NCBI RefSeq assembly: GCF_001517585.1
Contig: NZ_FBYC01000004.1
Coordinates: forward strand, 2,437,501 to 2,501,500
Length of the DNA: 64,000 bases
Source of the DNA: Roseibaca calidilacus
GTDB lineage: Bacteria; Pseudomonadota; Alphaproteobacteria; Rhodobacterales; Rhodobacteraceae
Direction of reading: 5' to 3'
Shown: one piece after another, positions 1 through 64,000 of the stretch
Layout of the letters: every line of letters starts with the position of its first letter
Numbering within the stretch: the first letter of the stretch is position 1
Made by a program: the position numbers and the translations under genes
Notes under the pieces: generated by a model
Told to the model about the DNA's origin: nothing
Seen by the model: only the letters and a program-made list of their open reading frames with translations
The model's database searches: none

Positions 1-1
1 C

Positions 2-1138
2 GTAACCGTGGTCGATGCACTGCCGCGCGACATGCGCGCGGACCCCGAGTTCGACGGGCGCGCCTATGCTTTGGCGCTGGCCTCTATCCGGGTGCTGGAC
101 GGCATCGGCTTGTGGTCGCATGTGGCCGACCACGCACAACCAATGCTAAAGATCGTGGCCAGCGATGGGCGCGCAGGCGAAGGTGCCGCGCCGTTCTTTC
201 TGGCCTTCGACCATGCAGAAATCGAAGAAGGCCCGATGGGCCACATGCTGGAAGACCGCTATTTGCGCCCGGCCCTGCTGGCCGCGATGGATGCCGCCGG
301 GATTACCCAGCTTTCCGGCGAAACCGTGGTCGCGCAAACCGTGGATGAGCGCGCGGCGACCGTGCAGCTTGCCTCTGGCCGCAGTCTGCGCGCACGCCTG
401 CTGGTGGGCTGCGACGGGCGCGACAGCGGCACCGCCGCGCGCGCCGGAATTCGCCGCACGGGGTGGGATTATGGCCAGACCGGGCTGGTCTGCGCGGTCG
501 AGCACGACTTGCCACATCACGGCACGGCGCATCAGTTCTTCATGCCGCCGGGTCCGTTGGCCATTCTGCCCTTGCCGGGCAATCGTTCATCCATTGTCTG
601 GAGCGAGACGACCAAACGCGCCGCAGAAATCGCCGCCATGGGGGATGCCGCCTATCTGGACGTTCTGCGCCCACGCTTCGGCGATTTTCTGGGGGATATC
701 GCCTTGGCAGGCAAGCGCTATGCCTATCCGCTGAAATTGACCATCGCCAACCAGTTCATTGCGCCGCGCCTTGCGCTGGTGGGGGACGCTGCGCATGGAA
801 TGCACCCGATTGCCGGGCAAGGGTTCAATTTCGGGCTGCGCGATATCGCGGCCTTGGCCGAGGTGATCGCAGACGCCGCGCGCCGCGGCGAAGATATCGC
901 CAGCCCGCTTGTCTTGGAACGCTACCAGCAATGGCGACGCTTCGACACGATGGTAATGGCCGTGGGCACGGACAGCGTGAACCGGCTGTTTTCCAACGAC
1001 AACCCGCTGTTGCGTGGTATTCGTGACATCGGGCTTGGGGTGGTCAACGCAGTTCCCGCCTTGCGCCGGGCCAGCATCCGCGAGGCGGCTGGCCTGACGG
1101 GGGATCTGCCGCGCCTGATGCGCGGTTTGCCGATTTAA
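2..1138 (+). CDS. UbiH/UbiF-family FAD-dependent monooxygenase, 5' end outside window
   Basis: This is the C-terminal 378 residues of a flavin aromatic hydroxylase of the ubiquinone-biosynthesis type; the reading frame is open to the left edge, so the N-terminal dinucleotide-binding Gly motif lies outside. The class 2 FAD motif GDAAHGMHPIAGQGFNFGLR is intact near residue 260 of the visible part, and the LVGCDGRDS stretch before it is the NAD(P)H/FAD-contact DG motif of this family. Family members hydroxylate the ubiquinone ring using O2 and NADPH at the cytoplasmic membrane face. No membrane segment is seen. It converges on the molybdoenzyme gene downstream with only about 30 bp between stops. 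The exact ring position (UbiH, UbiF or UbiL type) cannot be decided from this fragment. Confidence 0.85.
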   Translation, partial: VTVVDALPRDMRADPEFDGRAYALALASIRVLDGIGLWSHVADHAQPMLKIVASDGRAGEGAAPFFLAFDHAEIEEGPMGHMLEDRYLRPALLAAMDAAGITQLSGETVVAQTVDERAATVQLASGRSLRARLLVGCDGRDSGTAARAGIRRTGWDYGQTGLVCAVEHDLPHHGTAHQFFMPPGPLAILPLPGNRSSIVWSETTKRAAEIAAMGDAAYLDVLRPRFGDFLGDIALAGKRYAYPLKLTIANQFIAPRLALVGDAAHGMHPIAGQGFNFGLRDIAALAEVIADAARRGEDIASPLVLERYQQWRRFDTMVMAVGTDSVNRLFSNDNPLLRGIRDIGLGVVNAVPALRRASIREAAGLTGDLPRLMRGLPI

Positions 1139-1170
1139 GGCAAATCGCAGGTCAGTTTGCGCGCCATGGC

Positions 1171-3432
1171 CTAAGCACCGCGGATCGGCGGCGGTTGGTC
1201 AATGGACAGGGGCGGAAGCGCCCCATCCCATGCCGAAACCCGCACAAGCGTTGTATGTGCGCTGTTGCCTTGGCTTAGGCTGGAACATCCGACATCGCGG
1301 GTCAGCGCGTTTGGGTTGCCCGCACGTTCCAACCCAGTTTCATCTGGCCCGGTTTTATCTGGGTCAAACCACGCCCCGGTCGGCAGGGCCACGCAATCCG
1401 GGCGAATGCCGCTGGTCAGGCGCAGCCCTGCAAGGCACGCACCACGCGCGTTCCACAGCTTGACCACCGCCCCCTCTGCAAGCCCCGCAGCCCGCGCGGT
1501 ATCAGGATGCAAATAGCACGCTTCGCGCCCGGCGATCTTGTCAGATTGCGATTCGCACCCACGGTCATTTTGCGAATGCAGACGCGTGTCAGGCTGGCCC
1601 GAAATCAGGTGCAGCATACCTTCCGGCGCAGTCAGCAAAGATTCGAACGGCGGCATCCATGCCGGATGACCGGGGCAATCGGGCAGATTTGCCCGGGCAA
1701 TTGCGCGGTTGAACAAGGTGATCTTTCCGCTCTCGCTGGGCAAAGGGTGCAGGTCCGGATCGGCGGCAAAGTCGCGCAGAAACACGCGCGCCTCTGCGGC
1801 ATCGGGCATGTCGAAGCGCCCCATCTGGCGGAAATGGTCAAAGCCCGGCAACGTGACCCCATGCTGCGCCGCCTGCGCGATCGCGCCATCCCACAGCCAA
1901 CGTAGCCAACCCTCGGCGGTGCGCCCTTCGGTAAAGGCCTCTGCAACCCCAAGCTCCGCCCCGATCCGGCGCAGAATCTCATGATCGTCCAGCGCCATGC
2001 CCACCCGGTCCATCCGTTGCGACATGTAGATCAGCGACGGGTCGCGGCGCGACAACATCAGGTCATCACGTTCCAGTGGCGTGGTGGCGGGCAGCACGAT
2101 GTCGGCCCGCCGCGCCGTGGCGGTCCAGCTATGGTCCTGCACGATGACGGTTTCGGGGCGGCGCCATGCGCGCTCCAGCCGGAACAGGTCTTGGTGGTGG
2201 TGAAACGGGTTACCCCCTGCCCACCAGACCAGCCGAATATCCGGGTAGGTCCGGTCCGTTAGGTTGTAACGGTAGGGCGCACCGGGCTGTTCCAGCATAT
2301 CGGCAATGCGCGCCACGGGTATGAAATCTGCCACCGGGTTGCGCCCCTGCGGCAGCGAGGGCCAATCATACAGCTTCGCGGGCCGGCCCACGGCCGTTGT
2401 GGACCCGTAGCCAAAAGCAAAGCCTGTGCCCGGTTGCCCGATCCGGCCCAGCATGGCCGCCAAGGCCAGCCCGGCCCAAAGCGGCTGCTCGCCATGGTCG
2501 GCGCGCTGCATACCCCAATTCAGCGCAATCATGGTGCGATGCGCCGCCATGTCACGGGCCAGCGCGCGAATACGTGCTGCGGGCAGGTCGCAGATGGGCG
2601 CGGCCCAATCGGCGGTTTTCGCCACGCCATCGGCAGCCCCGCAAAGATAGTCGCGAAATTCGGGCCATCCGCTGGTGCAGCGGGTCAGGAACGCGTCATC
2701 CTGCAAGCCTTCGGCCCAAAGCGTATGGGCCAGCGCCAGTATCAGCGCGGTGTCGGTCCCCGGCCGAATGGCCCACCAATCGGCACCCGGATAATCACTC
2801 TCTTGCGGAGAGACATTGACCACCCGCGCGCGCATCTGCCCCAGCCAATGCGCCACCTCGTGCCCCGCAGTGCCCGAGGAATTGATCTGCGCAGTCCGCG
2901 GTGAAATCCCGCCAAAGGCCACCAGCAAGCTGCAATGCTCTGCCACCAGCGGCCAACTTGTCTGACCATCCTGCACCGCGCGGTTGCTAAGCCCCAGAAC
3001 ATGCGGAAACAGCACTTCGGCGGCCGCATGAGAATAAGTGTCGCGCGCACTGACAAAACCACCGCACAGGTTCAGGAAACGGCGCAACTGGCTTTGCGCG
3101 TGGTGAAAGCGGCCCGCGCTGGCCCAGCCATACGACCCCGCAAAGATCGCGCCATTGCCGTGCGTCTCGCGCACGCGCGCCAATTCTTGCGCGGCCAGTG
3201 CGGCGGCACGGTCCCATGACACGGCCACGAACCCGTCGCGCCCGCGCCCAGCGCCGCCATCACCCGCCAACCAGCCGTCGCGAATTGCAGGCGTCAGGAT
3301 ACGGCTGTTGCGGTCACGCGCCGCACTCAGCCACCCGCGCCCAATGCGGGCCGGTGACGGATCATCGGCGATGGGGGCCAGCCCGTCCCCGTCAAACTGG
3401 TAAGCCCCCCAATGGGACGCAGTATAGCGCAT
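1171..3432 (-). CDS. bisC: Cytoplasmic DMSO reductase-family molybdoenzyme (biotin sulfoxide reductase type)
   Basis: A 753-residue molybdopterin guanine dinucleotide oxidoreductase. It follows the DMSO/TMAO/biotin-sulfoxide reductase pattern: no N-terminal Cys cluster, SYGW at residues 100-103 (equivalent to the active-site Tyr and Trp of DMSO reductase), and a serine in DTYS (Ser134) at the place of the Mo-ligating serine. There is no Tat signal, so a cytoplasmic location is expected, which fits BisC rather than periplasmic DorA/TorA. A BisC enzyme reduces biotin sulfoxide or methionine sulfoxide. The start has an AAGGGT ribosome site. No anchor or cytochrome subunit is adjacent, so the electron donor is not evident. 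The family call is firm and the substrate is inferred. Confidence 0.8.
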   Translation of the reverse strand: MRYTASHWGAYQFDGDGLAPIADDPSPARIGRGWLSAARDRNSRILTPAIRDGWLAGDGGAGRGRDGFVAVSWDRAAALAAQELARVRETHGNGAIFAGSYGWASAGRFHHAQSQLRRFLNLCGGFVSARDTYSHAAAEVLFPHVLGLSNRAVQDGQTSWPLVAEHCSLLVAFGGISPRTAQINSSGTAGHEVAHWLGQMRARVVNVSPQESDYPGADWWAIRPGTDTALILALAHTLWAEGLQDDAFLTRCTSGWPEFRDYLCGAADGVAKTADWAAPICDLPAARIRALARDMAAHRTMIALNWGMQRADHGEQPLWAGLALAAMLGRIGQPGTGFAFGYGSTTAVGRPAKLYDWPSLPQGRNPVADFIPVARIADMLEQPGAPYRYNLTDRTYPDIRLVWWAGGNPFHHHQDLFRLERAWRRPETVIVQDHSWTATARRADIVLPATTPLERDDLMLSRRDPSLIYMSQRMDRVGMALDDHEILRRIGAELGVAEAFTEGRTAEGWLRWLWDGAIAQAAQHGVTLPGFDHFRQMGRFDMPDAAEARVFLRDFAADPDLHPLPSESGKITLFNRAIARANLPDCPGHPAWMPPFESLLTAPEGMLHLISGQPDTRLHSQNDRGCESQSDKIAGREACYLHPDTARAAGLAEGAVVKLWNARGACLAGLRLTSGIRPDCVALPTGAWFDPDKTGPDETGLERAGNPNALTRDVGCSSLSQGNSAHTTLVRVSAWDGALPPLSIDQPPPIRGA

Positions 3433-3594
3433 TGTTCTTGACCCTTGTGGCGTGATCTTTCGCCTTGCACTTCGCCCGGTTCAAGCAAAGGGTCAATCCG
3501 TCTTTCAATCAGCGGCAGGCGCGGTCTGCACAGCTTGACAGGCCAATCTGGGGCGCAAGCTGTTACCCGCAACCGCGCCCCAGCTTTCAGTTGG

Positions 3595-3885
3595 TCAGTT
3601 CCGGCACTTGGCGGGACGCAACACATAATGGCCGGGCTGCGCCAAGTTGCGAATTTCTTCGTAAACCGCGGGGTAGTGCACCCGCACGACCTGCCGATTC
3701 TTGCCCTTGCCGCGATATTCCAGCACCGTTTCAGCACGTTTTATCAAGCGTTTGCTGTATTTGTATTCCGGGGCAACATAAACCGTTTCGTAGCATTCCT
3801 GAACGTGACCTTCCCATGCTGCCGCCGGTGCCGAGAAAAACGGGGCCATGGCCAAAGCCAAGGCCGGAAGCGCGATTCTTGTCAT
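3595..3885 (-). CDS. Small secreted protein of unknown function
   Basis: A 96-residue protein. The first 23 residues form a classical Sec signal peptide (MTRIALPALALAMAPFFSAP then AAA-W), so the mature protein of about 73 residues should be periplasmic or secreted. The mature part has one Cys near its start (QECYE) and one close to the C-terminus (PAKCRN), which could form a disulfide, and it is rich in Tyr, Arg and Lys (predicted basic). A TCAGGAGA ribosome site lies just upstream. It stands alone between the molybdoenzyme and radC. I do not recognise a family. Confidence 0.65.
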   Translation of the reverse strand: MTRIALPALALAMAPFFSAPAAAWEGHVQECYETVYVAPEYKYSKRLIKRAETVLEYRGKGKNRQVVRVHYPAVYEEIRNLAQPGHYVLRPAKCRN

Positions 3886-4064
3886 TGATACATCTCCTGA
3901 AACAAATTTTTACATTTACCGCCGCTGCCTCGCAGCACTGCAAGAGGCATGGTCTTCTTCACCAAGATCAAGCAGTTGGAAAATGCTAGCACCAGCGTTT
4001 CAGGCAGGCAACTGATCTGGCGTGGTTAACCAATTGTTAGGGCTGACGATGCAAACTGCGGCGC

Positions 4065-4841
4065 ATGACACAAGCATCCCCAGGGTTTCAGGACTTCGGT
4101 CTGCCATTGTTTTCCAAGGCCCCTGTGGCGCAGGCGGGGGCACCTGAAAAACCTGTCGCCGCGCGCCAACCGTCTTATCTGCGCGACCACCGCAAACGCT
4201 TGCGCGACCGGTTCATGGCCGGGGGCGCACAGGCCATGCCGGATTACGAATTGCTTGAGATGCTGCTGTTTCGTGCCATCCCGCGGCAAGATGTCAAACC
4301 ACTTGCGCGCGAATTGATCGACCTGTTCGGCGATCTGGCCGGGGTCATTTCCGCGCCCGAAGCGCGATTGCGCAAAGTGTCGGGCATTGGCGACGCGGTT
4401 CTGGTCGAGTTGAAATTGGCCGATGCCTGCGCGCAGCGCATGGCCCGCGCCCGAATCATAAACCGCCCGGCAATTTCAAGTTGGGCCGCCTTGCTGGATT
4501 ACTGCCATACAGCGATGTCGCATAAGGAAACGGAAGAATTCCGCGTGCTGTTTCTGGACCGCAAGAACACGCTGATCGCGGATGAGGTGCAAGGCAGTGG
4601 AACGGTGGACCATGTCCCGGTTTACCCGCGCGAGATTATGCGCCGCGCGCTAGAACTGAACGCAACCGCGCTGATCCTTGTGCACAATCACCCTTCGGGT
4701 GATCCGACACCTTCTCAGGCAGATATCGCGATGACAGAGCAAGTGAAGCGTGCCGCGGAATGCCTGTCCATTACGTTGCACGATCACCTTGTCATCGGCA
4801 AATCCTGTGAAATCAGCTTTCGGGCGACGGGTCTGATATAA
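4065..4841 (+). CDS. radC: RadC-family JAB1/MPN domain protein
   Basis: A 258-residue protein of the UPF0758/RadC family. The N-terminal half carries helix-hairpin-helix-like sequence (residues about 75-125, around VSGIGDAVLVELK), and the C-terminal half the JAMM metal-binding site HNHPSGDPTPSQADI, with a conserved Glu upstream in FLDRKN/ADEVQGSG. The historical link to recombination repair is weak; the JAMM core suggests metal-dependent hydrolysis of unknown target. Its 3' end overlaps the convergent gene that follows by 29 bp. The length is usual for the family. Confidence 0.9.
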   Translation: MTQASPGFQDFGLPLFSKAPVAQAGAPEKPVAARQPSYLRDHRKRLRDRFMAGGAQAMPDYELLEMLLFRAIPRQDVKPLARELIDLFGDLAGVISAPEARLRKVSGIGDAVLVELKLADACAQRMARARIINRPAISSWAALLDYCHTAMSHKETEEFRVLFLDRKNTLIADEVQGSGTVDHVPVYPREIMRRALELNATALILVHNHPSGDPTPSQADIAMTEQVKRAAECLSITLHDHLVIGKSCEISFRATGLI

Positions 4842-5865
4842 CCAGTTCCGGTGCGTCGGTTTCCTGCGGCGCATCCAAAGACAACAGCACATCGGCCGGT
4901 GGCGGCGTTGCCGTATCAAAAGGAAGGTCCATAAGCACGAAACCCGCGCCATTCGCGCAATCAGGCATCGCCACCGACACCTCTTGCGAGGTCCCGGCAT
5001 CCGGGCCGTGCGTGGGCAGAATGAATGCGGTCATGTCTTTGCCACAGGTCGCGTCGGTGACCGCCAGTTCTAGCTGCATGCGCGACGTTGACGCTTGCGC
5101 CAAAGGCACGGAATAAACCTGTGCCAGCAACGGTTCCAGCGCGGTGCTGTCGCCCAAGGCCACAAGGAACGCATCCTCCAACTCTGGGTCAAACGGGTTC
5201 AGGGCGTGGATATGCCCCGGCTCGCCGTAGTCTGCGCCACGATGATAGGCATGTAGCGCCACGGCATCCGGCCCGGTCCATTGCACGACCATCCGCGCAT
5301 AAAGGTCAAAATCGGGAACCTGCGTTTGCGCTTGCAACAAAGTGTCATCGGACATGAACGCATCGACAGCGGCTGTCTCTGCCAGCGCGGGGATATAGGC
5401 CGCAAACACGCCAGCATTGTCCAATGTCGCCGTAAAGGCCAGATCCGCATGGCTGATAACCACGCGTTCATTGGCGCTGCACGGGGCGGACAGGCGAATT
5501 TCGATCAACCCGTCGATTGCGGGCGCGGCGGTCAAACTTGCGTCACATAGTGGTGTTTCGGTCGCAGGCGTTGCATCTGCGAAGGTCAGTTCCGGTTGGA
5601 ACCCGTCCTGCACGCTTGGCACAGTGGCTGGGGCGGTCGAGCGGTCCAACGCCGAGAATTCAAGCTCTGGCGCTATCTCATCGACCTTGTCGGCAGACCC
5701 GAAGGAATTGACCACGCTGGCCCCGCGCACTTCGTCCGGGGTTTCGGTAATCATCCCGCCTGCAAGTGTTTGCTTGTCGCCAAGAAACTGCCCTGCCAGA
5801 AAAACCGATGCCGCAATCGCCGCGACAGAAACCGCAGCCCCGCGAATAATCAATTGCCGATCCAT
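4813..5865 (-). CDS. Membrane-anchored protein of unknown function next to secA
   Basis: A 350-residue protein. The start at 5865 is chosen because the next 29 residues (MDRQLIIRGAAVSVAAIAAS onward) form an N-terminal transmembrane anchor; a longer in-frame start at 5928 would put unrelated residues ahead of it. The remainder is acidic, Ala/Pro/Asp-rich, with four or more Cys (CDASL, APCSANE, ATCGKD, MPDCANG) and should lie in the periplasm. Homologues beside secA in related genomes are, as I remember, often labelled translocase without evidence. It lies downstream of secA on the same strand, with about 115 bp between. No catalytic motif is visible, so function is unknown. Confidence 0.7.
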   Translation of the reverse strand: MDRQLIIRGAAVSVAAIAASVFLAGQFLGDKQTLAGGMITETPDEVRGASVVNSFGSADKVDEIAPELEFSALDRSTAPATVPSVQDGFQPELTFADATPATETPLCDASLTAAPAIDGLIEIRLSAPCSANERVVISHADLAFTATLDNAGVFAAYIPALAETAAVDAFMSDDTLLQAQTQVPDFDLYARMVVQWTGPDAVALHAYHRGADYGEPGHIHALNPFDPELEDAFLVALGDSTALEPLLAQVYSVPLAQASTSRMQLELAVTDATCGKDMTAFILPTHGPDAGTSQEVSVAMPDCANGAGFVLMDLPFDTATPPPADVLLSLDAPQETDAPELVISDPSPES

Positions 5866-5979
5866 CGTCACACCCACTATTTCACCTACACTCAGGCTGA
5901 CGTGGGAATCTGGCAGGAAAGGGGCCAAAGCTTGGCGCTTCGGCGTTATAGCGCCGAAACCGGTTCAATCCGACCGTTT

Positions 5980-8670
5980 CTACAGAATTTGTCCGTGGCA
6001 GTGCTTGAATTTCTTGCCCGAACCGCAAGGGCACGGGTCGTTCCGGCCCGGATTGCCCCATGTCGCCGGGTCGCTTTCGTCGAACCCATCCACCAGCGGA
6101 CTGGGCGCGGTTCCGCCATTCTCTTCGGCAACACGCTGGCCTTGTTGCTGCAAGGCCATTTTCTGCAACATCTGCTGTTGTTCGGCTTCGGTCAGCGGGC
6201 GAATACGCGCAAGATATTGCGTTACATCCTCGCGCAACGAATTCAGCATCGATTCGAACAGGACAAAACCTTCGGCCTTGTATTCGTTCAGCGGGTCTTT
6301 CTGCGCATAGCCGCGGAAGCGCACCGCAGAGCGCAGATGGTCCAGCGTCAGCAAATGTTCGCGCCATTTGCGGTCGATGGTTTCTAGCAGGATCTGCTTT
6401 TCCAATGAACGCAGCGTGTCGGGCGTGAACTGCTCTTCTTTCTGCGCCATCAGCGCATCAGAGGCTTCGGCCACACGCTCGCGCACCACGTCCTGATCGA
6501 CGCCATCTTCTTCGCCCCATTCGGGCGCGGGCAGGTTCAGCCCCATCTTGTCGCGCAACGCGGCTTGTAGCCCCTCCATGTCCCATTGTTCCGAATAGGA
6601 TTTGGGCGGCATGAATTCGTCGATCAGGTCGTCAATCACCTGGTGGCGCATGTCGCCGGTAATCTCTGACAGGTCATCGGCCTGCATGATCTCACGCCGC
6701 TGGTCGAAGATGACCTTGCGCTGTTCGTTCATGACGTTGTCGTATTTCAACAGCTCCTTGCGCATGTCGAAATTGCGCGCTTCGACCTTGGCCTGGGCTT
6801 TTTCCAGCGACTTGTTCACCCATGGATGGACGATCGCCTCGCCCTCTTTCATGCCAAGCGTGGACAGCACCTTGTCCAGACGTTCGGACCCGAAAATGCG
6901 CATCAGGTCATCTTCCAGCGACAGGAAGAAAACGGACCGCCCCGGATCGCCCTGACGCCCGGACCGCCCGCGCAGCTGGTTGTCAATCCGGCGGCTTTCG
7001 TGCCGCTCGGTGGCCAGCACGAACAGCCCGCCCGCGTCTTTCACCTTTTGCTTTTCGTCGGCAACTTCGGCTTCAATCCGGGCGCGTGTTTCCGCGGGGT
7101 CGGCCTCGGGGTTTGCGGCCAGGGCCTGCATCACGCGCATATCCACATTGCCGCCCAACTGAATGTCCGTGCCGCGCCCGGCCATGTTGGTGGCAATCGT
7201 GACCGCGCCCAAACGGCCCGCATCGGCCACGATCTGCGCTTCCTGTTCATGCTGGCGCGCGTTCAACACGTTATGGGTAATACCGGCCTGTTTCAGCATG
7301 GCCGACAACTCTTCCGATTTCTCGATAGAGGTGGTGCCGACCAGAATAGGCTGCCCTTTGTCATGCGCCGTGCGAATTTCCTCCAACACGCCTTGCAGCT
7401 TTTCGGCGGCGGTGCGGTAGACTTGGTCGTCTTCGTCCTTGCGCGCGATCGGCAGGTTGGTCGGAATTTCAACCACGCCAAGGTTGTAGATTTCGCGGAA
7501 CTCCGACGCTTCGGTGCTGGCGGTGCCGGTCATGCCCGCCAGCTTTTTATACATGCGGAAATAGTTCTGGAAGGTAACAGAGGCATAGGTCACGTTTTCC
7601 GGCTGGATGGCCACGCCTTCCTTCGCCTCGATCGCCTGATGCAGCCCTTCGGACAAGCGGCGGCCCGTCATCATGCGTCCGGTGAATTCGTCGATCAGCA
7701 CGACCTGACCATCGCGGACGATGTAATTCTGGTCCTTGTGGAACAGTTTATGCGCACGCAGGCCTTGGTTCACATGGTGCACCAGCGAGGTCGCTTCCGG
7801 GTCGTAGAGCGACATGCCATCTTCCAGCATCCCCGCATCGCGCAGGCGCTCTTCGATGAACTCGTTACCCTCTTCGGTCAGCGTGGTGTTGCGCAGCTTT
7901 TCGTCCAGCGTGAAATGTTCCTCGGTCAGGCCGGGGATCAGCGCGTTGACCTTGACGTATAGTTCCGAGCGGTCATCGGCAGGGCCGGAAATAATCAGCG
8001 GGGTGCGCGCTTCGTCGATCAAGATCGAATCGACCTCATCCACAATGGCAAAGAAATGCGGGCGCTGGTTCATGTCCTCCAGCCGCATCCGCATGTTGTC
8101 GCGCAGGTAATCAAAGCCCAGTTCGTTATTCGTGGCATAGGTCACATCGGCGGAATACGCGTCTGGCTTCTCTGAATCGGGCTGCTGCGAATAGACAACG
8201 CCCGTGCGCATGCCAAGCTTCTCGAACACCTTGCCCATCCAGGCGCTGTCGCGCTTGGCAAGGTAGTCGTTCACCGTCACGACATGCACGCCTTGGCCCG
8301 CCAATGCGTTCAGATAGGCGGGGAAGGTGGCGACCAGTGTCTTGCCCTCACCTGTTTTCATCTCGGCAATATTGCCTTGGTGCAGGAAGATGCCGCCGAT
8401 CAACTGCACATCAAAGGCACGCAGGCCCAGTGCACGGCGCGCCCCTTCGCGGCAGTTTGCGAAGGCTTCGGGCAGCACATCGTCAAGGCTGGCGCCCTCT
8501 GCCACACGGGTTTTCAACTCTTGTGTCTTGGCGATCAGGCCGTCATCGGACAGCGCCTCGAACTCCGGCTCCAATGCGTTGATCTTGTCGACAAGCGGGC
8601 GCACCGCCTTGACCTTGCGGTCATTCGCCGTGCCAAAGATCTTTTTCGATACTGCCCCAAGACCCAGCAT
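5980..8670 (-). CDS. secA: Preprotein translocase ATPase SecA
   Basis: An 896-residue SecA, the motor that pushes unfolded preproteins through SecYEG. Visible motifs are Walker A ([20 protein letters not shown]), the DEAD-like [17 protein letters not shown], the helicase motif [12 protein letters not shown] and the C-terminal zinc and SecB-binding tail [16 protein letters not shown]. The start at 8670 follows an AAGGTGGAG ribosome site; an in-frame start nine codons further upstream lacks one. It is divergent from the foldase gene on the other strand, which also acts on exported proteins. Length and domain order are normal. Confidence 0.98.
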
Positions 8671-8882
8671 GCTCACTCCACCTTTCGGCGCTTGCACGCG
8701 CCTCTGACCAAATCGTCATTGCCGTTGACCACGCGCCGGGGTTGTCGGCACGCGCAGGCTTCCATAGAAGGGCAGGTGAACCGCACGGCCCCGAGCATCG
8801 CAGAACCTTGGCAGCGATGTAATGGGCGGCCATGAGATAGTCAACAAAGCGCACCTTGCCTGCGCAGAATGGAGAGCCCGAT

Positions 8883-9740
8883 ATGGTCAGTTTTTTGCGA
8901 ACATTGCCCGCAGCCGCCCTTGTTCTAGGACTTGCCGGTCCGGTCACAGCCCAAGACAGCGACCCGGAAACGGTTGTCGCCACCGTGAACGGGGTAGAGA
9001 TAACACTGGGCCATGTGCTTCAGGCCCGCACCAGCTTGCCCGAGCAGTTTCAGGACATGCCGATGGAGTCGCTGTTCGAGCCGCTGGTGGACCAGTTGAT
9101 CGACCAGACCGCGCTGATGCAATCGGTTGACGGAACCCTGACCACGGCAGAAGAAGTTGCGCTGGAAAACGGGCGGCGTGACTTCATGGCCAATACCGCC
9201 CTGACCCGCGCCGCCGAGGCCGCCGTCAGCGAAGAGGCGATTGCCGAAGCCTATGACGCCTTTGTCACCGAATTTGACGGGCGCGAACCCACGCCCGAAT
9301 TCAACGCCTCGCATATCATTGTCGAAACCGAGGAAGAAGCGCAGGCCCTGCGCACGCAACTGGACGAAGGCGCAGATTTTGCCGAGCTGGCGCGCGAGAA
9401 CTCGACCGACGGTGCCGCGACCAATGGCGGCTCTTTGGGCTGGTTCGGTCTGGGCGCGATGGTGCCGGAATTCGAAGAGGCGGTCACCACGATGGAAGTG
9501 GGCGAGGTCAAGGGCCCCTTGCAGACCCAATTCGGCTGGCATCTGGTCGTTTTGAACGACACCCGCATGTCCACCGCGCCCGAATTGGACGAGGTGCGCG
9601 ACGCGCTGGTGCAGAACATTCAGCGCGAAGCGGTGGAAGCGGAAATTGCCCGCGTGACCGAAACCGCAGAGATCACCCGCAACATGGACGAGATCGCGCC
9701 CGAAACACTGGAAACGCCGGACGCGCCGGACCAACAGTAG
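8883..9740 (+). CDS. Periplasmic parvulin-type peptidyl-prolyl isomerase
   Basis: A 285-residue PpiC/SurA-type foldase. A signal peptide (MVSFLRTLPAAALVLGLAGP, then VTAQ) is followed by a helical N-terminal chaperone region and a rotamase domain around residues 135-225 with the family signatures ASHIIVETEEEA, ARENSTDGAATNGGSLGWFG and QFGWHLV. It catalyses cis-trans isomerisation of prolyl bonds in exported proteins. The start at 8883 follows GGAGAG and begins exactly at the signal peptide; upstream in-frame codons would spoil it. It is divergent from secA and is followed by a strong intrinsic terminator. Confidence 0.92.
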   Translation: MVSFLRTLPAAALVLGLAGPVTAQDSDPETVVATVNGVEITLGHVLQARTSLPEQFQDMPMESLFEPLVDQLIDQTALMQSVDGTLTTAEEVALENGRRDFMANTALTRAAEAAVSEEAIAEAYDAFVTEFDGREPTPEFNASHIIVETEEEAQALRTQLDEGADFAELARENSTDGAATNGGSLGWFGLGAMVPEFEEAVTTMEVGEVKGPLQTQFGWHLVVLNDTRMSTAPELDEVRDALVQNIQREAVEAEIARVTETAEITRNMDEIAPETLETPDAPDQQ

Positions 9741-9785
9741 ATTCTGGACGAGGTTTCGCAGAGCGTGTAACGCTTGGCACAGACC

Positions 9786-9812
9786 GCCGGCCCCTTCGCG
9801 GGCCGGCTTTTT
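9786..9812 (+). terminator. Rho-independent terminator after the foldase gene
   Basis: An 8-bp perfect GC stem (9786-9793 pairing with 9800-9807), a six-base CTTCGC loop and a run of five T. It sits 45 bp after the foldase stop and only one base before the first possible argJ ATG, so argJ must be transcribed by read-through or from a promoter inside this region. Confidence 0.85.
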
Positions 9813-9825
9813 CATGGGGATGCCG

Positions 9826-11154
9826 ATGGGCAAGAAGAAAAAGCTGAAAGCCAAGGTCAACGCGCTGAAAGCACGGCTGGCCGCGACCGAAGCCGCGCTG
9901 GCCGGTGCGGCCAAAGCCGCGCCAACCGTGTCGCCGCTGGCGCCAGACGCCTTCCCCAAGCTGCCGGTCATAGCCGGTGCGCGTTTTGCCACCGCGATGG
10001 CCGGTGTGCGCTATGGCGGCCGGACCGACGTGATGCTGGCGCATCTGGCCCCCGGCACGGTTATGGCGGGCACGTTTACCCGGTCAGCCACCCGCGCCGC
10101 CTCTGTGCTGGATGCGCAGGCCAAGATCGGCGCGCACAGCCCGGAAGGCGCGGCCATTCTGGTCAATTCCGGCAATGCAAACGCCTTTACCGGCGCGGCG
10201 GGCGATCGGTCGGTGCAGGCGATTGCCGGGGCCGTGGCAGAGCGTCTGGGCCTGCCGGCTGCGCGGGTCTTTACCTCGTCCACCGGGGTGATCGGCGAAG
10301 CGCTGCCGCATGAGCGCATTACCGCTGCGCTGGACACGCTGGCAGATGCGCTGCACGAAGACGCGCTGCCCGATGCCGCCCGCGCCATCATGACCACCGA
10401 CACCTACCCCAAGGGTGCAAGCGCCAGCGTGACCATCGACGGTGAAACCGTGCAGATTGCGGGCATTGCCAAAGGTTCCGGCATGATCGCGCCCGATATG
10501 GCGACGATGCTTGTCTATATTTTCACCGATGCCAAGATCACCCAAAGCGTGCTGCAATCCATCGTGGCGCGCGGCACGGATGCCAGCTTCAACTGCATCA
10601 CGGTGGACAGCGACACATCCACATCCGACATGCTGCTGGTGGCCGCAACCGGGGCCAGCAACGCGCCGCTGATTGATGACATGACAAGCGACAACGCCAA
10701 AACCTTTGCCGCCGCGTTGAACGGCGTCATGCTGGACCTTGCGCATCAGGTTGTGCGCGACGGCGAGGGCGCGACCAAATTTGTCGAGGTCGCCGTATCC
10801 GGCGCGCGGTCAGATGCCGATGCCCGCCGCGTGGCCTTGGCCATTGCCAATTCGCCGCTGGTGAAAACCGCCATCGCGGGCGAAGATCCCAACTGGGGCC
10901 GCGTGGTCATGGCCATCGGCAAATCGGGGGCAGAGGCCGACCGCGACCGCCTGTCCATCCGCTTCGGGCCGCATCTGGTTGCCTATCAGGGGCAGGTTGC
11001 GCCCAGCTATACAGAAGAAATCGGCGCCAGCTACATGGAGGGCCAAGAGCTGGTGATCGGCGTGGACCTGCGGCTAGGCGTGGGGGCGGCCAAGGTCTGG
11101 ACCTGCGATCTGACCGACCGGTATATAGAAATCAACGCGGATTACCGCTCGTGA
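9826..11154 (+). CDS. argJ: Bifunctional ornithine acetyltransferase / N-acetylglutamate synthase ArgJ
   Basis: ArgJ recycles the acetyl group from N-acetylornithine to glutamate in arginine synthesis and belongs to the self-cleaving Ntn hydrolases. The cleavage and nucleophile site is visible in KGSGMIAPDMATML, with the Thr as expected new N-terminus of the beta chain, together with NSGNANAFTG and EDPNWGRV. From the ATG at 9826 it is 442 residues; ATGs at 9814 and 9820 are also in frame, but GGGGA at 9816-9820 is best placed for 9826. The first 35 residues are a Lys/Ala-rich, predicted helical extension (MGKKKKLKAKVNALKARLAA) before the usual start of the fold at VSPLAP. A GTG at 9928 would give the compact form but has no ribosome site. 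It is coupled to mutT. Confidence 0.93.
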   Translation: MGKKKKLKAKVNALKARLAATEAALAGAAKAAPTVSPLAPDAFPKLPVIAGARFATAMAGVRYGGRTDVMLAHLAPGTVMAGTFTRSATRAASVLDAQAKIGAHSPEGAAILVNSGNANAFTGAAGDRSVQAIAGAVAERLGLPAARVFTSSTGVIGEALPHERITAALDTLADALHEDALPDAARAIMTTDTYPKGASASVTIDGETVQIAGIAKGSGMIAPDMATMLVYIFTDAKITQSVLQSIVARGTDASFNCITVDSDTSTSDMLLVAATGASNAPLIDDMTSDNAKTFAAALNGVMLDLAHQVVRDGEGATKFVEVAVSGARSDADARRVALAIANSPLVKTAIAGEDPNWGRVVMAIGKSGAEADRDRLSIRFGPHLVAYQGQVAPSYTEEIGASYMEGQELVIGVDLRLGVGAAKVWTCDLTDRYIEINADYRS

Positions 11155-11549
11155 GAATGGTTCTGGTATCTGCCGTGGCGCTGATCGACGCGGACGGGCG
11201 TGTGCTGCTGGCCCAGCGCCCGCCGGGCAAACCCATGGCAGGGCTGTGGGAATTTCCCGGCGGCAAGGTCGAGCCCGGAGAAACCCCAGAGGCTGCGCTT
11301 ATCCGCGAATTGCACGAGGAACTTGGGATTGAGACATGGGGTTCCTGTCTTGCTCCGCTGACATTCGCCAGTCACAGCTATGACGACTTCCACTTGCTGA
11401 TGCCGCTATTTGCCTGTCGCAAATGGGGGGGGCAGCCGCAATCGCGCGAAGGGCAATCCCTGAAATGGGTGCGCCCCGAACGCTTGCGCGACTACCCAAT
11501 GCCCGCAGCCGACCTGCCATTGATTCCCATCCTGCGCGACTGGCTGTGA
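11151..11549 (+). CDS. mutT: MutT-type Nudix 8-oxo-dGTP diphosphatase
   Basis: A 132-residue Nudix hydrolase. The Nudix box is complete: G-x5-E-x7-REUXEEXGU is seen as GKVEPGETPEAALIRELHEE followed by LGIE, and the FPGG and GLWEF sequences ahead of it are typical of MutT. It removes oxidised dGTP from the nucleotide pool. The GTG at 11151 overlaps the argJ stop by four bases; an ATG at 11157 is the alternative start. Translational coupling to argJ is likely. Confidence 0.88.
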   Translation: MRMVLVSAVALIDADGRVLLAQRPPGKPMAGLWEFPGGKVEPGETPEAALIRELHEELGIETWGSCLAPLTFASHSYDDFHLLMPLFACRKWGGQPQSREGQSLKWVRPERLRDYPMPAADLPLIPILRDWL

Positions 11550-11671
11550 GCTTTGCACCCGGTGCGGAAACAGTGGCGCGGCTTTAAGAAAACCGTTTCA
11601 CGATAAAACCATCTCAAGATTTTGCGCCGCCCAAAAGTGGCACAAATGGGGCAAAACTTGGTTAATGCCCG

Positions 11672-11699
11672 TTGGCAATATCTCACCTCATGGTAGTTT
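11672..11699 (+). promoter_or_regulatory. Possible sigma-70 promoter for the 45-residue protein
   Basis: TTGGCA at 11672-11677 and TAGTTT at 11694-11699 with a 16-bp spacer, 25 bp before the start of the small gene at 11724. The match to the -35/-10 consensus is only moderate. Confidence 0.3.
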
Positions 11700-11723
11700 T
11701 TTAGTAACAAAAAGGGATTAGGA

Positions 11724-11861
11724 ATGCTTGCAACCATCGGTATCAGCCGTCACGTCCAAGCCCAAGGCATTCTGGTGAAGCGCTTGGCAAACGGCATGAT
11801 CGTTATTCGGGCAGGTCAGAAGGTGCTGACCGGTCGCCCGATCTCCAAGCGCGTCGCCTGA
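11724..11861 (+). CDS. 45-residue protein of unknown function
   Basis: A very short gene: MLATIGISRHVQAQGILVKR, then 25 further residues ending SKRVA. The protein is basic, has no membrane segment or Cys, and its alternating hydrophobic pattern (GILVKRLANGMIVIRAG) suggests a small beta-hairpin fold. Support for it being real: an AAGGGA ribosome site eight bases before the ATG, its own possible promoter, and a strong intrinsic terminator 24 bp after the stop, so it looks like a complete single-gene unit. I have an impression that similar tiny proteins are common in this order, but I cannot name the family. Confidence 0.6.
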   Translation: MLATIGISRHVQAQGILVKRLANGMIVIRAGQKVLTGRPISKRVA

Positions 11862-11884
11862 ACACCGGCGCGTGGTTTCTACTC

Positions 11885-11916
11885 AAAAGCCCTGGCCACC
11901 TTGGCCAGGGCTTTTT
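11885..11916. terminator. Bidirectional intrinsic terminator
   Basis: A 10-bp GC-rich stem (AGCCCTGGCC at 11888-11897 with GGCCAGGGCT at 11903-11912), five-base loop, extended by A-T pairs on both sides. The + strand ends in TTTTT and the - strand in TTTT, so it can end both the small gene at 11724 and the convergent Trm112-like gene. Confidence 0.85.
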
Positions 11917-11929
11917 CAGATCCTCAAGG

Positions 11930-12115
11930 TCACTCGATCTCTCGCGCCTCGTCCACAAGCATAACGGGAATTCCGTTGCGAATCGGAAAGGCCAGATGGG
12001 CGGGGCGCGAAATCAGCTCTTGCGCCGCCGCGTCATACCGCAGCTGGGCCTTGGTGATCGGGCAGACCAAGGCTTCCAGCATGTGACGGTCAAACCCGCG
12101 CTCATCTGGCGTCAT
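11930..12115 (-). CDS. Trm112-like (UPF0434) small protein
   Basis: A 61-residue protein of the Trm112/UPF0434 family. [20 protein letters not shown] and [17 protein letters not shown] match the usual pattern, but only the first zinc-binding Cys position (VCP) is present, as in many bacterial members. Eukaryotic Trm112 activates methyltransferases; the bacterial role is unclear. Its ATG overlaps the stop of the LON-domain gene by four bases, so the two are translated together. Confidence 0.85.
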
Positions 12116-12750
12116 TGCATCGCCTCGCCTTCGCCGCCATGCAGGGCAAATTGCATTAACGTCACCAGTGTTTCCCGCCGCGTGGCCAGCGACGGCGCTT
12201 CCAGCAGTGCCTGCTTTTCGTCGGGTTCAAACGGACACAACATAGAGAGCGAATTGATGAGCATTTCGTCATCCGCTTCTTTCAGGCTGCTCCAGTCCGT
12301 TGACAACGCATGATGCGTGAAAAACCGTTCCAGCAGGGGAAAGAACTCTTCCCGGTCAAAGCCAAGATCCGTTTCAGCCGCGCCGCAATCGCGAGCAAAA
12401 TCGGACCACTCTACCTCTGCGCGGCGATAGGGCGTGAACCCCGCCACTTCCTGACGCACCCGAAACCGGGAAATTCCGGTCAGGGTAATCATGTAGCGCC
12501 CGTCCTCGGTTTCGGAAAAAGCCGTCAGGCGCCCCGCACACCCAATGCTGTGCCACCGGTCCGACCCGTCCGGCACGTTGCGCGGCTGCACCATCCCGAT
12601 CAGACGGTGCGGTGTTTTCATGCAGTCTTCCAGCATCGCGATATAACGCGGCTCGAATATGTGCAGGGGCAACCGGGCGCGCGGCAACAGCAGCGCCCCC
12701 GGCAAGGGAAAGACCGATATAAGGTCCGGGAAATCTTTGATCCGCGTCAT
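12112..12750 (-). CDS. LON substrate-binding (N-terminal) domain protein
   Basis: A 212-residue protein made of the Lon N-terminal domain only; no AAA ATPase or protease part follows. Signatures are [20 protein letters not shown] near the start and [20 protein letters not shown] in the middle. Such stand-alone proteins are thought to bind unfolded or regulated substrates, but no activity is established. The ATG at 12750 is preferred to a TTG three codons earlier. It lies between the YbbN-like thioredoxin gene and the Trm112-like gene, all on one strand, as a likely protein-quality operon. Confidence 0.88.
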
Positions 12751-12777
12751 GCGTGTCAATCTAACCCGAACCGGCCT

Positions 12778-13683
12778 TCAGGCAAATATCATAGACGATA
12801 GCTTGCGACGCCCTTTCGCGGCCAAAGGATCATTCGGCTTAAGCGCATCGAAAATGGTGAAAAGTTGCGCCTTTGCCGCGCCGTCATTCCATTCACGGTC
12901 ACGGCGGAACAATTCCAGAAGCGTGTCGATGGCCTCTGCCACCTGCCCGGCGGCATATTGCGCCTGCGCCAGATCGAACCGCGCCTGATGGTTGTCGGGG
13001 TTGGCGTCGACCATCGCGCGCAAATCATCGACCGGGCCCGCACTGGCGGCCTGCTGCGCCAAGGCCAGCTTGGCGCGTGCGGCGTCCACATCCGGCGCGC
13101 TGGCGATGGCCGCGGGCGCGTTGGCCAGCAGCGCCTCGGCCTGCTCCAGATTGCCCGCCGCAATATGGGCCCGCGCCAGACCGCCAAAGGCGCGCGCGTT
13201 TTCCGGCTCTTCCGACAGCACGGCGGCAAAGACTTGGGCCGCATCTGTCGCCGCCCCTTGGTCCAGCATCTGATCGGCTTCGTCCAGCGCCGCGCCCAGC
13301 CCGCCATCGCCCGCCAACGCAGCCAGTTTATTCACGAATTCCTTCAATTGCGAAGGCGGCTGCGCGCCTTGGAACCCGTCCACCGGCTGGCCCTGAAAGA
13401 AGGCATACACGGTCGGAATGGATTGCACCCGCAACTGCCCGGCCACGGCCTGATTCTCATCCACGTTGACCTTGACCATGCGCACCTTGCCGCGCGCAGC
13501 CTTGACCTCTGCTTCCAGCGCCGGGCCAAGCTGCTTGCACGGCCCGCACCACGGCGCCCAGAAATCGACAATAACCGGCACCTCGCGGCTGGCCTCTATC
13601 ACATCGGCCATGAAGTTTTGGTCGGTTGTATCCTTGATGATGTCGTCACCCGCGCCACCGGCGCTTTGCCCAAATTCCAGCAT
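12778..13683 (-). CDS. Thioredoxin-TPR co-chaperone (YbbN/CnoX-like)
   Basis: A 301-residue protein with an N-terminal thioredoxin domain (residues about 15-120, active site WCGPC at 45-49) and a C-terminal half of TPR-like helices (about 130-290), the architecture of YbbN/CnoX. E. coli CnoX protects GroEL and DnaK clients from oxidation; its active site lacks the full CxxC, whereas this one keeps both Cys, so a redox activity is possible. The gene is followed at 19 bp by the LON-domain gene. Confidence 0.9.
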   Translation of the reverse strand: MLEFGQSAGGAGDDIIKDTTDQNFMADVIEASREVPVIVDFWAPWCGPCKQLGPALEAEVKAARGKVRMVKVNVDENQAVAGQLRVQSIPTVYAFFQGQPVDGFQGAQPPSQLKEFVNKLAALAGDGGLGAALDEADQMLDQGAATDAAQVFAAVLSEEPENARAFGGLARAHIAAGNLEQAEALLANAPAAIASAPDVDAARAKLALAQQAASAGPVDDLRAMVDANPDNHQARFDLAQAQYAAGQVAEAIDTLLELFRRDREWNDGAAKAQLFTIFDALKPNDPLAAKGRRKLSSMIFA

Positions 13684-13755
13684 CTTGGTCCTCTTGGTCC
13701 GAAAAATTCGCGTTGCGATATATATGGGCGCGACCGGCCCGAAACGAAAGGGCGC

Positions 13756-14544
13756 TTACAGGTCGAAACTGGCAAAAACCGGCGCGTGGTCGGAGGGTTG
13801 CTCCCACCCGCGGGCTTCGCGCAACACGCGAGAGCCATGCCCCGCCGCCGCAATATCGCCGCTGGCCCAGATATGGTCCAACCGGCGGCCCTTGTCGGCG
13901 GCGTCCCAATCGCGGGCGCGGTAGGACCACCACGAATACAGCAAGCCCTCTGGAATATCGGCGCGGGTCACATCCACCCAGCCACCCGCCTCTTGCGCAT
14001 TGGTCAGGTGTTCCACCTCTATCGGCGTGTGCGACACGATTTTCAGAAGCTGTTTGTGTGACCAGACGTCATCCTCGCGCGGGGCGATGTTCAGATCCCC
14101 CACAAGGATGGACTTCTCTGGGCGGTTTGCCCTGAAATGATCGCGCATCTCTGTCAGCGTATCCAGTTTGTGGCCGAATTTCTCGTTCACCTCTCGGTCG
14201 GGCACATCGCCCCCCGCCGGGATATAGCAGTTATGAATGGTCACACCGTTTTCCAGCGTGGCGGCCACATGGCGCGCATCGCCCTTGCCGCACCAGTCGA
14301 TATGCCCTGCATCTTGCAACGGAATGCGCGACAGGATGGCGACACCGTTATACCCTTTTTGCCCGCGTGCGGCCCAATGGGTGTAGCCCATCGCCGCAAA
14401 CAGCTCGAACGGAATTTTCTCGACCGGGGATTTGCATTCTTGCAGGCACAGCACATCGGGCGCTTCGTCGCGCAGCAGCTTTTGCACCAGCCCGGCACGC
14501 AGGCGGACAGAGTTGATATTCCATGTAGCAAGCGTAAAGGGCAT
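13756..14544 (-). CDS. xthA: Exodeoxyribonuclease III
   Basis: A 262-residue apurinic/apyrimidinic endonuclease and 3'-5' exonuclease of the ExoIII family. LATWNINSVRLR, LQECKSP (metal-binding Glu), GDLNIAPREDDVWSH (Asp/Asn catalytic pair) and the C-terminal SDHAPVFASF are all present. An AAGGAGA ribosome site precedes the ATG. It is divergent from the soe operon. Confidence 0.95.
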   Translation of the reverse strand: MPFTLATWNINSVRLRAGLVQKLLRDEAPDVLCLQECKSPVEKIPFELFAAMGYTHWAARGQKGYNGVAILSRIPLQDAGHIDWCGKGDARHVAATLENGVTIHNCYIPAGGDVPDREVNEKFGHKLDTLTEMRDHFRANRPEKSILVGDLNIAPREDDVWSHKQLLKIVSHTPIEVEHLTNAQEAGGWVDVTRADIPEGLLYSWWSYRARDWDAADKGRRLDHIWASGDIAAAGHGSRVLREARGWEQPSDHAPVFASFDL

Positions 14545-14620
14545 CCGGTCTCTCCTTTTGCACCCTTACATGCACGCCTGCCCGCATGCCGACAAGGGCG
14601 CGAATTGATACATCTGGACA

Positions 14621-14684
14621 ACACCGTTCCGTTTCTGCTCTGTTAGCGGCACACCGTTCCACGCTTCGGCACCCGCGTGGAACG
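14621..14684 (+). promoter_or_regulatory. Repeat-rich leader of the soe operon (candidate operator)
   Basis: ACACCGTTCC occurs at 14621-14630 and again at 14651-14660, exactly 30 bp apart. The second copy begins a 10-bp perfect inverted repeat, CGTTCCACGC (14655-14664) with GCGTGGAACG (14675-14684), separated by 10 bases and ending six bases before the GGGAGGA ribosome site. It may bind a regulator as DNA or fold as an RNA hairpin in the leader. Confidence 0.5.
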
Positions 14685-14704
14685 CGATGAGGGAGGAACA
14701 GGGT

Positions 14705-17524
14705 ATGCCAAGCCAGCCAACCCCGGACCTGTCGCCGCAGGTCTCGGACGAGGTCCGCAAAACCACATGCTACATGTGCGCCTGCCGCTGCGGGATAAAC
14801 GTGCATATGAAGGGCGGCAAGGTGGCCTATATCGAAGGCAACCGCGATCACCCGGTGAACAAGGGCGTTCTATGCGCCAAGGGCAGCGCCGGGATCATGC
14901 AGCACAATTCGCCCGCCCGGCTACGCGCGCCCTTGAAGCGTGTTGGCCCGCGCGGGTCCGGCAAGTTCCGAGAGATTAGCTGGGAAGAAGCCCTGCAAAC
15001 GGCGGTCGATTGGCTGAAACCCCTGCGCGACACCGCCCCGGAAAAGCTGGCATTTTTCACCGGGCGCGATCAGTCGCAAAGCTTTACCGGCTGGTGGGCG
15101 CAAGCCTTTGGCACGCCCAACTGGGCCGCGCATGGCGGGTTTTGCAGCGTGAACATGGCGGCGGCGGGCATCTACACCATGGGCGGCGCGTTCTGGGAAT
15201 TCGGCCAGCCAGACTGGGACCGCACCAAGCTGTTCATCCTGTTCGGCGTGGCCGAAGACCATGACAGCAACCCCATAAAAATGGGCTTGGGCAAGCTAAA
15301 GGCACGCGGCGCGCGGGTCATTGGCGTGAACCCGATCCGGTCGGGCTATAACGCGATTGCCGATGACTGGGTCGCCATCACCCCCGGCACCGATGGCCTG
15401 TTCATCCTGTCGTTGGTGCATGAACTGCTGCGCGCGGGCAAGATCGACCTTGGCTACCTGATCCGCTACACCAACGCGCCCTATTTGGTAAACGCCCATG
15501 ACGGGCCGGAAAAGGGGCTTTTCCTGCGCGACGCAAACGGCAAACCCATGGTGCGCGACCGCCGCACCGGGCAGGCCGTGGCGTGGGACACCCCCGGCAT
15601 TTCCCCGGACCTTGGCGCGGGGGTAGAGATTGGCGGTGTCACGCACCTGCCCGTATTCCGCCATCTGGCTGATCGCTACCTGTCGCCCGATTACGCGCCC
15701 GATGCGGTGGCCGACCGCTGCGGCATCCCCGCCGCCCGCATTCGCGCCATAGCCGCTGAAATCGCGCGTGTCGCGTTCGAGGAAGAGATCACCATCGACC
15801 AGCCCTGGACCGATTTTCGCGGGATCAAGCACGACAAAATGGTGGGCCGCCCCGTGGCCATGCACGCCATGCGCGGGATTTCGGCCCATTCCAACGGGTT
15901 CCAGACCGCCCGCGCGCTGCATATGCTGCAAATCTTGATAGGGTCTGTCGAAAGCCCCGGCGGCTTCCGCTTCAAACCGCCCTACCCCAAACCGCCAGAG
16001 GCGCACCCCCGCCCCCATGCAGGCTACACGCCGGGCCAGCCGCTGGATGGGCCGCACTTAGGCTATCCGCTGGGGCCGGAACATCTGCTGCTGGATGACG
16101 CAGACCAGCCCAAACGCATAGACAAGGCATTTTCATGGGACGCGCCGCTGTCCGCCCATGGTCTGATGCATATGGTCATCAGCAATGCCCATGCGGGCGA
16201 TCCCTACCCGATCGACACCCTGTTTCTGTATATGGCGAATATGGCATGGAATTCGTCCATGAATACCAGCGCCGTCATGGATATGCTGACTGACCAGAAC
16301 GCCGACGGCAGCTATAAAATTCCGCGCATCATCTATTCCGATGCCTACGCTTCCGAAATGGTGGCCTATGCGGACCTGATCCTGCCAGACACGACCTATC
16401 TGGAACGGCACGATTGTATCTCGCTCCTCGACCGCCCGATTTGCGAGGCAGAGGCGCTGGCCGATTCCATCCGCTGGCCTGTCACCGAACCCGACCGCGA
16501 TGTGCGCCCCTTCCAGAGCACGCTGCTGGAGCTTGGCGCACGGCTGGGCCTGCCCGGCATGGTCACGGATAGCGGCGCGCCCAAGTTCAAGGATTACGCC
16601 GATTACATCACCCACCACGAACGCCGCCCCGGTGTCGGGCCGTTGGCGGGCTTTCGTGGCAATGGCGACGGCAAGGGCCGCGGCGCCCCCAACCCTGACC
16701 AGATACAGCGCTACATCGAAAATGGCGGCTTCTGGATCGACCATATCCCGGCAGAGGCGCAGTTCTTCAAGCCGTGGAACGCAGCCTATCAGGATTGGGC
16801 CGTGGCGCGCGGCATCTATGACAGCCCGCAGCCCTATCTGTTCAATCTTTACTCCGAACCCATGCGCAAGTTCCAGCTTGCCGCCGAAGGGCATGGCCAC
16901 CGCCAGCCCCCTGACCACCTGCGTGCGCGCCTGCGCCAGACGATGGATCCGCTGCCAATCTGGTATCCCACCTTTACCGATGCAGCCACCGACCCTACGG
17001 AATACCCCCTTCATGCCCTGACGCAACGCCCCATGGCGCATTACCACTCATGGGGCAGTCAGAATGCGTGGCTGCGCCAGATACATGGTCACACGCCGCT
17101 TTACGTCTCAGGCGAAATCTGGGCGCAGCACGGCTTCCAGCAGGGCGACTGGGCGATCCTCACCTCGCCCCATGGCCGCATTACCCTGCCCGTGGTGCGG
17201 ATGGATGCGCTGAACGGCCGCACCGTCTGGACATGGAACGCCATCGCCAAACGGCGCGGCGCTTGGGCGCTGGATGACGACGCGCCAGAGGCCACCAAAT
17301 CGCAGCTCTTAAACCACCTGATCCACGAATTGCTGCCGCCCAAGGGCGACGGGCTGCGCTGGGCCAATTCCGACCCGGTCACGGGGCAAGCGGCATGGTA
17401 TGACCTGCGCGTGCGGATCGAAAAAGCGCCCGCAGGCCAGAGCGTTGCCTACCCAGACACGGGCCACCAAGACAGCCCCGTGGCGCCCGCCCCGCGCAAT
17501 CTGGCGCATGTGGTAAAGGACTAG
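14705..17524 (+). CDS. soeA: Molybdopterin catalytic subunit, SoeA-type sulfite dehydrogenase
   Basis: A 939-residue molybdoprotein of the polysulfide reductase/DMSO reductase superfamily. An N-terminal 4Fe-4S site is visible at Cys22, Cys25, Cys29 and Cys57 (TCYMCACRCG and VLCAKG), and Cys147 in GGFCSVNMAA is the likely Mo ligand. There is no Tat signal, so it faces the cytoplasm. The next genes give a four-cluster ferredoxin subunit and a DmsC-like anchor, which is the SoeABC arrangement that oxidises sulfite to sulfate and passes electrons to quinone. The ATG at 14705 follows GGGAGGA; an ATG six codons upstream has no ribosome site. A formate or thiosulfate/polysulfide-type substrate cannot be excluded from sequence alone. 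Confidence 0.8.
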   Translation: MPSQPTPDLSPQVSDEVRKTTCYMCACRCGINVHMKGGKVAYIEGNRDHPVNKGVLCAKGSAGIMQHNSPARLRAPLKRVGPRGSGKFREISWEEALQTAVDWLKPLRDTAPEKLAFFTGRDQSQSFTGWWAQAFGTPNWAAHGGFCSVNMAAAGIYTMGGAFWEFGQPDWDRTKLFILFGVAEDHDSNPIKMGLGKLKARGARVIGVNPIRSGYNAIADDWVAITPGTDGLFILSLVHELLRAGKIDLGYLIRYTNAPYLVNAHDGPEKGLFLRDANGKPMVRDRRTGQAVAWDTPGISPDLGAGVEIGGVTHLPVFRHLADRYLSPDYAPDAVADRCGIPAARIRAIAAEIARVAFEEEITIDQPWTDFRGIKHDKMVGRPVAMHAMRGISAHSNGFQTARALHMLQILIGSVESPGGFRFKPPYPKPPEAHPRPHAGYTPGQPLDGPHLGYPLGPEHLLLDDADQPKRIDKAFSWDAPLSAHGLMHMVISNAHAGDPYPIDTLFLYMANMAWNSSMNTSAVMDMLTDQNADGSYKIPRIIYSDAYASEMVAYADLILPDTTYLERHDCISLLDRPICEAEALADSIRWPVTEPDRDVRPFQSTLLELGARLGLPGMVTDSGAPKFKDYADYITHHERRPGVGPLAGFRGNGDGKGRGAPNPDQIQRYIENGGFWIDHIPAEAQFFKPWNAAYQDWAVARGIYDSPQPYLFNLYSEPMRKFQLAAEGHGHRQPPDHLRARLRQTMDPLPIWYPTFTDAATDPTEYPLHALTQRPMAHYHSWGSQNAWLRQIHGHTPLYVSGEIWAQHGFQQGDWAILTSPHGRITLPVVRMDALNGRTVWTWNAIAKRRGAWALDDDAPEATKSQLLNHLIHELLPPKGDGLRWANSDPVTGQAAWYDLRVRIEKAPAGQSVAYPDTGHQDSPVAPAPRNLAHVVKD

Positions 17525-17533
17525 GCCGATGCA

Positions 17534-17559
17534 GCTTCATCTTGCCCCAAATACTCACG
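17534..17559 (-). repeat. Rhodobacterales-type intergenic repeat, copy 1
   Basis: Read on the minus strand this is GAGTATTTGGGGCAAGATGA and flanks, similar to the copy at 35678-35703 (GAGGATATTTTTGCAAGGAT). It lies between soeA and the small membrane protein gene. The motif is of a type I remember as widespread between genes in this order; its function is unknown. Confidence 0.5.
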
Positions 17560-17584
17560 ACACAACACTGACCAAGGGCGCAGC

Positions 17585-17722
17585 ATGACCCGAACGCTCT
17601 TGCTTATCTTCGCCTTCATCGCGCTGATGCTTGGGTCATTCATCTGGTTCGTGGCCACGTGGAACCCGGACGAGCGCGCGCCCATGTCAATGGTCCCCGC
17701 CCAAGTGGAGCGCGCCGCATGA
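17585..17722 (+). CDS. 45-residue single-span membrane protein inside the soe operon
   Basis: A short gene between soeA and soeB encoding MTRTLLLIFAFIALMLGSFI, then WFVATWNPDERAP and a tail ending VERAA. Residues 4-25 form one clear transmembrane helix with few charges, followed by a Trp/Pro/Asp segment. Its stop overlaps the soeB ATG in the arrangement ATGA (17719-17722), strong evidence that it is translated. The ribosome site is weak (AAGGGCGCAGC). It could be an assembly or stabilising peptide for the anchor subunit, by analogy with small subunits of other respiratory oxidoreductases; that role is inference. Confidence 0.7.
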   Translation: MTRTLLLIFAFIALMLGSFIWFVATWNPDERAPMSMVPAQVERAA

Positions 17723-18459
17723 CCAGCCTGCCCACCAAAACAGACCGCAAACTGGGCCTTGTCATCGACCTTGATACCTGCGTCGGCTGCCATGCCTGCG
17801 TGATTTCCTGCAAGGGCTGGAACACGCAAAACTATGGCGCGCCGCTGTCGGACATGGACGCCTACGGCGCGGAACCCGACGGCACCTTCCTGAACCGCGT
17901 CCACAGCTTCGAGGTGACGCGCGACGCAGCCCCGCCCATGGTCGTGCATTTCCCGAAATCCTGCCTGCATTGCGACAACGCCCCTTGTGTCACGGTCTGC
18001 CCGACCGGGGCCAGCTACAAGCGATCCGAAGATGGCATCGTGCTGGTAAATGAAAGCGCCTGCATCGGCTGCGGCCTGTGTGCATGGGCCTGCCCCTACG
18101 GCGCGCGCGAAATGGACGGGGCAGAAAAGGTAATGAAGAAATGCACCCTCTGCGTGGACCGCATCTATAACGACAACCTGCCAGAGGAAGACCGCGAACC
18201 GGCTTGCGTGCGCACTTGTCCGGCAGGCGCGCGGCATTTTGGCGACCTGTCGGACCCCGAAAGCGATGTGTCGAAACTCGTGGCCGCGCGCGAGGGGTTC
18301 GACCTCATGCCCGAACAAGGCACCGCGCCCGTCAACAAATACCTGCCCCCGCGCGAGCGCGACGCGCTGGATATCCCCGACCTTGCCAGCCTGTGCGACC
18401 CTGCTCCCGAAGCGACGGGCTTCCTTGGCTGGCTGGACCGCGCGCTGGAGAAGCTTTGA
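17719..18459 (+). CDS. soeB: Four-cluster ferredoxin subunit, SoeB-type
   Basis: A 246-residue iron-sulfur protein with 16 Cys in four groups: CVGCHACVISCK, CLHCDNAPCVTVCP, CIGCGLCAWACP and CTLC...CVRTCP, the DmsB/PsrB/SoeB pattern carrying four 4Fe-4S clusters. It should transfer electrons between the SoeA molybdenum site and the membrane subunit. The ATG at 17719 overlaps the stop of the small membrane gene; an upstream in-frame start would overlap it in another frame and is rejected. No signal peptide, in keeping with a cytoplasmic complex. Confidence 0.9.
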   Translation: MTSLPTKTDRKLGLVIDLDTCVGCHACVISCKGWNTQNYGAPLSDMDAYGAEPDGTFLNRVHSFEVTRDAAPPMVVHFPKSCLHCDNAPCVTVCPTGASYKRSEDGIVLVNESACIGCGLCAWACPYGAREMDGAEKVMKKCTLCVDRIYNDNLPEEDREPACVRTCPAGARHFGDLSDPESDVSKLVAAREGFDLMPEQGTAPVNKYLPPRERDALDIPDLASLCDPAPEATGFLGWLDRALEKL

Positions 18460-18460
18460 C

Positions 18461-19330
18461 ATGCATCCCGCCCCGTCGCTGATTATCTTCACCACGCTCT
18501 CTGGCCTTGGCTTTGGGCTGCTGGCATGGCTGGGTTTTGGCCTGACCGCGCCCACGGGCTTTGCCGCGATCGTGTTTTTCGGGCTGGGCTATGGGCTGGC
18601 GGGGATTGGCCTGATCGCCGCCGCCTTCCACCTTGGCCACCCCGAACGCGCGCTTTTGGCATTCACGCAATGGCGGTCAAGCTGGCTGTCGCGAGAGGCG
18701 GTTTTGTCCGCCGCGACGCTGGCGGTGATGGCCCCTCATGCCGCCGCGTCGGCATTCTGGAACACCCCTTTGCCCGTGCTGGGCTGGCTGGGCGGCGCGC
18801 TGTCGCTGGCCACGATCTTGGCCACCGCCATGATCTACGCGCAAATCCGCGCCGTGCCGCGCTGGCACCATTGGTCTACCCCGCCGGTGTTCCTGCTGGC
18901 CGGGCTGGCAGGCGGCGCGCTTTTGGCCGCCAAGCTGACGGTTGCGCTATGGCTAATGCTGGCGCTATCCATCGCCATGGTCGCGCATTGGGTCGCGGGC
19001 GACCGGCGCTTTGCGTCCTCGGGCAGCGATGCGGGCACGGCGACCGGCTTGGGCAAACTGGGCAAGGTGCGCCTGCTGGAGCCCCCCCATTCCGGCCGCA
19101 ACTACCTGCTGCGCGAAATGGTGCATATCGTGGGCCGCAAACACGCGCACAAGCTGCGGCTGATCGCGCTGGGCCTTGGCGCATTGGCCCCGGCGCTGTT
19201 GCTGATGCTGCCTGCCAGCTATGCCGCCGCATTCGCGGCGCTGGGCTTGCATATTGCGGGAATGCTGTCGCAGCGCTGGCTGTTCTTTGCCGAAGCCGAA
19301 CATGTCGTGGGCCTGTATTACGGGCGGTGA
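18461..19330 (+). CDS. soeC: DmsC-like membrane anchor, SoeC-type
   Basis: A 289-residue integral membrane protein with about eight hydrophobic segments (for example LIIFTTLSGLGFGLLAWLGF at the start) and the DmsC-family features HLGHPERA and SWLSREAV. It anchors the sulfite dehydrogenase and should deliver electrons to the quinone pool. One base separates it from the soeB stop. DmsC-type rather than NrfD-type anchors are the characteristic of SoeABC, supporting the operon call. Confidence 0.87.
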   Translation: MHPAPSLIIFTTLSGLGFGLLAWLGFGLTAPTGFAAIVFFGLGYGLAGIGLIAAAFHLGHPERALLAFTQWRSSWLSREAVLSAATLAVMAPHAAASAFWNTPLPVLGWLGGALSLATILATAMIYAQIRAVPRWHHWSTPPVFLLAGLAGGALLAAKLTVALWLMLALSIAMVAHWVAGDRRFASSGSDAGTATGLGKLGKVRLLEPPHSGRNYLLREMVHIVGRKHAHKLRLIALGLGALAPALLLMLPASYAAAFAALGLHIAGMLSQRWLFFAEAEHVVGLYYGR

Positions 19331-19390
19331 CAGCGCGAAAGGGCCGTGTTAACCTTGTTCAAGGTATAAGTGCGCAAGGAGTAATGCGAT

Positions 19391-19828
19391 ATGAGCCTTT
19401 TGAAATCCCTTACCGACATGGTTTTGAACGCGGGTGGCCAAAAGGCCGGTCTGCTGGACTCTGTCATGCAAAACCCCAAGCTGATGGAAGGGGTCATGGG
19501 CCTGCTGTCCAAGGACAGCCCGGTTGGCGGCGTGCAGGGCCTGCTGGCGCAATTCCAGAATGCGGGCTTGGGCGACGCGGTGCAAAGCTGGCTGGGCGAA
19601 GGCCCGAACAAGCCCGTGGCGGGCGCGGATATTGAAAAGGCACTTGGCGGCGATGTGCTGCGACAGCTTGCCGAGAAGGCCAACATGGCCCCGTCAGAAG
19701 CGTCGGACGTGCTGTCACAGGCGCTGCCCGCCATGATCGACAAACTAACCCCGCAAGGTCAAGCGCAGGACATGGATTTCGGGTCGCTGCAATCCATGCT
19801 GGGCGGTTTCCTAAACGGCAAGCTCTGA
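19391..19828 (+). CDS. YidB-family (DUF937) protein
   Basis: A 145-residue protein of the YidB/DUF937 family, with LLAQFQNAGLGDAVQSWLGE followed by GPNKPV and a C-terminal LPAMIDKLTPQG stretch. The predicted structure is all helical and cytoplasmic, without catalytic motifs. An AAGGAG ribosome site lies eight bases before the ATG. The function of the family is not established. It follows soeC at 60 bp but need not belong to the soe operon. Confidence 0.85.
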   Translation: MSLLKSLTDMVLNAGGQKAGLLDSVMQNPKLMEGVMGLLSKDSPVGGVQGLLAQFQNAGLGDAVQSWLGEGPNKPVAGADIEKALGGDVLRQLAEKANMAPSEASDVLSQALPAMIDKLTPQGQAQDMDFGSLQSMLGGFLNGKL

Positions 19829-19902
19829 ACCGATTGACGGTTTTCAGCGCCGGGTGAACCTCGTAAACTCTGGCCTCTACTGGTCAGGGCAAGAGGCGTG
19901 AC

Positions 19903-20313
19903 ATGGCAAAACCGATCATGCAAAGGTTACAGGCGCAAGGCGTGCGCCTGACCGACCAACGCCGGACCATTGCCGCCGTTCTGGAAGACGCCGACGACCA
20001 TCCCGATGTGGAAGAATTGCACGCCCGCGCTAATGCCCGCGATGCGCGCATTTCGCTGGCAACCGTTTACCGCACTGTCAAACTGTTCCAAGAAGCGGGC
20101 ATTCTGGACCGTCTGGAATTTGGTGATGGCCGCGCCCGGTTCGAAGACAGCCAGCGCGCCCACCACGACCACCTGATCGACATGGACACGGGCGAGGTGA
20201 TCGAATTCATCGACCCTGACATAGAAGCGCTGCAAGAAAAGATCGCGCGTCGGCTAGGCTACAGGCTGGAAGGGCACCGCCTGGAATTGCTGGGCCGCAA
20301 GATCAAGGACTAA
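19903..20313 (+). CDS. Fur-family metal-responsive regulator
   Basis: A 136-residue ferric-uptake-regulator family protein. The N-terminal winged helix (RLTDQRRTIAAVLE, SLATVYRTVKLFQEAG) is followed by the metal and dimer region AHHDHLIDMDTGEVIEFIDP. The HHDHLID motif and the C-terminus RRLGYRLEGHRLELLGRK are closest to alphaproteobacterial Fur/Mur (manganese or iron) proteins; the heme-binding HxM arrangement of Irr is not obvious. No C-terminal CxxC zinc site is seen. Its stop overlaps the convergent metal-sensor gene by four bases. Confidence 0.85.
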   Translation: MAKPIMQRLQAQGVRLTDQRRTIAAVLEDADDHPDVEELHARANARDARISLATVYRTVKLFQEAGILDRLEFGDGRARFEDSQRAHHDHLIDMDTGEVIEFIDPDIEALQEKIARRLGYRLEGHRLELLGRKIKD

Positions 20314-20762
20314 TCGCGCGACCTAGCAAAGCGCGCCGTGCGCTCTTCCAGCCGGTCGGCCATGGCGCGCCGTTCGGCGGCATCCATTCCCGACACTCGG
20401 ACCAGCAACGCGCCTTCCAGCCGATCGCCAATCTCCAACAGCCGCATTTGCGCCACGTCCAGCCCGGCGCGGAAGCGGTCAGTGTCAAAACGCTCTGCCC
20501 GCAAGGCATCCAGCAATTCTGCCCGCGCGGCGCGCAATTCGGCATGATCGCGCGCGCCGCGAAACACTTCGTGGCCTTCGCGGTGCATGTCGCGGCGCGC
20601 GTCGTCAGGCAGCGCGCTAATAGCGGCGCGCATCAGGCTGCCATCCGGGCCACCGCGCAGCGCCACGCCACCAATCATGCCAATCAGCAAAAGGTTCAGC
20701 GTGACAGAGACGACCAGCGCCCATGTTTTCCAGCGGCCCGGTGCCTTGGCTGTTTGCGTCAT
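20310..20762 (-). CDS. CnrX/CpxP-like periplasmic metal-sensor protein
   Basis: A 150-residue protein with one N-terminal membrane anchor (WALVVSVTLNLLLIGMIGGV, residues 14-33) and a long helical periplasmic part rich in Arg, Glu and Ala, containing ALPDDARRDMHREGHE and RAELLDALRAE. This fits the periplasmic heavy-metal-sensor/Spy-CpxP fold. It is the last gene of a set with an ECF sigma factor and overlaps the preceding gene by four bases. In CnrYXH systems such a protein relays a metal signal to the anti-sigma factor; the signal here is unknown. Confidence 0.75.
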   Translation of the reverse strand: MTQTAKAPGRWKTWALVVSVTLNLLLIGMIGGVALRGGPDGSLMRAAISALPDDARRDMHREGHEVFRGARDHAELRAARAELLDALRAERFDTDRFRAGLDVAQMRLLEIGDRLEGALLVRVSGMDAAERRAMADRLEERTARFARSRD

Positions 20763-21112
20763 TGCAAGAACCCCATTTCCAGCGGGTCATCCACACCGAC
20801 CAGCGGTGCCGTGACCTGTTCAAACACGCCCAGCGCGCCATCCATCCAGACCGGCGCATCGTAAACCGACAGGGGCATCACCAACCCCAGATAAAGCCCG
20901 GCCAGCGTGGCCCCAACACCGCCCGCAACCGAGGGCATGGCCCAGCCCTGTGCCCAAGCCAACAATTTTGCGCGCCATGTCGGGCCGGCGGCGCTGGCAA
21001 GTTGCGCTTCGGCATCGGCCAGAATGCGGGCGCGCAAGGCATCGGGCAGATCGGCAGACCGCCCGGCTTCGAAAAACAGCGCCAGATCGTCGTCAGATGT
21101 CTTCCGCGTCAT
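20759..21112 (-). CDS. Putative anti-sigma factor with one membrane span
   Basis: A 117-residue protein: a soluble acidic N-terminal part (SDDDLALFFEAGRSADLPDA), a single hydrophobic segment at about residues 58-80 (SVAGGVGATLAGLYLGLVMP) and a short C-terminal part. It overlaps the sigma factor gene by 20 bp and the metal-sensor gene by 4 bp. Size, topology and position suggest the membrane-bound anti-sigma factor, comparable to CnrY, but no zinc-binding HxxxCxxC motif is present. The role is inferred from context. Confidence 0.6.
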   Translation of the reverse strand: MTRKTSDDDLALFFEAGRSADLPDALRARILADAEAQLASAAGPTWRAKLLAWAQGWAMPSVAGGVGATLAGLYLGLVMPLSVYDAPVWMDGALGVFEQVTAPLVGVDDPLEMGFLQ

Positions 21113-21662
21113 ATCCCAACTCCTCTCTTCGGCCGCTCAGCAAAGCGGTCAGTTTGCGTTTGCCGCGCGCGGTCAGGCTTTCGACCGCTTCCACCCCCAC
21201 CATCAATATGGCGGCAATCTCGGGGTTCGACAGCCCCTCTATGTGGCGCAGGATCACCGCTTCGCGCTGCCGGTCCGGCAGTTGTGACAGCGCGGCATCC
21301 AGCGCCTGCGCGCGGGCATCTTGCATCAGGCGGGCATCGGCCCCAGCCGCATCATCGGGCAGGTCGGGCATGTCGGGCACCATCGGCTTGCGGCGGCGCA
21401 AACGGTCGGTGCACAGGTTGCGCGCCACCCGGAACGCCCAAGTCGAGGGTTTGGCATGCCCCGCATCCCATTCCGGCGCGATTCGCCACAGCCGCAACAT
21501 GGTGTCTTGGGTAACGTCCTCGGCCTCGGATCGGTCCCCCAACATGCGGGCGGCAAAGCGCAACAGGCGCGGGGCCAACAGGTCTGTCAGCGCCTGCGCC
21601 GCGCGCAGATCGCCTTGCGCGAACCGCGCCAGCAACTCGGCTTCGTCCTGCTCTGACAGCAC
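21093..21662 (-). CDS. ECF-type RNA polymerase sigma factor
   Basis: A 189-residue extracytoplasmic-function sigma factor. Region 2 is seen in AARMLGDRSEAEDVTQDTML and STWAFRVARNLCTDRLRRRK, region 4 in LPDRQREAVILRHIEGLSNP and the following helix-turn-helix. The start is a GTG at 21662 after GAAGGA. It is the second gene of a four-gene set that also encodes an EF-hand protein, a putative anti-sigma factor and a periplasmic sensor, so it probably controls an envelope metal or stress response including its own operon. Confidence 0.92.
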   Translation of the reverse strand: MLSEQDEAELLARFAQGDLRAAQALTDLLAPRLLRFAARMLGDRSEAEDVTQDTMLRLWRIAPEWDAGHAKPSTWAFRVARNLCTDRLRRRKPMVPDMPDLPDDAAGADARLMQDARAQALDAALSQLPDRQREAVILRHIEGLSNPEIAAILMVGVEAVESLTARGKRKLTALLSGRREELGYDAEDI

Positions 21663-21714
21663 CTGTCATCCTTCCATCGGGCGGGGCACCCTGCCCCACC
21701 CGCATTCACAGCGC

Positions 21715-22182
21715 TCAGTTGCGGCCCCAGCCGCGTTTGCCACGCTTCTCCATACGCTCTGCCATGCGGTCGGTGAAGGCCGCGTATTCCTCGGCATCGA
21801 CCACGCCATCGTCATTCGCATCAACCCGGTCGAACATGCGCTGGCCCATCTCGGCACGGTCGCGCTCGGCGTCGCCGCGCAGGCGGCGCGTCATGTCATC
21901 GCGCAAGGCTGCCATGCCGTCGCGCAACTCGTCTTCGCTTAGCAGACCGTCTTCGCCCGCATGCTCCATCAACTTTGCGCGAATCTGCGGCATCGGGTCG
22001 GCGCGGCGCGCCTCGGCGAAAGCGGAAAGGTCATCCATCGTGATGCCGCCGCTGGCATCGCGGTCAAGGTCTTCGAAGCTGGGCAGAGCGCGCGGTCCCA
22101 TACCGCCAGAGCCATGCGCATAGCCAGCCCCCACGCCAAGGGCAATCGACAGGGCCAAGGCAGAGATCATTGTCTTTTTCAT
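21715..22182 (-). CDS. Secreted EF-hand calcium-binding protein
   Basis: A 155-residue exported protein. MKKTMISALALSIALGVGAG is a Sec signal peptide; the start at 22182 is chosen because GAAGGA lies eight bases ahead, whereas the ATG three codons earlier overlaps that site. Two EF-hand loops are clear, DLDRDASGGITMDDL and DRVDANDDGVVDAEE, and another less perfect one lies near HAGEDGLLSEDEL. It should bind calcium in the periplasm. It is the first gene of the ECF sigma operon, 53 bp before the sigma start, and may be a sensor or an output of that system. Confidence 0.85.
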   Translation of the reverse strand: MKKTMISALALSIALGVGAGYAHGSGGMGPRALPSFEDLDRDASGGITMDDLSAFAEARRADPMPQIRAKLMEHAGEDGLLSEDELRDGMAALRDDMTRRLRGDAERDRAEMGQRMFDRVDANDDGVVDAEEYAAFTDRMAERMEKRGKRGWGRN

Positions 22183-22249
22183 GGTCGGCATCCTTCATGT
22201 TGCGCGGCCCCTCTGGCCGCCTGATACATGTTCAACGCAGGCCGCGCCC

Positions 22250-22255
22250 GGTTCC
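22250..22255 (-). promoter_or_regulatory. Possible ECF -35 element upstream of the EF-hand/sigma operon
   Basis: On the minus strand GGAACC occurs 68 bp ahead of the EF-hand start, followed after 12 bases by CGTTGAAC. GGAAC is the commonest ECF -35 core. The spacing to CGTT is shorter than usual, so this is tentative. Confidence 0.25.
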
Positions 22256-22376
22256 GTCGCGGAAAATTCGGGCAGGCAGCAAGCAGGATCTTGCGACACG
22301 CTGACGCAAATTCGGTATTATGGGTGCATTTTTAAACACAGGGGCGTATGCGTTGCGCGTAAACAGGAGCGCGCGT

Positions 22377-22781
22377 ATGACCCTCTCGCAGATCGACACT
22401 ATCGCAGACGACGAGCGGCCCTTAGGCCAAGCCATGCTGCGCGGCATTCGCTGCAAATGCCCGGCCTGCGGCGCGGCCCCCATGTTGCGCGCCTATCTGA
22501 GCGTGCGTGACACCTGCCCGGCCTGCGGCGAAGACCTAAGTCACCAGCGCGCCGATGACGGCCCCGCCTACCTGACCATGCTGGTCACGCTGAAAACGGT
22601 CGTGCCGCTGATGGTTTATGTCATGTTCAACCACAACATGAACCCGACCTTGCTGTTCGCGCTATCTGCACTGCTGCTTGTGGCTATGACCCTCTTTCTT
22701 CTGCCCCGCTTCAAGGGCATGATCGTGGCGTTCCAATGGGCGAAACGCATGCACGGGTTCGGGGATGACGCAAAGCACTGA
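22377..22781 (+). CDS. DUF983 membrane protein
   Basis: A 134-residue protein of the DUF983 family. Two CPACG zinc-ribbon knuckles (CKCPACGAAPM and DTCPACGED) in the N-terminal half are followed by two transmembrane helices (MLVTLKTVVPLMVYVMF and LLFALSALLLVAMTLFLLP). The ATG at 22377 is preceded by CAGGAG. Function is unknown; in related organisms it lies near cytochrome c oxidase or Nudix genes. It overlaps the following Nudix gene by 17 bp. Confidence 0.88.
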   Translation: MTLSQIDTIADDERPLGQAMLRGIRCKCPACGAAPMLRAYLSVRDTCPACGEDLSHQRADDGPAYLTMLVTLKTVVPLMVYVMFNHNMNPTLLFALSALLLVAMTLFLLPRFKGMIVAFQWAKRMHGFGDDAKH

Positions 22782-23433
22782 CACGACAGTCATCCGTGAC
22801 GCGGCCACCATCATCCTGCTGCGCCAAGGGCCGGACGGCCCTGCGGTGCTGATGGGGCAACGGGGCGCGACTGCGGCCTTTATGCCCGACAAATTCGTCT
22901 TTCCCGGCGGCGCAGTGGATGCCACGGATGCGCTGGTGCCCGTGGCCATGCCAGAGCCATGCCGCACCCGAATGGCCCAAGGCCACGCCAACCCCGACGC
23001 ATTGGCCGCCGCCGCCATCCGCGAGATGTGGGAGGAAACCGGCCTGATGATGGGCCTGCCCGGGGACTGGCCCGATGCGCCCGCTGACTGGGCCGGGTTC
23101 GCCGCGCATGGGTTGCGGCCCGATGCCGGGGGCCTGCGCTTTGTCTTTCGCGCCATCACCCCGCCGGGCCGCCCCCGCCGTTTTGATGCGCGGTTTTTTC
23201 TGGCCGATGCGGGTGCCATCGCAGGCGATCTGGACGATTTTTCGGCCGCGTGTGAAGAGTTGTCGCACCTGCATTGGGTGCCGCTGGCCGAAGCCCGCAA
23301 GCTGAACTTGCCCTTCATTACCGAAGTGGTGCTGGCCGAAGTGCAGGCCATGGCCTTGGGCGAGGATCTATCCGCCACGGTCCCGTTTTTCGACAATTCG
23401 ACCGGCGTGTCGACCTTCCGGCGGATTGCCTGA
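22765..23433 (+). CDS. Nudix hydrolase
   Basis: A 222-residue Nudix hydrolase of the longer CoA-diphosphatase/NUDT19-like type. FPGGAVDATDALV is followed by a long insert and then the catalytic helix AAAIREMWEETGLMMG, so the GxxxxxE part and the REUXEEXGU part are separated by more residues than in MutT, as is typical for this subgroup. The substrate could be a CoA derivative or NADH, not decidable here. It is probably co-translated with the DUF983 gene. Confidence 0.85.
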   Translation: MTQSTDTTVIRDAATIILLRQGPDGPAVLMGQRGATAAFMPDKFVFPGGAVDATDALVPVAMPEPCRTRMAQGHANPDALAAAAIREMWEETGLMMGLPGDWPDAPADWAGFAAHGLRPDAGGLRFVFRAITPPGRPRRFDARFFLADAGAIAGDLDDFSAACEELSHLHWVPLAEARKLNLPFITEVVLAEVQAMALGEDLSATVPFFDNSTGVSTFRRIA

Positions 23434-23445
23434 CCCCGCAAGATG

Positions 23446-23474
23446 AAAAAAGTCCGGGCAAGTTATGCCCGGAC
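23446..23474 (-). terminator. Intrinsic terminator downstream of the OmpR-type regulator
   Basis: A perfect 9-bp stem GTCCGGGCA/TGCCCGGAC with loop of five bases (23452-23474). Only on the minus strand is it followed by six T (23451-23446), so it ends transcripts coming from the response-regulator side, 120 bp after that gene's stop. Confidence 0.85.
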
Positions 23475-23560
23475 AGTCCAACAGGGAGGAACTCTGCGTC
23501 ATAACCCCGACGCAGGAGGGATCTGGAGAACAATCATCCTATTACACTAACATTGCTATC
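23446..23560 (-). ncRNA. Candidate small RNA or structured 3' UTR
   Basis: Between the stop of the response regulator and its terminator lie about 120 bases with structured, C-rich RNA on the minus strand. CCCUCC is followed by a 7-bp hairpin (CTGCGTC/GACGCAG, 23494-23515 on +), then CCUCCC, and then the terminator hairpin with six U. CCUCC motifs can pair with Shine-Dalgarno sequences, as in known C-rich regulatory RNAs of alphaproteobacteria. The 5' end is not defined and no clear promoter is seen, so it could be processed from the mRNA. Confidence 0.35.
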
Positions 23561-23593
23561 GATTCTGGCAACAATAAGACTGTCACGTGACCG

Positions 23594-24280
23594 TCATGAG
23601 GCCAGACGATACCCGCCCGATTCCGTGACCAGAAGCGACGCGTTCGAAGGATCGGGTTCGATTTTTTGCCGCAGCCGGTAGATATGCGTTTCCAGCGTAT
23701 GCGTCGTGACGCCCGCGTTATAGCCCCAAACCTCGTGCAACAGCACATCGCGCGGCACCACGCCTTCAGGTGCGCGATACAGGAATTTCAGGATATTCGT
23801 CTCTTTCTCTGTCAGGCGAATCTTGCGGTCTTTCTCGTCGATCAGCATTTTCTGCGCGGGCTTGAACATATACGGGCCAAGCTGGAACACGGCGTTTTCC
23901 GATTGCTCGTGCTGGCGCAGTTGCGCGCGCAGACGGGCCAGAAGGATCGGCAATTTGAATGGCTTGGTGATGTAGTCATTCGCCCCGGAATCAAGGCCCA
24001 GAATGGTATCGGCGTCCGAATCATGCCCCGTCAGCATGACAACGGGCGATTTGAACCCGGCCTTGCGCATGCGCTTGCACAGCTCGCGCCCATCTGTGTC
24101 GGGCAGGCCCACATCCAGCACCGCAAGGTCAAACTGGCCGGCGCGCACCTGTTCCATCGCGGCAGCGCCATCTGCGGCTTCGAACACGTCGAATTCGTCG
24201 GTCATGACCAGTTGCTCCGCCAGGGCCTCGCGCAGGTCGTCATCGTCATCCACCAAAAGGATACGGTTCAGCTTGGGCAT
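23594..24280 (-). CDS. OmpR-family response regulator
   Basis: A 228-residue two-component regulator. The receiver domain (residues 5-120) has the acidic pocket VDDDDD, phosphoacceptor Asp56 in LAVLDVGLPDTDG, the Thr in MLTGHD and Lys in TKPF. The C-terminal winged helix (about 130-228) has LTEKETNILKFLYRAPEGVV and HTLETHIYRLRQKIEPD, typical of OmpR/PhoB DNA binding. No sensor kinase gene is adjacent. The orphan position and overall pattern are reminiscent of the essential alphaproteobacterial envelope regulator CenR, but I cannot confirm that. Confidence 0.9.
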   Translation of the reverse strand: MPKLNRILLVDDDDDLREALAEQLVMTDEFDVFEAADGAAAMEQVRAGQFDLAVLDVGLPDTDGRELCKRMRKAGFKSPVVMLTGHDSDADTILGLDSGANDYITKPFKLPILLARLRAQLRQHEQSENAVFQLGPYMFKPAQKMLIDEKDRKIRLTEKETNILKFLYRAPEGVVPRDVLLHEVWGYNAGVTTHTLETHIYRLRQKIEPDPSNASLLVTESGGYRLAS

Positions 24281-24443
24281 GGTATCGGTGCTCCATTCGG
24301 GTTGCTTTGATGGATATGTCGGTGCGCGCCCCGCAACTGCAACAAATGCTACAGACCGGTCACGCCCATGTGTCGTATTTGCAGGTTTTGTTTCAATTTC
24401 ACCGCAAGCGGACTAGATGTCTTGAAACGGGAAAGGGGCAGGC

Positions 24444-25526
24444 ATGGCGTTCGGGCTTTCATTGGTGGAACGGATCAACCGCGCGCGGGCGGATTTGCGG
24501 CTTGGTGTGCCGATTGTGCTGTCCGGAGCGCAGGGTCCGGCACTGGTCATGGCAGCGGAAACCGCGACCGCCGACCGGCTGGACGCCTTGCGCGACCCCG
24601 GCCTAGTGCTGGCGATCACCCGCCACAGGGCCGAAACCCTGAAAGCCCGCCCCTATGACGGCGATCTGGCGCGCATCATCGTGCCGCGCGACGGCGGGTT
24701 GGGCTGGTTGCGCGCCATGGCAGACCCCGCTGACGACCTGCGCCACCCGATGAAAGGCCCGTTCCACTGCGCCCGCGACGGCACGGCAGACCTGCACCGG
24801 GCCGCGATTGCGCTGGTGAAAACAGCGCAGCTATTGCCAGCGGCATTGGTGCTGGAAAGCCCGCCCGCCGCGCTGATTGCGGGCAATGATCTGACCGAAC
24901 TGCCCTTTGACCTGTTGGCAGAGGCGCTGGCCCGCGAAAGCCAGCTTGCCCCCGTGGTCAATGCACGTCTGCCCATGGTCGCGTCACAAGCTGGGCGCGT
25001 ACACATCTTCCGCCCACGCGACGGCGGGGAAGAACATTACGCCATCGAAATTGGCCAGCCCGACCGCACGAAACCGGTCTTGGCGCGGCTGCATTCGGCC
25101 TGCTTTACCGGCGATGTGCTGGGCAGCCTGAAATGTGATTGCGGGCCACAGTTGAACGCGGCCTTGGCGCAAATGGGGGCCGAGGGCGCAGGTGTGCTGC
25201 TTTACCTGAATCAGGAAGGGCGGGGCATTGGTCTGGCAAACAAGATGCGCGCCTATTCGCTGCAAGATCAGGGCTTTGACACGGTCGAGGCCAATCACCG
25301 CCTTGGCTTTGAGGATGACGAGCGCGATTTTCGCATCGGTGCCGGGCTGTTGCGGCAGATGGGATTCGGTCAGGTGCGTTTGCTGACCAACAACCCGCGC
25401 AAGGTCGATATGCTAAATGCCCACGGGCTAAAGGTTGTTGACCGCGTGGCCCTGCGAGTGGGCGAAACCGCACAGAACGCGCGCTATCTTGCAACCAAGG
25501 CTGCGAAATCGGGGCATCTGCTGTGA
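24444..25526 (+). CDS. ribA: GTP cyclohydrolase II with degenerate RibB-like N-terminus
   Basis: A 360-residue protein. The C-terminal half (about 165-350) is GTP cyclohydrolase II, the first committed step of riboflavin synthesis: zinc Cys residues in HSACFTGDVLGSLKCDCG, LYLNQEGRGIGLANKMRAYS and LLTNNPRKVDML are intact. The N-terminal 150 residues resemble the DHBP synthase half of RibBA (for example TADLHRAAIALVKTAQLLPA in the place of the HTEAAVDLARLAGL motif), but the acidic catalytic residues are not conserved, so that half is probably not a synthase. A GAAAGGGG ribosome site precedes the ATG. It overlaps the L,D-transpeptidase gene by four bases. Confidence 0.9.
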   Translation: MAFGLSLVERINRARADLRLGVPIVLSGAQGPALVMAAETATADRLDALRDPGLVLAITRHRAETLKARPYDGDLARIIVPRDGGLGWLRAMADPADDLRHPMKGPFHCARDGTADLHRAAIALVKTAQLLPAALVLESPPAALIAGNDLTELPFDLLAEALARESQLAPVVNARLPMVASQAGRVHIFRPRDGGEEHYAIEIGQPDRTKPVLARLHSACFTGDVLGSLKCDCGPQLNAALAQMGAEGAGVLLYLNQEGRGIGLANKMRAYSLQDQGFDTVEANHRLGFEDDERDFRIGAGLLRQMGFGQVRLLTNNPRKVDMLNAHGLKVVDRVALRVGETAQNARYLATKAAKSGHLL

Positions 25527-26035
25527 CGCGTTTTGACATGGTGCTGACCCGGCAAGGGCTGCGCTTTCGGGGCCGCTTGTTCCGCTGCACCATCGGCCGC
25601 GGCGGCATCCGCACAGACAAGCGCGAAGGCGACGGCGCCACGCCCACCGGCACGCACCGAATAGTCGGCATGCTGTATCGGCCCGACCGCATGGCCCGCC
25701 CGACCGATTGGGCCGTGCCCATCGGCCCGCGCGACCTGTGGTCGGACGACCCAAAGCATGAGGATTACAACCTGATGGTCCGCGCGCCCTACCCATTCAG
25801 CCATGAAAAGCTGCGCCGCGCCGATCCGATGTATGATCTTGTTATCCTGACCGGCTGGAACTGGCCGCGCGCCGAGCGCGGGCGCGGCTCTGCGATCTTT
25901 ATCCACCAATGGCGCGGGCAAGGGCGGCCCACGGCGGGCTGTATCGGGCTGGACCGGGGCGATTTACGGCAAATCGCCCGCGGGATTCGCTATGAAACGC
26001 GGCTGATTGTGCCGGATCATCTGGCCAACGGCTAG
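25523..26035 (+). CDS. YkuD-type L,D-transpeptidase domain protein
   Basis: A 170-residue protein of the L,D-transpeptidase (YkuD) family: the core HQWRGQGRPTAGCIGLDRGD has the His and the nucleophilic Cys in TAGCIGL. No signal peptide is present, which is odd for an enzyme that normally crosslinks periplasmic peptidoglycan, although it is the usual form of the short DUF-type members. The start GTG overlaps the ribA stop in GTGA. It may act on an intracellular or exported substrate; this is undecided. Confidence 0.85.
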   Translation: MTRFDMVLTRQGLRFRGRLFRCTIGRGGIRTDKREGDGATPTGTHRIVGMLYRPDRMARPTDWAVPIGPRDLWSDDPKHEDYNLMVRAPYPFSHEKLRRADPMYDLVILTGWNWPRAERGRGSAIFIHQWRGQGRPTAGCIGLDRGDLRQIARGIRYETRLIVPDHLANG

Positions 26036-26064
26036 ACATTGGCCCGCTTAGGTTGCGCGGCGTG

Positions 26065-27573
26065 TCATGCCACCTTGTCGCCCAACCCCGAAATTGCCTG
26101 AATCAGGTTGTCCTCTGTCACCTCTTGGGCGGTGAACTCGCGCATGATACGGCCGCTGAACATGGCAACAATCCGATCGGACACGCGCAGCACCTCTGGC
26201 ATTTCCGAACTGATGACGATGACCGCGTAACCTTGCGCCGCAAGCTCTCGGATCAGGTTGTGGATTTCCGATTTCGACCCCACGTCGATGCCGCGCGTGG
26301 GTTCGTCCACGATCAGCACATCGGGGCGCATGGACAGCCATTTGCCAATGACGATCTTCTGCTGGTTCCCACCCGATAGGTTCTTCACGGTCTGTCGCCA
26401 GCCCGGCGTGCGAATATCCAGCTTGTCGCGGTATTGGTCGAAAATCGCGATTTCGGCCCCGTCGCTGACGAAAGGCCCCGCCGTCAGGTCATCGACCTGC
26501 GGCAAGGTCATGTTGTCGCGGCAATTCATACCCAGCACCAAGCCCTGATCCTTGCGGTCCTCTGGCACAAGCGAAATGCCGTGGCGCACAGCGTCGATGG
26601 GCGACTTGATCTGAACCTCTTGCCCGTTGATCCAAATCTGCCCGGCCGAGGGCGTGCGCAGCCCAAAAATGGTTTCGGCAATCTCTGTCCGGCCCGCGCC
26701 GACAAGCCCGTAGAAGCCCAGCACCTCGCCCTTGCGCAGTTTGAAGCTGACATCTTCGAACAGATCGCCGCAGGCCAGCCCCTGCACTTCCAGTGCAACA
26801 TCGCCCAAGTCATGGGTGACAGGCCTGCGCGACAAATCCAGACTGCGCCCGATCATCATCTTGGTCACGGCATCTTCGTTGGTTTCGGCGGTGGTCACCG
26901 TGCCCCGATACTGCCCGTCGCGCAAAACGGTGATGCGGTCGGTGATCTTGAAGATCTCTTCCATCCGGTGCGAGATATAAATGATCCCCACGCCCTGCTT
27001 TTGCAGCCCGGCAATCACCTGAAACAAAACCACCTTTTCGGAATCGGTCAGCGACGCGGTGGGTTCGTCGAAGATGACCGCGCGGGGCGACACGGTCAGC
27101 GCGCGGCCGATCTCGACCATCTGTTGGTTGGCAAGGGACAGGTCGCCCACGCGGGTTTTCGCGTTGAACCCGACATTGAGCGTTTTCAGGATGGCGTCTG
27201 TCTCGGCATATAGCTTGTCCCAATCGACACGCCCGAAACTTTTCAGCGGCAACTCACCCAGAAAGATATTCTCGGCCACGGTCAGTTCACCGGCAAGGCT
27301 CAGCTCTTGGTGGATGAACACCACCCCCAAGGCCTTGGCCTGTTTGGGCGAGGTCATGGTGACGGGTTCTTCGCCAACAAAGATCTGCCCTTCATTGGGG
27401 GAATGAATGCCGCCCAGAACCTTCATCAAGGTGGATTTGCCCGCGCCATTCTCGCCCATCAGGGCGTGCACTTCGCCGGGGCGAACATCGAAAGACACGT
27501 CATCCAGTGCGCGCACGCCGGGAAAGGTTTTGACAATGCCCTCAAGGCGTAGAACCGGTGTTTGCTCGGTCAT
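26065..27573 (-). CDS. Sugar-type ABC importer ATPase (RbsA-like, two ATPase domains)
   Basis: A 502-residue protein with tandem ABC domains, as in RbsA, XylG and MglA. Walker A of the first is GENGAGKSTLMK and its signature LSLANQQM; the second has a modified Walker A (GLVGAGRTEIAE) and the signature LSGGNQQK. It powers the importer made with the two permeases encoded upstream and the binding protein. The ATG at 27573 overlaps the first permease stop by four bases; a longer in-frame extension to 27798 lies inside the permease gene and is rejected. The substrate is likely a monosaccharide, polyol or similar compound. Confidence 0.93.
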   Translation of the reverse strand: MTEQTPVLRLEGIVKTFPGVRALDDVSFDVRPGEVHALMGENGAGKSTLMKVLGGIHSPNEGQIFVGEEPVTMTSPKQAKALGVVFIHQELSLAGELTVAENIFLGELPLKSFGRVDWDKLYAETDAILKTLNVGFNAKTRVGDLSLANQQMVEIGRALTVSPRAVIFDEPTASLTDSEKVVLFQVIAGLQKQGVGIIYISHRMEEIFKITDRITVLRDGQYRGTVTTAETNEDAVTKMMIGRSLDLSRRPVTHDLGDVALEVQGLACGDLFEDVSFKLRKGEVLGFYGLVGAGRTEIAETIFGLRTPSAGQIWINGQEVQIKSPIDAVRHGISLVPEDRKDQGLVLGMNCRDNMTLPQVDDLTAGPFVSDGAEIAIFDQYRDKLDIRTPGWRQTVKNLSGGNQQKIVIGKWLSMRPDVLIVDEPTRGIDVGSKSEIHNLIRELAAQGYAVIVISSEMPEVLRVSDRIVAMFSGRIMREFTAQEVTEDNLIQAISGLGDKVA

Positions 27574-28565
27574 ATCTTCAACTCCCCTTGGCCCTGACGG
27601 TTCAATTGGCGGTCCAAGACCAGCACGGCGATCAGAATCAGGCCGATCACAAGGTTCACGGTCTGCGTGTCGGCGCCGATATGGCCCAAGCCCTTGCGCA
27701 ACAATTGAATGGCAATCACGCCCCCAAGGGTAGAGATGATGGACCCATATCCCCCTGCCAGCTTGGTGCCGCCCAGCACGACGGCGGTGATGGCCCATAG
27801 TTCATACAGCATCCCGTCATTGGGGTTTACCGACCCGCTTTCAGAATAGAACACAACCGCCGACAATGCGGCCAGAAAGCCGATCAGTATGAAGTTCCAC
27901 AAGAAATGCGGACCCACGCGGATACCGGCATTCACCGCCGCCTCTCGGTTGTTGCCAATGGCATAGGCGTTGCGGCCATGAACGGTTTTGGTCATCAGCA
28001 GCCACAGCACAAGCGCCGTGCCCAGCAGGAACCATGTCGCGGTATGTAGGCCCAGAAACTGCGCTTCGGCGAAATCGACCAAGGTCCAGTTCAGGTGGCT
28101 GGTGGGTTGTTCACCGTTGAACATGAACACAATGCCTCGAAAGCCCAGCATCGCGCCCAGCGTGACGATGAAGGCATCGACCCCGGTTTTCCACACAATG
28201 ATGCCGTTAATCGCCCCCATGATAACCCCCGTCGACAGCGCGAACAGCCATGCCAGCAGGATCGCCCAATCGCCCAAGTCCTGCATGAAGGGCCATGTCA
28301 GGCTTTCCAGCAGGACAATGGCCGCAAGGGCAAAGGTTGCCCCCACGCTTAGGTCGATATTGCCGTTAATCATGATAATCGTCATGCCCAGCGCGATAAT
28401 CCCGATAGGGGCGGATTGCTTCAGCACCAGAAGCATGTTGTCCACGGCCAGAAACGGTTTGTCAGAGGACGACAACACATCGCCGATGACAGAGAAAAAC
28501 ACCAATTCCAGCAGGATGAAGCCCCAGATCGCGCTGCGTTTTAGTAGGTCTTTGCGGTTGGTCAT
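27570..28565 (-). CDS. ABC importer permease (RbsC family), second
   Basis: A 331-residue membrane protein of the RbsC/AraH/MglC family, with about nine or ten hydrophobic segments and the family signatures GMTIIMINGNIDLSVGAT and NNREAAVNAGIRV. It forms the membrane channel together with the neighbouring permease. Its ATG is 12 bases downstream of the other permease stop and its stop overlaps the ATPase start. Having two different permeases rather than one homodimer is common in this subfamily. Confidence 0.92.
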   Translation of the reverse strand: MTNRKDLLKRSAIWGFILLELVFFSVIGDVLSSSDKPFLAVDNMLLVLKQSAPIGIIALGMTIIMINGNIDLSVGATFALAAIVLLESLTWPFMQDLGDWAILLAWLFALSTGVIMGAINGIIVWKTGVDAFIVTLGAMLGFRGIVFMFNGEQPTSHLNWTLVDFAEAQFLGLHTATWFLLGTALVLWLLMTKTVHGRNAYAIGNNREAAVNAGIRVGPHFLWNFILIGFLAALSAVVFYSESGSVNPNDGMLYELWAITAVVLGGTKLAGGYGSIISTLGGVIAIQLLRKGLGHIGADTQTVNLVIGLILIAVLVLDRQLNRQGQGELKI

Positions 28566-28577
28566 GTCACAGCGTCC

Positions 28578-29549
28578 TTATGCAATCGGGGACCACAAAC
28601 GGCCCCGCTTGGCGGCGACATCCAGCCAGACGGCAAGGATGATGATGGCCCATGTCACGATGTACTGAACGTAGAAATCCAGCCCCACCAACAACAGTCC
28701 GTTCTGGATAAACCCAAGGATCAGCACACCGATCACGGTCTTGAACACGGTGCCCGACCCGCCCAAAAGCGACGCCCCGCCAAGGATGACAGCGGCCAGA
28801 ACCTCTAGCTCCATCCCCTGCCCCACGGTGTTCTGGCTGCCCAAGCTGCGGCTGGCCTGCAACAGCCCCGCCACGGCCACGCAGAACGCGGAAATCAGGT
28901 AAGTATAAAACACCACCCGCGCGCGCGGGATGCCGGAAAAGGTTGCCGCCTGTCCATTGCCGCCCACGGCATAGACCTTGCGCCCGAACGGGGTTTTTGC
29001 CAGCAGTATGGCCAGCAGCGCCGCCAAGGCCGCGAGAATCAGGATCGGCACGGGAATGCCCATGATGCGTTCCTGCCCGAAAACCGAGAACCAAGTTTCT
29101 GACTTTTCGGCAATATCCATGTTCTTGCCGCCCGACCATGTCAGCGTCAGCCCATGGATGGCAGACAGCATTCCCAGCGTTACGATCAAGGAATTGAGCT
29201 TTAGATACCCTACCAGAAACCCGATAAACGCGCCCAGGCACAAGGTCAGCGCGAACATGGCCGGGATGGCCAGCGCCGGGCCGATCTTGTCGTGCAAGTC
29301 CAGCACTACGATGGTGGAAAACGACATCATGGACCCCACGGACAGGTCCAGATTGCCGCCGATCACCACGAAGGTGACGCCCAGCGCCATGACCCCCAGA
29401 ATTGCCGAGGACCGGATCACACCCGCGATATTGTCGACCGCGATAAACCGTTGGTTGGCCAGCGCGAAGCCGATCATGAACACCGCAAAGGCAATCAGAA
29501 TGCCCTGTTTGCCCAGCAGCCTGCCGATATCCTGCTTTGTCATCTGCAT
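28578..29549 (-). CDS. ABC importer permease (RbsC family), first
   Basis: A 323-residue membrane protein paralogous to the next gene (the two share the VIGGNLDLSVGSMMS-type loop and the GNGQAATFSGIPRARV-type cytoplasmic loop). About nine hydrophobic segments are visible. The ATG at 29549 is preceded by GGGAGGAAAGCAA, which decides it against a TTG five codons upstream. It lies between the SDR gene and the second permease in a tightly packed operon. Confidence 0.92.
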   Translation of the reverse strand: MQMTKQDIGRLLGKQGILIAFAVFMIGFALANQRFIAVDNIAGVIRSSAILGVMALGVTFVVIGGNLDLSVGSMMSFSTIVVLDLHDKIGPALAIPAMFALTLCLGAFIGFLVGYLKLNSLIVTLGMLSAIHGLTLTWSGGKNMDIAEKSETWFSVFGQERIMGIPVPILILAALAALLAILLAKTPFGRKVYAVGGNGQAATFSGIPRARVVFYTYLISAFCVAVAGLLQASRSLGSQNTVGQGMELEVLAAVILGGASLLGGSGTVFKTVIGVLILGFIQNGLLLVGLDFYVQYIVTWAIIILAVWLDVAAKRGRLWSPIA

Positions 29550-29573
29550 TTGCTTTCCTCCCAAAGGCCGCGC

Positions 29574-30371
29574 TCAGACCAGCGTCATGCCCCCGTCAAT
29601 CATTATGATCTGGCCAGTCATGTAGTCGCTGTCACGAGAGGCCAGAAAAGTTGTCGTTCCGGTAATGTCATGTGGCGTGGCAACACGCCCTTTCAGAATG
29701 TCGGCGGAAAACTCTTCCATTGCCTGACCGGGCCGTTCGGCGGCACCAATGGCCATCAGGTCTTGGTCGACCTGCTCCCACATTTCCGTGGCGACCACGC
29801 CGGGCGCGAAACCTGTCACGGTAATATCATGCGCCGCCAAATCGCGCGCGCCCGATTGAGTCAGCGCCACCACGGCCCATTTACTGGCACAATAGGGTGC
29901 CACGTTACCAAAGCCCTGACGGCTGGCAATGCTGGCCGTGTTCACGATCTTGCCGCCGGTGCCTTGCGCGATCATCTGGCGCGCGGCTTCCTGCATTCCG
30001 ATCAGGCAGCCCAGCCCGTTTATGGCCATGATGAAATTCCAGTTATCTTCGGTCACATCCAGAAAGTTCATCGGCTTGTTCACGCCGGCATTGTTGAATT
30101 TCACATCCAGACGGCCAAAGCGGTCCACGGTATGCGCAATCATGGCGCGGACCTGGTCGCGGTCGGTCACATCCACGGCGGCGTGAGCGACCTTTGCGCC
30201 CGTCGCTGCGGCGCGGGCGGCGTTTGCATCGGCCACTTCCTGCACCTTTGCCGCGTTGATATCGGCAAAACAGACATGCGCGCCTTCGTCCAGAAGCGCC
30301 TCTCCGATTGCGCGGCCTATGCCCTGCGCAGCCCCTGTCACGATACAGGACCGTCCTGCAACACGCGCCAT
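29574..30371 (-). CDS. SDR-family dehydrogenase (acetoin/sorbitol reductase-like)
   Basis: A 265-residue short-chain dehydrogenase. The nucleotide-binding TGAAQGIG, the NNAGV strand, the catalytic Ser in NTASIAS and YCASK (Tyr-x3-Lys) are complete; FADINA after the second beta-strand favours NAD(H). The C-terminal half (PGVVATEMWEQVDQDL, DSDYMTGQIIMIDGG) resembles acetoin reductase and sorbitol dehydrogenase. A paralogue with the same WEQ signature is encoded at 33448. Being between the binding protein and the permease genes, it should oxidise the imported compound, or a derivative of it. Confidence 0.9.
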   Translation of the reverse strand: MARVAGRSCIVTGAAQGIGRAIGEALLDEGAHVCFADINAAKVQEVADANAARAAATGAKVAHAAVDVTDRDQVRAMIAHTVDRFGRLDVKFNNAGVNKPMNFLDVTEDNWNFIMAINGLGCLIGMQEAARQMIAQGTGGKIVNTASIASRQGFGNVAPYCASKWAVVALTQSGARDLAAHDITVTGFAPGVVATEMWEQVDQDLMAIGAAERPGQAMEEFSADILKGRVATPHDITGTTTFLASRDSDYMTGQIIMIDGGMTLV

Positions 30372-30404
30372 GTCGCCCTCGTCGGTTATGTGTGGAAAAG
30401 TGCC

Positions 30405-30436
30405 AAAAAACGCGGGGCAGCCTTGGCCGCCCCGCG
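30405..30436 (-). terminator. Intercistronic terminator after the binding-protein gene
   Basis: Minus-strand hairpin with an 11-bp stem (30411-30436, one G-U pair, four-base loop) followed by six T (30410-30405). It lies between the solute-binding protein stop and the SDR start, so it probably lowers expression of the downstream transporter genes relative to the binding protein. Confidence 0.8.
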
Positions 30437-30450
30437 CCCCCTGGGATGGA

Positions 30451-31401
30451 TCAGAACACCGGCTTGGTGAACTCGTCCATGTTGTCTTGGGTGATCTTCG
30501 GCGTGTCGAAATAGTTCAGGAACGGCACGTCTTCGCCGCTCAGCACGTCGATGGCGGTTTGCAGCGCGGCCTCGGCATCATCTACCGGGGACTGGTAGAT
30601 TGACCCCCAGTAGTCGCCGTCGGCCATGGCGTCATAGCCCACGGCGAAATTGGTCGCGCCAACGAAGATGATCCCGTCGCGCCCGGCATCTTTGGCCGCG
30701 TTCAATGCGCCAACGCCCATGTTGTCGTCACCCGCGTAGACGCCATCAATGTCGTCATACTTGACAAGGAAGGCTTCCATCACCTGCTGAGATTTTTCGC
30801 GGTTCCAGTCGCCCGGCTGGGTTTCGACCAGCATCACGTTAGGGCAGACTTCGGGCAGACGATCCTCGAACCCCTTGGCGCGTTCGATTGCGGTGGTGTA
30901 GCCCGGCTGACCGGAAATCTGCACCACGCGGGCCTCGTCCTCGATCCCCATATCGGTGAACTTGTCACACATGATCTCTGCCGAGCGGGACCCTTGGGTG
31001 ATGTTGTCAGGGCCAGAGAAGGACGCCACAAAATCGAACCCGCTTTCGGCAATGTTCGAATTGGTGACAATGACCGGAATATCAGCCTGCGCCGCGCGGC
31101 GCACAGCCGGGATCACGGCTTCGCCATTCGTCGGCCAGATGATGATTGCGTCCACTTCCTGTTGAATCAGGTCATCCATCTGCGCCAGCTGGCGCGCCAC
31201 GTCGCCGCCGGCGTCCAGAACGACCGCGTTCACGTCCGGGTTTGCTTCGGCGGCGGCAATGAAAGCCCGCTCATAAGTGGTCTGATAGCTGTCAACACCC
31301 ACGTTGTTCTGGGTAATGCCGATATTCATGGTGTCTGCACTTGCGGCGGCACCGATCAGCGCCGTGCTGCACGCCAAGGCCAGTTTTGCTGTTGTCTTCA
31401 T
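30451..31401 (-). CDS. Periplasmic sugar-type substrate-binding protein
   Basis: A 316-residue exported protein of the ribose/galactose-binding family (Peripla_BP_4). The signal peptide MKTTAKLALACSTALIGAAA is cut near SAD-TMN. The repeated IIIWPTNGEAVIPAVRRAAQ and DIPVIVTNSNI segments, and DGVYAGDDNMGVGALNAAKD, are typical for the fold. The ATG at 31401 follows GGGAGGAAAACGAT; an in-frame start 30 codons upstream would precede the signal peptide. It is the first gene of the importer operon and is divergent from the HTH/solute-binding fusion regulator. Confidence 0.93.
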   Translation of the reverse strand: MKTTAKLALACSTALIGAAASADTMNIGITQNNVGVDSYQTTYERAFIAAAEANPDVNAVVLDAGGDVARQLAQMDDLIQQEVDAIIIWPTNGEAVIPAVRRAAQADIPVIVTNSNIAESGFDFVASFSGPDNITQGSRSAEIMCDKFTDMGIEDEARVVQISGQPGYTTAIERAKGFEDRLPEVCPNVMLVETQPGDWNREKSQQVMEAFLVKYDDIDGVYAGDDNMGVGALNAAKDAGRDGIIFVGATNFAVGYDAMADGDYWGSIYQSPVDDAEAALQTAIDVLSGEDVPFLNYFDTPKITQDNMDEFTKPVF

Positions 31402-31530
31402 ATCGTTTTCCTCCCGTGTGAATTCGTATGCGATCGCAAGCCTCCCAGCATCGGAGCACAACAGGCTCTGACCGAACGCCCCTAGAGTCATCGCGATTCT
31501 GGCGCGTCATGCCTCTGACAATTTATCAAC

Positions 31531-31580
31531 TTTGGATAGTTTTATTATCATTTTGGATTTTTTGGCGATATTTTTGGCAT
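31531..31580. promoter_or_regulatory. Three phased TTTGG boxes between divergent operons
   Basis: TTTGGAT at 31531-31537, TTTGGAT at 31552-31558 and TTTGGCAT at 31573-31580 begin exactly 21 bp apart, two turns of DNA, in an AT-rich stretch. The first two are preceded by TATCA. A further TTTGGCGAT lies at 31561. They end 33 bp before the fusion-regulator gene, where its promoter must be. This looks like an array of regulator half-sites, probably for the fusion regulator itself. Confidence 0.5.
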
Positions 31581-31613
31581 CCGATTTGAGCGAATTCAAA
31601 CAGGAGAGATCCC

Positions 31614-33437
31614 ATGCGCGTCAGATTGCCGCCAGACCAACACTTAGATTTTGGGAAAATGAAACACAGCACGGCACGAAATATTCAAACCGGACAATCC
31701 GTGGCAGTCCAGCCGCGCGATGCTGCTGTGGCCTTGAACGACCCCGATGTGGACCGGGTAGCTGATTTTCTAAGCGATCTTCTGGTCGAGTTGGACAGCG
31801 GGCTAGAACCCAGCACGCCCAACCCGCATTTGCGGATGATCCTGCACCTGATGCGCAGCCATTCGGAAGGGCGGATCGTCTCGCCCTCGTCGCTGGTTGC
31901 CTCTGCGGGCGTGCCCTATGCCACGGCCACCCGCAAACTGGCAGAGGTGGAAGCAGCTGGCCTGATCGACCGCCGCGCGCGCACCCGCACCGGAAAAAGC
32001 CATTCCTTACACCCCAGCGCCAACCTGCTGGAAGGGTTCAGCCAATTGGCAGACCGCATCGACCGGCTTGCACGGCAGTCCTTTGGTCTGGCCGGGCCAG
32101 CACCCGAAACCACGGATTACTATTTCGGCGGATCATACCAGCCCGGCCGCGCCGCCATTGCCCCGCCGCGCGCCCTGCCAGAACCGCTGAAACTGTCGGG
32201 GGGTTTGCGCATTCTGGTGCATGGCGACCCGACCTTCATGGTCATGGAAGGGCTAAAACGCCAATTTGAACAAATCGTTGGCACCACCATTCATCAGCGT
32301 GCTTTCAGCATCGACCGGCTGCGCGAAGAAGCGTTGCGCAACGCCGAACGCCCCAAAAGCCGTTACGATCTGATCGCCGTGGACCTGCCTTGGGTGGGCG
32401 AGTTCGTAGAGAAGGGCGTCATCCGCCCGCTGGACGGGGTTATGGACGTGGCGCGACTGGACCCGGCCGATTTTCACACAGCCGGGTGGCGCGCTGCGCA
32501 TTGGGACGGTCGCCCCTACGGCGTGCCCAGCCAGACCACGCCGGAACTGATGTTCTACCGCAAGGACTGGTTCGCCAATGAGGGGCTGGAGCCGCCCACA
32601 ACCACAGATGCCGTGATCGCCGCCGCGCGCCAGTTGCACAACCCGCAGCGGGGCCGCTACGGGGTGGCATGGAATGCCGCGCGCGGCACGGCGCTGGGGC
32701 ATACATTCATGATGACCTGCGGTGCCTTCGGCCAGCCGATAATCGATATGCCCCGCATTGCTGGCGGGTATGACACTGACCGTCTGGCGCAAGGCGGGTT
32801 CACCCCAACGCTGAACACCGATCGCGCCCTGGAAGCAGCTGATTACCTGATGCAGCTTCTGGATTACTCACCGCCCGATATTCTATCCATGTCATGGTAT
32901 GAGAGGGTGCGCCCCTACGGTGCGGGCCATGTGGCCATGGCCTATGGCTACACGCTGCTGGCCCCGTATTTTGAGCTGAACGAAAACAGCCCCGCGCATG
33001 GCAATACCGGGTATCTGCCGCATCCACATGGGCCGAAAGGCAACCCGATTGCGCCGGTGGGGGGTTATGTTCTGTGCGTGCCGGCCAATCTGGCGGAAGA
33101 GCGCATTGACGATACTGTCGAAGCGCTTGTCACCTTCACCTCGCCCGGCGCGCAGAAGCTATACGCCCAGAACGGCAGCCGGACAGAGCCGCGCTATTCC
33201 GTAGGCGCAGACCCAGAGGTGCGGCGCTTGTCGCCCATTTTCGGGCTGCTGGACCAGATGTCATGGCGTGACGAGCTGCAATTCTGGCCGCGCCCGCCGA
33301 TTCCGCAAGTGTCGGACATCATCGACCTGTGCGGGCGCGAGCTGCACGACATGCTGCGGGGGATCGTCACCCCGCGCGACGCCTTGGACCGTGTGCAGTC
33401 CGAGGCAGAGAAAATCCTGAAATCCAAGGTCACTTAG
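31614..33437 (+). CDS. Winged-helix regulator fused to a MalE/UgpB-like solute-binding domain
   Basis: A 607-residue protein of unusual design. Residues about 45-155 hold a winged helix: HLRMILHLMRSHSEGRIVSP, then SSLVASAGVPYATATRKLAE and VEAAGLIDRR. Residues about 195-600 resemble a family 1 extracellular solute-binding protein (ILVHGDPTFMVMEGLKRQFE, YDLIAVDLPWVGEFVEKGVI, AMAYGYTLLAP). There is no signal peptide or membrane segment, so the binding domain should act in the cytoplasm as ligand sensor, comparable in principle to LacI-type regulators but with an unrelated binding fold. CAGGAGAG precedes the ATG. It is divergent from the importer operon and ten bases upstream of an SDR gene, so it likely controls this cluster. 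Confidence 0.85.
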   Translation: MRVRLPPDQHLDFGKMKHSTARNIQTGQSVAVQPRDAAVALNDPDVDRVADFLSDLLVELDSGLEPSTPNPHLRMILHLMRSHSEGRIVSPSSLVASAGVPYATATRKLAEVEAAGLIDRRARTRTGKSHSLHPSANLLEGFSQLADRIDRLARQSFGLAGPAPETTDYYFGGSYQPGRAAIAPPRALPEPLKLSGGLRILVHGDPTFMVMEGLKRQFEQIVGTTIHQRAFSIDRLREEALRNAERPKSRYDLIAVDLPWVGEFVEKGVIRPLDGVMDVARLDPADFHTAGWRAAHWDGRPYGVPSQTTPELMFYRKDWFANEGLEPPTTTDAVIAAARQLHNPQRGRYGVAWNAARGTALGHTFMMTCGAFGQPIIDMPRIAGGYDTDRLAQGGFTPTLNTDRALEAADYLMQLLDYSPPDILSMSWYERVRPYGAGHVAMAYGYTLLAPYFELNENSPAHGNTGYLPHPHGPKGNPIAPVGGYVLCVPANLAEERIDDTVEALVTFTSPGAQKLYAQNGSRTEPRYSVGADPEVRRLSPIFGLLDQMSWRDELQFWPRPPIPQVSDIIDLCGRELHDMLRGIVTPRDALDRVQSEAEKILKSKVT

Positions 33438-33447
33438 GGAGGACACC

Positions 33448-34254
33448 ATGGACCCCAACCGCCTGAAGGGCAAAAACATCCTGATTACCGGTGCCGCGCG
33501 CGGCATGGGTGCCGCCAATGCCGAAGCCTTTGCCGCCCAAGGTGCCAATGTCTGCCTTGGCGACCTGTCGCTGGAAGAAGCGCAAGAGGTGGCCGACCGC
33601 ATCAACGCCGCCGGAAACGGCAAGGCCATCGCGGTCAAGATGGATGTCACCAAGCGCGAGGACAACGCCGCCGTCGTTGCCGCCACGGTTGACGCCTTCG
33701 GGTCCATCAATGTCGGCCTGTTCAATGCGGGCCTGAACAAGCCCCGGTTCTTCATGGATATCGATGAAGACAACTGGGACATGATCATGAATGTGAACAC
33801 CAAGGCGATGTGGCTGGGCATGCAAGAGGTCGCGCGCCAGATGATCGCGCAAGGCCCGCAGGACAAGCCCTATAAGCTAGTCAATGTCGGCTCTATCGCC
33901 AGCCGCAAACCGCTGGTGGATGTGACGGTTTACTGCACCTCGAAATACGGCTGTCTGGCGCTGACCGAATGCGGCGCGCTTGGGCTGGCGGAACATAACA
34001 TTACCGTCAATGGCTACGCGCCCGGCGTGGTGGTCACGCCGCTATGGGAACAGCTGGACAAAGATTTGGTCGAAATCGGCTTCAAGGAACGCGCGGGCCA
34101 AGCCTATGACGACATTGTCGCGAACAATCTGGTCATCAAGCGCGTGTCCTACCCCAAGGATGTGGTCGGCACGGCGTCGTTCCTATGCTCCGATGACAGC
34201 GACTACATGACTGGCCAGATGATCTCTATCGATGGTGGCTGGGTTACAAAGTAA
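33448..34254 (+). CDS. SDR-family dehydrogenase, paralogue of the one at 29574
   Basis: A 268-residue short-chain dehydrogenase with TGAARGMG, the NAGLNKP strand end, SIAS and YCTSK (catalytic Tyr and Lys). It shares with the SDR of the importer operon the segments NNAGVNKP/FNAGLNKP, DNWD/DNWN, GMQE(V/A)ARQMIAQG, WEQ(L/V)D and DSDYMTGQ, so both come from one duplication. GLNKP and WEQLDKDLVEIG recall acetoin reductase and sorbitol dehydrogenase. AGGGAGGA lies ahead of the ATG. The pair may oxidise successive intermediates or stereoisomers. Confidence 0.9.
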   Translation: MDPNRLKGKNILITGAARGMGAANAEAFAAQGANVCLGDLSLEEAQEVADRINAAGNGKAIAVKMDVTKREDNAAVVAATVDAFGSINVGLFNAGLNKPRFFMDIDEDNWDMIMNVNTKAMWLGMQEVARQMIAQGPQDKPYKLVNVGSIASRKPLVDVTVYCTSKYGCLALTECGALGLAEHNITVNGYAPGVVVTPLWEQLDKDLVEIGFKERAGQAYDDIVANNLVIKRVSYPKDVVGTASFLCSDDSDYMTGQMISIDGGWVTK

Positions 34255-34320
34255 CCCGTTGTTTTTATTTGCTTCCTACCCATGAGCGGGCGTGCCTTGC
34301 ACACCCGAAAGGAGACCTTC

Positions 34321-35619
34321 ATGACACGCGCCCTGATGCCGAACCTTCTGACCCCGCAAGACCTGAAGCCCAATTGGGAATGGCGTGATCGCTTGCCCGC
34401 TTGGGGCCATACCTCGGTCGATTTCGAACGCCGGGTCGACCATGACCGCCTGCGCCGCTACCGGCTGGCGCGCACCCGGCAAAGCTTGCAGAACTCGCCC
34501 GCCGGGTCGCTGCTGTTGTTCGATGTGAACAATATTCGCTATGTCAGCGCCACCAAGATCGGCGAATGGGAACGCGACAAGATGTGCCGTTTCTGCCTGC
34601 TGACCGGCGATGACAGCCCCTATGTGTGGGATTTCGGCTCGGCTGCCGTGCACCATCAGCGCCATTCCGACTGGCTGGAACCGGACCATTGCTTGGCCGG
34701 TGTGGTCGGTATGCGCGGCACCATCCCGCCCGAATTTGGGCTGATGAAGAAATACGCCAAGATGATCGCCCAGCTCATCAAGGATGCGGGCATGGCCGAT
34801 ATGCCGGTGGGCGTGGATTACGCCGAAACCGCTATGTTCCATGCGCTTCAGGAAGAAGGCATCAAGGTCATCGACGGCCAGCAGATCATGCTTGCCGCGC
34901 GCGAAATCAAGAACTGGGACGAGATCCAGCTTCTGACGCAGGCCGCTGCGATGGTCGATGGCGTCTACCACATGATCTACGAAGAACTGAAACCCGGCGT
35001 GCGCGAGAACGACATCGTGGCACTCTCGAACAAGCTGCTGTATGAGATGGGGTCGGACGATGTGGAAGCGATCAACGCCATTTCAGGCGAGCGGTGCAAC
35101 CCGCATCCGCATAACTTTACCGACCGGCTGATCCGGCCCGGCGACCAGTGCTTCTTTGACATTCTGCAAAGCTATCAGGGCTACCGCACCTGCTACTACC
35201 GCACCTTCAACGTGGGCCGCGCAACACCGGCGCAGAACGACGCCTATGTGAAGGCGCGTGAATGGATCGATGCGTCGATTGCCATGATCAAACCGGGTGT
35301 CACCACCGACAAGGTGGCCGAAGTCTGGCCCACCGCGGAATCCTTGGGCTTCCCGAACGAGGATGCCGCCTTCGGGCTGCAATTCGGCCACGGTCTGGGG
35401 CTGGCGCTGCACGAGCGGCCCATCATCAGCCGCGCGGTCAGTCTGGACCACCCGATGGAAATCCAGACCGGCATGGTCTTTGCGCTGGAAACCTATTGCC
35501 CCGCCGCCGATGGCTATTCCGCCGCCCGGATTGAGGAAGAGGTGGTCGTCACGGAAACCGGTTGCGAGGTGATCAGCCTGTTCCCGGCCGAAGAATTGCC
35601 GATTGCGAACCGCTACTGA
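34321..35619 (+). CDS. M24-family metallopeptidase-like protein (DddP-like)
   Basis: A 432-residue pita-bread fold protein. In this group belong Xaa-Pro peptidases, creatinase and the DMSP lyase DddP. The N-terminal domain has SLLLFDVNNIRYVSAT. In the catalytic domain Asp280 (FFDI), His357 (GHGLGLALHE), Glu390 (ALETYCP) and Glu405 (ARIEEE) fit M24 metal ligands, but the second Asp of the usual DxGxxYxGYxSDxTRT pattern is not there (the sequence reads GYRTCYYRTF). The same GYRTCYYRT stretch is, as I recall, typical of DddP. A peptidase, lyase or other C-N/C-S cleaving enzyme is possible. AAAGGAGA precedes the ATG. Confidence 0.75.
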   Translation: MTRALMPNLLTPQDLKPNWEWRDRLPAWGHTSVDFERRVDHDRLRRYRLARTRQSLQNSPAGSLLLFDVNNIRYVSATKIGEWERDKMCRFCLLTGDDSPYVWDFGSAAVHHQRHSDWLEPDHCLAGVVGMRGTIPPEFGLMKKYAKMIAQLIKDAGMADMPVGVDYAETAMFHALQEEGIKVIDGQQIMLAAREIKNWDEIQLLTQAAAMVDGVYHMIYEELKPGVRENDIVALSNKLLYEMGSDDVEAINAISGERCNPHPHNFTDRLIRPGDQCFFDILQSYQGYRTCYYRTFNVGRATPAQNDAYVKAREWIDASIAMIKPGVTTDKVAEVWPTAESLGFPNEDAAFGLQFGHGLGLALHERPIISRAVSLDHPMEIQTGMVFALETYCPAADGYSAARIEEEVVVTETGCEVISLFPAEELPIANRY

Positions 35620-35631
35620 TCGGGCGTGGAA

Positions 35632-35703
35632 GGGGGGCTGTCTGCCCCCCATCCGGCCCAAGGGCCGGATTCCCCCCGAGGATATTTTTGCAAGGATGAA
35701 ACA
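35632..35703 (+). repeat. Intergenic hairpin/repeat element, copy 2
   Basis: A composite: GGGGGGC/GCCCCCC hairpin (35632-35650), ATCCGGCCC/GGGCCGGAT hairpin (35651-35670), then TCCCCCCGAGGATATTTTTG and CAAGGATGAAAC. The last part resembles the element at 17534-17559 in reverse orientation. The C6 run at 35672 could also pair with the G6 run at 35632. It lies between the M24 gene and the E1 alpha gene and may act as a transcript end or processing site. Confidence 0.6.
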
Positions 35704-35735
35704 AGCGTCCCTGCGGGGGCTGAAGGGATAAGCCG

Positions 35736-36713
35736 ATGGCCAAGGCCAAGACCAATACCGAAGACTACTTGCGAATGTATACCCAGATGGTGCGCATCCG
35801 CACCTTCGAGGATAACGCGAACCAGCTTTACCTGTCCGCCAAGATGCCGGGCCTGACGCATATGTATTCCGGCGAGGAAGCGGTGGCCGTGGGCATTTGC
35901 GAAGCGCTGACGGATGACGACCGCATCACCAGCACCCACCGGGGCCACGGGCATTGCGTGGCCAAGGGCGCGGAATTCAAGGAAATGTTCTGCGAGTTGC
36001 TGGGCAAGGCCGAGGGCTATTGCCGGGGCAAGGGCGGGTCAATGCATATTGCCGACCAAAGCCACGGCAACCTTGGCGCGAATGCCATTGTCGGCGGGTC
36101 CATGGGCATTGCCACAGGGTCCGCCCTGCGCGCCAAGCTGCAAGGGTCAGACGACGTGACCGTGTGTTTTTTTGGCGACGGCGCGACCGCGCAAGGGCTG
36201 TGGTACGAGGTGATGAACATGGCGGCACTCTGGAAGCTGCCGGTCATCTATGCCTGCGAGAATAACGGCTATTCCGAATACACCAAGACAGAGGAAATCG
36301 CCGCCGGGTCCATCACCGCGCGGGCCGAAGCCTTCGGGATCGAAAGCCACCAGGTCGATGGGCAGGATGTGCTGGCCGTCAATGAACTGACGCAAAAGCT
36401 GGTCGCCCGTGCGCGCAAGGGGGAAGGGCCGTTCTTCATCGAGTTGATGACCTATCGCTACCACGGCCACCATGTCGGCGACATCAACCGCGAATATTAC
36501 CGATCCAAGGACGAAGAAAAGGACTGGAAAGACAACCGCGACCCGATCGTGCGGTTCCGGGGCTACTTGGTCGAACAAGGCATCGCATCCGAGGAGGAGA
36601 TCGAGGCGATCAATGCGGCGGTCGAGAAGGACGCAGCCGATGCCGTCGCCTATGCCGAAGCTGCCGCCTACCCCGATGTGTCCGAAGTGGACATGCATAT
36701 TTACGCCGCCTGA
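35736..36713 (+). CDS. 2-oxo acid (acetoin-type) dehydrogenase E1 alpha subunit
   Basis: A 325-residue thiamine diphosphate enzyme subunit of the AcoA/PdhA type. The ThDP motif is GDGATAQGLWYEVMNMAALW, followed by ENNGYSEYT; GHGHCVAKGAEFKEM and GKGGSMHI are AcoA/PdhA signatures. With the beta subunit it decarboxylates a 2-oxo acid or cleaves acetoin and passes the acyl or hydroxyalkyl group to lipoamide. The phosphorylation-loop serines of mitochondrial E1 are not expected. GAAGGGATAA precedes the ATG. The neighbours (two SDR, aldehyde dehydrogenase) make acetoin or a related ketol more likely than pyruvate. Confidence 0.88.
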   Translation: MAKAKTNTEDYLRMYTQMVRIRTFEDNANQLYLSAKMPGLTHMYSGEEAVAVGICEALTDDDRITSTHRGHGHCVAKGAEFKEMFCELLGKAEGYCRGKGGSMHIADQSHGNLGANAIVGGSMGIATGSALRAKLQGSDDVTVCFFGDGATAQGLWYEVMNMAALWKLPVIYACENNGYSEYTKTEEIAAGSITARAEAFGIESHQVDGQDVLAVNELTQKLVARARKGEGPFFIELMTYRYHGHHVGDINREYYRSKDEEKDWKDNRDPIVRFRGYLVEQGIASEEEIEAINAAVEKDAADAVAYAEAAAYPDVSEVDMHIYAA

Positions 36714-36725
36714 GGAGGAAAGATC

Positions 36726-37721
36726 ATGCGCGAGATTACCCTGTCGCAGGCCGTAAACGAGGCGATTGCCGAGGAAATGCGCCGCGATCCGACCGTGTTC
36801 CTGATGGGCGAAGATGTGGCCGAGGCGGGCACGCCCTTCAAGGTGCTGTCGGGCCTTGTCGAGGAATTCGGAACCGAGCGCGTATTGGATACACCGATTT
36901 CCGAACCCGGATTCGTGGGCATGGCCGTCGGCGCCGCGATGACCGGCGCGCGCCCCATCGTGGACCTGATGTTCGGCGATTTCATCTATCTGGTCATGGA
37001 CCAGCTTTGTAATCAGGCCGCCAAGCAACATTACATGTCGGGCGGCAAACTGACCGTGCCGATGGTGTTGCGCACGAATATGGGCGCGACGCGCCGCTCT
37101 GCCGCGCAGCATAGCCAAAGCCTGCAAGCCATCGTGGCGCATATTCCGGGGCTGAAAGTGGCCATGCCTTCATCAGCCTATGAAGCCAAGGGGCTGATGA
37201 AAACCGCCATCCGCGACAATAACCCGGTGGTGATTTTCGAAGACAAGCTGATGTATCAGGACAAGGCCCCTGTGCCGGAGGAGGAATATCTGATCCCCTT
37301 CGGCCAAGCGCATATCAAGCGCGAAGGGTCCGACATTACGCTGATCGGCACGTCTTCGATGGTGCAGGTGGCTGAAAAAGCCGCCGAGATGCTGGCCGCC
37401 GAAGGCATAAGCGCCGAGGTCATCGACCCGCGCACCATTGTGCCCTTGGATGAAGCAACGTTGCTGGACAGCGTAAAGAAAACCAGCCGCGCGATTGTCA
37501 TAGATGAGGGCCATCAAAGCTATGGCGTAACCGCCGAGATCGCATCGCGCCTGAACGAAAAGGCATTCTACCATCTGGATGCACCTGTGCTGCGCATGGG
37601 GGCTATGGATGTGCCGGTGCCGTTCAGCCCCGCGCTGGAAGATATCACCGTGCCGACGCCCGAAGGCGTGGCCGCGAATGCGCGCAAGCTCTGCGCAGGA
37701 GAGATGATCCATGCCGCATGA
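36726..37721 (+). CDS. 2-oxo acid (acetoin-type) dehydrogenase E1 beta subunit
   Basis: A 331-residue partner of E1 alpha. EALNEAI-type start (SQAVNEAIAEEMRRDPTVFL), GEDVAEAGTPFKV, DTPISEPGFVGMAVGAAMTG and the transketolase C-terminal part (DPRTIVPLDEATLLDSVKKT) are seen. It completes the alpha2beta2 E1 of the multienzyme complex and contributes the second half of the ThDP site. GAGGAGGAAAGATC gives a strong ribosome site. It overlaps the E2-like gene by 11 bp. Confidence 0.93.
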   Translation: MREITLSQAVNEAIAEEMRRDPTVFLMGEDVAEAGTPFKVLSGLVEEFGTERVLDTPISEPGFVGMAVGAAMTGARPIVDLMFGDFIYLVMDQLCNQAAKQHYMSGGKLTVPMVLRTNMGATRRSAAQHSQSLQAIVAHIPGLKVAMPSSAYEAKGLMKTAIRDNNPVVIFEDKLMYQDKAPVPEEEYLIPFGQAHIKREGSDITLIGTSSMVQVAEKAAEMLAAEGISAEVIDPRTIVPLDEATLLDSVKKTSRAIVIDEGHQSYGVTAEIASRLNEKAFYHLDAPVLRMGAMDVPVPFSPALEDITVPTPEGVAANARKLCAGEMIHAA

Positions 37722-38979
37722 TGTGACAATGCCTCAACTGGGCATGGCGCAGGACGCGGGGCGTATCGTCGCCTGGCTGAAAGCGCCGGGCGACGCGGTT
37801 GCCAAGGGCGATGCCCTGTTCGAGGTCGAAACCGACAAGGCCACGATGGAGGTAGAGGCGCAGGCTTCGGGCTACTTGACCGGCGTTCTGGCCGATGAAG
37901 GCGATGACGTGCCTGTGGGGCAAGTGATCGCGCGCATCTCCGACAGTGCCGAGGATGACAGCCCTGCGCCTGCTGCCGCCCCGGAAGCCGCGCCTGTAAG
38001 CGACGCCCTGCCAGAGGGCCAACAGATCACCATGCCGCAGCTTGGCATGGCGCAAGATAGCGGGCAGATGGTGGGCTGGCTGGTCGAACTGGGCGCGCAG
38101 GTCGGCCCGGATGATCTGCTGTTCGAGGTCGAAACCGACAAAGCCACGATGGAAGTGCCCGCAGGGGCCAGCGGCTATCTGGCCGCGACCTTGGCGCAGC
38201 CGGGAGAGGATGTGGCCGTCGGCGCACCCGTGGCGATCCTGACCGCAGAGGCGCCGGAAAACCCCGTTGCGCGCGCGGCAGCAGATGTAGGCCCATCATC
38301 GCCCCCCGCCCCGGTGCCACCCGAACCAAAAGCCCCGCCACCCAGGGCCGCGGAAGCCGCAACACCCCCCAAAGCGCCGGTCCCAAAGGGCGGGCGCATT
38401 CTGGCGTCGCCCAAGGCGCGGCGCTTGGCATTGCAACAGGGGCTGGACCTGTCGCGCTTGGTAAAAGCGGGCCACCCGCAGCCTTATCATGTCGCCGATC
38501 TGGAGGTGCTGCGCGCCCTGCCCAATGCCGCGGCCCCGCAGGCCGCAAGCCAAACCAGCCGCCGCCTGACCGCACGGGTCAAACACCCGGCTTTGGACGT
38601 GTTCCTGAACTGGGCGCAGGCGCAAGGGCTGGACAACCCCGATGCCGCCTTGGCGGGGCTGCTGGGCAAAGGGCATGTCGCAACGTTGGGCATAGAGCGG
38701 GCAGGCCGCCTGCAAAGTTTCACCATCGCGCACCGCCTGTCGCAGGTTGCCGAAACCCAAGACGCGCCCGCCCTGATCTTGCGCGATCTGCGCGACAGTT
38801 TCGTGCAGGACGTGGATCTCGGGGCAGAGAATACGCCCGTGCTGACGCTGCTGCCAAAAGGCAAAGGGCTACTGCTGGTGCTGGAATGCGCGCCCGACCA
38901 CCTAAGCGCGGCAGACGCAATCGAGCTTTTGAACACTGTTGCAGGACGCGTGGCGCAACCGCTTCGCCACCTGCAGTAA
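37711..38979 (+). CDS. E2-like protein: two lipoyl domains, subunit-binding domain, degenerate catalytic domain
   Basis: A 422-residue protein. Lipoyl domain 1 (residues 1-78) and 2 (105-180) each carry ETDKATMEV, with lipoyl lysines Lys43 and Lys144. A Pro/Ala linker leads to a peripheral subunit-binding domain (about 229-268; ILASPKARRLALQQGLDLSR). The last 135 residues resemble only the ends of an acyltransferase domain: where active E2 has DHRxxDG there is CAPDHLSAADA, and most of the CoA-binding core is missing. It can therefore carry acyl-lipoate and bind E1 or E3 but should not transfer the acyl group, similar in design to mitochondrial E3-binding protein. The active transferase is encoded at 40425. 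Confidence 0.88.
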   Translation: MPHDVTMPQLGMAQDAGRIVAWLKAPGDAVAKGDALFEVETDKATMEVEAQASGYLTGVLADEGDDVPVGQVIARISDSAEDDSPAPAAAPEAAPVSDALPEGQQITMPQLGMAQDSGQMVGWLVELGAQVGPDDLLFEVETDKATMEVPAGASGYLAATLAQPGEDVAVGAPVAILTAEAPENPVARAAADVGPSSPPAPVPPEPKAPPPRAAEAATPPKAPVPKGGRILASPKARRLALQQGLDLSRLVKAGHPQPYHVADLEVLRALPNAAAPQAASQTSRRLTARVKHPALDVFLNWAQAQGLDNPDAALAGLLGKGHVATLGIERAGRLQSFTIAHRLSQVAETQDAPALILRDLRDSFVQDVDLGAENTPVLTLLPKGKGLLLVLECAPDHLSAADAIELLNTVAGRVAQPLRHLQ

Positions 38980-38990
38980 AGGGGACCGAC

Positions 38991-40415
38991 ATGGACCACA
39001 CCGATCTTTATATCAACGGCGCATGGGTGCAGACCGACACGCGGTTTGACGTCATCAACCCGGCAACCGAAACCGTTCTGGCCTCTGTCGCCAGTGCCGA
39101 ACTCGAACATGCCGACGCCGCGCTGGACGCCGCCGAAGCCGCGATGGCCGATTGGGCCAAGCGCACCCCGCGCGAACGCTCGGAAGTGCTGCGCCGCGCG
39201 TGGGAGTTGATGACCGCGCGGCTGGATCACTTCGCGCATCTGATTACGCTGGAAAACGGCAAGGCAGGCGCGGACGCACGGGGCGAGGCGACCTATGCCG
39301 CCGAATTCTTCCGCTGGTTCGCAGAGGAAGCCGTCCGCGCCGATGGGATGATTACCCATGCCCCCAGCAGCGGCGCGCGGATCATGGTGCAGCACAAGCC
39401 CGCCGGGCTGGCGGTGCTGATTACGCCTTGGAACTACCCCGCTGCGATGGGCACACGCAAGATTGCGCCCGCGCTGGCGGCAGGCTGCGCGGTCATCATC
39501 AAACCCGCGTCAGAGACGCCGCTGACCATGCTGGCGCTGATGCCGCTTCTGGCAGAGGCCGGCGTGCCGCCCGGCCTTGTGAATGTGCTGCCCTCGAAGC
39601 GCACGGGGGCGCTTGTGGACCACATGCTGCATGACCCGCGCGTGCGGGTGGTCAGCTTCACCGGGTCCACCGGTGTCGGGCGCACATTGCTGAAAGGGGC
39701 CGCCGACCAAGTGTTGAAACCGGCGATGGAACTGGGCGGCAACGCGCCCGTGCTCGTGTTTGACGATGCCGATATGGATACGGCAATCGAGGGCACGATG
39801 CTGGCCAAAATGCGCAACCTGGGCGAGGCCTGCACCGCCGCGAACCGCATATACGTTCACGCCGACATTGCCCCAGAGTTTACCGCCCGGCTGACCGCCG
39901 CCATGTCGGCGCTGAAACTGGGTGACGGCACCGACCCGTCGGTCGATGTTGGCCCGCTGGTGAATGCCGCAACCCGCGACAAGGTGGCCGCGTTCGTGGC
40001 CGATGCCGTCGCCAAGGGCGCCAAGGTCGAGTGCGGCGGCGTGGTGCCAGAGGGCACAGGCTATTTCTACCCGCCGACCGTGCTGTCGAACGTTCCCGAA
40101 AACGCCGATTGCGTGCAGGATGAAATCTTTGGTCCGGTTGCCGCGATACAGACCTTTAGCGACCAAGAAGACGTGATCGCCCGCGCCAACAACACCGAAT
40201 ATGGGCTGGTCGCCTATGTGTTCTCGGGCGATTTCAAGCGCGCGTTGCAGGTCTGCGAGCGGTTGGATTACGGCATGGTTGGCCTCAATCGCGGGTTGGT
40301 CAGCGACCCGGCAGCCCCCTTTGGCGGGACCAAGCAATCCGGGCTGGGCCGCGAAGGCGGGCATGAGGGGATGCTGGAATTCATGGAAACGCAATATATC
40401 TCGGCCAGTTGGTAA
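38991..40415 (+). CDS. NAD(P)-dependent aldehyde dehydrogenase (succinate-semialdehyde dehydrogenase-like)
   Basis: A 474-residue ALDH superfamily enzyme. PWNYPAAMGTRKIAPALAAG, the NAD loop FTGSTGVGRTLL, catalytic Glu in ELGGNAP and Cys in NLGEACTAANRIY are all present, with C-terminal PFGGTKQSGLGREGG. The overall pattern is GabD-like. In this cluster it may instead oxidise the aldehyde released by the ThDP complex, for example acetaldehyde if the substrate is acetoin. AAAGGGGACCGAC precedes the ATG, and it sits between the two E2 genes. Confidence 0.9.
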   Translation: MDHTDLYINGAWVQTDTRFDVINPATETVLASVASAELEHADAALDAAEAAMADWAKRTPRERSEVLRRAWELMTARLDHFAHLITLENGKAGADARGEATYAAEFFRWFAEEAVRADGMITHAPSSGARIMVQHKPAGLAVLITPWNYPAAMGTRKIAPALAAGCAVIIKPASETPLTMLALMPLLAEAGVPPGLVNVLPSKRTGALVDHMLHDPRVRVVSFTGSTGVGRTLLKGAADQVLKPAMELGGNAPVLVFDDADMDTAIEGTMLAKMRNLGEACTAANRIYVHADIAPEFTARLTAAMSALKLGDGTDPSVDVGPLVNAATRDKVAAFVADAVAKGAKVECGGVVPEGTGYFYPPTVLSNVPENADCVQDEIFGPVAAIQTFSDQEDVIARANNTEYGLVAYVFSGDFKRALQVCERLDYGMVGLNRGLVSDPAAPFGGTKQSGLGREGGHEGMLEFMETQYISASW

Positions 40416-40424
40416 GGGGGCATC

Positions 40425-41312
40425 ATGGACCTGAAAGCAAGCCCCAGCACCAAGAGCTACGCCGCCAACAAGGGCGTTGATCTGGAAGAACTGGCCCGAA
40501 AAACCGGGCGCAGCACCTTGGGCCGAGAGGATGTTGACGCACACCTGGGCGGCAACGCACCTGCCATGGGCGGGCCGGACCAGTCCCGTTATTGGGCTGT
40601 GGACCATGCCGCGCAGGGGCCTGTGTCCGAAGAACCGCTGTCGCGCATGGCCAAGGTTGCCGCCGCGAACCTGAGCGCGGCACATGCGTTGATCCCGCAG
40701 GTCACGCATCATGACCGCGCCGATATCTCTGCGGTGGATGCGTTGCGCAAAGCGTGGCGCGCAGAGGCGCAGGCGCGCGGGCTAAAACTGACCGCGCTTG
40801 CGTTTCATGTCATGGCGCTGGCGCAGTGCTTGCGCGCGTTTCCACGGTTCAACGCTTCGCTTTCCGCCGATGGTGAGACGTTGATTCTGAAAGATTACGT
40901 GCATATCGGCATCGCCGTGGACACGCCCCATGGCTTGATGGTGCCGGTTATCCGCAACGCAGACCGCAAAGGGCTGTGGGAGCTGTCCGCCGAAATCGCG
41001 GACTTGGCCGCCCGCGCGCAGGCCCGCAAGATCGGCCCGGATGAGATGGGCGGCGCGTCCATGAGCATCAGCAATCTGGGCGGCATTGGCGGCATTGGGT
41101 TTTCGCCCATCGTCAACCCCCCGGAACTGGCGATTCTGGGCATCACCCGCACCGGAACCGTCACGCTCTGGGAGGGCGACACCCCCCGCCCGGTGCCGAT
41201 GGTGCCGCTGGACCTGTCCTATGACCACAGGGTTATCAACGGTGCCGATGCCGCGCGGTTCATGGCGCGCTATTGCCAGCTTCTTGCAGACCCGCGCAAT
41301 ATGATGGTCTGA
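40425..41312 (+). CDS. Lipoyl-less E2 catalytic subunit (AceF-like acyltransferase)
   Basis: A 295-residue protein with a peripheral subunit-binding domain at the start (ASPSTKSYAANKGVDLEELA) and a complete 2-oxoacid dehydrogenase acyltransferase domain (about 65-295). Catalytic His268 lies in SYDHRVINGADAARF; the Asp of HRxxDG is Asn, a change I remember also in functional AceF of Azotobacter and Pseudomonas. Other signatures (IPQVTHHDRADI, PRFNASLSADGETLIL, IGIAVDTPHGLMVPVI, LAILGITRTG) match the gammaproteobacterial AceF branch. It has no lipoyl domain and depends on the protein encoded at 37711 for swinging arms. No E3 gene is in the window. Confidence 0.9.
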   Translation: MDLKASPSTKSYAANKGVDLEELARKTGRSTLGREDVDAHLGGNAPAMGGPDQSRYWAVDHAAQGPVSEEPLSRMAKVAAANLSAAHALIPQVTHHDRADISAVDALRKAWRAEAQARGLKLTALAFHVMALAQCLRAFPRFNASLSADGETLILKDYVHIGIAVDTPHGLMVPVIRNADRKGLWELSAEIADLAARAQARKIGPDEMGGASMSISNLGGIGGIGFSPIVNPPELAILGITRTGTVTLWEGDTPRPVPMVPLDLSYDHRVINGADAARFMARYCQLLADPRNMMV

Positions 41313-41403
41313 GATGTTGCATGGCCCGCGCGCGCTGCCCTGACGGTTCGATTACCCGGCCACGGTAAGGTGCCCCAGAATTCCCGGTTCAGGAGGCCCG
41401 ACC

Positions 41404-42441
41404 ATGTCAGAGCTATCGCCCCGCCTTGGGCTGCCGTTTTTGTTGCCCGCGCAGGCTCAGAAACACGTCACGCATAACGAGGCGCTGGAGACGCTTGATA
41501 TCGTCGTGCATCTGACGCTGGAAGGGATCGCGGCTGTCACTCCGCCGGTCAGCCCCGGCACCGGGCAGGTCTGGGCACTGGGCACCGGTGCGACTGGCGA
41601 TTGGTCGGGCAATGACGGGCGGTTGGCGGCATGGATGGGCGATGCGTGGCACTTCATCACGCCGCTGCCGGGGTGGTGCGCGGCAATGGGCACAACGCTA
41701 TACATCTGGGACGGCACCGCATGGCAAATCGCAGCGCCTGACAGTCTGAACAATATGACGGGCATAGGCATCAATGCCAGCGCCGATGCGGTGAACCGGC
41801 TGGCGCTGTCCTCGGAGGCCAGCTTGTTCACGCATGATGGCGCGGGGCATCAGGTCAAGATCAACAAGGCGGGGGTGACGGATACCGCAAGCCTGTTGTT
41901 CCAAACCAACTGGTCGGGGCGGGCCGAACTGGGGACAGCAGGCAATGACGATTTCAGCCTAAAGGTCAGCGCCAATGGCAGCGCGTGGCACGAGGCGATG
42001 GTAATCGACGCCGCCAACGGTATGGCCAGCTTTCCCGCCGGTCTGGACGTGAACGGCACGCTGACCGGGACCGCCGTGACCCAAAGCGCAACCGATACCA
42101 GCGCGGACAGGCTGCTAAAGGTCGGCGATTTTGGGCTGGGTGCCATGACGCCCCCGGCGGTGTCGGACCTGACAACCGCCCTTGCAGCGGGGTTCTACAG
42201 CATTCCCGATATGGCCACGGCAACAGGCGTACCCGCAGGCCAAAGCGGCGCGGGCACGCTGCTGGTCATGGGTGCCGCGGCAGGGGCCACCTTTCTGCTG
42301 GGATTGCCGGTTGCCAGCGGGGCCGCGCAAGGGTTCTGGCTTGGGTCGCGCGCTGCGGCCACGGGGGCGATAACTTGGTCGAAACTTTGGACCTCTGCCA
42401 ATACCACGGTCGATGCCAACGGTTTTCTGCGCGAAGCCTAA
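41404..42441 (+). CDS. DUF2793 protein, spike/tail-fibre-like
   Basis: A 345-residue protein. The N-terminal 110 residues are the DUF2793 domain (LGLPFLLPAQAQKHVTHNEA, then a WSGNDGRLAAWMGDAWHFIT segment). The rest is Gly/Ala/Thr-rich with repeated short beta-like strands and ends in WSKLWTSANTTVDANGFLRE, like phage tail fibres or spikes. DUF2793 proteins are known in gene-transfer-agent and phage contexts in Rhodobacterales. GTTCAGGAGG precedes the ATG. It stands next to capsule export genes. No phage structural genes are near. Confidence 0.8.
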   Translation: MSELSPRLGLPFLLPAQAQKHVTHNEALETLDIVVHLTLEGIAAVTPPVSPGTGQVWALGTGATGDWSGNDGRLAAWMGDAWHFITPLPGWCAAMGTTLYIWDGTAWQIAAPDSLNNMTGIGINASADAVNRLALSSEASLFTHDGAGHQVKINKAGVTDTASLLFQTNWSGRAELGTAGNDDFSLKVSANGSAWHEAMVIDAANGMASFPAGLDVNGTLTGTAVTQSATDTSADRLLKVGDFGLGAMTPPAVSDLTTALAAGFYSIPDMATATGVPAGQSGAGTLLVMGAAAGATFLLGLPVASGAAQGFWLGSRAAATGAITWSKLWTSANTTVDANGFLREA

Positions 42442-42447
42442 GCCGTG

Positions 42448-43107
42448 TCAGCCAAGGCGCATCAATTCTTCATGGCGCGCGATGGCGGTCTCGATATCGT
42501 CGAAGAACTCCAACACGCCATTGTGCAACACCAGCCCGCTGTTGCAGAAATTGCGCATGTCCGACATATTGTGACTAATCATGATGGCGTCGGCTTGCGC
42601 CATGCGGGCCTTGAACACTGTTTGGCTGCGTTCGCGAAAGCTTTTGTCGCCCGCGCCTGTGACCTCGTCAATCAGGTAGGTGTCAAAGGGAATGCCCATG
42701 GCCACCCCGAAGGACAGGCGCGACTTCATCCCCGCAGAATAGGTGCGCCAAGGCATGTTGAAATGCGTGCCGATCTGGGCGAATTCCTCGACGAACGCGG
42801 CTAGGGAATCCGTGTCGACGCCGTAGCACCGGGCCAGAAACCGCGTATTCTGAAGCCCGGTCATGTCGGGGTGAAAGCTGTTCGCGCCACCGATGGGCCA
42901 CGAAATCTTGCCACGTCGGATGACATGGCCCGCCGTGGGCTGCATGGTGCCCGCGATGATCTGCATTAGCGTGGATTTCCCCGCGCCATTGCGCCCCAGC
43001 AACCCCAAGGACCGGCCCGGCGGCAGATCCAGTGTCAGATCTTTGAAAACGGTATGCTTGCCGCCCGGAATATCGAATGTTTTGCACAGGTTCTGAAGCT
43101 GGATCAT
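42448..43107 (-). CDS. Capsule polysaccharide ABC exporter ATPase (KpsT-like)
   Basis: A 219-residue ABC ATPase of the KpsT/RkpT/Wzt family. Walker A GRNGAGKSTLMQ and Walker B DTYLIDEVTGAGD are clear, and the usual signature region (YSAGMKSRLSFGVAM) is of the divergent polysaccharide-export type. It would energise transport of capsular polysaccharide through the permease encoded at 44396. It converges on the DUF2793 gene with a six-base gap and lies ten bases downstream of the KpsE-like gene. Confidence 0.9.
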   Translation of the reverse strand: MIQLQNLCKTFDIPGGKHTVFKDLTLDLPPGRSLGLLGRNGAGKSTLMQIIAGTMQPTAGHVIRRGKISWPIGGANSFHPDMTGLQNTRFLARCYGVDTDSLAAFVEEFAQIGTHFNMPWRTYSAGMKSRLSFGVAMGIPFDTYLIDEVTGAGDKSFRERSQTVFKARMAQADAIMISHNMSDMRNFCNSGLVLHNGVLEFFDDIETAIARHEELMRLG

Positions 43108-43116
43108 GCGGCCTCG

Positions 43117-44307
43117 TCAGCCCCGGTCGCGCAGACTGTAATAGACCAGCGCGCCCACGGACCACGCCAATAGGCCGAAAAAAGCCGTCAAGGCCACCAG
43201 CAACAGCTTGCGCGGATACTCGTCGGTTTCTGCGGCCGTGGGCGCGATAAAGGTCGCCAGATACAGTTGTTGCCGTTCCGCCGCTGCACGGGCCTGGTTC
43301 AACGCGGTCAGCGACACATGGTAGATTTCCTCGGCGAATTGCACATCAACGCGCAGCCCTTCATAGGTTGCCAGCAAGCTGGGATAGCTGTCGTCATCCT
43401 GCGCAGTGCCGTTGCTAGAATAGCTGGCGCGTTCCCCCGCGATGCGTTCCTCTATGGCCCGAATGCGGCGATCAAGCTGCCGCACACGCGGGTCACTGGC
43501 ATCGGTGGCTTGCAACAGCAAATCAAGATCGACCATCGCCTGCGCAAGCTGCTGCTGCAAATTTGCGACCACACCCATCCGCCCCTGAATATCGGCTTGC
43601 GGATCTAGGATCTGGGTGCGGGCCTGAAATGCCACCAGCGCCTCGCGCGCGCTGCGCAAATCGGTCAGGGCCTGTTCCAGATCGGCCTCTGCATTGGCGA
43701 TACTGTCGCGGCGGGCCTGCGCGTTCAGCGTGTTTATCATGGCTTCGCTCTGGGCCACGATCTCTCTGGCAATCCGTTGGGCCATGTCCGCGTCGCGCGC
43801 GCGCACCTCCACCATGATAACGCCCGAGGACTTGTCATAGGTGATCCGGGTCATCTGCCGCCAGAAACGCGACAGTTTCTCGATCGTGACATCGGGCGGG
43901 ATGGAATAGACCGGGTCCAGCGGCCAGAACTGGGTGTAATGGCCGACAAGGTCCAGCTCCGCATCAATGCGCCGAACAATTTCCTGACTCTGGATAAACT
44001 CGAACAACAGGTCGGAATTGCTGGCAGAGGGCGTGCCCAGAACCTGCGACAGGCCGCCCAACATCTGGCCTGCTGACACGCTTTCGTCCTGCCGCACCAC
44101 AAAGCCGGTCTCTGACGCATATTGCGGCTTCGCCAGAACGACCAGATACAGCGATGTCAGCAGCACCGGCAGGGCCACCATCAGCAAAAGGCTTATAATC
44201 AGGCCCTTGTGACGGCTGCGCAAAACCGCATGTTTCGCCATCTTCTGCGCAAGCGTCTGGACCGGAGTTTGCGCCGCCGGGTTGTGCGTTGGGGCCTGCG
44301 TGTTCAA
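43117..44307 (-). CDS. Capsule export inner-membrane protein (KpsE-like)
   Basis: A 396-residue protein of the KpsE/RkpR/BexC group that links the ABC exporter with the outer-membrane polysaccharide channel. One membrane segment near the N-terminus (GLIISLLLMVALPVLLTSLY) and one at the C-terminus (LLLVALTAFFGLLAWSVGAL) enclose a periplasmic part with long coiled-coil helices (residues about 170-300). The longest reading starts at a TTG (44307) with a GGAG close by; the first ATG is at 44241 and cannot be excluded. No KpsD or other outer-membrane component is in the window. Confidence 0.87.
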   Translation of the reverse strand: MNTQAPTHNPAAQTPVQTLAQKMAKHAVLRSRHKGLIISLLLMVALPVLLTSLYLVVLAKPQYASETGFVVRQDESVSAGQMLGGLSQVLGTPSASNSDLLFEFIQSQEIVRRIDAELDLVGHYTQFWPLDPVYSIPPDVTIEKLSRFWRQMTRITYDKSSGVIMVEVRARDADMAQRIAREIVAQSEAMINTLNAQARRDSIANAEADLEQALTDLRSAREALVAFQARTQILDPQADIQGRMGVVANLQQQLAQAMVDLDLLLQATDASDPRVRQLDRRIRAIEERIAGERASYSSNGTAQDDDSYPSLLATYEGLRVDVQFAEEIYHVSLTALNQARAAAERQQLYLATFIAPTAAETDEYPRKLLLVALTAFFGLLAWSVGALVYYSLRDRG

Positions 44308-44395
44308 AGCTCCGAACCTGCTTTGCTTGCCAGATTGATTCTAAATTTAATTATCTACATACTTGCGGTTGTAAAAACCAGCGCAGAGACGATAA

Positions 44396-45214
44396 GTGCC
44401 CGGCACGCCGCCTAAAATCGACAACTTGCCGCTGCCAGCCACAGAAAGCCCGGCCGTGTCGGCCCTGCGGTGCATTGCGGCGCTGATGCTTCGAGAGATG
44501 GGCACGCGCTATGGTCGACGTCCCGGCGGCTATGTCTGGGCGGTGCTGCAACCGCTGGGCATCATCATCATCATTGCTTTCGCATTTTCGCTGATCGCGC
44601 AATCGCCCGCGCTTGGCACCAGCTTCTTGTTGTTCAAAGCGACCGGGATGCTTGTTTTGCAGACCTTCAACGCATTGGGCAGCAATGTCGGGCGCGCCAT
44701 GAACTACTCGCGCGCGCTTCTGTTCTTCCCGCGGGTCAGCTGGATAGACGCGGTGATCGCGCGCTTCCTACTCAACGCGCTGGTGTCATTGGCCGCGGCG
44801 TGCATCATCCTTGTTGGCATCATCCTGTTCGAAGACCTGAAAACCGTGCTTGACTGGGGACAGATTTTTCTTGCGGTGGTGCTGATCTGTGCGTTGGGAT
44901 TCGGCATCGGGTGCTTGAATTGCTACCTGTTCCAAAGGTTCCCGGTCTGGGACGACATTTGGGGTATCCTGACAGCCCCTCTTTTCGTCATTTCCGGGGT
45001 GCTGTTTCTGTACGAAGACCTGCCCCCCTTTGCGCAGGATATCTTGTGGTATAACCCGATCATGCACATCACCGGGCTGATGCGAGAGGGTTTCTACCCG
45101 GTCTATTCGCCCGGCTATATCTCTGTTGCCTATACCGCCGCCTGTGCCTTGGTGCCGATGGTCATCGGGCTTTTGTTGTTGCGGCAGTATCACCGCGACC
45201 TGCTTTACAGATAA
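44396..45214 (+). CDS. Capsule polysaccharide ABC exporter permease (KpsM-like)
   Basis: A 272-residue ABC-2 type permease of the KpsM/RkpS family with about six hydrophobic segments (for example AVLQPLGIIIIIAFAFSLIA, LLNALVSLAAACIILVGIIL, ALVPMVIGLLLLRQ). MGTRYGRRPGGYVWAVLQPL is a typical KpsM N-terminal motif. The start is a GTG at 44396 with a poor ribosome site. It is transcribed away from the KpsE- and KpsT-like genes, an unusual split arrangement for an exporter. Confidence 0.88.
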   Translation: MPGTPPKIDNLPLPATESPAVSALRCIAALMLREMGTRYGRRPGGYVWAVLQPLGIIIIIAFAFSLIAQSPALGTSFLLFKATGMLVLQTFNALGSNVGRAMNYSRALLFFPRVSWIDAVIARFLLNALVSLAAACIILVGIILFEDLKTVLDWGQIFLAVVLICALGFGIGCLNCYLFQRFPVWDDIWGILTAPLFVISGVLFLYEDLPPFAQDILWYNPIMHITGLMREGFYPVYSPGYISVAYTAACALVPMVIGLLLLRQYHRDLLYR

Positions 45215-45286
45215 CCCCACGCCAATGCTGCCAGCGGTCATTCGCTGTGCTATGGTCTGGATATGTAGTCACATCAGGGGCGTGCC

Positions 45287-48200
45287 ATGCGGTCGGTTTT
45301 TCATCTTGCGACACATAGTTTGCAGGGGGGCCATGCGGTGCATGGCGCGCGGCGCAAAGCCCCCCTTCTTGGGCTGATTCTGGGGGCCGCGCTGGTCTGG
45401 GCCACGCAGGCCACCGCCCAAGACAACCCCTTGCCCCCCCGATTTGCCACAATGCTGGACAATACCGACCTGCCGGGCGGCGACCTGATGCCGATATTCA
45501 ACACCAATCTGGCGCAATGCCATGCCGCTTGCCTGCGCGATCCCGAATGCACGGCCTTCACGTTCAACCAGCGTGCGGGCGCGTGCTTTCCCAAATCGCA
45601 ACCGGGTGCGGCAGTGCCGTTCGAGGGCGCGCTGTCCGGGCGTATGACCGAACACGACCGCGCCACGCAAACCCGCGCGGCGCAAACCCGTGCCGACCTG
45701 ACATTCCTTTCGGCTGCCGACCATGACCGCGCACGCGCACAAGCCGAAACCATGGCAGAGCGCTATTACGCCAATGGCATGCGCGAAGCCGCGCTGCTAG
45801 AGGGCGCGACCGGAGACCGCGCGGTTCTGTTCACCGGCGCTGCCGTGACCGTCGCAGATTCGGGCGCGGCGTGGCTGGCCCATGCAAACGCGCTTCTGGC
45901 GCAAGCCGCCCGCGACAACCAGCCCAGCGCAGATCTGCAACGCCGGGCAATCCTTGCCGCGACCAATGCCGCGCTGCGTCTGGACAGCCCCGCGCCCGCG
46001 CTTGTCACCTTGGCCGATGCATTGGAAAAACGCTTTCGCGGAGAAGATGCCTTGGCCGCGATCCGTCTGGCAGAGGCCCTGCGCCCCGGCATCGCCCCCG
46101 ATCTTCTGACGGAACTGCGCGACAAATACGGCTTCCGGCTGCTTTCGCATGATGTGGACAGCAGCAGCGCCGCGCCGCGCATTTGCGCAAGATTTTCCGA
46201 ACCGCTTCTGGCCAATCGCGATTACACGCCTTTTCTGGCGGGGGATGTGCGCGGGTTGGTGCCAGAGGTCGACGACCGCCAGCTATGCCTGACCGGCGTT
46301 GACTATGGCGCGCGCTATGACATCCGCCTGCGTGCGGGCATGCCCGCAGCGGGGGGCGACACGCTGGCGCGCGACCTGCCCTTGGCCGTCTATATCCGCG
46401 ACCGCGCGCCCTTGGTGCGCTTTCCGGGGCGCGGCTATGTGCTGCCCGCCACCGGGCCGCGCGCCCTGCCGGTGGAAACGGTCAATGCCGACAGTTTGGA
46501 CCTGACACTTTACCGCATTTCCGACCGCAACCTAGTTGCCACTATCCGCGACGGCAATTTTGCCCAAGCCCTAGACATGTGGGAGGGCGAGCGCCTAACC
46601 GAAGATCTAGCCGAACAAATCTGGCAGGGCAGCGCCACGCTTTCGGGCACGCTGAACCGCGAAACCCGCTCGCGCCTGCCCTTGGCCGAAGCCGGAACGC
46701 TGCAACCGGGCGCTTACCTGCTGCAAGCCGCCGTGCCGGGGCGCGACCCGTATCAAACGGCCCCAGCCTCGCAATGGTTCATGGTGTCTGATCTGGGTGT
46801 CAGCAGCCTGTCGGGCAGCGACGGGTTGCATGTGGTGGTGCAAGCACTCTCGACCGGGCAACCCGTGGAAGGCACCGACGTGGCGCTGGTCGCGCGGTCA
46901 AACCGTGTGCTGGGGCAGGCCGTGACCGATGCGCAGGGCATGGTGCATTTCCCTGCTGCGCTCGCCGCAGGCACAGGCAGCGCCGCGCCCGCGCTGATTA
47001 CCGTTGCGAAAGGCAAGGATACGACCGCGCTGTCGCTGAAAGACCCCGAATTCGACCTGTCCGATCGCGGCGTCGAAGGGCGCGCAGCCCCCGGCCCGGT
47101 GGACATGTTCATCGCCACCGATCGCGGTGCGTATCGGCCCGGAGAGGTGATCCACGCCACCGCCCTTGCGCGCGACGCCCGTGCCGCGGCCTTGCCCGGC
47201 CTGCCGGTGATCGCACGGCTTATGCGGCCCGATGGCGTGGAATATTCCCGCGCACTTAGCACCGACGACCGCGCGGGGGGCCACGTGTTCACGCTGCCGC
47301 TTGGGGCCGATGTGCCGCGCGGCGCGTGGCGGCTGGATATGCTGTCGGACCCGGATGCCCCCGCGCTGGCCAGCGCGCGGCTGCTGGTCGAGGATTTCTT
47401 GCCCGAACGGATCGACTTTGACCTGTCGCTTTCCGCTGACGGCCCGGTGAATTCGCTGAACCCGCCGCATCTGGAAATTGCCGCGCGCCACCTGTTCGGC
47501 GCTGCCGCCGAGGGGTTGGAATTGTCCGGCAGTGCCATTTTGCGCCCCGCCACAACACGCGACGGCTGGGCAGGCTATGTCTTTGGCCGCCACGATCAAC
47601 GGGTGGACCCGCAGCGCTTTCCATTGGGCGCTGCTGTGACCAATGCCGAAGGCCGCCTGTCGACCCGGCTTCTTTTCGAGGATGCCACCTTCGATGCGCG
47701 GCCCTACACGCTTGAGCTGACCGCCACGCTGCTGGACGGGGCCGCGCGGCCTGTGGAACGCAATCTGACCGCGCCGGTCGCCGCCACGCGCCCCATGATC
47801 GGCATTCGCCCGGGTTTTGACGACACGCTTCCCCAAGGGGCCGAAGCCGTGTTCGATCTGGCGCTGGTCGGCACGGACGGGCAGGCCATGCCGGGTGCGC
47901 TGGCGTGGCAGGTCGACCGTGTGGAAACGCGCTACCAATGGTATAGCGTCGATGGCCGCTGGAACTGGGAACCCGTGACCGAGCGCAACCGCGTGGCCGA
48001 GGGGTCGCTGGACGGCACCGGGCAAATTGCCGTGCCGTTGGACTGGGGCCAGTATGAGCTGCGCGTCACCCATGACGGTGCGGACTATGCCAGTGCCTCT
48101 ATTCCCTTTGCTGCCGGATGGTATGGGGCCACGGCAGGGCGCGACACGCCCGACCGGCTGGCCGTGGCGCTGGACCGCGACGCCTACCGCCCCGGCGACA

Positions 48201-50689
48201 CCGCGCGCCTGCGCCTGACCGGCGAAGGCATGGCGCTGGTCAGCGTGCTGTCGGACCGGGTGATCGACATGCAACTGGTTGAATTGGCAGGAGAGTCCGA
48301 AATCACCCTGCCCGTGACCGATGACTGGGGCACAGGCGCTTATGTGACCGCCAGCCTGCTGCGCGGCGCCGACAGCGTGGAAGAGATGCCCACCCGCAGC
48401 ATGGGGCTGGCCCATGCCGCAATTGATCCGGGCGCGAAAGCGCTCAGCGTGTCGATTGATGCCCCAGAAGCCGCCGACCCGCGCGGACGGATGGAAGTGA
48501 CGCTGACGTCAGACAGCGACGGCCCGGTCTATGCCACGCTTGCGGCGGTGGACCTTGGCATTCTGACGCTGACGGATTTCGACAGCCCCGACCCGGCGGC
48601 GCATTACTTCGGCCAGCGCCGCCTTGGCGTGGCGCTGCGCGACATTTACGGACGGCTGATAGATGCGCGGGCGGGCGCGATGGGGCAGGTGCGCTCTGGC
48701 GGCGACGCATCGGGCATTGACCGCGCTGGCCCCGCGCCGACCGAGGCGCTGCTGGCGCTGTTCGAAGGGCCGATCACGCTGGAAAATGGCCAAGCCACCG
48801 TCGGGTTTGACCTGCCCGCCTTCAACGGCACGGTGCGGCTGATGGCGGTGGCATGGTCCGACACGGGCGTCGGCCAAGCCAGCACCGATGTGCTGGTCCG
48901 CGACCCGGTCGTGGTGCAGCCCAGCCTGCCGCGCTTCCTGACGCCCGGCGATACCAGCCGGATGCGGCTGGAGCTGACCCATGCAACAGGTGTGGCAGGC
49001 GAGATGGCGCTGCGCGTGACCGGCCATGGCCTTGGCACTGTGCCAGACAGCGTAACGCTGGCAGATGGCGGGCGCGCCGTGCTGGATCTGGCGCTCTCCC
49101 CCACCGCCTTGGGCGATCATGCCTACCGCGTGGACCTGACCACGCCAGAGGGCCGTGTCCTGACCCGCGAAGTGACGTTAACGGTGCAACGCACCGACCC
49201 GGACATCGCGCGGTCGTCGCAATTCGTGCTGGCCCCGGGCGAGAGTTTCCGCTTTGACGCCAACGCGCTGGATGGGTTGCGCGACGGCGCGCGCGCCACA
49301 TTGGTTGCAGGCGCGGGTGCTGCACTGGACCTGCCCGGCCTGGTGCAACGGCTGACGGGCTACCCTTATGGCTGCACCGAACAACTGGCCTCTGGCATCC
49401 AACCGCTGCTACTGGCATCGGGTGCGGCAATAGAGCTGGGGCTTGTCACCGAACCCGAGGCGCAAGCGCGCATTCAATCCGCGATCGACCGTATCCTGAC
49501 GCGCCAATCGCGCACCGGCAATTTCGGGCTGTGGGGCGCGGGCGGGTATGACCTGTGGCTTGATTCCTATGTCACCGATGTGCTGACCCGCGCGGCGGAC
49601 CAAGGGGCAACGGTGCCCGATACCGCGCTGCGCATGGCGCTCGACAACCTGCGCAACGAGGTGGCACAGGCGGGCGAGCTGTACGACAACGCCGCCGCCA
49701 TTGCCTATGCGCTTTATGTGCTGGCGCGCGCGGGCGAAGCGGCAATTGGCGATTTGCGCTATTATGCCGACACGTTGGCCGAAAAGTTCGACACGCCGCT
49801 GGCCGCCGCGCAACTGGGGGGGGCGCTTGCCGCCTATGGCGAGCAGGCCCGCGCCGATGCGATGTTCCGCCAAGCTGCCGCGCTGGCCCAAACCAACGGC
49901 GCGCAAGGCTACCGCCGCGATTATGGCACGGGCCTGCGCGACCGCGCAGGGCTTTTGGCGCTCGCCTCCGAAGCGGGCAGCGGCGCGGTGGACCGCGTGC
50001 TTTTGGCGCGGCAAATTTCGCAGCGCGGGGCGGTGCATGAATTGTCCACGCAAGAAGCCGCGTGGTCGCTGCAAGCTGCCGTGGCGCTTGCAGCGGATGG
50101 CGGGGGGCTTAGCGTCGATGGTCGCGCGGTCGCGGGCAATGTGGTGCAGCTTTACGATGGTAGCGCGCGCCGCATCACCAATACCGGGGACGCGCCAACG
50201 ACCGTGACGCTAACGGCCTTCGGGGTGCCAGATGTCGCCCCGCCCGCCCAAGGCAACGGCTACGCCATAACCCGCAGCTACTACACGCCAGAGGGCGCGC
50301 CTGCCGATCTGGACAGCCTGCGCGTGGGCGACCGGCTGATCGCTGTGCTAGACGTGCGGCCTGATCGCGGCATTGCCGGGGGTCGGCTGATGGTGGATGA
50401 CGCGCTGCCCGCAGGGCTGGAGATTGACAATCCCAACCTGCTGCGCAGCGGTGATATTCGGGCGCTGGACTGGCTGAACCTGCACGGCGCGGCCCAGATG
50501 ACCGAAGCGCGCAGCGACCGTTTTCTGGCCGCCGTGGACTGGACCGAAAGCGCCCCCTTGCGGCTGGCTTATGCGGTGCGCGCGGTGTCACCGGGCGATT
50601 TTCACCACCCGGCCGCGCAGGTCGAAGATATGTATCGCCCCAGCCTGCGCGCCATCACCGACACGGGCCGCGTGACCATCGCGCCATGA
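45287..50689 (+). CDS. Bacterial alpha-2-macroglobulin with PAN domain
   Basis: An 1800-residue exported protein. After a signal peptide (GLILGAALVWATQATAQ) there is a PAN/apple-like domain at about residues 60-110 (CHAACLRDPECTAFTFNQRA and following Cys), then repeated macroglobulin domains (MFIATDRGAYRPGEVIHATA marks the conserved MG start) and the thioester domain, with an intact thioester site Cys1363-Thr-Glu-Gln1366 in YPYGCTEQLASG. It should trap and covalently bind attacking proteases in the periplasm. The stop overlaps the pbpC gene by four bases, the same pairing with PBP1C found in E. coli and many other bacteria. There is no lipobox. Confidence 0.92.
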   Translation: MRSVFHLATHSLQGGHAVHGARRKAPLLGLILGAALVWATQATAQDNPLPPRFATMLDNTDLPGGDLMPIFNTNLAQCHAACLRDPECTAFTFNQRAGACFPKSQPGAAVPFEGALSGRMTEHDRATQTRAAQTRADLTFLSAADHDRARAQAETMAERYYANGMREAALLEGATGDRAVLFTGAAVTVADSGAAWLAHANALLAQAARDNQPSADLQRRAILAATNAALRLDSPAPALVTLADALEKRFRGEDALAAIRLAEALRPGIAPDLLTELRDKYGFRLLSHDVDSSSAAPRICARFSEPLLANRDYTPFLAGDVRGLVPEVDDRQLCLTGVDYGARYDIRLRAGMPAAGGDTLARDLPLAVYIRDRAPLVRFPGRGYVLPATGPRALPVETVNADSLDLTLYRISDRNLVATIRDGNFAQALDMWEGERLTEDLAEQIWQGSATLSGTLNRETRSRLPLAEAGTLQPGAYLLQAAVPGRDPYQTAPASQWFMVSDLGVSSLSGSDGLHVVVQALSTGQPVEGTDVALVARSNRVLGQAVTDAQGMVHFPAALAAGTGSAAPALITVAKGKDTTALSLKDPEFDLSDRGVEGRAAPGPVDMFIATDRGAYRPGEVIHATALARDARAAALPGLPVIARLMRPDGVEYSRALSTDDRAGGHVFTLPLGADVPRGAWRLDMLSDPDAPALASARLLVEDFLPERIDFDLSLSADGPVNSLNPPHLEIAARHLFGAAAEGLELSGSAILRPATTRDGWAGYVFGRHDQRVDPQRFPLGAAVTNAEGRLSTRLLFEDATFDARPYTLELTATLLDGAARPVERNLTAPVAATRPMIGIRPGFDDTLPQGAEAVFDLALVGTDGQAMPGALAWQVDRVETRYQWYSVDGRWNWEPVTERNRVAEGSLDGTGQIAVPLDWGQYELRVTHDGADYASASIPFAAGWYGATAGRDTPDRLAVALDRDAYRPGDTARLRLTGEGMALVSVLSDRVIDMQLVELAGESEITLPVTDDWGTGAYVTASLLRGADSVEEMPTRSMGLAHAAIDPGAKALSVSIDAPEAADPRGRMEVTLTSDSDGPVYATLAAVDLGILTLTDFDSPDPAAHYFGQRRLGVALRDIYGRLIDARAGAMGQVRSGGDASGIDRAGPAPTEALLALFEGPITLENGQATVGFDLPAFNGTVRLMAVAWSDTGVGQASTDVLVRDPVVVQPSLPRFLTPGDTSRMRLELTHATGVAGEMALRVTGHGLGTVPDSVTLADGGRAVLDLALSPTALGDHAYRVDLTTPEGRVLTREVTLTVQRTDPDIARSSQFVLAPGESFRFDANALDGLRDGARATLVAGAGAALDLPGLVQRLTGYPYGCTEQLASGIQPLLLASGAAIELGLVTEPEAQARIQSAIDRILTRQSRTGNFGLWGAGGYDLWLDSYVTDVLTRAADQGATVPDTALRMALDNLRNEVAQAGELYDNAAAIAYALYVLARAGEAAIGDLRYYADTLAEKFDTPLAAAQLGGALAAYGEQARADAMFRQAAALAQTNGAQGYRRDYGTGLRDRAGLLALASEAGSGAVDRVLLARQISQRGAVHELSTQEAAWSLQAAVALAADGGGLSVDGRAVAGNVVQLYDGSARRITNTGDAPTTVTLTAFGVPDVAPPAQGNGYAITRSYYTPEGAPADLDSLRVGDRLIAVLDVRPDRGIAGGRLMVDDALPAGLEIDNPNLLRSGDIRALDWLNLHGAAQMTEARSDRFLAAVDWTESAPLRLAYAVRAVSPGDFHHPAAQVEDMYRPSLRAITDTGRVTIAP

Positions 50690-52695
50690 GATGGGCGCTT
50701 TGCCTTGTCGCGGTCTGTGCCACCGCGGGCTGGTTTGTGCTGGACCGCTGGGTGGCCACGACCGATCTGCCGCCCCTTGCCCCGGCCACTTCTGCCGAAG
50801 TGCTGGCCGAAGATGGCACGCTGCTGCGCGCCTACACGGTCGCAGATGGGCGCTGGCGGCTGGCGCTGGACCCCGCCCGCGTGGATGCAACCTATCTGGC
50901 CATGCTGCTGGCCTACGAGGACCAGCGCTTTCACAGCCACATGGGCATTGACCCCGTGGCGCTGCTGCGCGCCGCGTGGTCGGCGGTGCGGACAGGGCGC
51001 ATGGTGTCGGGTGGGTCCACCTTGACCATGCAGGTCGCGCGGCTGCTGGAGGACGGGCCAACCGGCACATGGGCAGGCAAGGCGCGGCAAATCCGGCTGG
51101 CCTTGGCGCTGGAGCGGCGCTTGGAAAAGGACGCGATCCTGTCGCTTTACCTGCACCTTGCCCCGATGGGCGGCAATCTGGAAGGGCTGCGCAGCGGGGC
51201 GCGGGCGTGGTTTGGCAAAGACCCCGCGCGGCTGACACCCGCGCAGGCCGCGCTGCTGATCGCGCTGCCGCAATCCCCCGCCGCCCGCAGCCCCGACAGC
51301 CACGCACATGCCGCGCGCCTAGCCCGCGACCGGGTGCTGGAGCGCGCGGTGGTTGCAAACGTGCTGACCCGTGCCGAAGCGGATGCCGCCAAACGCGAAC
51401 CCGTGCCCAGCGCGCGCCGCGCCTTCCCGGCGCTTGCCCCGCATCTGGCGGACCGGCTTGTGGCCGCGCATCCGGGCCAAAGGCTGCACCGCACCACGCT
51501 GGACGCGACCCTGCAAGCGGCACTGGAACAGGTGGCCGAAGATACCTTGCGCGATCTGCCGCCGCGCGCCGGGATAGCGCTGGTGCTGGCCGATGCACAG
51601 ACGGGCCGCGTTCGCGCCCATATCGGCGGGGCCTATGGCGATGACGCGCGCGGCGGGTTCAACGACATGACACGCGCCCTGCGCTCGCCCGGGTCCACGC
51701 TGAAACCGCTGGTCTATGGCTTGGCGTTCTCCGACGGGCTGGCGCACCCCGAAACGCTGGTCAATGACCGCCCCGCCAGCTTTGGCGGCTATGCGCCGCA
51801 GAATTTCGACGGGCGGTTTCGTGGCCCGGTCTCGGTGCGCGAGGCGTTGCAACTCTCGCTGAACCTGCCAGTGGTCGAGATGACGAACACGCTTGGCCCC
51901 GCCCGGCTGATGGCGGCGTTGCGCCGCGCGGGGGTGGCAACCGCGCTTGACGGGCCACCAGGTTTGGCCGTGGCCTTGGGCGGGGTGGGCCTGTCGCTGG
52001 ACGGGCTGGTGCAGCTATACGCCGGGATCGCGCGGGGCGGGGCGGCAGTTGCCTTGCAGAGCACGCCCGGCCCGGTGCAAAGCGGCGCGCAAGTGATCGG
52101 GGCCGAAGCCGCTTGGCATTTGGGGCAGATCTTGGCGCGTGCCCCGCGCCCGGCCCATCTGCCGGGCTGGCCCTTGGCCTTCAAGACCGGCACATCCTAT
52201 GGGCACCGCGACGCATGGGCCGTGGGCTTTGACGGCAGCCACGTTGCCGGCGTCTGGATTGGCCGCGCCGATGGCACGCCCCTGCCCGGCACATTCGGGC
52301 TGGATGCCGCAGCCCCCGTGCTGTTCGAGGCCTTCGCGCGCCTTGGCCCGCGCCCAGAACCCTTACCACCCGCCCCGCCGGGCACGCTGGATGTGGCGCA
52401 TTCCCAGCTGCCCGCGCCCCTGCGCCGCTTCGGCCCGCAACTGGCCATGGATGCCGATGCGCCGAAACTGGCCTTCCCGCCCAAAGGCGCGGCGCTGCGC
52501 CCGGTTGGGGGCCGGGTGCTGGCGCGCGTGGACCGCGGCCGCGCGCCCTTTACATGGTTCGCCAATGGCGCGCCTGTGCTGACCCGCAGCCATGAACGCG
52601 AGGCGCACCTGCCCCTGCCCGGCCCCGGCTTTGTCACACTGTCGGTGGTCGATGCCGCAGGCCGCGCGGCCCGGGTAGAGGTAGAGTTGCGTTAG
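50686..52695 (+). CDS. pbpC: Penicillin-binding protein 1C
   Basis: A 669-residue class A penicillin-binding protein. One N-terminal membrane span (LCLVAVCATAGWFVLDRW) is followed by the glycosyltransferase domain (EDQRFHSHMGIDPVALLRAA, GGSTLTMQVARLL), a transpeptidase domain with the serine motif SPGSTLKPL, SLN and KTGTSYG, and a C-terminal BiPBP_C domain (from about residue 590). It polymerises and crosslinks peptidoglycan. It is coupled to the macroglobulin gene, which suggests joint periplasmic defence and wall repair. Confidence 0.95.
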   Translation: MRWALCLVAVCATAGWFVLDRWVATTDLPPLAPATSAEVLAEDGTLLRAYTVADGRWRLALDPARVDATYLAMLLAYEDQRFHSHMGIDPVALLRAAWSAVRTGRMVSGGSTLTMQVARLLEDGPTGTWAGKARQIRLALALERRLEKDAILSLYLHLAPMGGNLEGLRSGARAWFGKDPARLTPAQAALLIALPQSPAARSPDSHAHAARLARDRVLERAVVANVLTRAEADAAKREPVPSARRAFPALAPHLADRLVAAHPGQRLHRTTLDATLQAALEQVAEDTLRDLPPRAGIALVLADAQTGRVRAHIGGAYGDDARGGFNDMTRALRSPGSTLKPLVYGLAFSDGLAHPETLVNDRPASFGGYAPQNFDGRFRGPVSVREALQLSLNLPVVEMTNTLGPARLMAALRRAGVATALDGPPGLAVALGGVGLSLDGLVQLYAGIARGGAAVALQSTPGPVQSGAQVIGAEAAWHLGQILARAPRPAHLPGWPLAFKTGTSYGHRDAWAVGFDGSHVAGVWIGRADGTPLPGTFGLDAAAPVLFEAFARLGPRPEPLPPAPPGTLDVAHSQLPAPLRRFGPQLAMDADAPKLAFPPKGAALRPVGGRVLARVDRGRAPFTWFANGAPVLTRSHEREAHLPLPGPGFVTLSVVDAAGRAARVEVELR

Positions 52696-52732
52696 GATAG
52701 CGCCGCATGCGTGATCTGTGCGGGCGCGCAGA

Positions 52733-54805
<2,073 letters not shown>

Positions 54806-55855
54806 TCAATAGCCGGTCATTTCCAGATAGCCGCGCCCTTGGTGGCTGCCGGTGACGGTAATCGGCCCTTCCCAATAGCTGACCGTCAGGTCCATCCAAG
54901 ATTGCGGGTTCACAGGTTCGGTCCGCAAGGCAAGCCCCTGTTCCGGCCAGTCGATGCGCCAGAGCACGGGGATCTCGCGGCCTGCGACACGCTCGGTCCC
55001 CTGCGGGGTGAAGGACAGCGCGCCATCGGGCAAGGCGGTGGCCTGCCCCTGCGGCGTAATCCATGTACCCGCCGTAAAGGTCTGCTCGCCGCGCAACTGA
55101 AAGCCCATCAGCCGGTGGCCATCTTCCAGCACGATGGAAAACCAGTCCCACCCGGTCTGGTCACTGGCCAAGGGCTGGCTGGACCATTCGCGGTCAAGCC
55201 ATGCCTGCCCCGTGACAGCAACAGGCCCATCGGGCAGGTTTAGCGTACCCTCGACCGTGTAGAAGGGTTGGGAATAATAGTAACTGGCCTGCCCCGCGGC
55301 GGATTTCACGGAATATCCGCCCGCGCCATGCAGCACCAAGGGGCCTTGGGCCTGCATACGCAGATCATAGCCGAAATCGGGGCCGGTGGCGGCAATCTGC
55401 AACGCGGAATAGGCATCGGCCCCCTCGGGGGCGATGCTGGTCATATGCCAGTCGTCAATCCACGCCGTGAAGGGGTCGGCCTGCGCGCCGGCCTGACCGA
55501 TGCCGCCGCGTGCAAAGCGTTCGGCGCTGAAATGGCGCTCTGGCGTGGTCAGCCCGGCATGGCCCATCCAGACTTGCGGGCTGTCCCAACCTTCCGCGTC
55601 GTAGGGTGCAAGGGCGGAACGGAACAACGTCCATTGCGCGCCGTAGTCGCGGCCATCCGCGCCCTGCAACGTGGCGGTCAGATACCACCATTCGATGCGA
55701 TACTCCGGGTGCGGGCCGTGATCGCGCGGGAATTGCAATGCGCGGCCGCGTTCGGGAACGGCGAACCCGTCTGCGTCGGTCCCAAGGCCCGCGAACCCTT
55801 GCGCCAAAGCGGGTGGGGCCAGAAAAAGCGCGGCGATCAAAACCTTAACGTTCAT
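54806..55855 (-). CDS. Secreted AttH/CrtC-like lipocalin-fold protein
   Basis: A 349-residue exported protein, signal peptide MNVKVLIAALFLAPPALAQ. FPRDHGPHPEYRIEWWYLTA, QWTLFRSAL and LDREWSSQP with WDWFSIVL are typical of the AttH/carotenoid-1,2-hydratase-like double-lipocalin family. It starts at 55855, overlapping the FtsX-like gene by 11 bp. It forms a three-gene set with an ABC ATPase and a FtsX-like permease, an arrangement known as attEFGH-type; the protein probably receives or binds a lipid or hydrophobic compound moved by the transporter. Carotenoid hydration is not suggested, since no carotenoid genes are near. Confidence 0.87.
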   Translation of the reverse strand: MNVKVLIAALFLAPPALAQGFAGLGTDADGFAVPERGRALQFPRDHGPHPEYRIEWWYLTATLQGADGRDYGAQWTLFRSALAPYDAEGWDSPQVWMGHAGLTTPERHFSAERFARGGIGQAGAQADPFTAWIDDWHMTSIAPEGADAYSALQIAATGPDFGYDLRMQAQGPLVLHGAGGYSVKSAAGQASYYYSQPFYTVEGTLNLPDGPVAVTGQAWLDREWSSQPLASDQTGWDWFSIVLEDGHRLMGFQLRGEQTFTAGTWITPQGQATALPDGALSFTPQGTERVAGREIPVLWRIDWPEQGLALRTEPVNPQSWMDLTVSYWEGPITVTGSHQGRGYLEMTGY

Positions 55856-58202
55856 TGGCAAACACCCTGAGCAATGGTCCCCCGCCCCCGCGCCATAGCC
55901 GCCATGCGGGCCAAGCGCTGGCCGCCAGCATCGCCAACCCCGCCCAAAGCGCCAAGCGCGCCCAATCGGCGGGGAAAACCTGCAACGGCAAGCGCCAGCC
56001 AAAAGCCTGCACGTTGATGACCGCCAGCAGCACCTGCGCCAGCATCAACCCAACGGGCAGCGCCAGAACCATGGTCAGCCCCGCCAGAACCAGCGCGCGG
56101 GCCAGTTCCAGCCCCGCCAAGTGCCGCACCGTCAGCCCCATCGCCCATAAGGGCGCAAGCTGCACCAGCCGCAAGCCCGACAGCGTGACCAACGTTGCGA
56201 ACAATGCAAGGGCCGCGACCGACAGGGTCAGCACGTTCAGCGCGCCGGTAATCAGGAAGGTGCGCTCGAAGATTGCCAGTGACAGCGCCTTGGCCTGCGC
56301 CTGATCGGTGATCGCTTGGGCGCTTAGCCCGAATTCATCCAGAAGTGCTGCGCGGGTAGCGGCGGGGGCGTCGGTGCGGATGGCCAGTTGCCGCGTGGGC
56401 GTGTCGGGGTAAAGCCGGTCGAACCAGCTTTCGGTCACGATGGTTTGCGCCAGCGGGTTGCCGTAATCGGGATAAACGCCAAGGATCGGCACATCGCCCG
56501 CACCGGGTAGCGCCACGCGATCACCCGGCCACAGCCCCGCGCGGCGGGCAAGTTGCTCGTTTATCAGCGCGCCTTGTTCCTTCGCCAAACGGTCCCACGG
56601 GTCTGGCCCGGCCTGAATCAGCGGCCAGTTGTCGCGGAACGTGGCATGGTCGCGCATGGCAAACACCGCGCCGGGCTGGCCTGCAAGCGTGGCCTCGACC
56701 CGGCGCAGCGGCAACACGGCCTGAACGCGCGGCGCTAGAAAATCCTCTAACGCGACGGCTTGCGCGGTGTCGCGCGGGGTGATGGTCATCTCGGCCACCA
56801 GCCGCTGGTCCAGCCAGCCAATGAAAGTGGCGCGGAAACTGGCCACCATCGTGCCCACGCCTATATTGGCGGCCAGCGCCAGCATCAGCGCCATCAGCGC
56901 CAAGGACAAGCGCGGCAGGTTCTGGCGGCTATCGGCCCAGAACCAGTGCAGCACCGGCGCACGTGCCATGGCTGCGGCCCCGCGCAAGCATAGCGCCAAT
57001 ACGGCCGGGGTTAGCAAAGCCGCCGCCAAAAGCGCCGCTGCCAACAGTGCAAACCCGGCAAACAGGCCCCGCCCGAACAGGCCCAGCGCTATGGCCAGCA
57101 CGGCCAACAGCCCCGCGCCCAGCACCTGCCAGCGCATCGCCCGTCCAGAAGCCATGGCCCATGCGCGCGGCTGCGCGGGCGCTAGCACCGGCATGTGCCA
57201 CAACCGCCACAGCGCCTGCCCCCCTGCTAAAGCGGCCCCGGCGAACGCCATGGCCAGACCCGCCAGCGCCCAGACCGGGCTGAATTGCAAACTGCCCGGC
57301 ACCGGCGCGCCATATAACCCGCGCAAGGTAGCGGCCACGTCGGGCAGCAGTGCCGCCGCCATGACATAGCCCAAGGCCAGACCCGCCAGCCCTGCCAGCA
57401 GCGCGAAGACGGCCAGTTCCAACGCCAAGGCCAGCGTCAGCGCGCGCAGCGACACGCCAAGGCTGCGCAGGGTGCGAAACAGGGCGCGGCGTTGCTCGAA
57501 CGCCAGCCCAACGGCGGAATGCACAATGAACAGCCCCACCGCAAAGGCCAGCGCGCCGAACGCGGTCAGATTCAGGTGAAAGCTGTCGGTCAGCCCGGCC
57601 AGTTCCGCGCCCGCTTCGGGCTGGCTCAGGCGCAGCCCGTCGAGCATGGTTCGCGGCACGGGGCCGGTCAGCAACAGGTGGCTGATCTGGCCCGCCATGC
57701 CCAAAGCGTCTTGCGCGGTGCCAATATCAACCAGCACGGTGCCAACTGGCACGGCTTGCGACGCGCTTAGCGCGATGTCGGTTGCGCCAATCTCGGCCAG
57801 TGTTTCGGGATGTGCAAAACCGTCGCCCGACAGGAAGCCTTGCAAATCGCCATCGGCCAAGGCAGCGGCGGTGCCGGGGGGCGCGGTCAGCGGGTCAATT
57901 CCCAGCAGGGTCACACGGGCATCGCCGAGCATGACCCGCCCTTCCACCACCGGCGACACCAGCACCCCCGCGCGGCGCAATTCGACGAAACGCGCCTGCG
58001 GTAGCTGGCCGGTCGCGCTGTCCAGCCGGGGCGCACCGTCTTCTGACACCAGCGCCGCGGCGGTTGCATAGGCCCCGCGCGCCTGCGTGTTCAGCGCCTG
58101 CACACCCGACCACAACGCTGTCGCCAAGGTCAGGCCCGCAAGCAACATGGCCAGTTGCACTTTGTTGCGCACCCAGTGCGACAAAAGCGCAGCCAGCGTC
58201 AT
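55845..58202 (-). CDS. FtsX-like ABC permease
   Basis: A 785-residue membrane protein with two FtsX/MacB-type halves. A first span (NKVQLAMLLAGLTLATALWS) precedes a periplasmic domain and three spans (LTAFGALAFAVGLFIVHSAV and others), then a further block of spans, a second periplasmic domain and three C-terminal spans. The start at 58202 overlaps the ATPase stop by four bases. It belongs to the lipoprotein-release or AttG-type exporters rather than substrate importers. Substrate unknown. Confidence 0.88.
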   Translation of the reverse strand: MTLAALLSHWVRNKVQLAMLLAGLTLATALWSGVQALNTQARGAYATAAALVSEDGAPRLDSATGQLPQARFVELRRAGVLVSPVVEGRVMLGDARVTLLGIDPLTAPPGTAAALADGDLQGFLSGDGFAHPETLAEIGATDIALSASQAVPVGTVLVDIGTAQDALGMAGQISHLLLTGPVPRTMLDGLRLSQPEAGAELAGLTDSFHLNLTAFGALAFAVGLFIVHSAVGLAFEQRRALFRTLRSLGVSLRALTLALALELAVFALLAGLAGLALGYVMAAALLPDVAATLRGLYGAPVPGSLQFSPVWALAGLAMAFAGAALAGGQALWRLWHMPVLAPAQPRAWAMASGRAMRWQVLGAGLLAVLAIALGLFGRGLFAGFALLAAALLAAALLTPAVLALCLRGAAAMARAPVLHWFWADSRQNLPRLSLALMALMLALAANIGVGTMVASFRATFIGWLDQRLVAEMTITPRDTAQAVALEDFLAPRVQAVLPLRRVEATLAGQPGAVFAMRDHATFRDNWPLIQAGPDPWDRLAKEQGALINEQLARRAGLWPGDRVALPGAGDVPILGVYPDYGNPLAQTIVTESWFDRLYPDTPTRQLAIRTDAPAATRAALLDEFGLSAQAITDQAQAKALSLAIFERTFLITGALNVLTLSVAALALFATLVTLSGLRLVQLAPLWAMGLTVRHLAGLELARALVLAGLTMVLALPVGLMLAQVLLAVINVQAFGWRLPLQVFPADWARLALWAGLAMLAASAWPAWRLWRGGGGPLLRVFANER

Positions 58203-58858
58203 GCCAGACGCCCCCCGCGCAACAGCACTTTGCGGTCGCACATATCGGCCAGCCGCGCCGAATGCGTGACAAGCAGCAATGCAGCGGCTTGGGCGCGGGC
58301 CAGTTCCAGCATCAGCGCGAACACGGCATCGCCCGTCGCTTCATCAAGGTTGCCGGTTGGTTCATCCGCCAGCAGCACCTTGGGGCGCGCGGCAAGGGCG
58401 CGGCCAATGGCGACACGTTGTTGCTGCCCACCCGAAAGCTGCTCGGGGTAGCGCGCCAACAGGTCCGACAGGCCCAACCGCGCGGCCAGATCGGCGCAAA
58501 AGCCCGCGTCATGCACGCCCGCAAGCCGGGCCTGAAAGGCTAGATTGGCCCCAACGGTCAGCGACGGCACAAGGTTGAACTGCTGAAACACCAGCCCCAC
58601 CGTGCCGCGCCGCAGCTGCGCGCGTCCGGCATCGGGAAGCGCGGCCATGTCCTGCCCGCCGACCAGCACGCGGCCCGCATCCGGGGTTTCCAGCCCGGCG
58701 GCAATGTGCAGAAGCGTCGATTTGCCGCTGCCGCTTTCGCCGGTCAGCGCCACCACGCGGCCCGCATCCACCGACAGCGACACGCCTTGCAGCACCGGCA
58801 CCGGGCCTTCGGTGCTGGCAAAGCTCTTGCGAATATCCTCTAGCGCCAGAAGCGACAT
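58199..58858 (-). CDS. LolD/MacB-type ABC ATPase
   Basis: A 219-residue ATPase. Walker A GESGSGKSTLLH, signature LSGGQQQRVAIGRAL and Walker B VLLADEPTGNLDEATGD are complete, with the LolD-type spacing. It powers the FtsX-like permease encoded immediately downstream (four-base overlap). The start at 58858 is preferred because upstream in-frame residues do not resemble the family. It replaces the gene (hvrA) that in Rhodobacter capsulatus follows regA. Confidence 0.92.
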   Translation of the reverse strand: MSLLALEDIRKSFASTEGPVPVLQGVSLSVDAGRVVALTGESGSGKSTLLHIAAGLETPDAGRVLVGGQDMAALPDAGRAQLRRGTVGLVFQQFNLVPSLTVGANLAFQARLAGVHDAGFCADLAARLGLSDLLARYPEQLSGGQQQRVAIGRALAARPKVLLADEPTGNLDEATGDAVFALMLELARAQAAALLLVTHSARLADMCDRKVLLRGGRLA

Positions 58859-58917
58859 GCCATTCCCTGCGACTGTCTTGCCGCGCAAGGATAGCCCGCA
58901 TCCGGCGGCAAGCAATG

Positions 58918-59472
58918 TCAGCGCGGCGAGCGTTTGGCCAGAATGCGCTGAAGCGTGCGCCGGTGCATGCTCAGCCGCCGCGCGGTTTCAGATACATTGC
59001 GGTCGCATTGCTCATAGACACGCTGGATATGTTCCCATCGCACGCGGTCGGCGGACATGGGGTTTTCGGGCAGATCCGGCATTGCTTCGCCATCGCCCAG
59101 CAAGGCGCGCACCACGTCATTGGCATCGGCCGGTTTGGACAGGTAATCTGTCGCGCCGATCTTGACCGCCGCGACCGCAGTCGCGATTGCGCCATAGCCA
59201 GTCAGGACCACGATCCGGGCATCTTCGCGCTTGGCGCGCAGCACTTCGACCACATCCAGCCCGTTGCCGTCTTCCAGCCGCAGATCGATCACGGCATAGG
59301 CGGGCGGACGCGCGGTTGCGATGGCTTTGCCAGCGGTCACGGTTTCGGCGGTTTCCACGGCAAAACCGCGTTTTTCCATGGCGCGCGCCAGACGTTTCAG
59401 GAACACCTCGTCGTCATCAACAATCAAAAGCGACGGGTCAGGGCCAAGGTCTAGTTTTGCAGCTTCGGTCAT
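58918..59472 (-). CDS. regA: Redox response regulator RegA/PrrA
   Basis: A 184-residue global redox regulator of Rhodobacterales. Receiver domain: SLLIVDDDEVFLKRL, phosphoacceptor Asp63 in AVIDLRLEDGNGLDVVEV, TGYGAI and the Lys in SKPAD. C-terminal Fis-type helix-turn-helix: NVSETARRLSMHRRTLQRIL. It controls photosynthesis, respiration, nitrogen and carbon fixation genes under low oxygen. The ATG at 59472 follows AAGGGAAG. The start region can fold into a hairpin (see 59470-59498). The sco-type gene lies upstream and regB is divergent, the conserved prr/reg layout. Confidence 0.97.
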   Translation of the reverse strand: MTEAAKLDLGPDPSLLIVDDDEVFLKRLARAMEKRGFAVETAETVTAGKAIATARPPAYAVIDLRLEDGNGLDVVEVLRAKREDARIVVLTGYGAIATAVAAVKIGATDYLSKPADANDVVRALLGDGEAMPDLPENPMSADRVRWEHIQRVYEQCDRNVSETARRLSMHRRTLQRILAKRSPR

Positions 59473-59498
59473 CGTGCTTCCCTTTTGGGTTACACGAT
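59470..59498 (-). promoter_or_regulatory. Hairpin covering the regA ribosome site and start codon
   Basis: In the mRNA AUCGUG (59498-59493) can pair with CACGAU (59476-59471), followed inwards by a U-G pair, a 2 by 2 internal loop and CCC/GGG closing an AAAA loop. The GGG is the core of the AAGGGAAG ribosome site, and the AU at the end of CACGAU belongs to the AUG. The fold would hide the initiation region. Confidence 0.4.
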
Positions 59499-59548
59499 AG
59501 TTAGGCCGCGCGGCAGGAAAGGTCAATTTGAACCGGGTTTACCCCGGT

Positions 59549-60181
59549 TCAGGTGCCGGTTCTTGCATTGTCAATGAAGCAGGCCACACGATCGGCCATC
59601 TCTTCGGGCGTCGCTTCGCGGCGGAACAATTCGACAAAACCATGCCCCGGCAGGTTTAGATAGGTAAAAGTGGAATGATCGATGAGGTAGAATTCGTCAT
59701 CCGTTTCCTGCACCGCGTAATAGGCGCGGTAGGCGCGCGCAGCGTCACGGATCTGCTGTTCTGTCCCGGTCAGTCCAATCATGTCCGGGTGCAAGAAGCT
59801 GACGAATTCGGAAAGTGCTTCCAGCGTATCGCGCCCGTGGTCCACAGAGATGAACACCGGCGTCACGTCATAGCCGCGCTCTGTCAGCGCGTAGACGGCC
59901 TCGGCATTGCGGGCAAGGTCGTAGGGGCAGACATCTGGGCAGAACGTGTAGCCAAAATACAAAAGCACCGGGCGATCCGCGAAATCGGCTTCCGTCACCT
60001 GCTGGCCGGTATGGTCTGTCAGGGTAAACGGCCCGCCAATGGCGCCGCTGCCACCCGCGACAGAGGTTTCACGGCATTGCGCGAACTGCCCTTCTTCGGG
60101 CGCGAAAAACACCATTCCGCCCAAACCGCCCAGAACCAGCGCCAGAAACCCGGCGGCCAAAATGGAATATTTGCGTAGCAT
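59549..60181 (-). CDS. SCO1/SenC/PrrC-family copper protein
   Basis: A 210-residue membrane-anchored thioredoxin-like protein. One N-terminal span (SILAAGFLALVLGGLGGMVF), then the copper site CPDVCPYDLARN (CxxxC) and the distal His in YLIDHSTFTYL. In Rhodobacter it is called SenC or PrrC, delivers copper to cbb3/aa3 oxidases and influences the RegBA signal. It lies directly upstream of regA on one strand, and is divergent from regB. A stable 8-bp inverted repeat (59530-59550) overlaps its stop but has no T run. Confidence 0.93.
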   Translation of the reverse strand: MLRKYSILAAGFLALVLGGLGGMVFFAPEEGQFAQCRETSVAGGSGAIGGPFTLTDHTGQQVTEADFADRPVLLYFGYTFCPDVCPYDLARNAEAVYALTERGYDVTPVFISVDHGRDTLEALSEFVSFLHPDMIGLTGTEQQIRDAARAYRAYYAVQETDDEFYLIDHSTFTYLNLPGHGFVELFRREATPEEMADRVACFIDNARTGT

Positions 60182-60203
60182 CTGCGCACCCCTGTGACTT
60201 GCT

Positions 60204-60224
60204 GACGCTTGATGCCAAAGCGTC
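60204..60224. promoter_or_regulatory. Dyad in the sco/regB divergent promoter region
   Basis: GACGCTT (60204-60210) and AAGCGTC (60218-60224) form a perfect 7-bp inverted repeat with seven-base spacing between the two divergent start codons (60181 and 60271). It is placed as an operator would be; the binding protein is unknown. Confidence 0.4.
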
Positions 60225-60270
60225 GCGCGCGTAACAATCCCCTTTCCCCAAGATGTGACAACGCGCCCCC

Positions 60271-61656
60271 ATGGACCCGACCTTCGGAGAGATCACGCAA
60301 GACAACCGCACCGAATGGGTGCGGCTGCGCACGCTGACCTATGTGCGCATTGTCGCGCTGTCCGGCCAGGTCGGCGCGCTGGTGGCCGCGCATATGGCCT
60401 TTGGGTTGCGCTTTGAAACGGGGCTGGTCGCGCTGGTGGTGGGCGCGGCAGGTGTTTCGATCCTGCTCGCGCTGTTCCTGTTTCCGGCCGCCAAGCGCCT
60501 GTCCGAAACCGAAGCGTCGCTGACCTTCCTGTTCGATATCGCGCAATTGACCTGCCTGCTGTATCTGACCGGCGGCATCACCAACCCGTTCGCGCTGCTT
60601 ATCATGGCACCGGTGGCGGTGGCCGCCATGGCGCTGCGGCTGCGCACCACCTTGCTGTTGTCGCTTGTGGCCATTGCCCTGATTACGCTGGTCAGCCTGA
60701 CATATCGGCCCCTGCGCTTTGTCGATGGCACCGTTCTGGAAATGGTCCCGATCCTAGTTTTCGGGCATTGGGCCGCAATCGTGATCGGCATAGCCTTTCA
60801 GGCGTTCTACGCCCAACGCGTGGCGGCAGAGGCCAATTCCATGGCCGATGCGCTTCTGGCCGCGCAAATGGCGCTGTCGCGGGAACAGAAATTGACCGAC
60901 CTTGGTGGCGTCGTGGCGGCCACCGCGCATGAACTGGGCACGCCCTTGGCCACGATCAAGCTGGTCAGCGCCGAGCTTGTCGAAGAACTGGCCGACCGGC
61001 CAGACCTTGCCGACGATGCCCGCTTGCTGGTGCAACAGGCCGACCGCTGCCGCACGATCCTGCAGTCCATGGGGCGCAGCGGCAAGGACGACACCCATAT
61101 GCGCCGCGCGCTTCTGGAAGCCGTTCTGCGCGAAGCCGCAGAACCGCATCTGGACCGCGGCAAGCGCGTGCATTTCCTGCTGGACCCGGCAAAAGATTGC
61201 GAAACGCCGCAACCGCTGATCCAGCGCCGCCCCGAACTAATCCATGGTTTGCGCAACCTGATCCAGAACGCGGTGGATTTCGCCGCGTCCGAGGTTTGGG
61301 TCACCGCATGTTGGACCGGGCAAAACCTGCGCATCCGTATCTTCGATGACGGGCCGGGCTTTTCGCCGCAAGTGCTGGGCAGCATCGGGGAGCCGTTTAT
61401 CGGGCGCGGGCGCGATCCGAATCGTCCCAAACGCCGTCCGGGCTATTCCGGGATGGGGCTGGGCATGTTCATTGCCAAAACGCTTCTGGAACGCACCGGC
61501 GCGCGGCTGGAATTTTTGAACTGCGACGGGGCTATCAAAACCCTGCCCGGCAACCCGGTCCTGCATGGCGCGCTGGTTGACCTGACATGGCCCCTGCCCC
61601 GGCTGGCGGTGGACCCACGCGCGGCCTTGGGCGAAAACATGCGCGTCGAAAGTTAA
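60271..61656 (+). CDS. regB: Redox sensor histidine kinase RegB/PrrB
   Basis: A 461-residue membrane kinase. Six hydrophobic segments in the first 200 residues include the ubiquinone-binding signature GGITNPF. The phosphorylated His220 lies in ATAHELGTPLATIKLVSAEL, the redox-active Cys260 in QQADRCRTILQS, and the ATPase part has NLIQNAVDFA, DDGPGFSP and GMGLGMF. It senses quinone redox state and phosphorylates RegA. It is divergent from the sco gene. Length and features are those of the Rhodobacter protein. Confidence 0.97.
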   Translation: MDPTFGEITQDNRTEWVRLRTLTYVRIVALSGQVGALVAAHMAFGLRFETGLVALVVGAAGVSILLALFLFPAAKRLSETEASLTFLFDIAQLTCLLYLTGGITNPFALLIMAPVAVAAMALRLRTTLLLSLVAIALITLVSLTYRPLRFVDGTVLEMVPILVFGHWAAIVIGIAFQAFYAQRVAAEANSMADALLAAQMALSREQKLTDLGGVVAATAHELGTPLATIKLVSAELVEELADRPDLADDARLLVQQADRCRTILQSMGRSGKDDTHMRRALLEAVLREAAEPHLDRGKRVHFLLDPAKDCETPQPLIQRRPELIHGLRNLIQNAVDFAASEVWVTACWTGQNLRIRIFDDGPGFSPQVLGSIGEPFIGRGRDPNRPKRRPGYSGMGLGMFIAKTLLERTGARLEFLNCDGAIKTLPGNPVLHGALVDLTWPLPRLAVDPRAALGENMRVES

Positions 61657-61740
61657 ACCGCCGCGCTTGAAAGAACTTGATTGGACAGGCGTGACGATGC
61701 TGACTACCTTTGCAAAACAAACATCCTGAAAGGCCCCGCC

Positions 61741-62025
61741 ATGCCTGTCCCCCTTGCTCCGATTGCCGCCACCGCCGCGCGTTATGGTGCCATTGCATTG
61801 GCCGGATATGTTCTGGCCCGGCAGATGGAACGGGGCCGCGTCGATCAGCGCGCCGAAGACGCGTTTGACGACCTGCCCGAGGGGCTGACCGGCCAGCACG
61901 CGCGCGACCGCCAGCAATGGAACATGGCCGGGCGCTTTCGGCGCGTGGTGCGGCTGGGAACATCCGGCCCCGGCGTGGAAATCGACGCCAGCCTGTTGGG
62001 TCGCATCCGGTTGCGCCGGGTATGA
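61741..62025 (+). CDS. Small protein of unknown function next to regB
   Basis: A 94-residue protein starting MPVPLAPIAATAARYGAIAL, whose first part (AARYGAIALAGYVLARQM) could be a short membrane-associated helix. The rest is basic (RGRVDQRAEDAF, QWNMAGRFRRVVRLG). GAAAGG precedes the ATG. Its stop overlaps the next ATG by four bases. I do not recognise a named family, though similar short proteins appear to be common in the order. Confidence 0.65.
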   Translation: MPVPLAPIAATAARYGAIALAGYVLARQMERGRVDQRAEDAFDDLPEGLTGQHARDRQQWNMAGRFRRVVRLGTSGPGVEIDASLLGRIRLRRV

Positions 62026-62639
62026 GCGGGCTGACGCTGTATCATAGCCCGACCTCGCCCTATGTGCGCAAGGTCATGGTGCTGGCCCATGAAGCGGGGG
62101 TGATAGACCGGATCGCGCTGGTCCCGGCCTCTGGTACACCGCTGGACCCGGGCACGGTGCCCGTGGGCGCGAACCCGCTTGGCAAAGTGCCGGTTCTGAC
62201 ACGGCCCGATGGCGGCGCGCTGTATGACAGCCGGGTGATCTGCCGCTATCTGGATGCGTTGGCGGGGAACCGTTTCTATCCCTCGGGGCCACGGCAGTGG
62301 GATTGCCTGACACTGGAAGCCACGGCAGACGGCATTCTGGATGCAGCTTTGCTGATGGTCTACGAATCGCGCCTGCGGCCCGACAGCATGCAAATGCCCG
62401 AACTGGTTGATGGCCAATGGTCCAAGATCGCGCGCAGCGTCGCGCTTTTGGAAGAGCGCTGGCTGGCCTATCTGGCCGGGCCGCCCTGCATGGGGCAAAT
62501 CGCGCTGGGCTGCGCGCTGGCCTATGTCGATTTTCGGCTGCTTACGCGCGATTGGCGCGGCGCTGCGCCACAGCTTGCCCAATGGCAGGATGGCTTCGTG
62601 CAGCGTGACAGCATGACCGCCACAGCACCGCCAAGATAG
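62022..62639 (+). CDS. Glutathione S-transferase-family protein
   Basis: A 205-residue GST. The N-terminal thioredoxin-like half (LTLYHSPTSPYVRKVMVLAH; NPLGKVPVLTRPDGGALYDS with the Glu/Asp-Ser motif) binds glutathione; the C-terminal helical half is shown by EATADGILDAALLMVYESRL. The S-P-T-S-P-Y stretch is like the beta/zeta-like class of bacterial GSTs. Its ATG overlaps the stop of the small gene. Substrate unknown. Confidence 0.87.
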   Translation: MSGLTLYHSPTSPYVRKVMVLAHEAGVIDRIALVPASGTPLDPGTVPVGANPLGKVPVLTRPDGGALYDSRVICRYLDALAGNRFYPSGPRQWDCLTLEATADGILDAALLMVYESRLRPDSMQMPELVDGQWSKIARSVALLEERWLAYLAGPPCMGQIALGCALAYVDFRLLTRDWRGAAPQLAQWQDGFVQRDSMTATAPPR

Positions 62640-62656
62640 CGCAAACCTGCCCAAAA

Positions 62657-62692
62657 TGCGGTAACTTCACCGCAACTGCGACACAAGTGCGC
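62657..62692 (+). promoter_or_regulatory. Inverted repeat and RegA-like site upstream of petA
   Basis: TGCGGT (62657-62662) and ACCGCA (62669-62674) form an inverted repeat with a six-base AACTTC centre. Beside it GCGAC-N5-TGCGC (62678-62692) matches the remembered RegA/PrrA consensus GCGNC-Nx-GNCGC with one mismatch. Both lie 120-155 bp before petA. Confidence 0.35.
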
Positions 62693-62810
62693 GCTTTGAA
62701 AGCTGGACGCACCTTTGTTTCCCCGCTAAATGCAATCCCGAGGGGCCGCATTCCGACGTGGCCCGCTTGGTAATTGCAGCCCTCGTACCCATTGAAAAGG
62801 GAGAATGCTC

Positions 62811-63374
62811 GTGTCCCACGCAGATGACCACGATAGCACACGGCGGGATTTCATCTATTACGCAACCGCAGGCGCGGGTGCCGTGACTGTTGGCGCAGCC
62901 GTCTGGCCGCTCGTCAATCAGATGAATCCTACGGCCGACGTGCAAGCCCTGTCGTCTATTTTTGTTGATGTCGGCGGTCTTGAACCTGGCAGCCAGTTGA
63001 CCGTCAGCTTTCTTGGAAAGCCGGTCTTCCTGCGCCGCCGCACCGCCGAGGAAATCGAAGCCGGGCGCGCCGTGAGCGTGGAAGACCTGAGCATCGACCG
63101 GGAATCGCGCAACCCCAACAAGCCCGGCACCGATGCGTCCGACGCAAACCGCACCATGGATGACGCTGGCGAATGGCTGGTCATGACCGGTGTGTGCACC
63201 CATCTGGGTTGTGTGCCTCTGGGCAATGGCGCGGGTGACTTCGGCGGCTGGTTCTGCCCCTGCCACGGGTCGCATTATGACACGGCTGGCCGCATCCGTC
63301 GCGGACCGGCCCCGGAAAACATGCATATTCCGGTGGCAACTTTTGTTGACGAAACCACCGTCCAGCTTGGTTAA
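62811..63374 (+). CDS. petA: Rieske iron-sulfur subunit of cytochrome bc1
   Basis: A 187-residue ubiquinol-cytochrome c reductase iron-sulfur protein. A twin-Arg motif (TRRDF) precedes the single membrane helix ([20 protein letters not shown]), as in the Rhodobacter Rieske protein exported by Tat. The 2Fe-2S ligands are in CTHLGC and CPCHGS. The GTG at 62811 is chosen: GGGAG lies at the right distance, homologues begin MSHAxD, and an ATG six bases earlier is too close to the ribosome site. It starts the petABC operon, 12 bases before petB. Confidence 0.97.
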
Positions 63375-63386
63375 AGGAGAGAATAC

Positions 63387-64000
63387 ATGTCTGGTATTCC
63401 ACACGACCATTACGAGCCGACCACCAACGCCGAGAAGTGGATTGACAAGCGTCTTCCTATCGTCGGGTTGATTTACGACACCATCATGATCCCCACGCCC
63501 AAGAACCTGAACTGGATGTGGATCTGGGGCATCGTGCTGATGTTCTGTCTGGTGTTGCAGATTGTCACCGGCATCGTGCTGGTCATGCACTATACGCCTG
63601 ACGCTGATCTGGCTTTTGCCAGTGTAGAGCACATTATGCGCAACGTGAATGGCGGGCATATGCTGCGCTACCTGCACCAGAACGGCGCGATGCTGTTCTT
63701 TGCAGCCGTTTACATCCACATCTTCCGTGGCCTGTATTACGGCAGCTACAAATCCCCGCGCGAAGTGACGTGGATCATCGGGATGTTCATTTATCTGGCG
63801 ATGATGGCAACCGCATTCATGGGCTATGTTCTGCCCTGGGGTCAGATGTCTTTCTGGGGTGCAACTGTTATCACCGGTCTGTTCGGGGCGATCCCCGGCA
63901 TTGGTGAAATGCTGCAAACTTGGCTGCTGGGCGGGCCTGCCGTTGGCAATGCGACGCTGACACGCTTCTTCAGCCTGCATTACCTGCTGCCCTTCGTGAT
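63387..64000 (+). CDS. petB: Cytochrome b of the bc1 complex, 3' end outside window
   Basis: The first 204 residues of cytochrome b, running off the right edge. [20 protein letters not shown] is the usual Rhodobacter-type start; the helices beginning [20 protein letters not shown] and [20 protein letters not shown] carry the first membrane spans and heme-ligand His residues (LHQNG, YIHIF), and [20 protein letters not shown] is the conserved Qo-site region. AAAGGAGAG precedes the ATG. A long frame on the opposite strand is not a gene. Confidence 0.97.

Follow-up and report, generated by a model that had tools for sequence, protein, structure and literature searches.

A MarR-type winged helix joined to a family 1 solute-binding protein: a candidate cytoplasmic regulator beside a ribose-type importer in Roseibaca calidilacus

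Results

The DNA analysed here, a stretch of 64,000 nucleotides from Roseibaca calidilacus (the window), contains an intact reading frame with an ATG start for a protein of 607 amino acids, preceded by a Shine-Dalgarno-like AGGAGAG at 31602-31608 (Table 1). The first-pass annotation read this gene as a one-component regulator divergent from a complete importer operon whose own binding protein has the ribose fold, and the layout is as it described: RbsB matches Peripla_BP_4 and is accompanied by two BPD_transp_2 permeases and an RbsA-like ATPase. The pathway genes encode two short-chain dehydrogenases (SDRs), an M24 enzyme, a pyruvate-dehydrogenase-like E1, a split E2, and an aldehyde dehydrogenase. 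The lipoyl and acyltransferase domains of the E2 are encoded by separate genes, with the aldehyde dehydrogenase gene between them.

TABLE 1 Features of the regulator locus, in positions of the window
Feature	Positions	Strand	Basis or remark
RbsA-like double ATPase	26065..27573	-	Reading frame listed as extending to 27798; the RbsA match points to a start near 27573
Importer permease	27570..28565	-	Pfam (BPD_transp_2)
Importer permease	28578..29564	-	Pfam (BPD_transp_2)
Short-chain dehydrogenase, importer operon	29574..30371	-	Pfam
Ribose-type (Peripla_BP_4) periplasmic binding protein RbsB of the importer, divergent	30451..31401	-	Pfam, synteny
Operator 1, TATCAACTTTGGATA	31524..31538	.	Score 12.7 bits, imperfect
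Operator 2, TTATCATTTTGGATT	31545..31559	.	21 bp from operator 1; 10.0 bits, imperfect
Weak third operator-like site	31578..31592	.	Score 6.8
Regulator gene	31614..33437	+	MarR-type winged helix (residues 45-157) and family 1 solute-binding protein domain (residues 196-607)
Intragenic operator, TATTCAAACCGGACA	31682..31696	.	+68 from the ATG; 137 bp from operator 2
DNA-binding domain, residues 45-157	31746..32084	+	Recognition helix about 102-114, wing 118-134 (assigned from the model)
SBP_bac_1 sensor domain, residues 196-607	32199..33434	+	Pfam, AlphaFold2, PDB structure match
Short-chain dehydrogenase (SDR2)	33448..34254	+	10 bases downstream of the regulator; Pfam
M24-family (creatinase/DddP-like) enzyme	34282..35619	+	
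2-Oxoacid dehydrogenase E1 alpha	35736..36713	+	
2-Oxoacid dehydrogenase E1 beta	36726..37721	+	
Lipoyl-domain half of the split E2	37711..38979	+	
Aldehyde dehydrogenase (succinate-semialdehyde-like)	38988..40415	+	
Catalytic acyltransferase half of the split E2	40425..41312	+	

A scan of a genome collection by a loose criterion yielded 186 encoding stretches, and the best 80 hold relatives that are near full length and 62-93% identical to the window protein. Among these best 80 of 186, a divergent RbsB gene was found in 79 loci and an SDR gene immediately downstream of the regulator in 78; the failing loci (L069, L071, and L075) are stretches that end at those points. RbsA and permease genes were present in 78 loci, the M24 gene in 71, E1 alpha and beta in 65 each, the lipoyl E2 gene in 62, the aldehyde dehydrogenase gene in 61, and the gene for the E2 catalytic protein in 59. 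In some loci the missing downstream genes reflect contig ends, but some long loci, such as L078 and L079, have no E1 or E2 genes after M24.

Pfam finds SBP_bac_1 in the window protein with 77.8 bits against a gathering cut-off of 26 (E = 2e-21) and SBP_bac_8 at E = 1.5e-16; the only other matches up to E = 1 are MarR_2 and HVO_A0261_N. MarR_2 (residues 71-123, E = 0.0029) does not reach its gathering score, with 18.2 and 21.5 bits against a cut-off of 27, and is matched by 53 of 57 family members at E values of up to 0.5. These 57 sequences, namely 45 of the 80 genome-collection loci, 11 others, and the window, form the alignment on which an AlphaFold2 model of the window protein was built; L031, L042, and L095 were excluded (stop codon near the end of the range), and the range of L050 was trimmed ahead of its stop. 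In the model, a disordered N-terminal tail (approximately residues 1-44; pLDDT below 50 for residues 1-43) is followed by helices at 46-60, 71-84, 91-97, and 102-114, strands at 118-122 and 130-134, and a helix at 136-157, then by a long, poorly ordered linker (160-179) and a solute-binding protein (SBP) domain with pLDDT mostly above 90 from residue 198 to 603.

Predicted in isolation, residues 45-175 (pLDDT 85.6) have a MarR-type winged-helix fold: the best PDB match is MexR (E = 1.7e-4), followed by PecS, MftR, HpaR, and MarR; MexR, PecS, MftR, and HpaR are members of the MarR family. This comparison returned 17 matches at E values of 0.001 or below, among which Rv0880 and BpsR came without a family name. 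The full model matches 5iai at E = 1.7e-29, with a TM score of 0.91 by target length. Pfam, the model, and the PDB matches thus agree with the first-pass annotation that an N-terminal winged helix, folding as a DNA-binding domain, is joined to a full solute-binding domain in one soluble chain, but the DNA-binding part, which had been drawn as far as residue 190, ends near residue 157. Among the 15 SBP_bac_1 matches of the same genome, one carries the winged helix, which is the window protein itself, and no second fusion of this kind was found. By eye, a similar MarR-type winged helix stands at the C terminus of apparent response-regulator (REC) proteins from other Alphaproteobacteria (L180 and L182 to L185).

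The structure closest to the SBP half is that of 5iai, an Agrobacterium SBP (24% identity), and the next closest are a Thermococcus trehalose/maltose-binding protein (1eu8), MalE3, and 4rya, which has sorbitol in its molecule name. Across the 57 members, W260 is invariant and D257, W428, and Y485 are nearly so, and these four residues would line the binding cleft. The motif DxxWxGEFVE is common to the regulator and to two signal-peptide-bearing SBPs (L115 and L098), and its DxxWxG part also occurs in 5iai. The intact fold and the conserved residues argue for ligand binding by this domain, and the earlier proposal that it acts as a sensor fits the complete SBP fold, the motifs of transporter SBPs, and the linkage to importer and catabolic genes. 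Because the names of the nearest SBPs refer to sugars and polyols, and in view of the set of pathway enzymes, our guess is a small polyol or hydroxyketone; the pathway enzymes do not name the substrate.

The full N termini of the window protein and its 80 genome-collection relatives were scanned for hydropathy and also read directly. The maximum over 10 residues within the first 45 is 0.49 for the window protein and ranges from -0.94 to 2.40 across the 81 proteins, against 1.46 to 2.44 in 79 RbsB neighbours; since these ranges overlap, hydropathy by itself does not separate every relative (values up to 2.40) from the RbsB proteins, and the absence of a signal peptide rests partly on the reading of the N termini. 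By both approaches, the window protein has no signal-like N-terminal segment and no evident secretion signal of the kind found in SBP_bac_1 transport proteins, and no membrane span is evident in the 81 proteins (maximum over 19 residues, 0.96-1.54). The absence of a signal peptide and membrane span claimed in the first-pass annotation was borne out for the window protein and supports its placement in the cytoplasm. Since the unfused SBPs L115 and L098, which came from the class-level search (28-29% identity), carry signal peptides that are evident by eye, the SBP domain of the regulator probably descended from a secreted protein.

Divergent regions from 79 of the best 80 of the 186 loci and from the window were aligned (80 regions; L075 is absent, with RbsB out of reach there). 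A tandem palindrome is among their best-conserved noncoding elements, which also include the ribosome-binding sites and a portion of a hairpin in the leader of rbsB. The palindrome, TATCCAnnnTGGATA, forms a pair in which the two best sites lie 21 bp apart in 74 of the 80 promoters, and its symmetric 15-bp matrix has the consensus TRTYCR-NNN-YGRAYA. With this matrix, which was trained on these sites, the best site exceeds the 95% level of 800 dinucleotide shuffles in 80 of 80 regions, and 176 of the 218 sites scoring at least 14 in the 1.45 Mb scanned fall within the 5' region of a regulator, training sites included. These comparative footprints point to specific DNA sites adjoining the gene. 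Operator 2 ends 7 bases ahead of a fixed-distance, -10-like motif, naTACt, of the regulator promoter, and operator 1 most often lies 116-126 bp from the rbsB ATG. A simple promoter scan gave one weak plus-strand candidate (31523-31551, against 0.4 expected) and did not pick the naTACt element, and a promoter for rbsB was sought and not found. In the genome of the window, the bare operator pattern gave 18 sites, hardly above the 11 of a reversed-pattern control, so a whole-genome regulon derived by pattern is not interpretable.

The rbsB 5' untranslated region contains a conserved stem of the GATTGC...GCAATC type (31432-31477, minus strand) that encloses another GGGAGG, located 5' of the actual ribosome-binding site of rbsB. 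In an alignment of 38 of the 80 regions, RNAalifold gives five pairs, each with two-sided changes kept in at least 1 of the 38 sequences, and the window version has a U-U mismatch at one of the five. Rfam returned no match on this strand within 31200-31800; a hit to RF02085 in the same interval (16 bits against a threshold of 50) was taken as chance.

A further palindrome lies inside the regulator gene, and the fragment 31402-31613 that the first-pass annotation had suggested for a gel shift holds the tandem operators but misses this one at 31682. Within their first 190 bases, 65 of 81 regulator genes have a site scoring at least 8 and 16 do not; by a count of the listing, the site lies at +65 or +68 in 55 of 81 genes, and in 43 of 81 it follows the nearest preceding site at a distance of 135-139 bp, or about 13 helical turns. 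When the first 150 bases were scanned with the operator matrix, which had not been trained on intragenic sites, 52 of 81 genes had a site of at least 12 and 39 had one of at least 15. In 100 synonymous shuffles, which leave the protein sequence unchanged, the corresponding numbers of genes averaged 8.24 (maximum, 13) and 2.44 (maximum, 6); these counts overstate significance, because the genes are homologous and not independent samples.

The same shared position in homologous proteins would also suit a conserved protein motif in the N-terminal tail, of which the palindrome is a by-product, yet we regard this as very unlikely, since shuffles that preserve the protein mostly lose the site and the tail is disordered in the AlphaFold2 model. 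Codon use argues in the same direction. A tail peptide of the NIQxGQ type, selected by protein pattern alone, occurs in 45 of the 81 genes, and its glycine codon is GGA in 45 of 45 cases, against 7.6% of the glycines elsewhere in these genes; residues 3 and 6 vary among Q/H/R and Q/Y/H/R, all reachable by operator-compatible codons, although the selection pattern itself permitted few other residues there. Judged from these sequence comparisons, the intragenic palindrome is kept at the DNA level, and its position suggests looping or a roadblock.

Paralogs of 28-46% identity were found in 20 loci. Of 21 paralogs, 13 have a site of at least 12 near the start, where the remaining sequence of these loci predicts 0.96, and 8 have none there; L154, L155, and L158 have no site of at least 10 anywhere in the locus, and L149 and L163, both without a near-start site of at least 12, have a site of 16 between importer genes. 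In L161 (41% identity) and L156 (46%), the regulator sits inside an operon, and paired sites 20 bp apart occupy the divergent SDR2/binding-protein promoter (20.8 and 21.0 in L161; 12.3 and 12.5 in L156); L161 also has a perfect site ahead of M24. In L159, L160, and L164, which are 1.4-Mb AT-rich genomes (G+C, 0.35-0.37) with a regulator of 28-31% identity beside SDR2, M24, and E1 genes, TATTCAnnnTGAATA-type sites lie at the regulator/binding-protein promoter and before SDR2-M24-E1, the promoter site of L164 falling within the longest reading of the regulator frame. Among seven plasmid relatives scanned, L167, L169, L170, and L171 have no site of at least 8 near the start, and the best near-start site of L168 scores 10.2. 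The view of the protein as a DNA-binding regulator is supported by the MarR-type fold together with conserved palindromes beside the gene, inside it, and before the pathway genes of distant relatives.

At several loci, strong operator-like sites are also present within genes. Those inside RbsC1 (19 of 79 genes, against a shuffle mean of 7.7 and a maximum of 16) were set aside as largely due to the peptide FIQNG, and the 74 M24 genes contain no site of at least 14. An operator-like palindrome at 36679-36693, at the 3' end of the E1 alpha gene and 32 bases before E1 beta, is kept in 18 of 67 genes against a mean of 1.6 and a maximum of 5 in synonymous shuffles, these genes being related.

In wider searches, 26 of 60 near relatives matched at E values of 1e-20 or below, 54 of 292 at the order level (1e-30 or below), and 25 of 387 at the class level (1e-12 or below), many of the latter SBP-only; the DNA-binding domain alone gave 13 of 396 at the phylum level (1e-8 or below), some being other kinds of protein. 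All 20 paralog stretches contain an importer-like gene (E of 1e-8 or below to the importer genes of the window), although in L153 the similarity is confined to a binding-protein-like gene and the importer of L147 appears by eye to be maltose type. In L146, one ribose-type importer lies between two paralogous regulators (7663-9420 and 15297-17132; 44% and 37% identity). In 5 of 7 annotated plasmid regions, the regulator is neighboured by sugar-importer genes of one type or the other; L171 has a sugar-binding protein gene only, and L169 has no sugar importer in the stretch. The plasmid regulators of L168, L169, and L170 have intradiol dioxygenase genes nearby, joined in L169 and L170 by a maleylacetate reductase gene, a context suggesting that some family members control aromatic or cyclitol breakdown. 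Of 34 plasmid records, 28 list a product for the regulator, 4 list no gene there, and 2 are without annotation; the products are "extracellular solute-binding protein" (26 records), "ABC-type sugar transport system, periplasmic component" (1), and "hypothetical protein" (1).

Discussion

From the computed architecture, fold, operators, and synteny, we infer a dimer, a ligand, a sign of regulation, and possible looping, and we give a probability of about 0.8 to the reading that this protein is a cytoplasmic one-component regulator, most likely a ligand-released repressor of its own gene, of the importer, and of the SDR/M24/E1-E2/aldehyde dehydrogenase operon. A dimer of MarR-type winged helices would bind the 15-bp palindromes, occupying a pair in the divergent importer/regulator promoter, spaced by two helical turns, and a third, approximately 13 turns downstream, inside the 5' coding sequence of the regulator. 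The C-terminal family 1 SBP, having lost its signal peptide, would sense the incoming substrate or an early intermediate in the cytoplasm, presumably a small sugar-, polyol-, or hydroxyketone-like compound, and closure of the cleft on this ligand would alter the DNA-binding state and release repression. Because operator 2 ends so close to the -10-like motif, a dimer bound there should block the regulator promoter, and because the gap between the regulator and SDR2 is 10 bases, autorepression would extend to the catabolic genes as well. That the protein is a repressor is most likely on the position of the sites.

An activator, or a LysR-like dual regulator that represses its own gene from operator 2 and, when ligand bound, activates the divergent importer promoter, is a less likely but serious possibility, as the divergent layout, the paired sites at a fixed 21-bp spacing, and the usual 116-126 bp between operator 1 and the rbsB ATG would all suit it, and divergent genes with such paired sites are a layout typical of LysR-type regulators. 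However, the regulator gene heads the catabolic operon, with a 10-bp gap to SDR2, so that autorepression would lower expression of the operon too; MarR-type proteins, whose fold this is, are mostly repressors, and relatives have sites ahead of M24 and SDR2. The SBP domain, for its part, might no longer bind a small molecule and might serve for dimerisation or protein docking, for example, in sensing the state of the importer, which would be in keeping with the long, poorly ordered linker; we consider this improbable given the conservation of W260, D257, W428, and Y485 and their likely place in the cleft, the motifs common to transporter SBPs, and the retention of the gene with the same catabolic genes across clades. 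The database names, finally, would make the protein a secreted binding protein of a transporter whose N-terminal extension arose by chance, as the label on 26 of the 34 plasmid records implies, but with no evident signal peptide, a MarR fold, operators, and an importer that already has its own binding protein, we give this next to no credence.

Beyond this locus, we think it reasonably probable that MarR-type winged helices joined to MalE-type binding proteins form an unrecognised, widespread class that is filed among extracellular SBPs and that controls diverse sugar- or polyol-like catabolic regulons in Alphaproteobacteria, and in some Betaproteobacteria, through a largely shared operator code, to which the clade of the window would add a looping-autocontrol operator in its own disordered N-terminal tail. 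Since 26 of the 28 labelled plasmid relatives bear the name extracellular solute-binding protein, a wrong transport label may conceal the regulators of many uptake and catabolic regulons, and the operator code would offer a handle on their targets. The ligand chemistry of family 1 binding proteins is well studied, so ligand screening should be feasible and the parts could be usable as biosensors, and the intragenic operator would exemplify regulatory DNA shaping a disordered protein tail.

Several known systems resemble parts of this regulator. LacI/RbsR proteins are binding-protein-sensor regulators found near ribose-type importers, with a type 1 fold and a LacI helix-turn-helix (HTH), whereas family 1 SBPs have the type 2 binding-protein fold and the window protein joins one of them to a MarR HTH; Pfam found neither a GntR nor a LacI HTH in it up to E = 1. 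LysR-type regulators combine an N-terminal winged helix with an effector domain of the type 2 periplasmic-binding-protein fold and are arranged divergently, and in all of these respects the window protein is similar, but it has a full family 1 SBP of approximately 410 residues and a MarR-type DNA-binding domain, and no LysR HTH or LysR substrate-binding domain was found by Pfam up to E = 1. With the MarR family, for which palindromic operators are typical, it shares the fold of the DNA-binding domain with its flanking helices and the palindromic operators themselves, while its ligand domain is a separate SBP and MarR_2 stays below the gathering score. The whole fold of its SBP half is common to the family 1 transporter SBPs (5iai, 1eu8, and 4rya), but, unlike them, the window protein has no evident signal peptide, is fused to a DNA-binding domain, and has no cognate family 1 importer beside its gene. 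Possible fusions of GntR domains with SBP_bac_1 and of AraC-type domains with binding proteins in Firmicutes are leads for comparison.

The nearest parallel in domain order comes from SgrR of E. coli and its Vibrio homolog DsvR, the latter described as an HTH plus SBP_bac_5, so that an N-terminal HTH, a C-terminal solute-binding domain, and a link to sugar metabolism are common to these proteins and the window protein (PMC13060122). The solute-binding domain is SBP_bac_5 there and SBP_bac_1 here, and Pfam found neither SgrR_N nor SBP_bac_5 in the window protein up to E = 1. SBP_bac_5 is an oligopeptide-type domain, and we know of no SgrR that is divergent from a matching importer operon. More generally, cytosolic proteins and transcriptional regulators can also have SBP domains as their sensors (PMC9602780). 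Among the titles found by searching an open-access library, none describes a winged helix fused to SBP_bac_1, and within that scope the first-pass annotation was right to call a family 1 SBP sensor unusual, but it left out the LysR-type and SgrR/DsvR precedents. Because of these precedents, the principle of a cytoplasmic binding-protein sensor is already known, and it is the architecture that appears new for family 1 SBPs.
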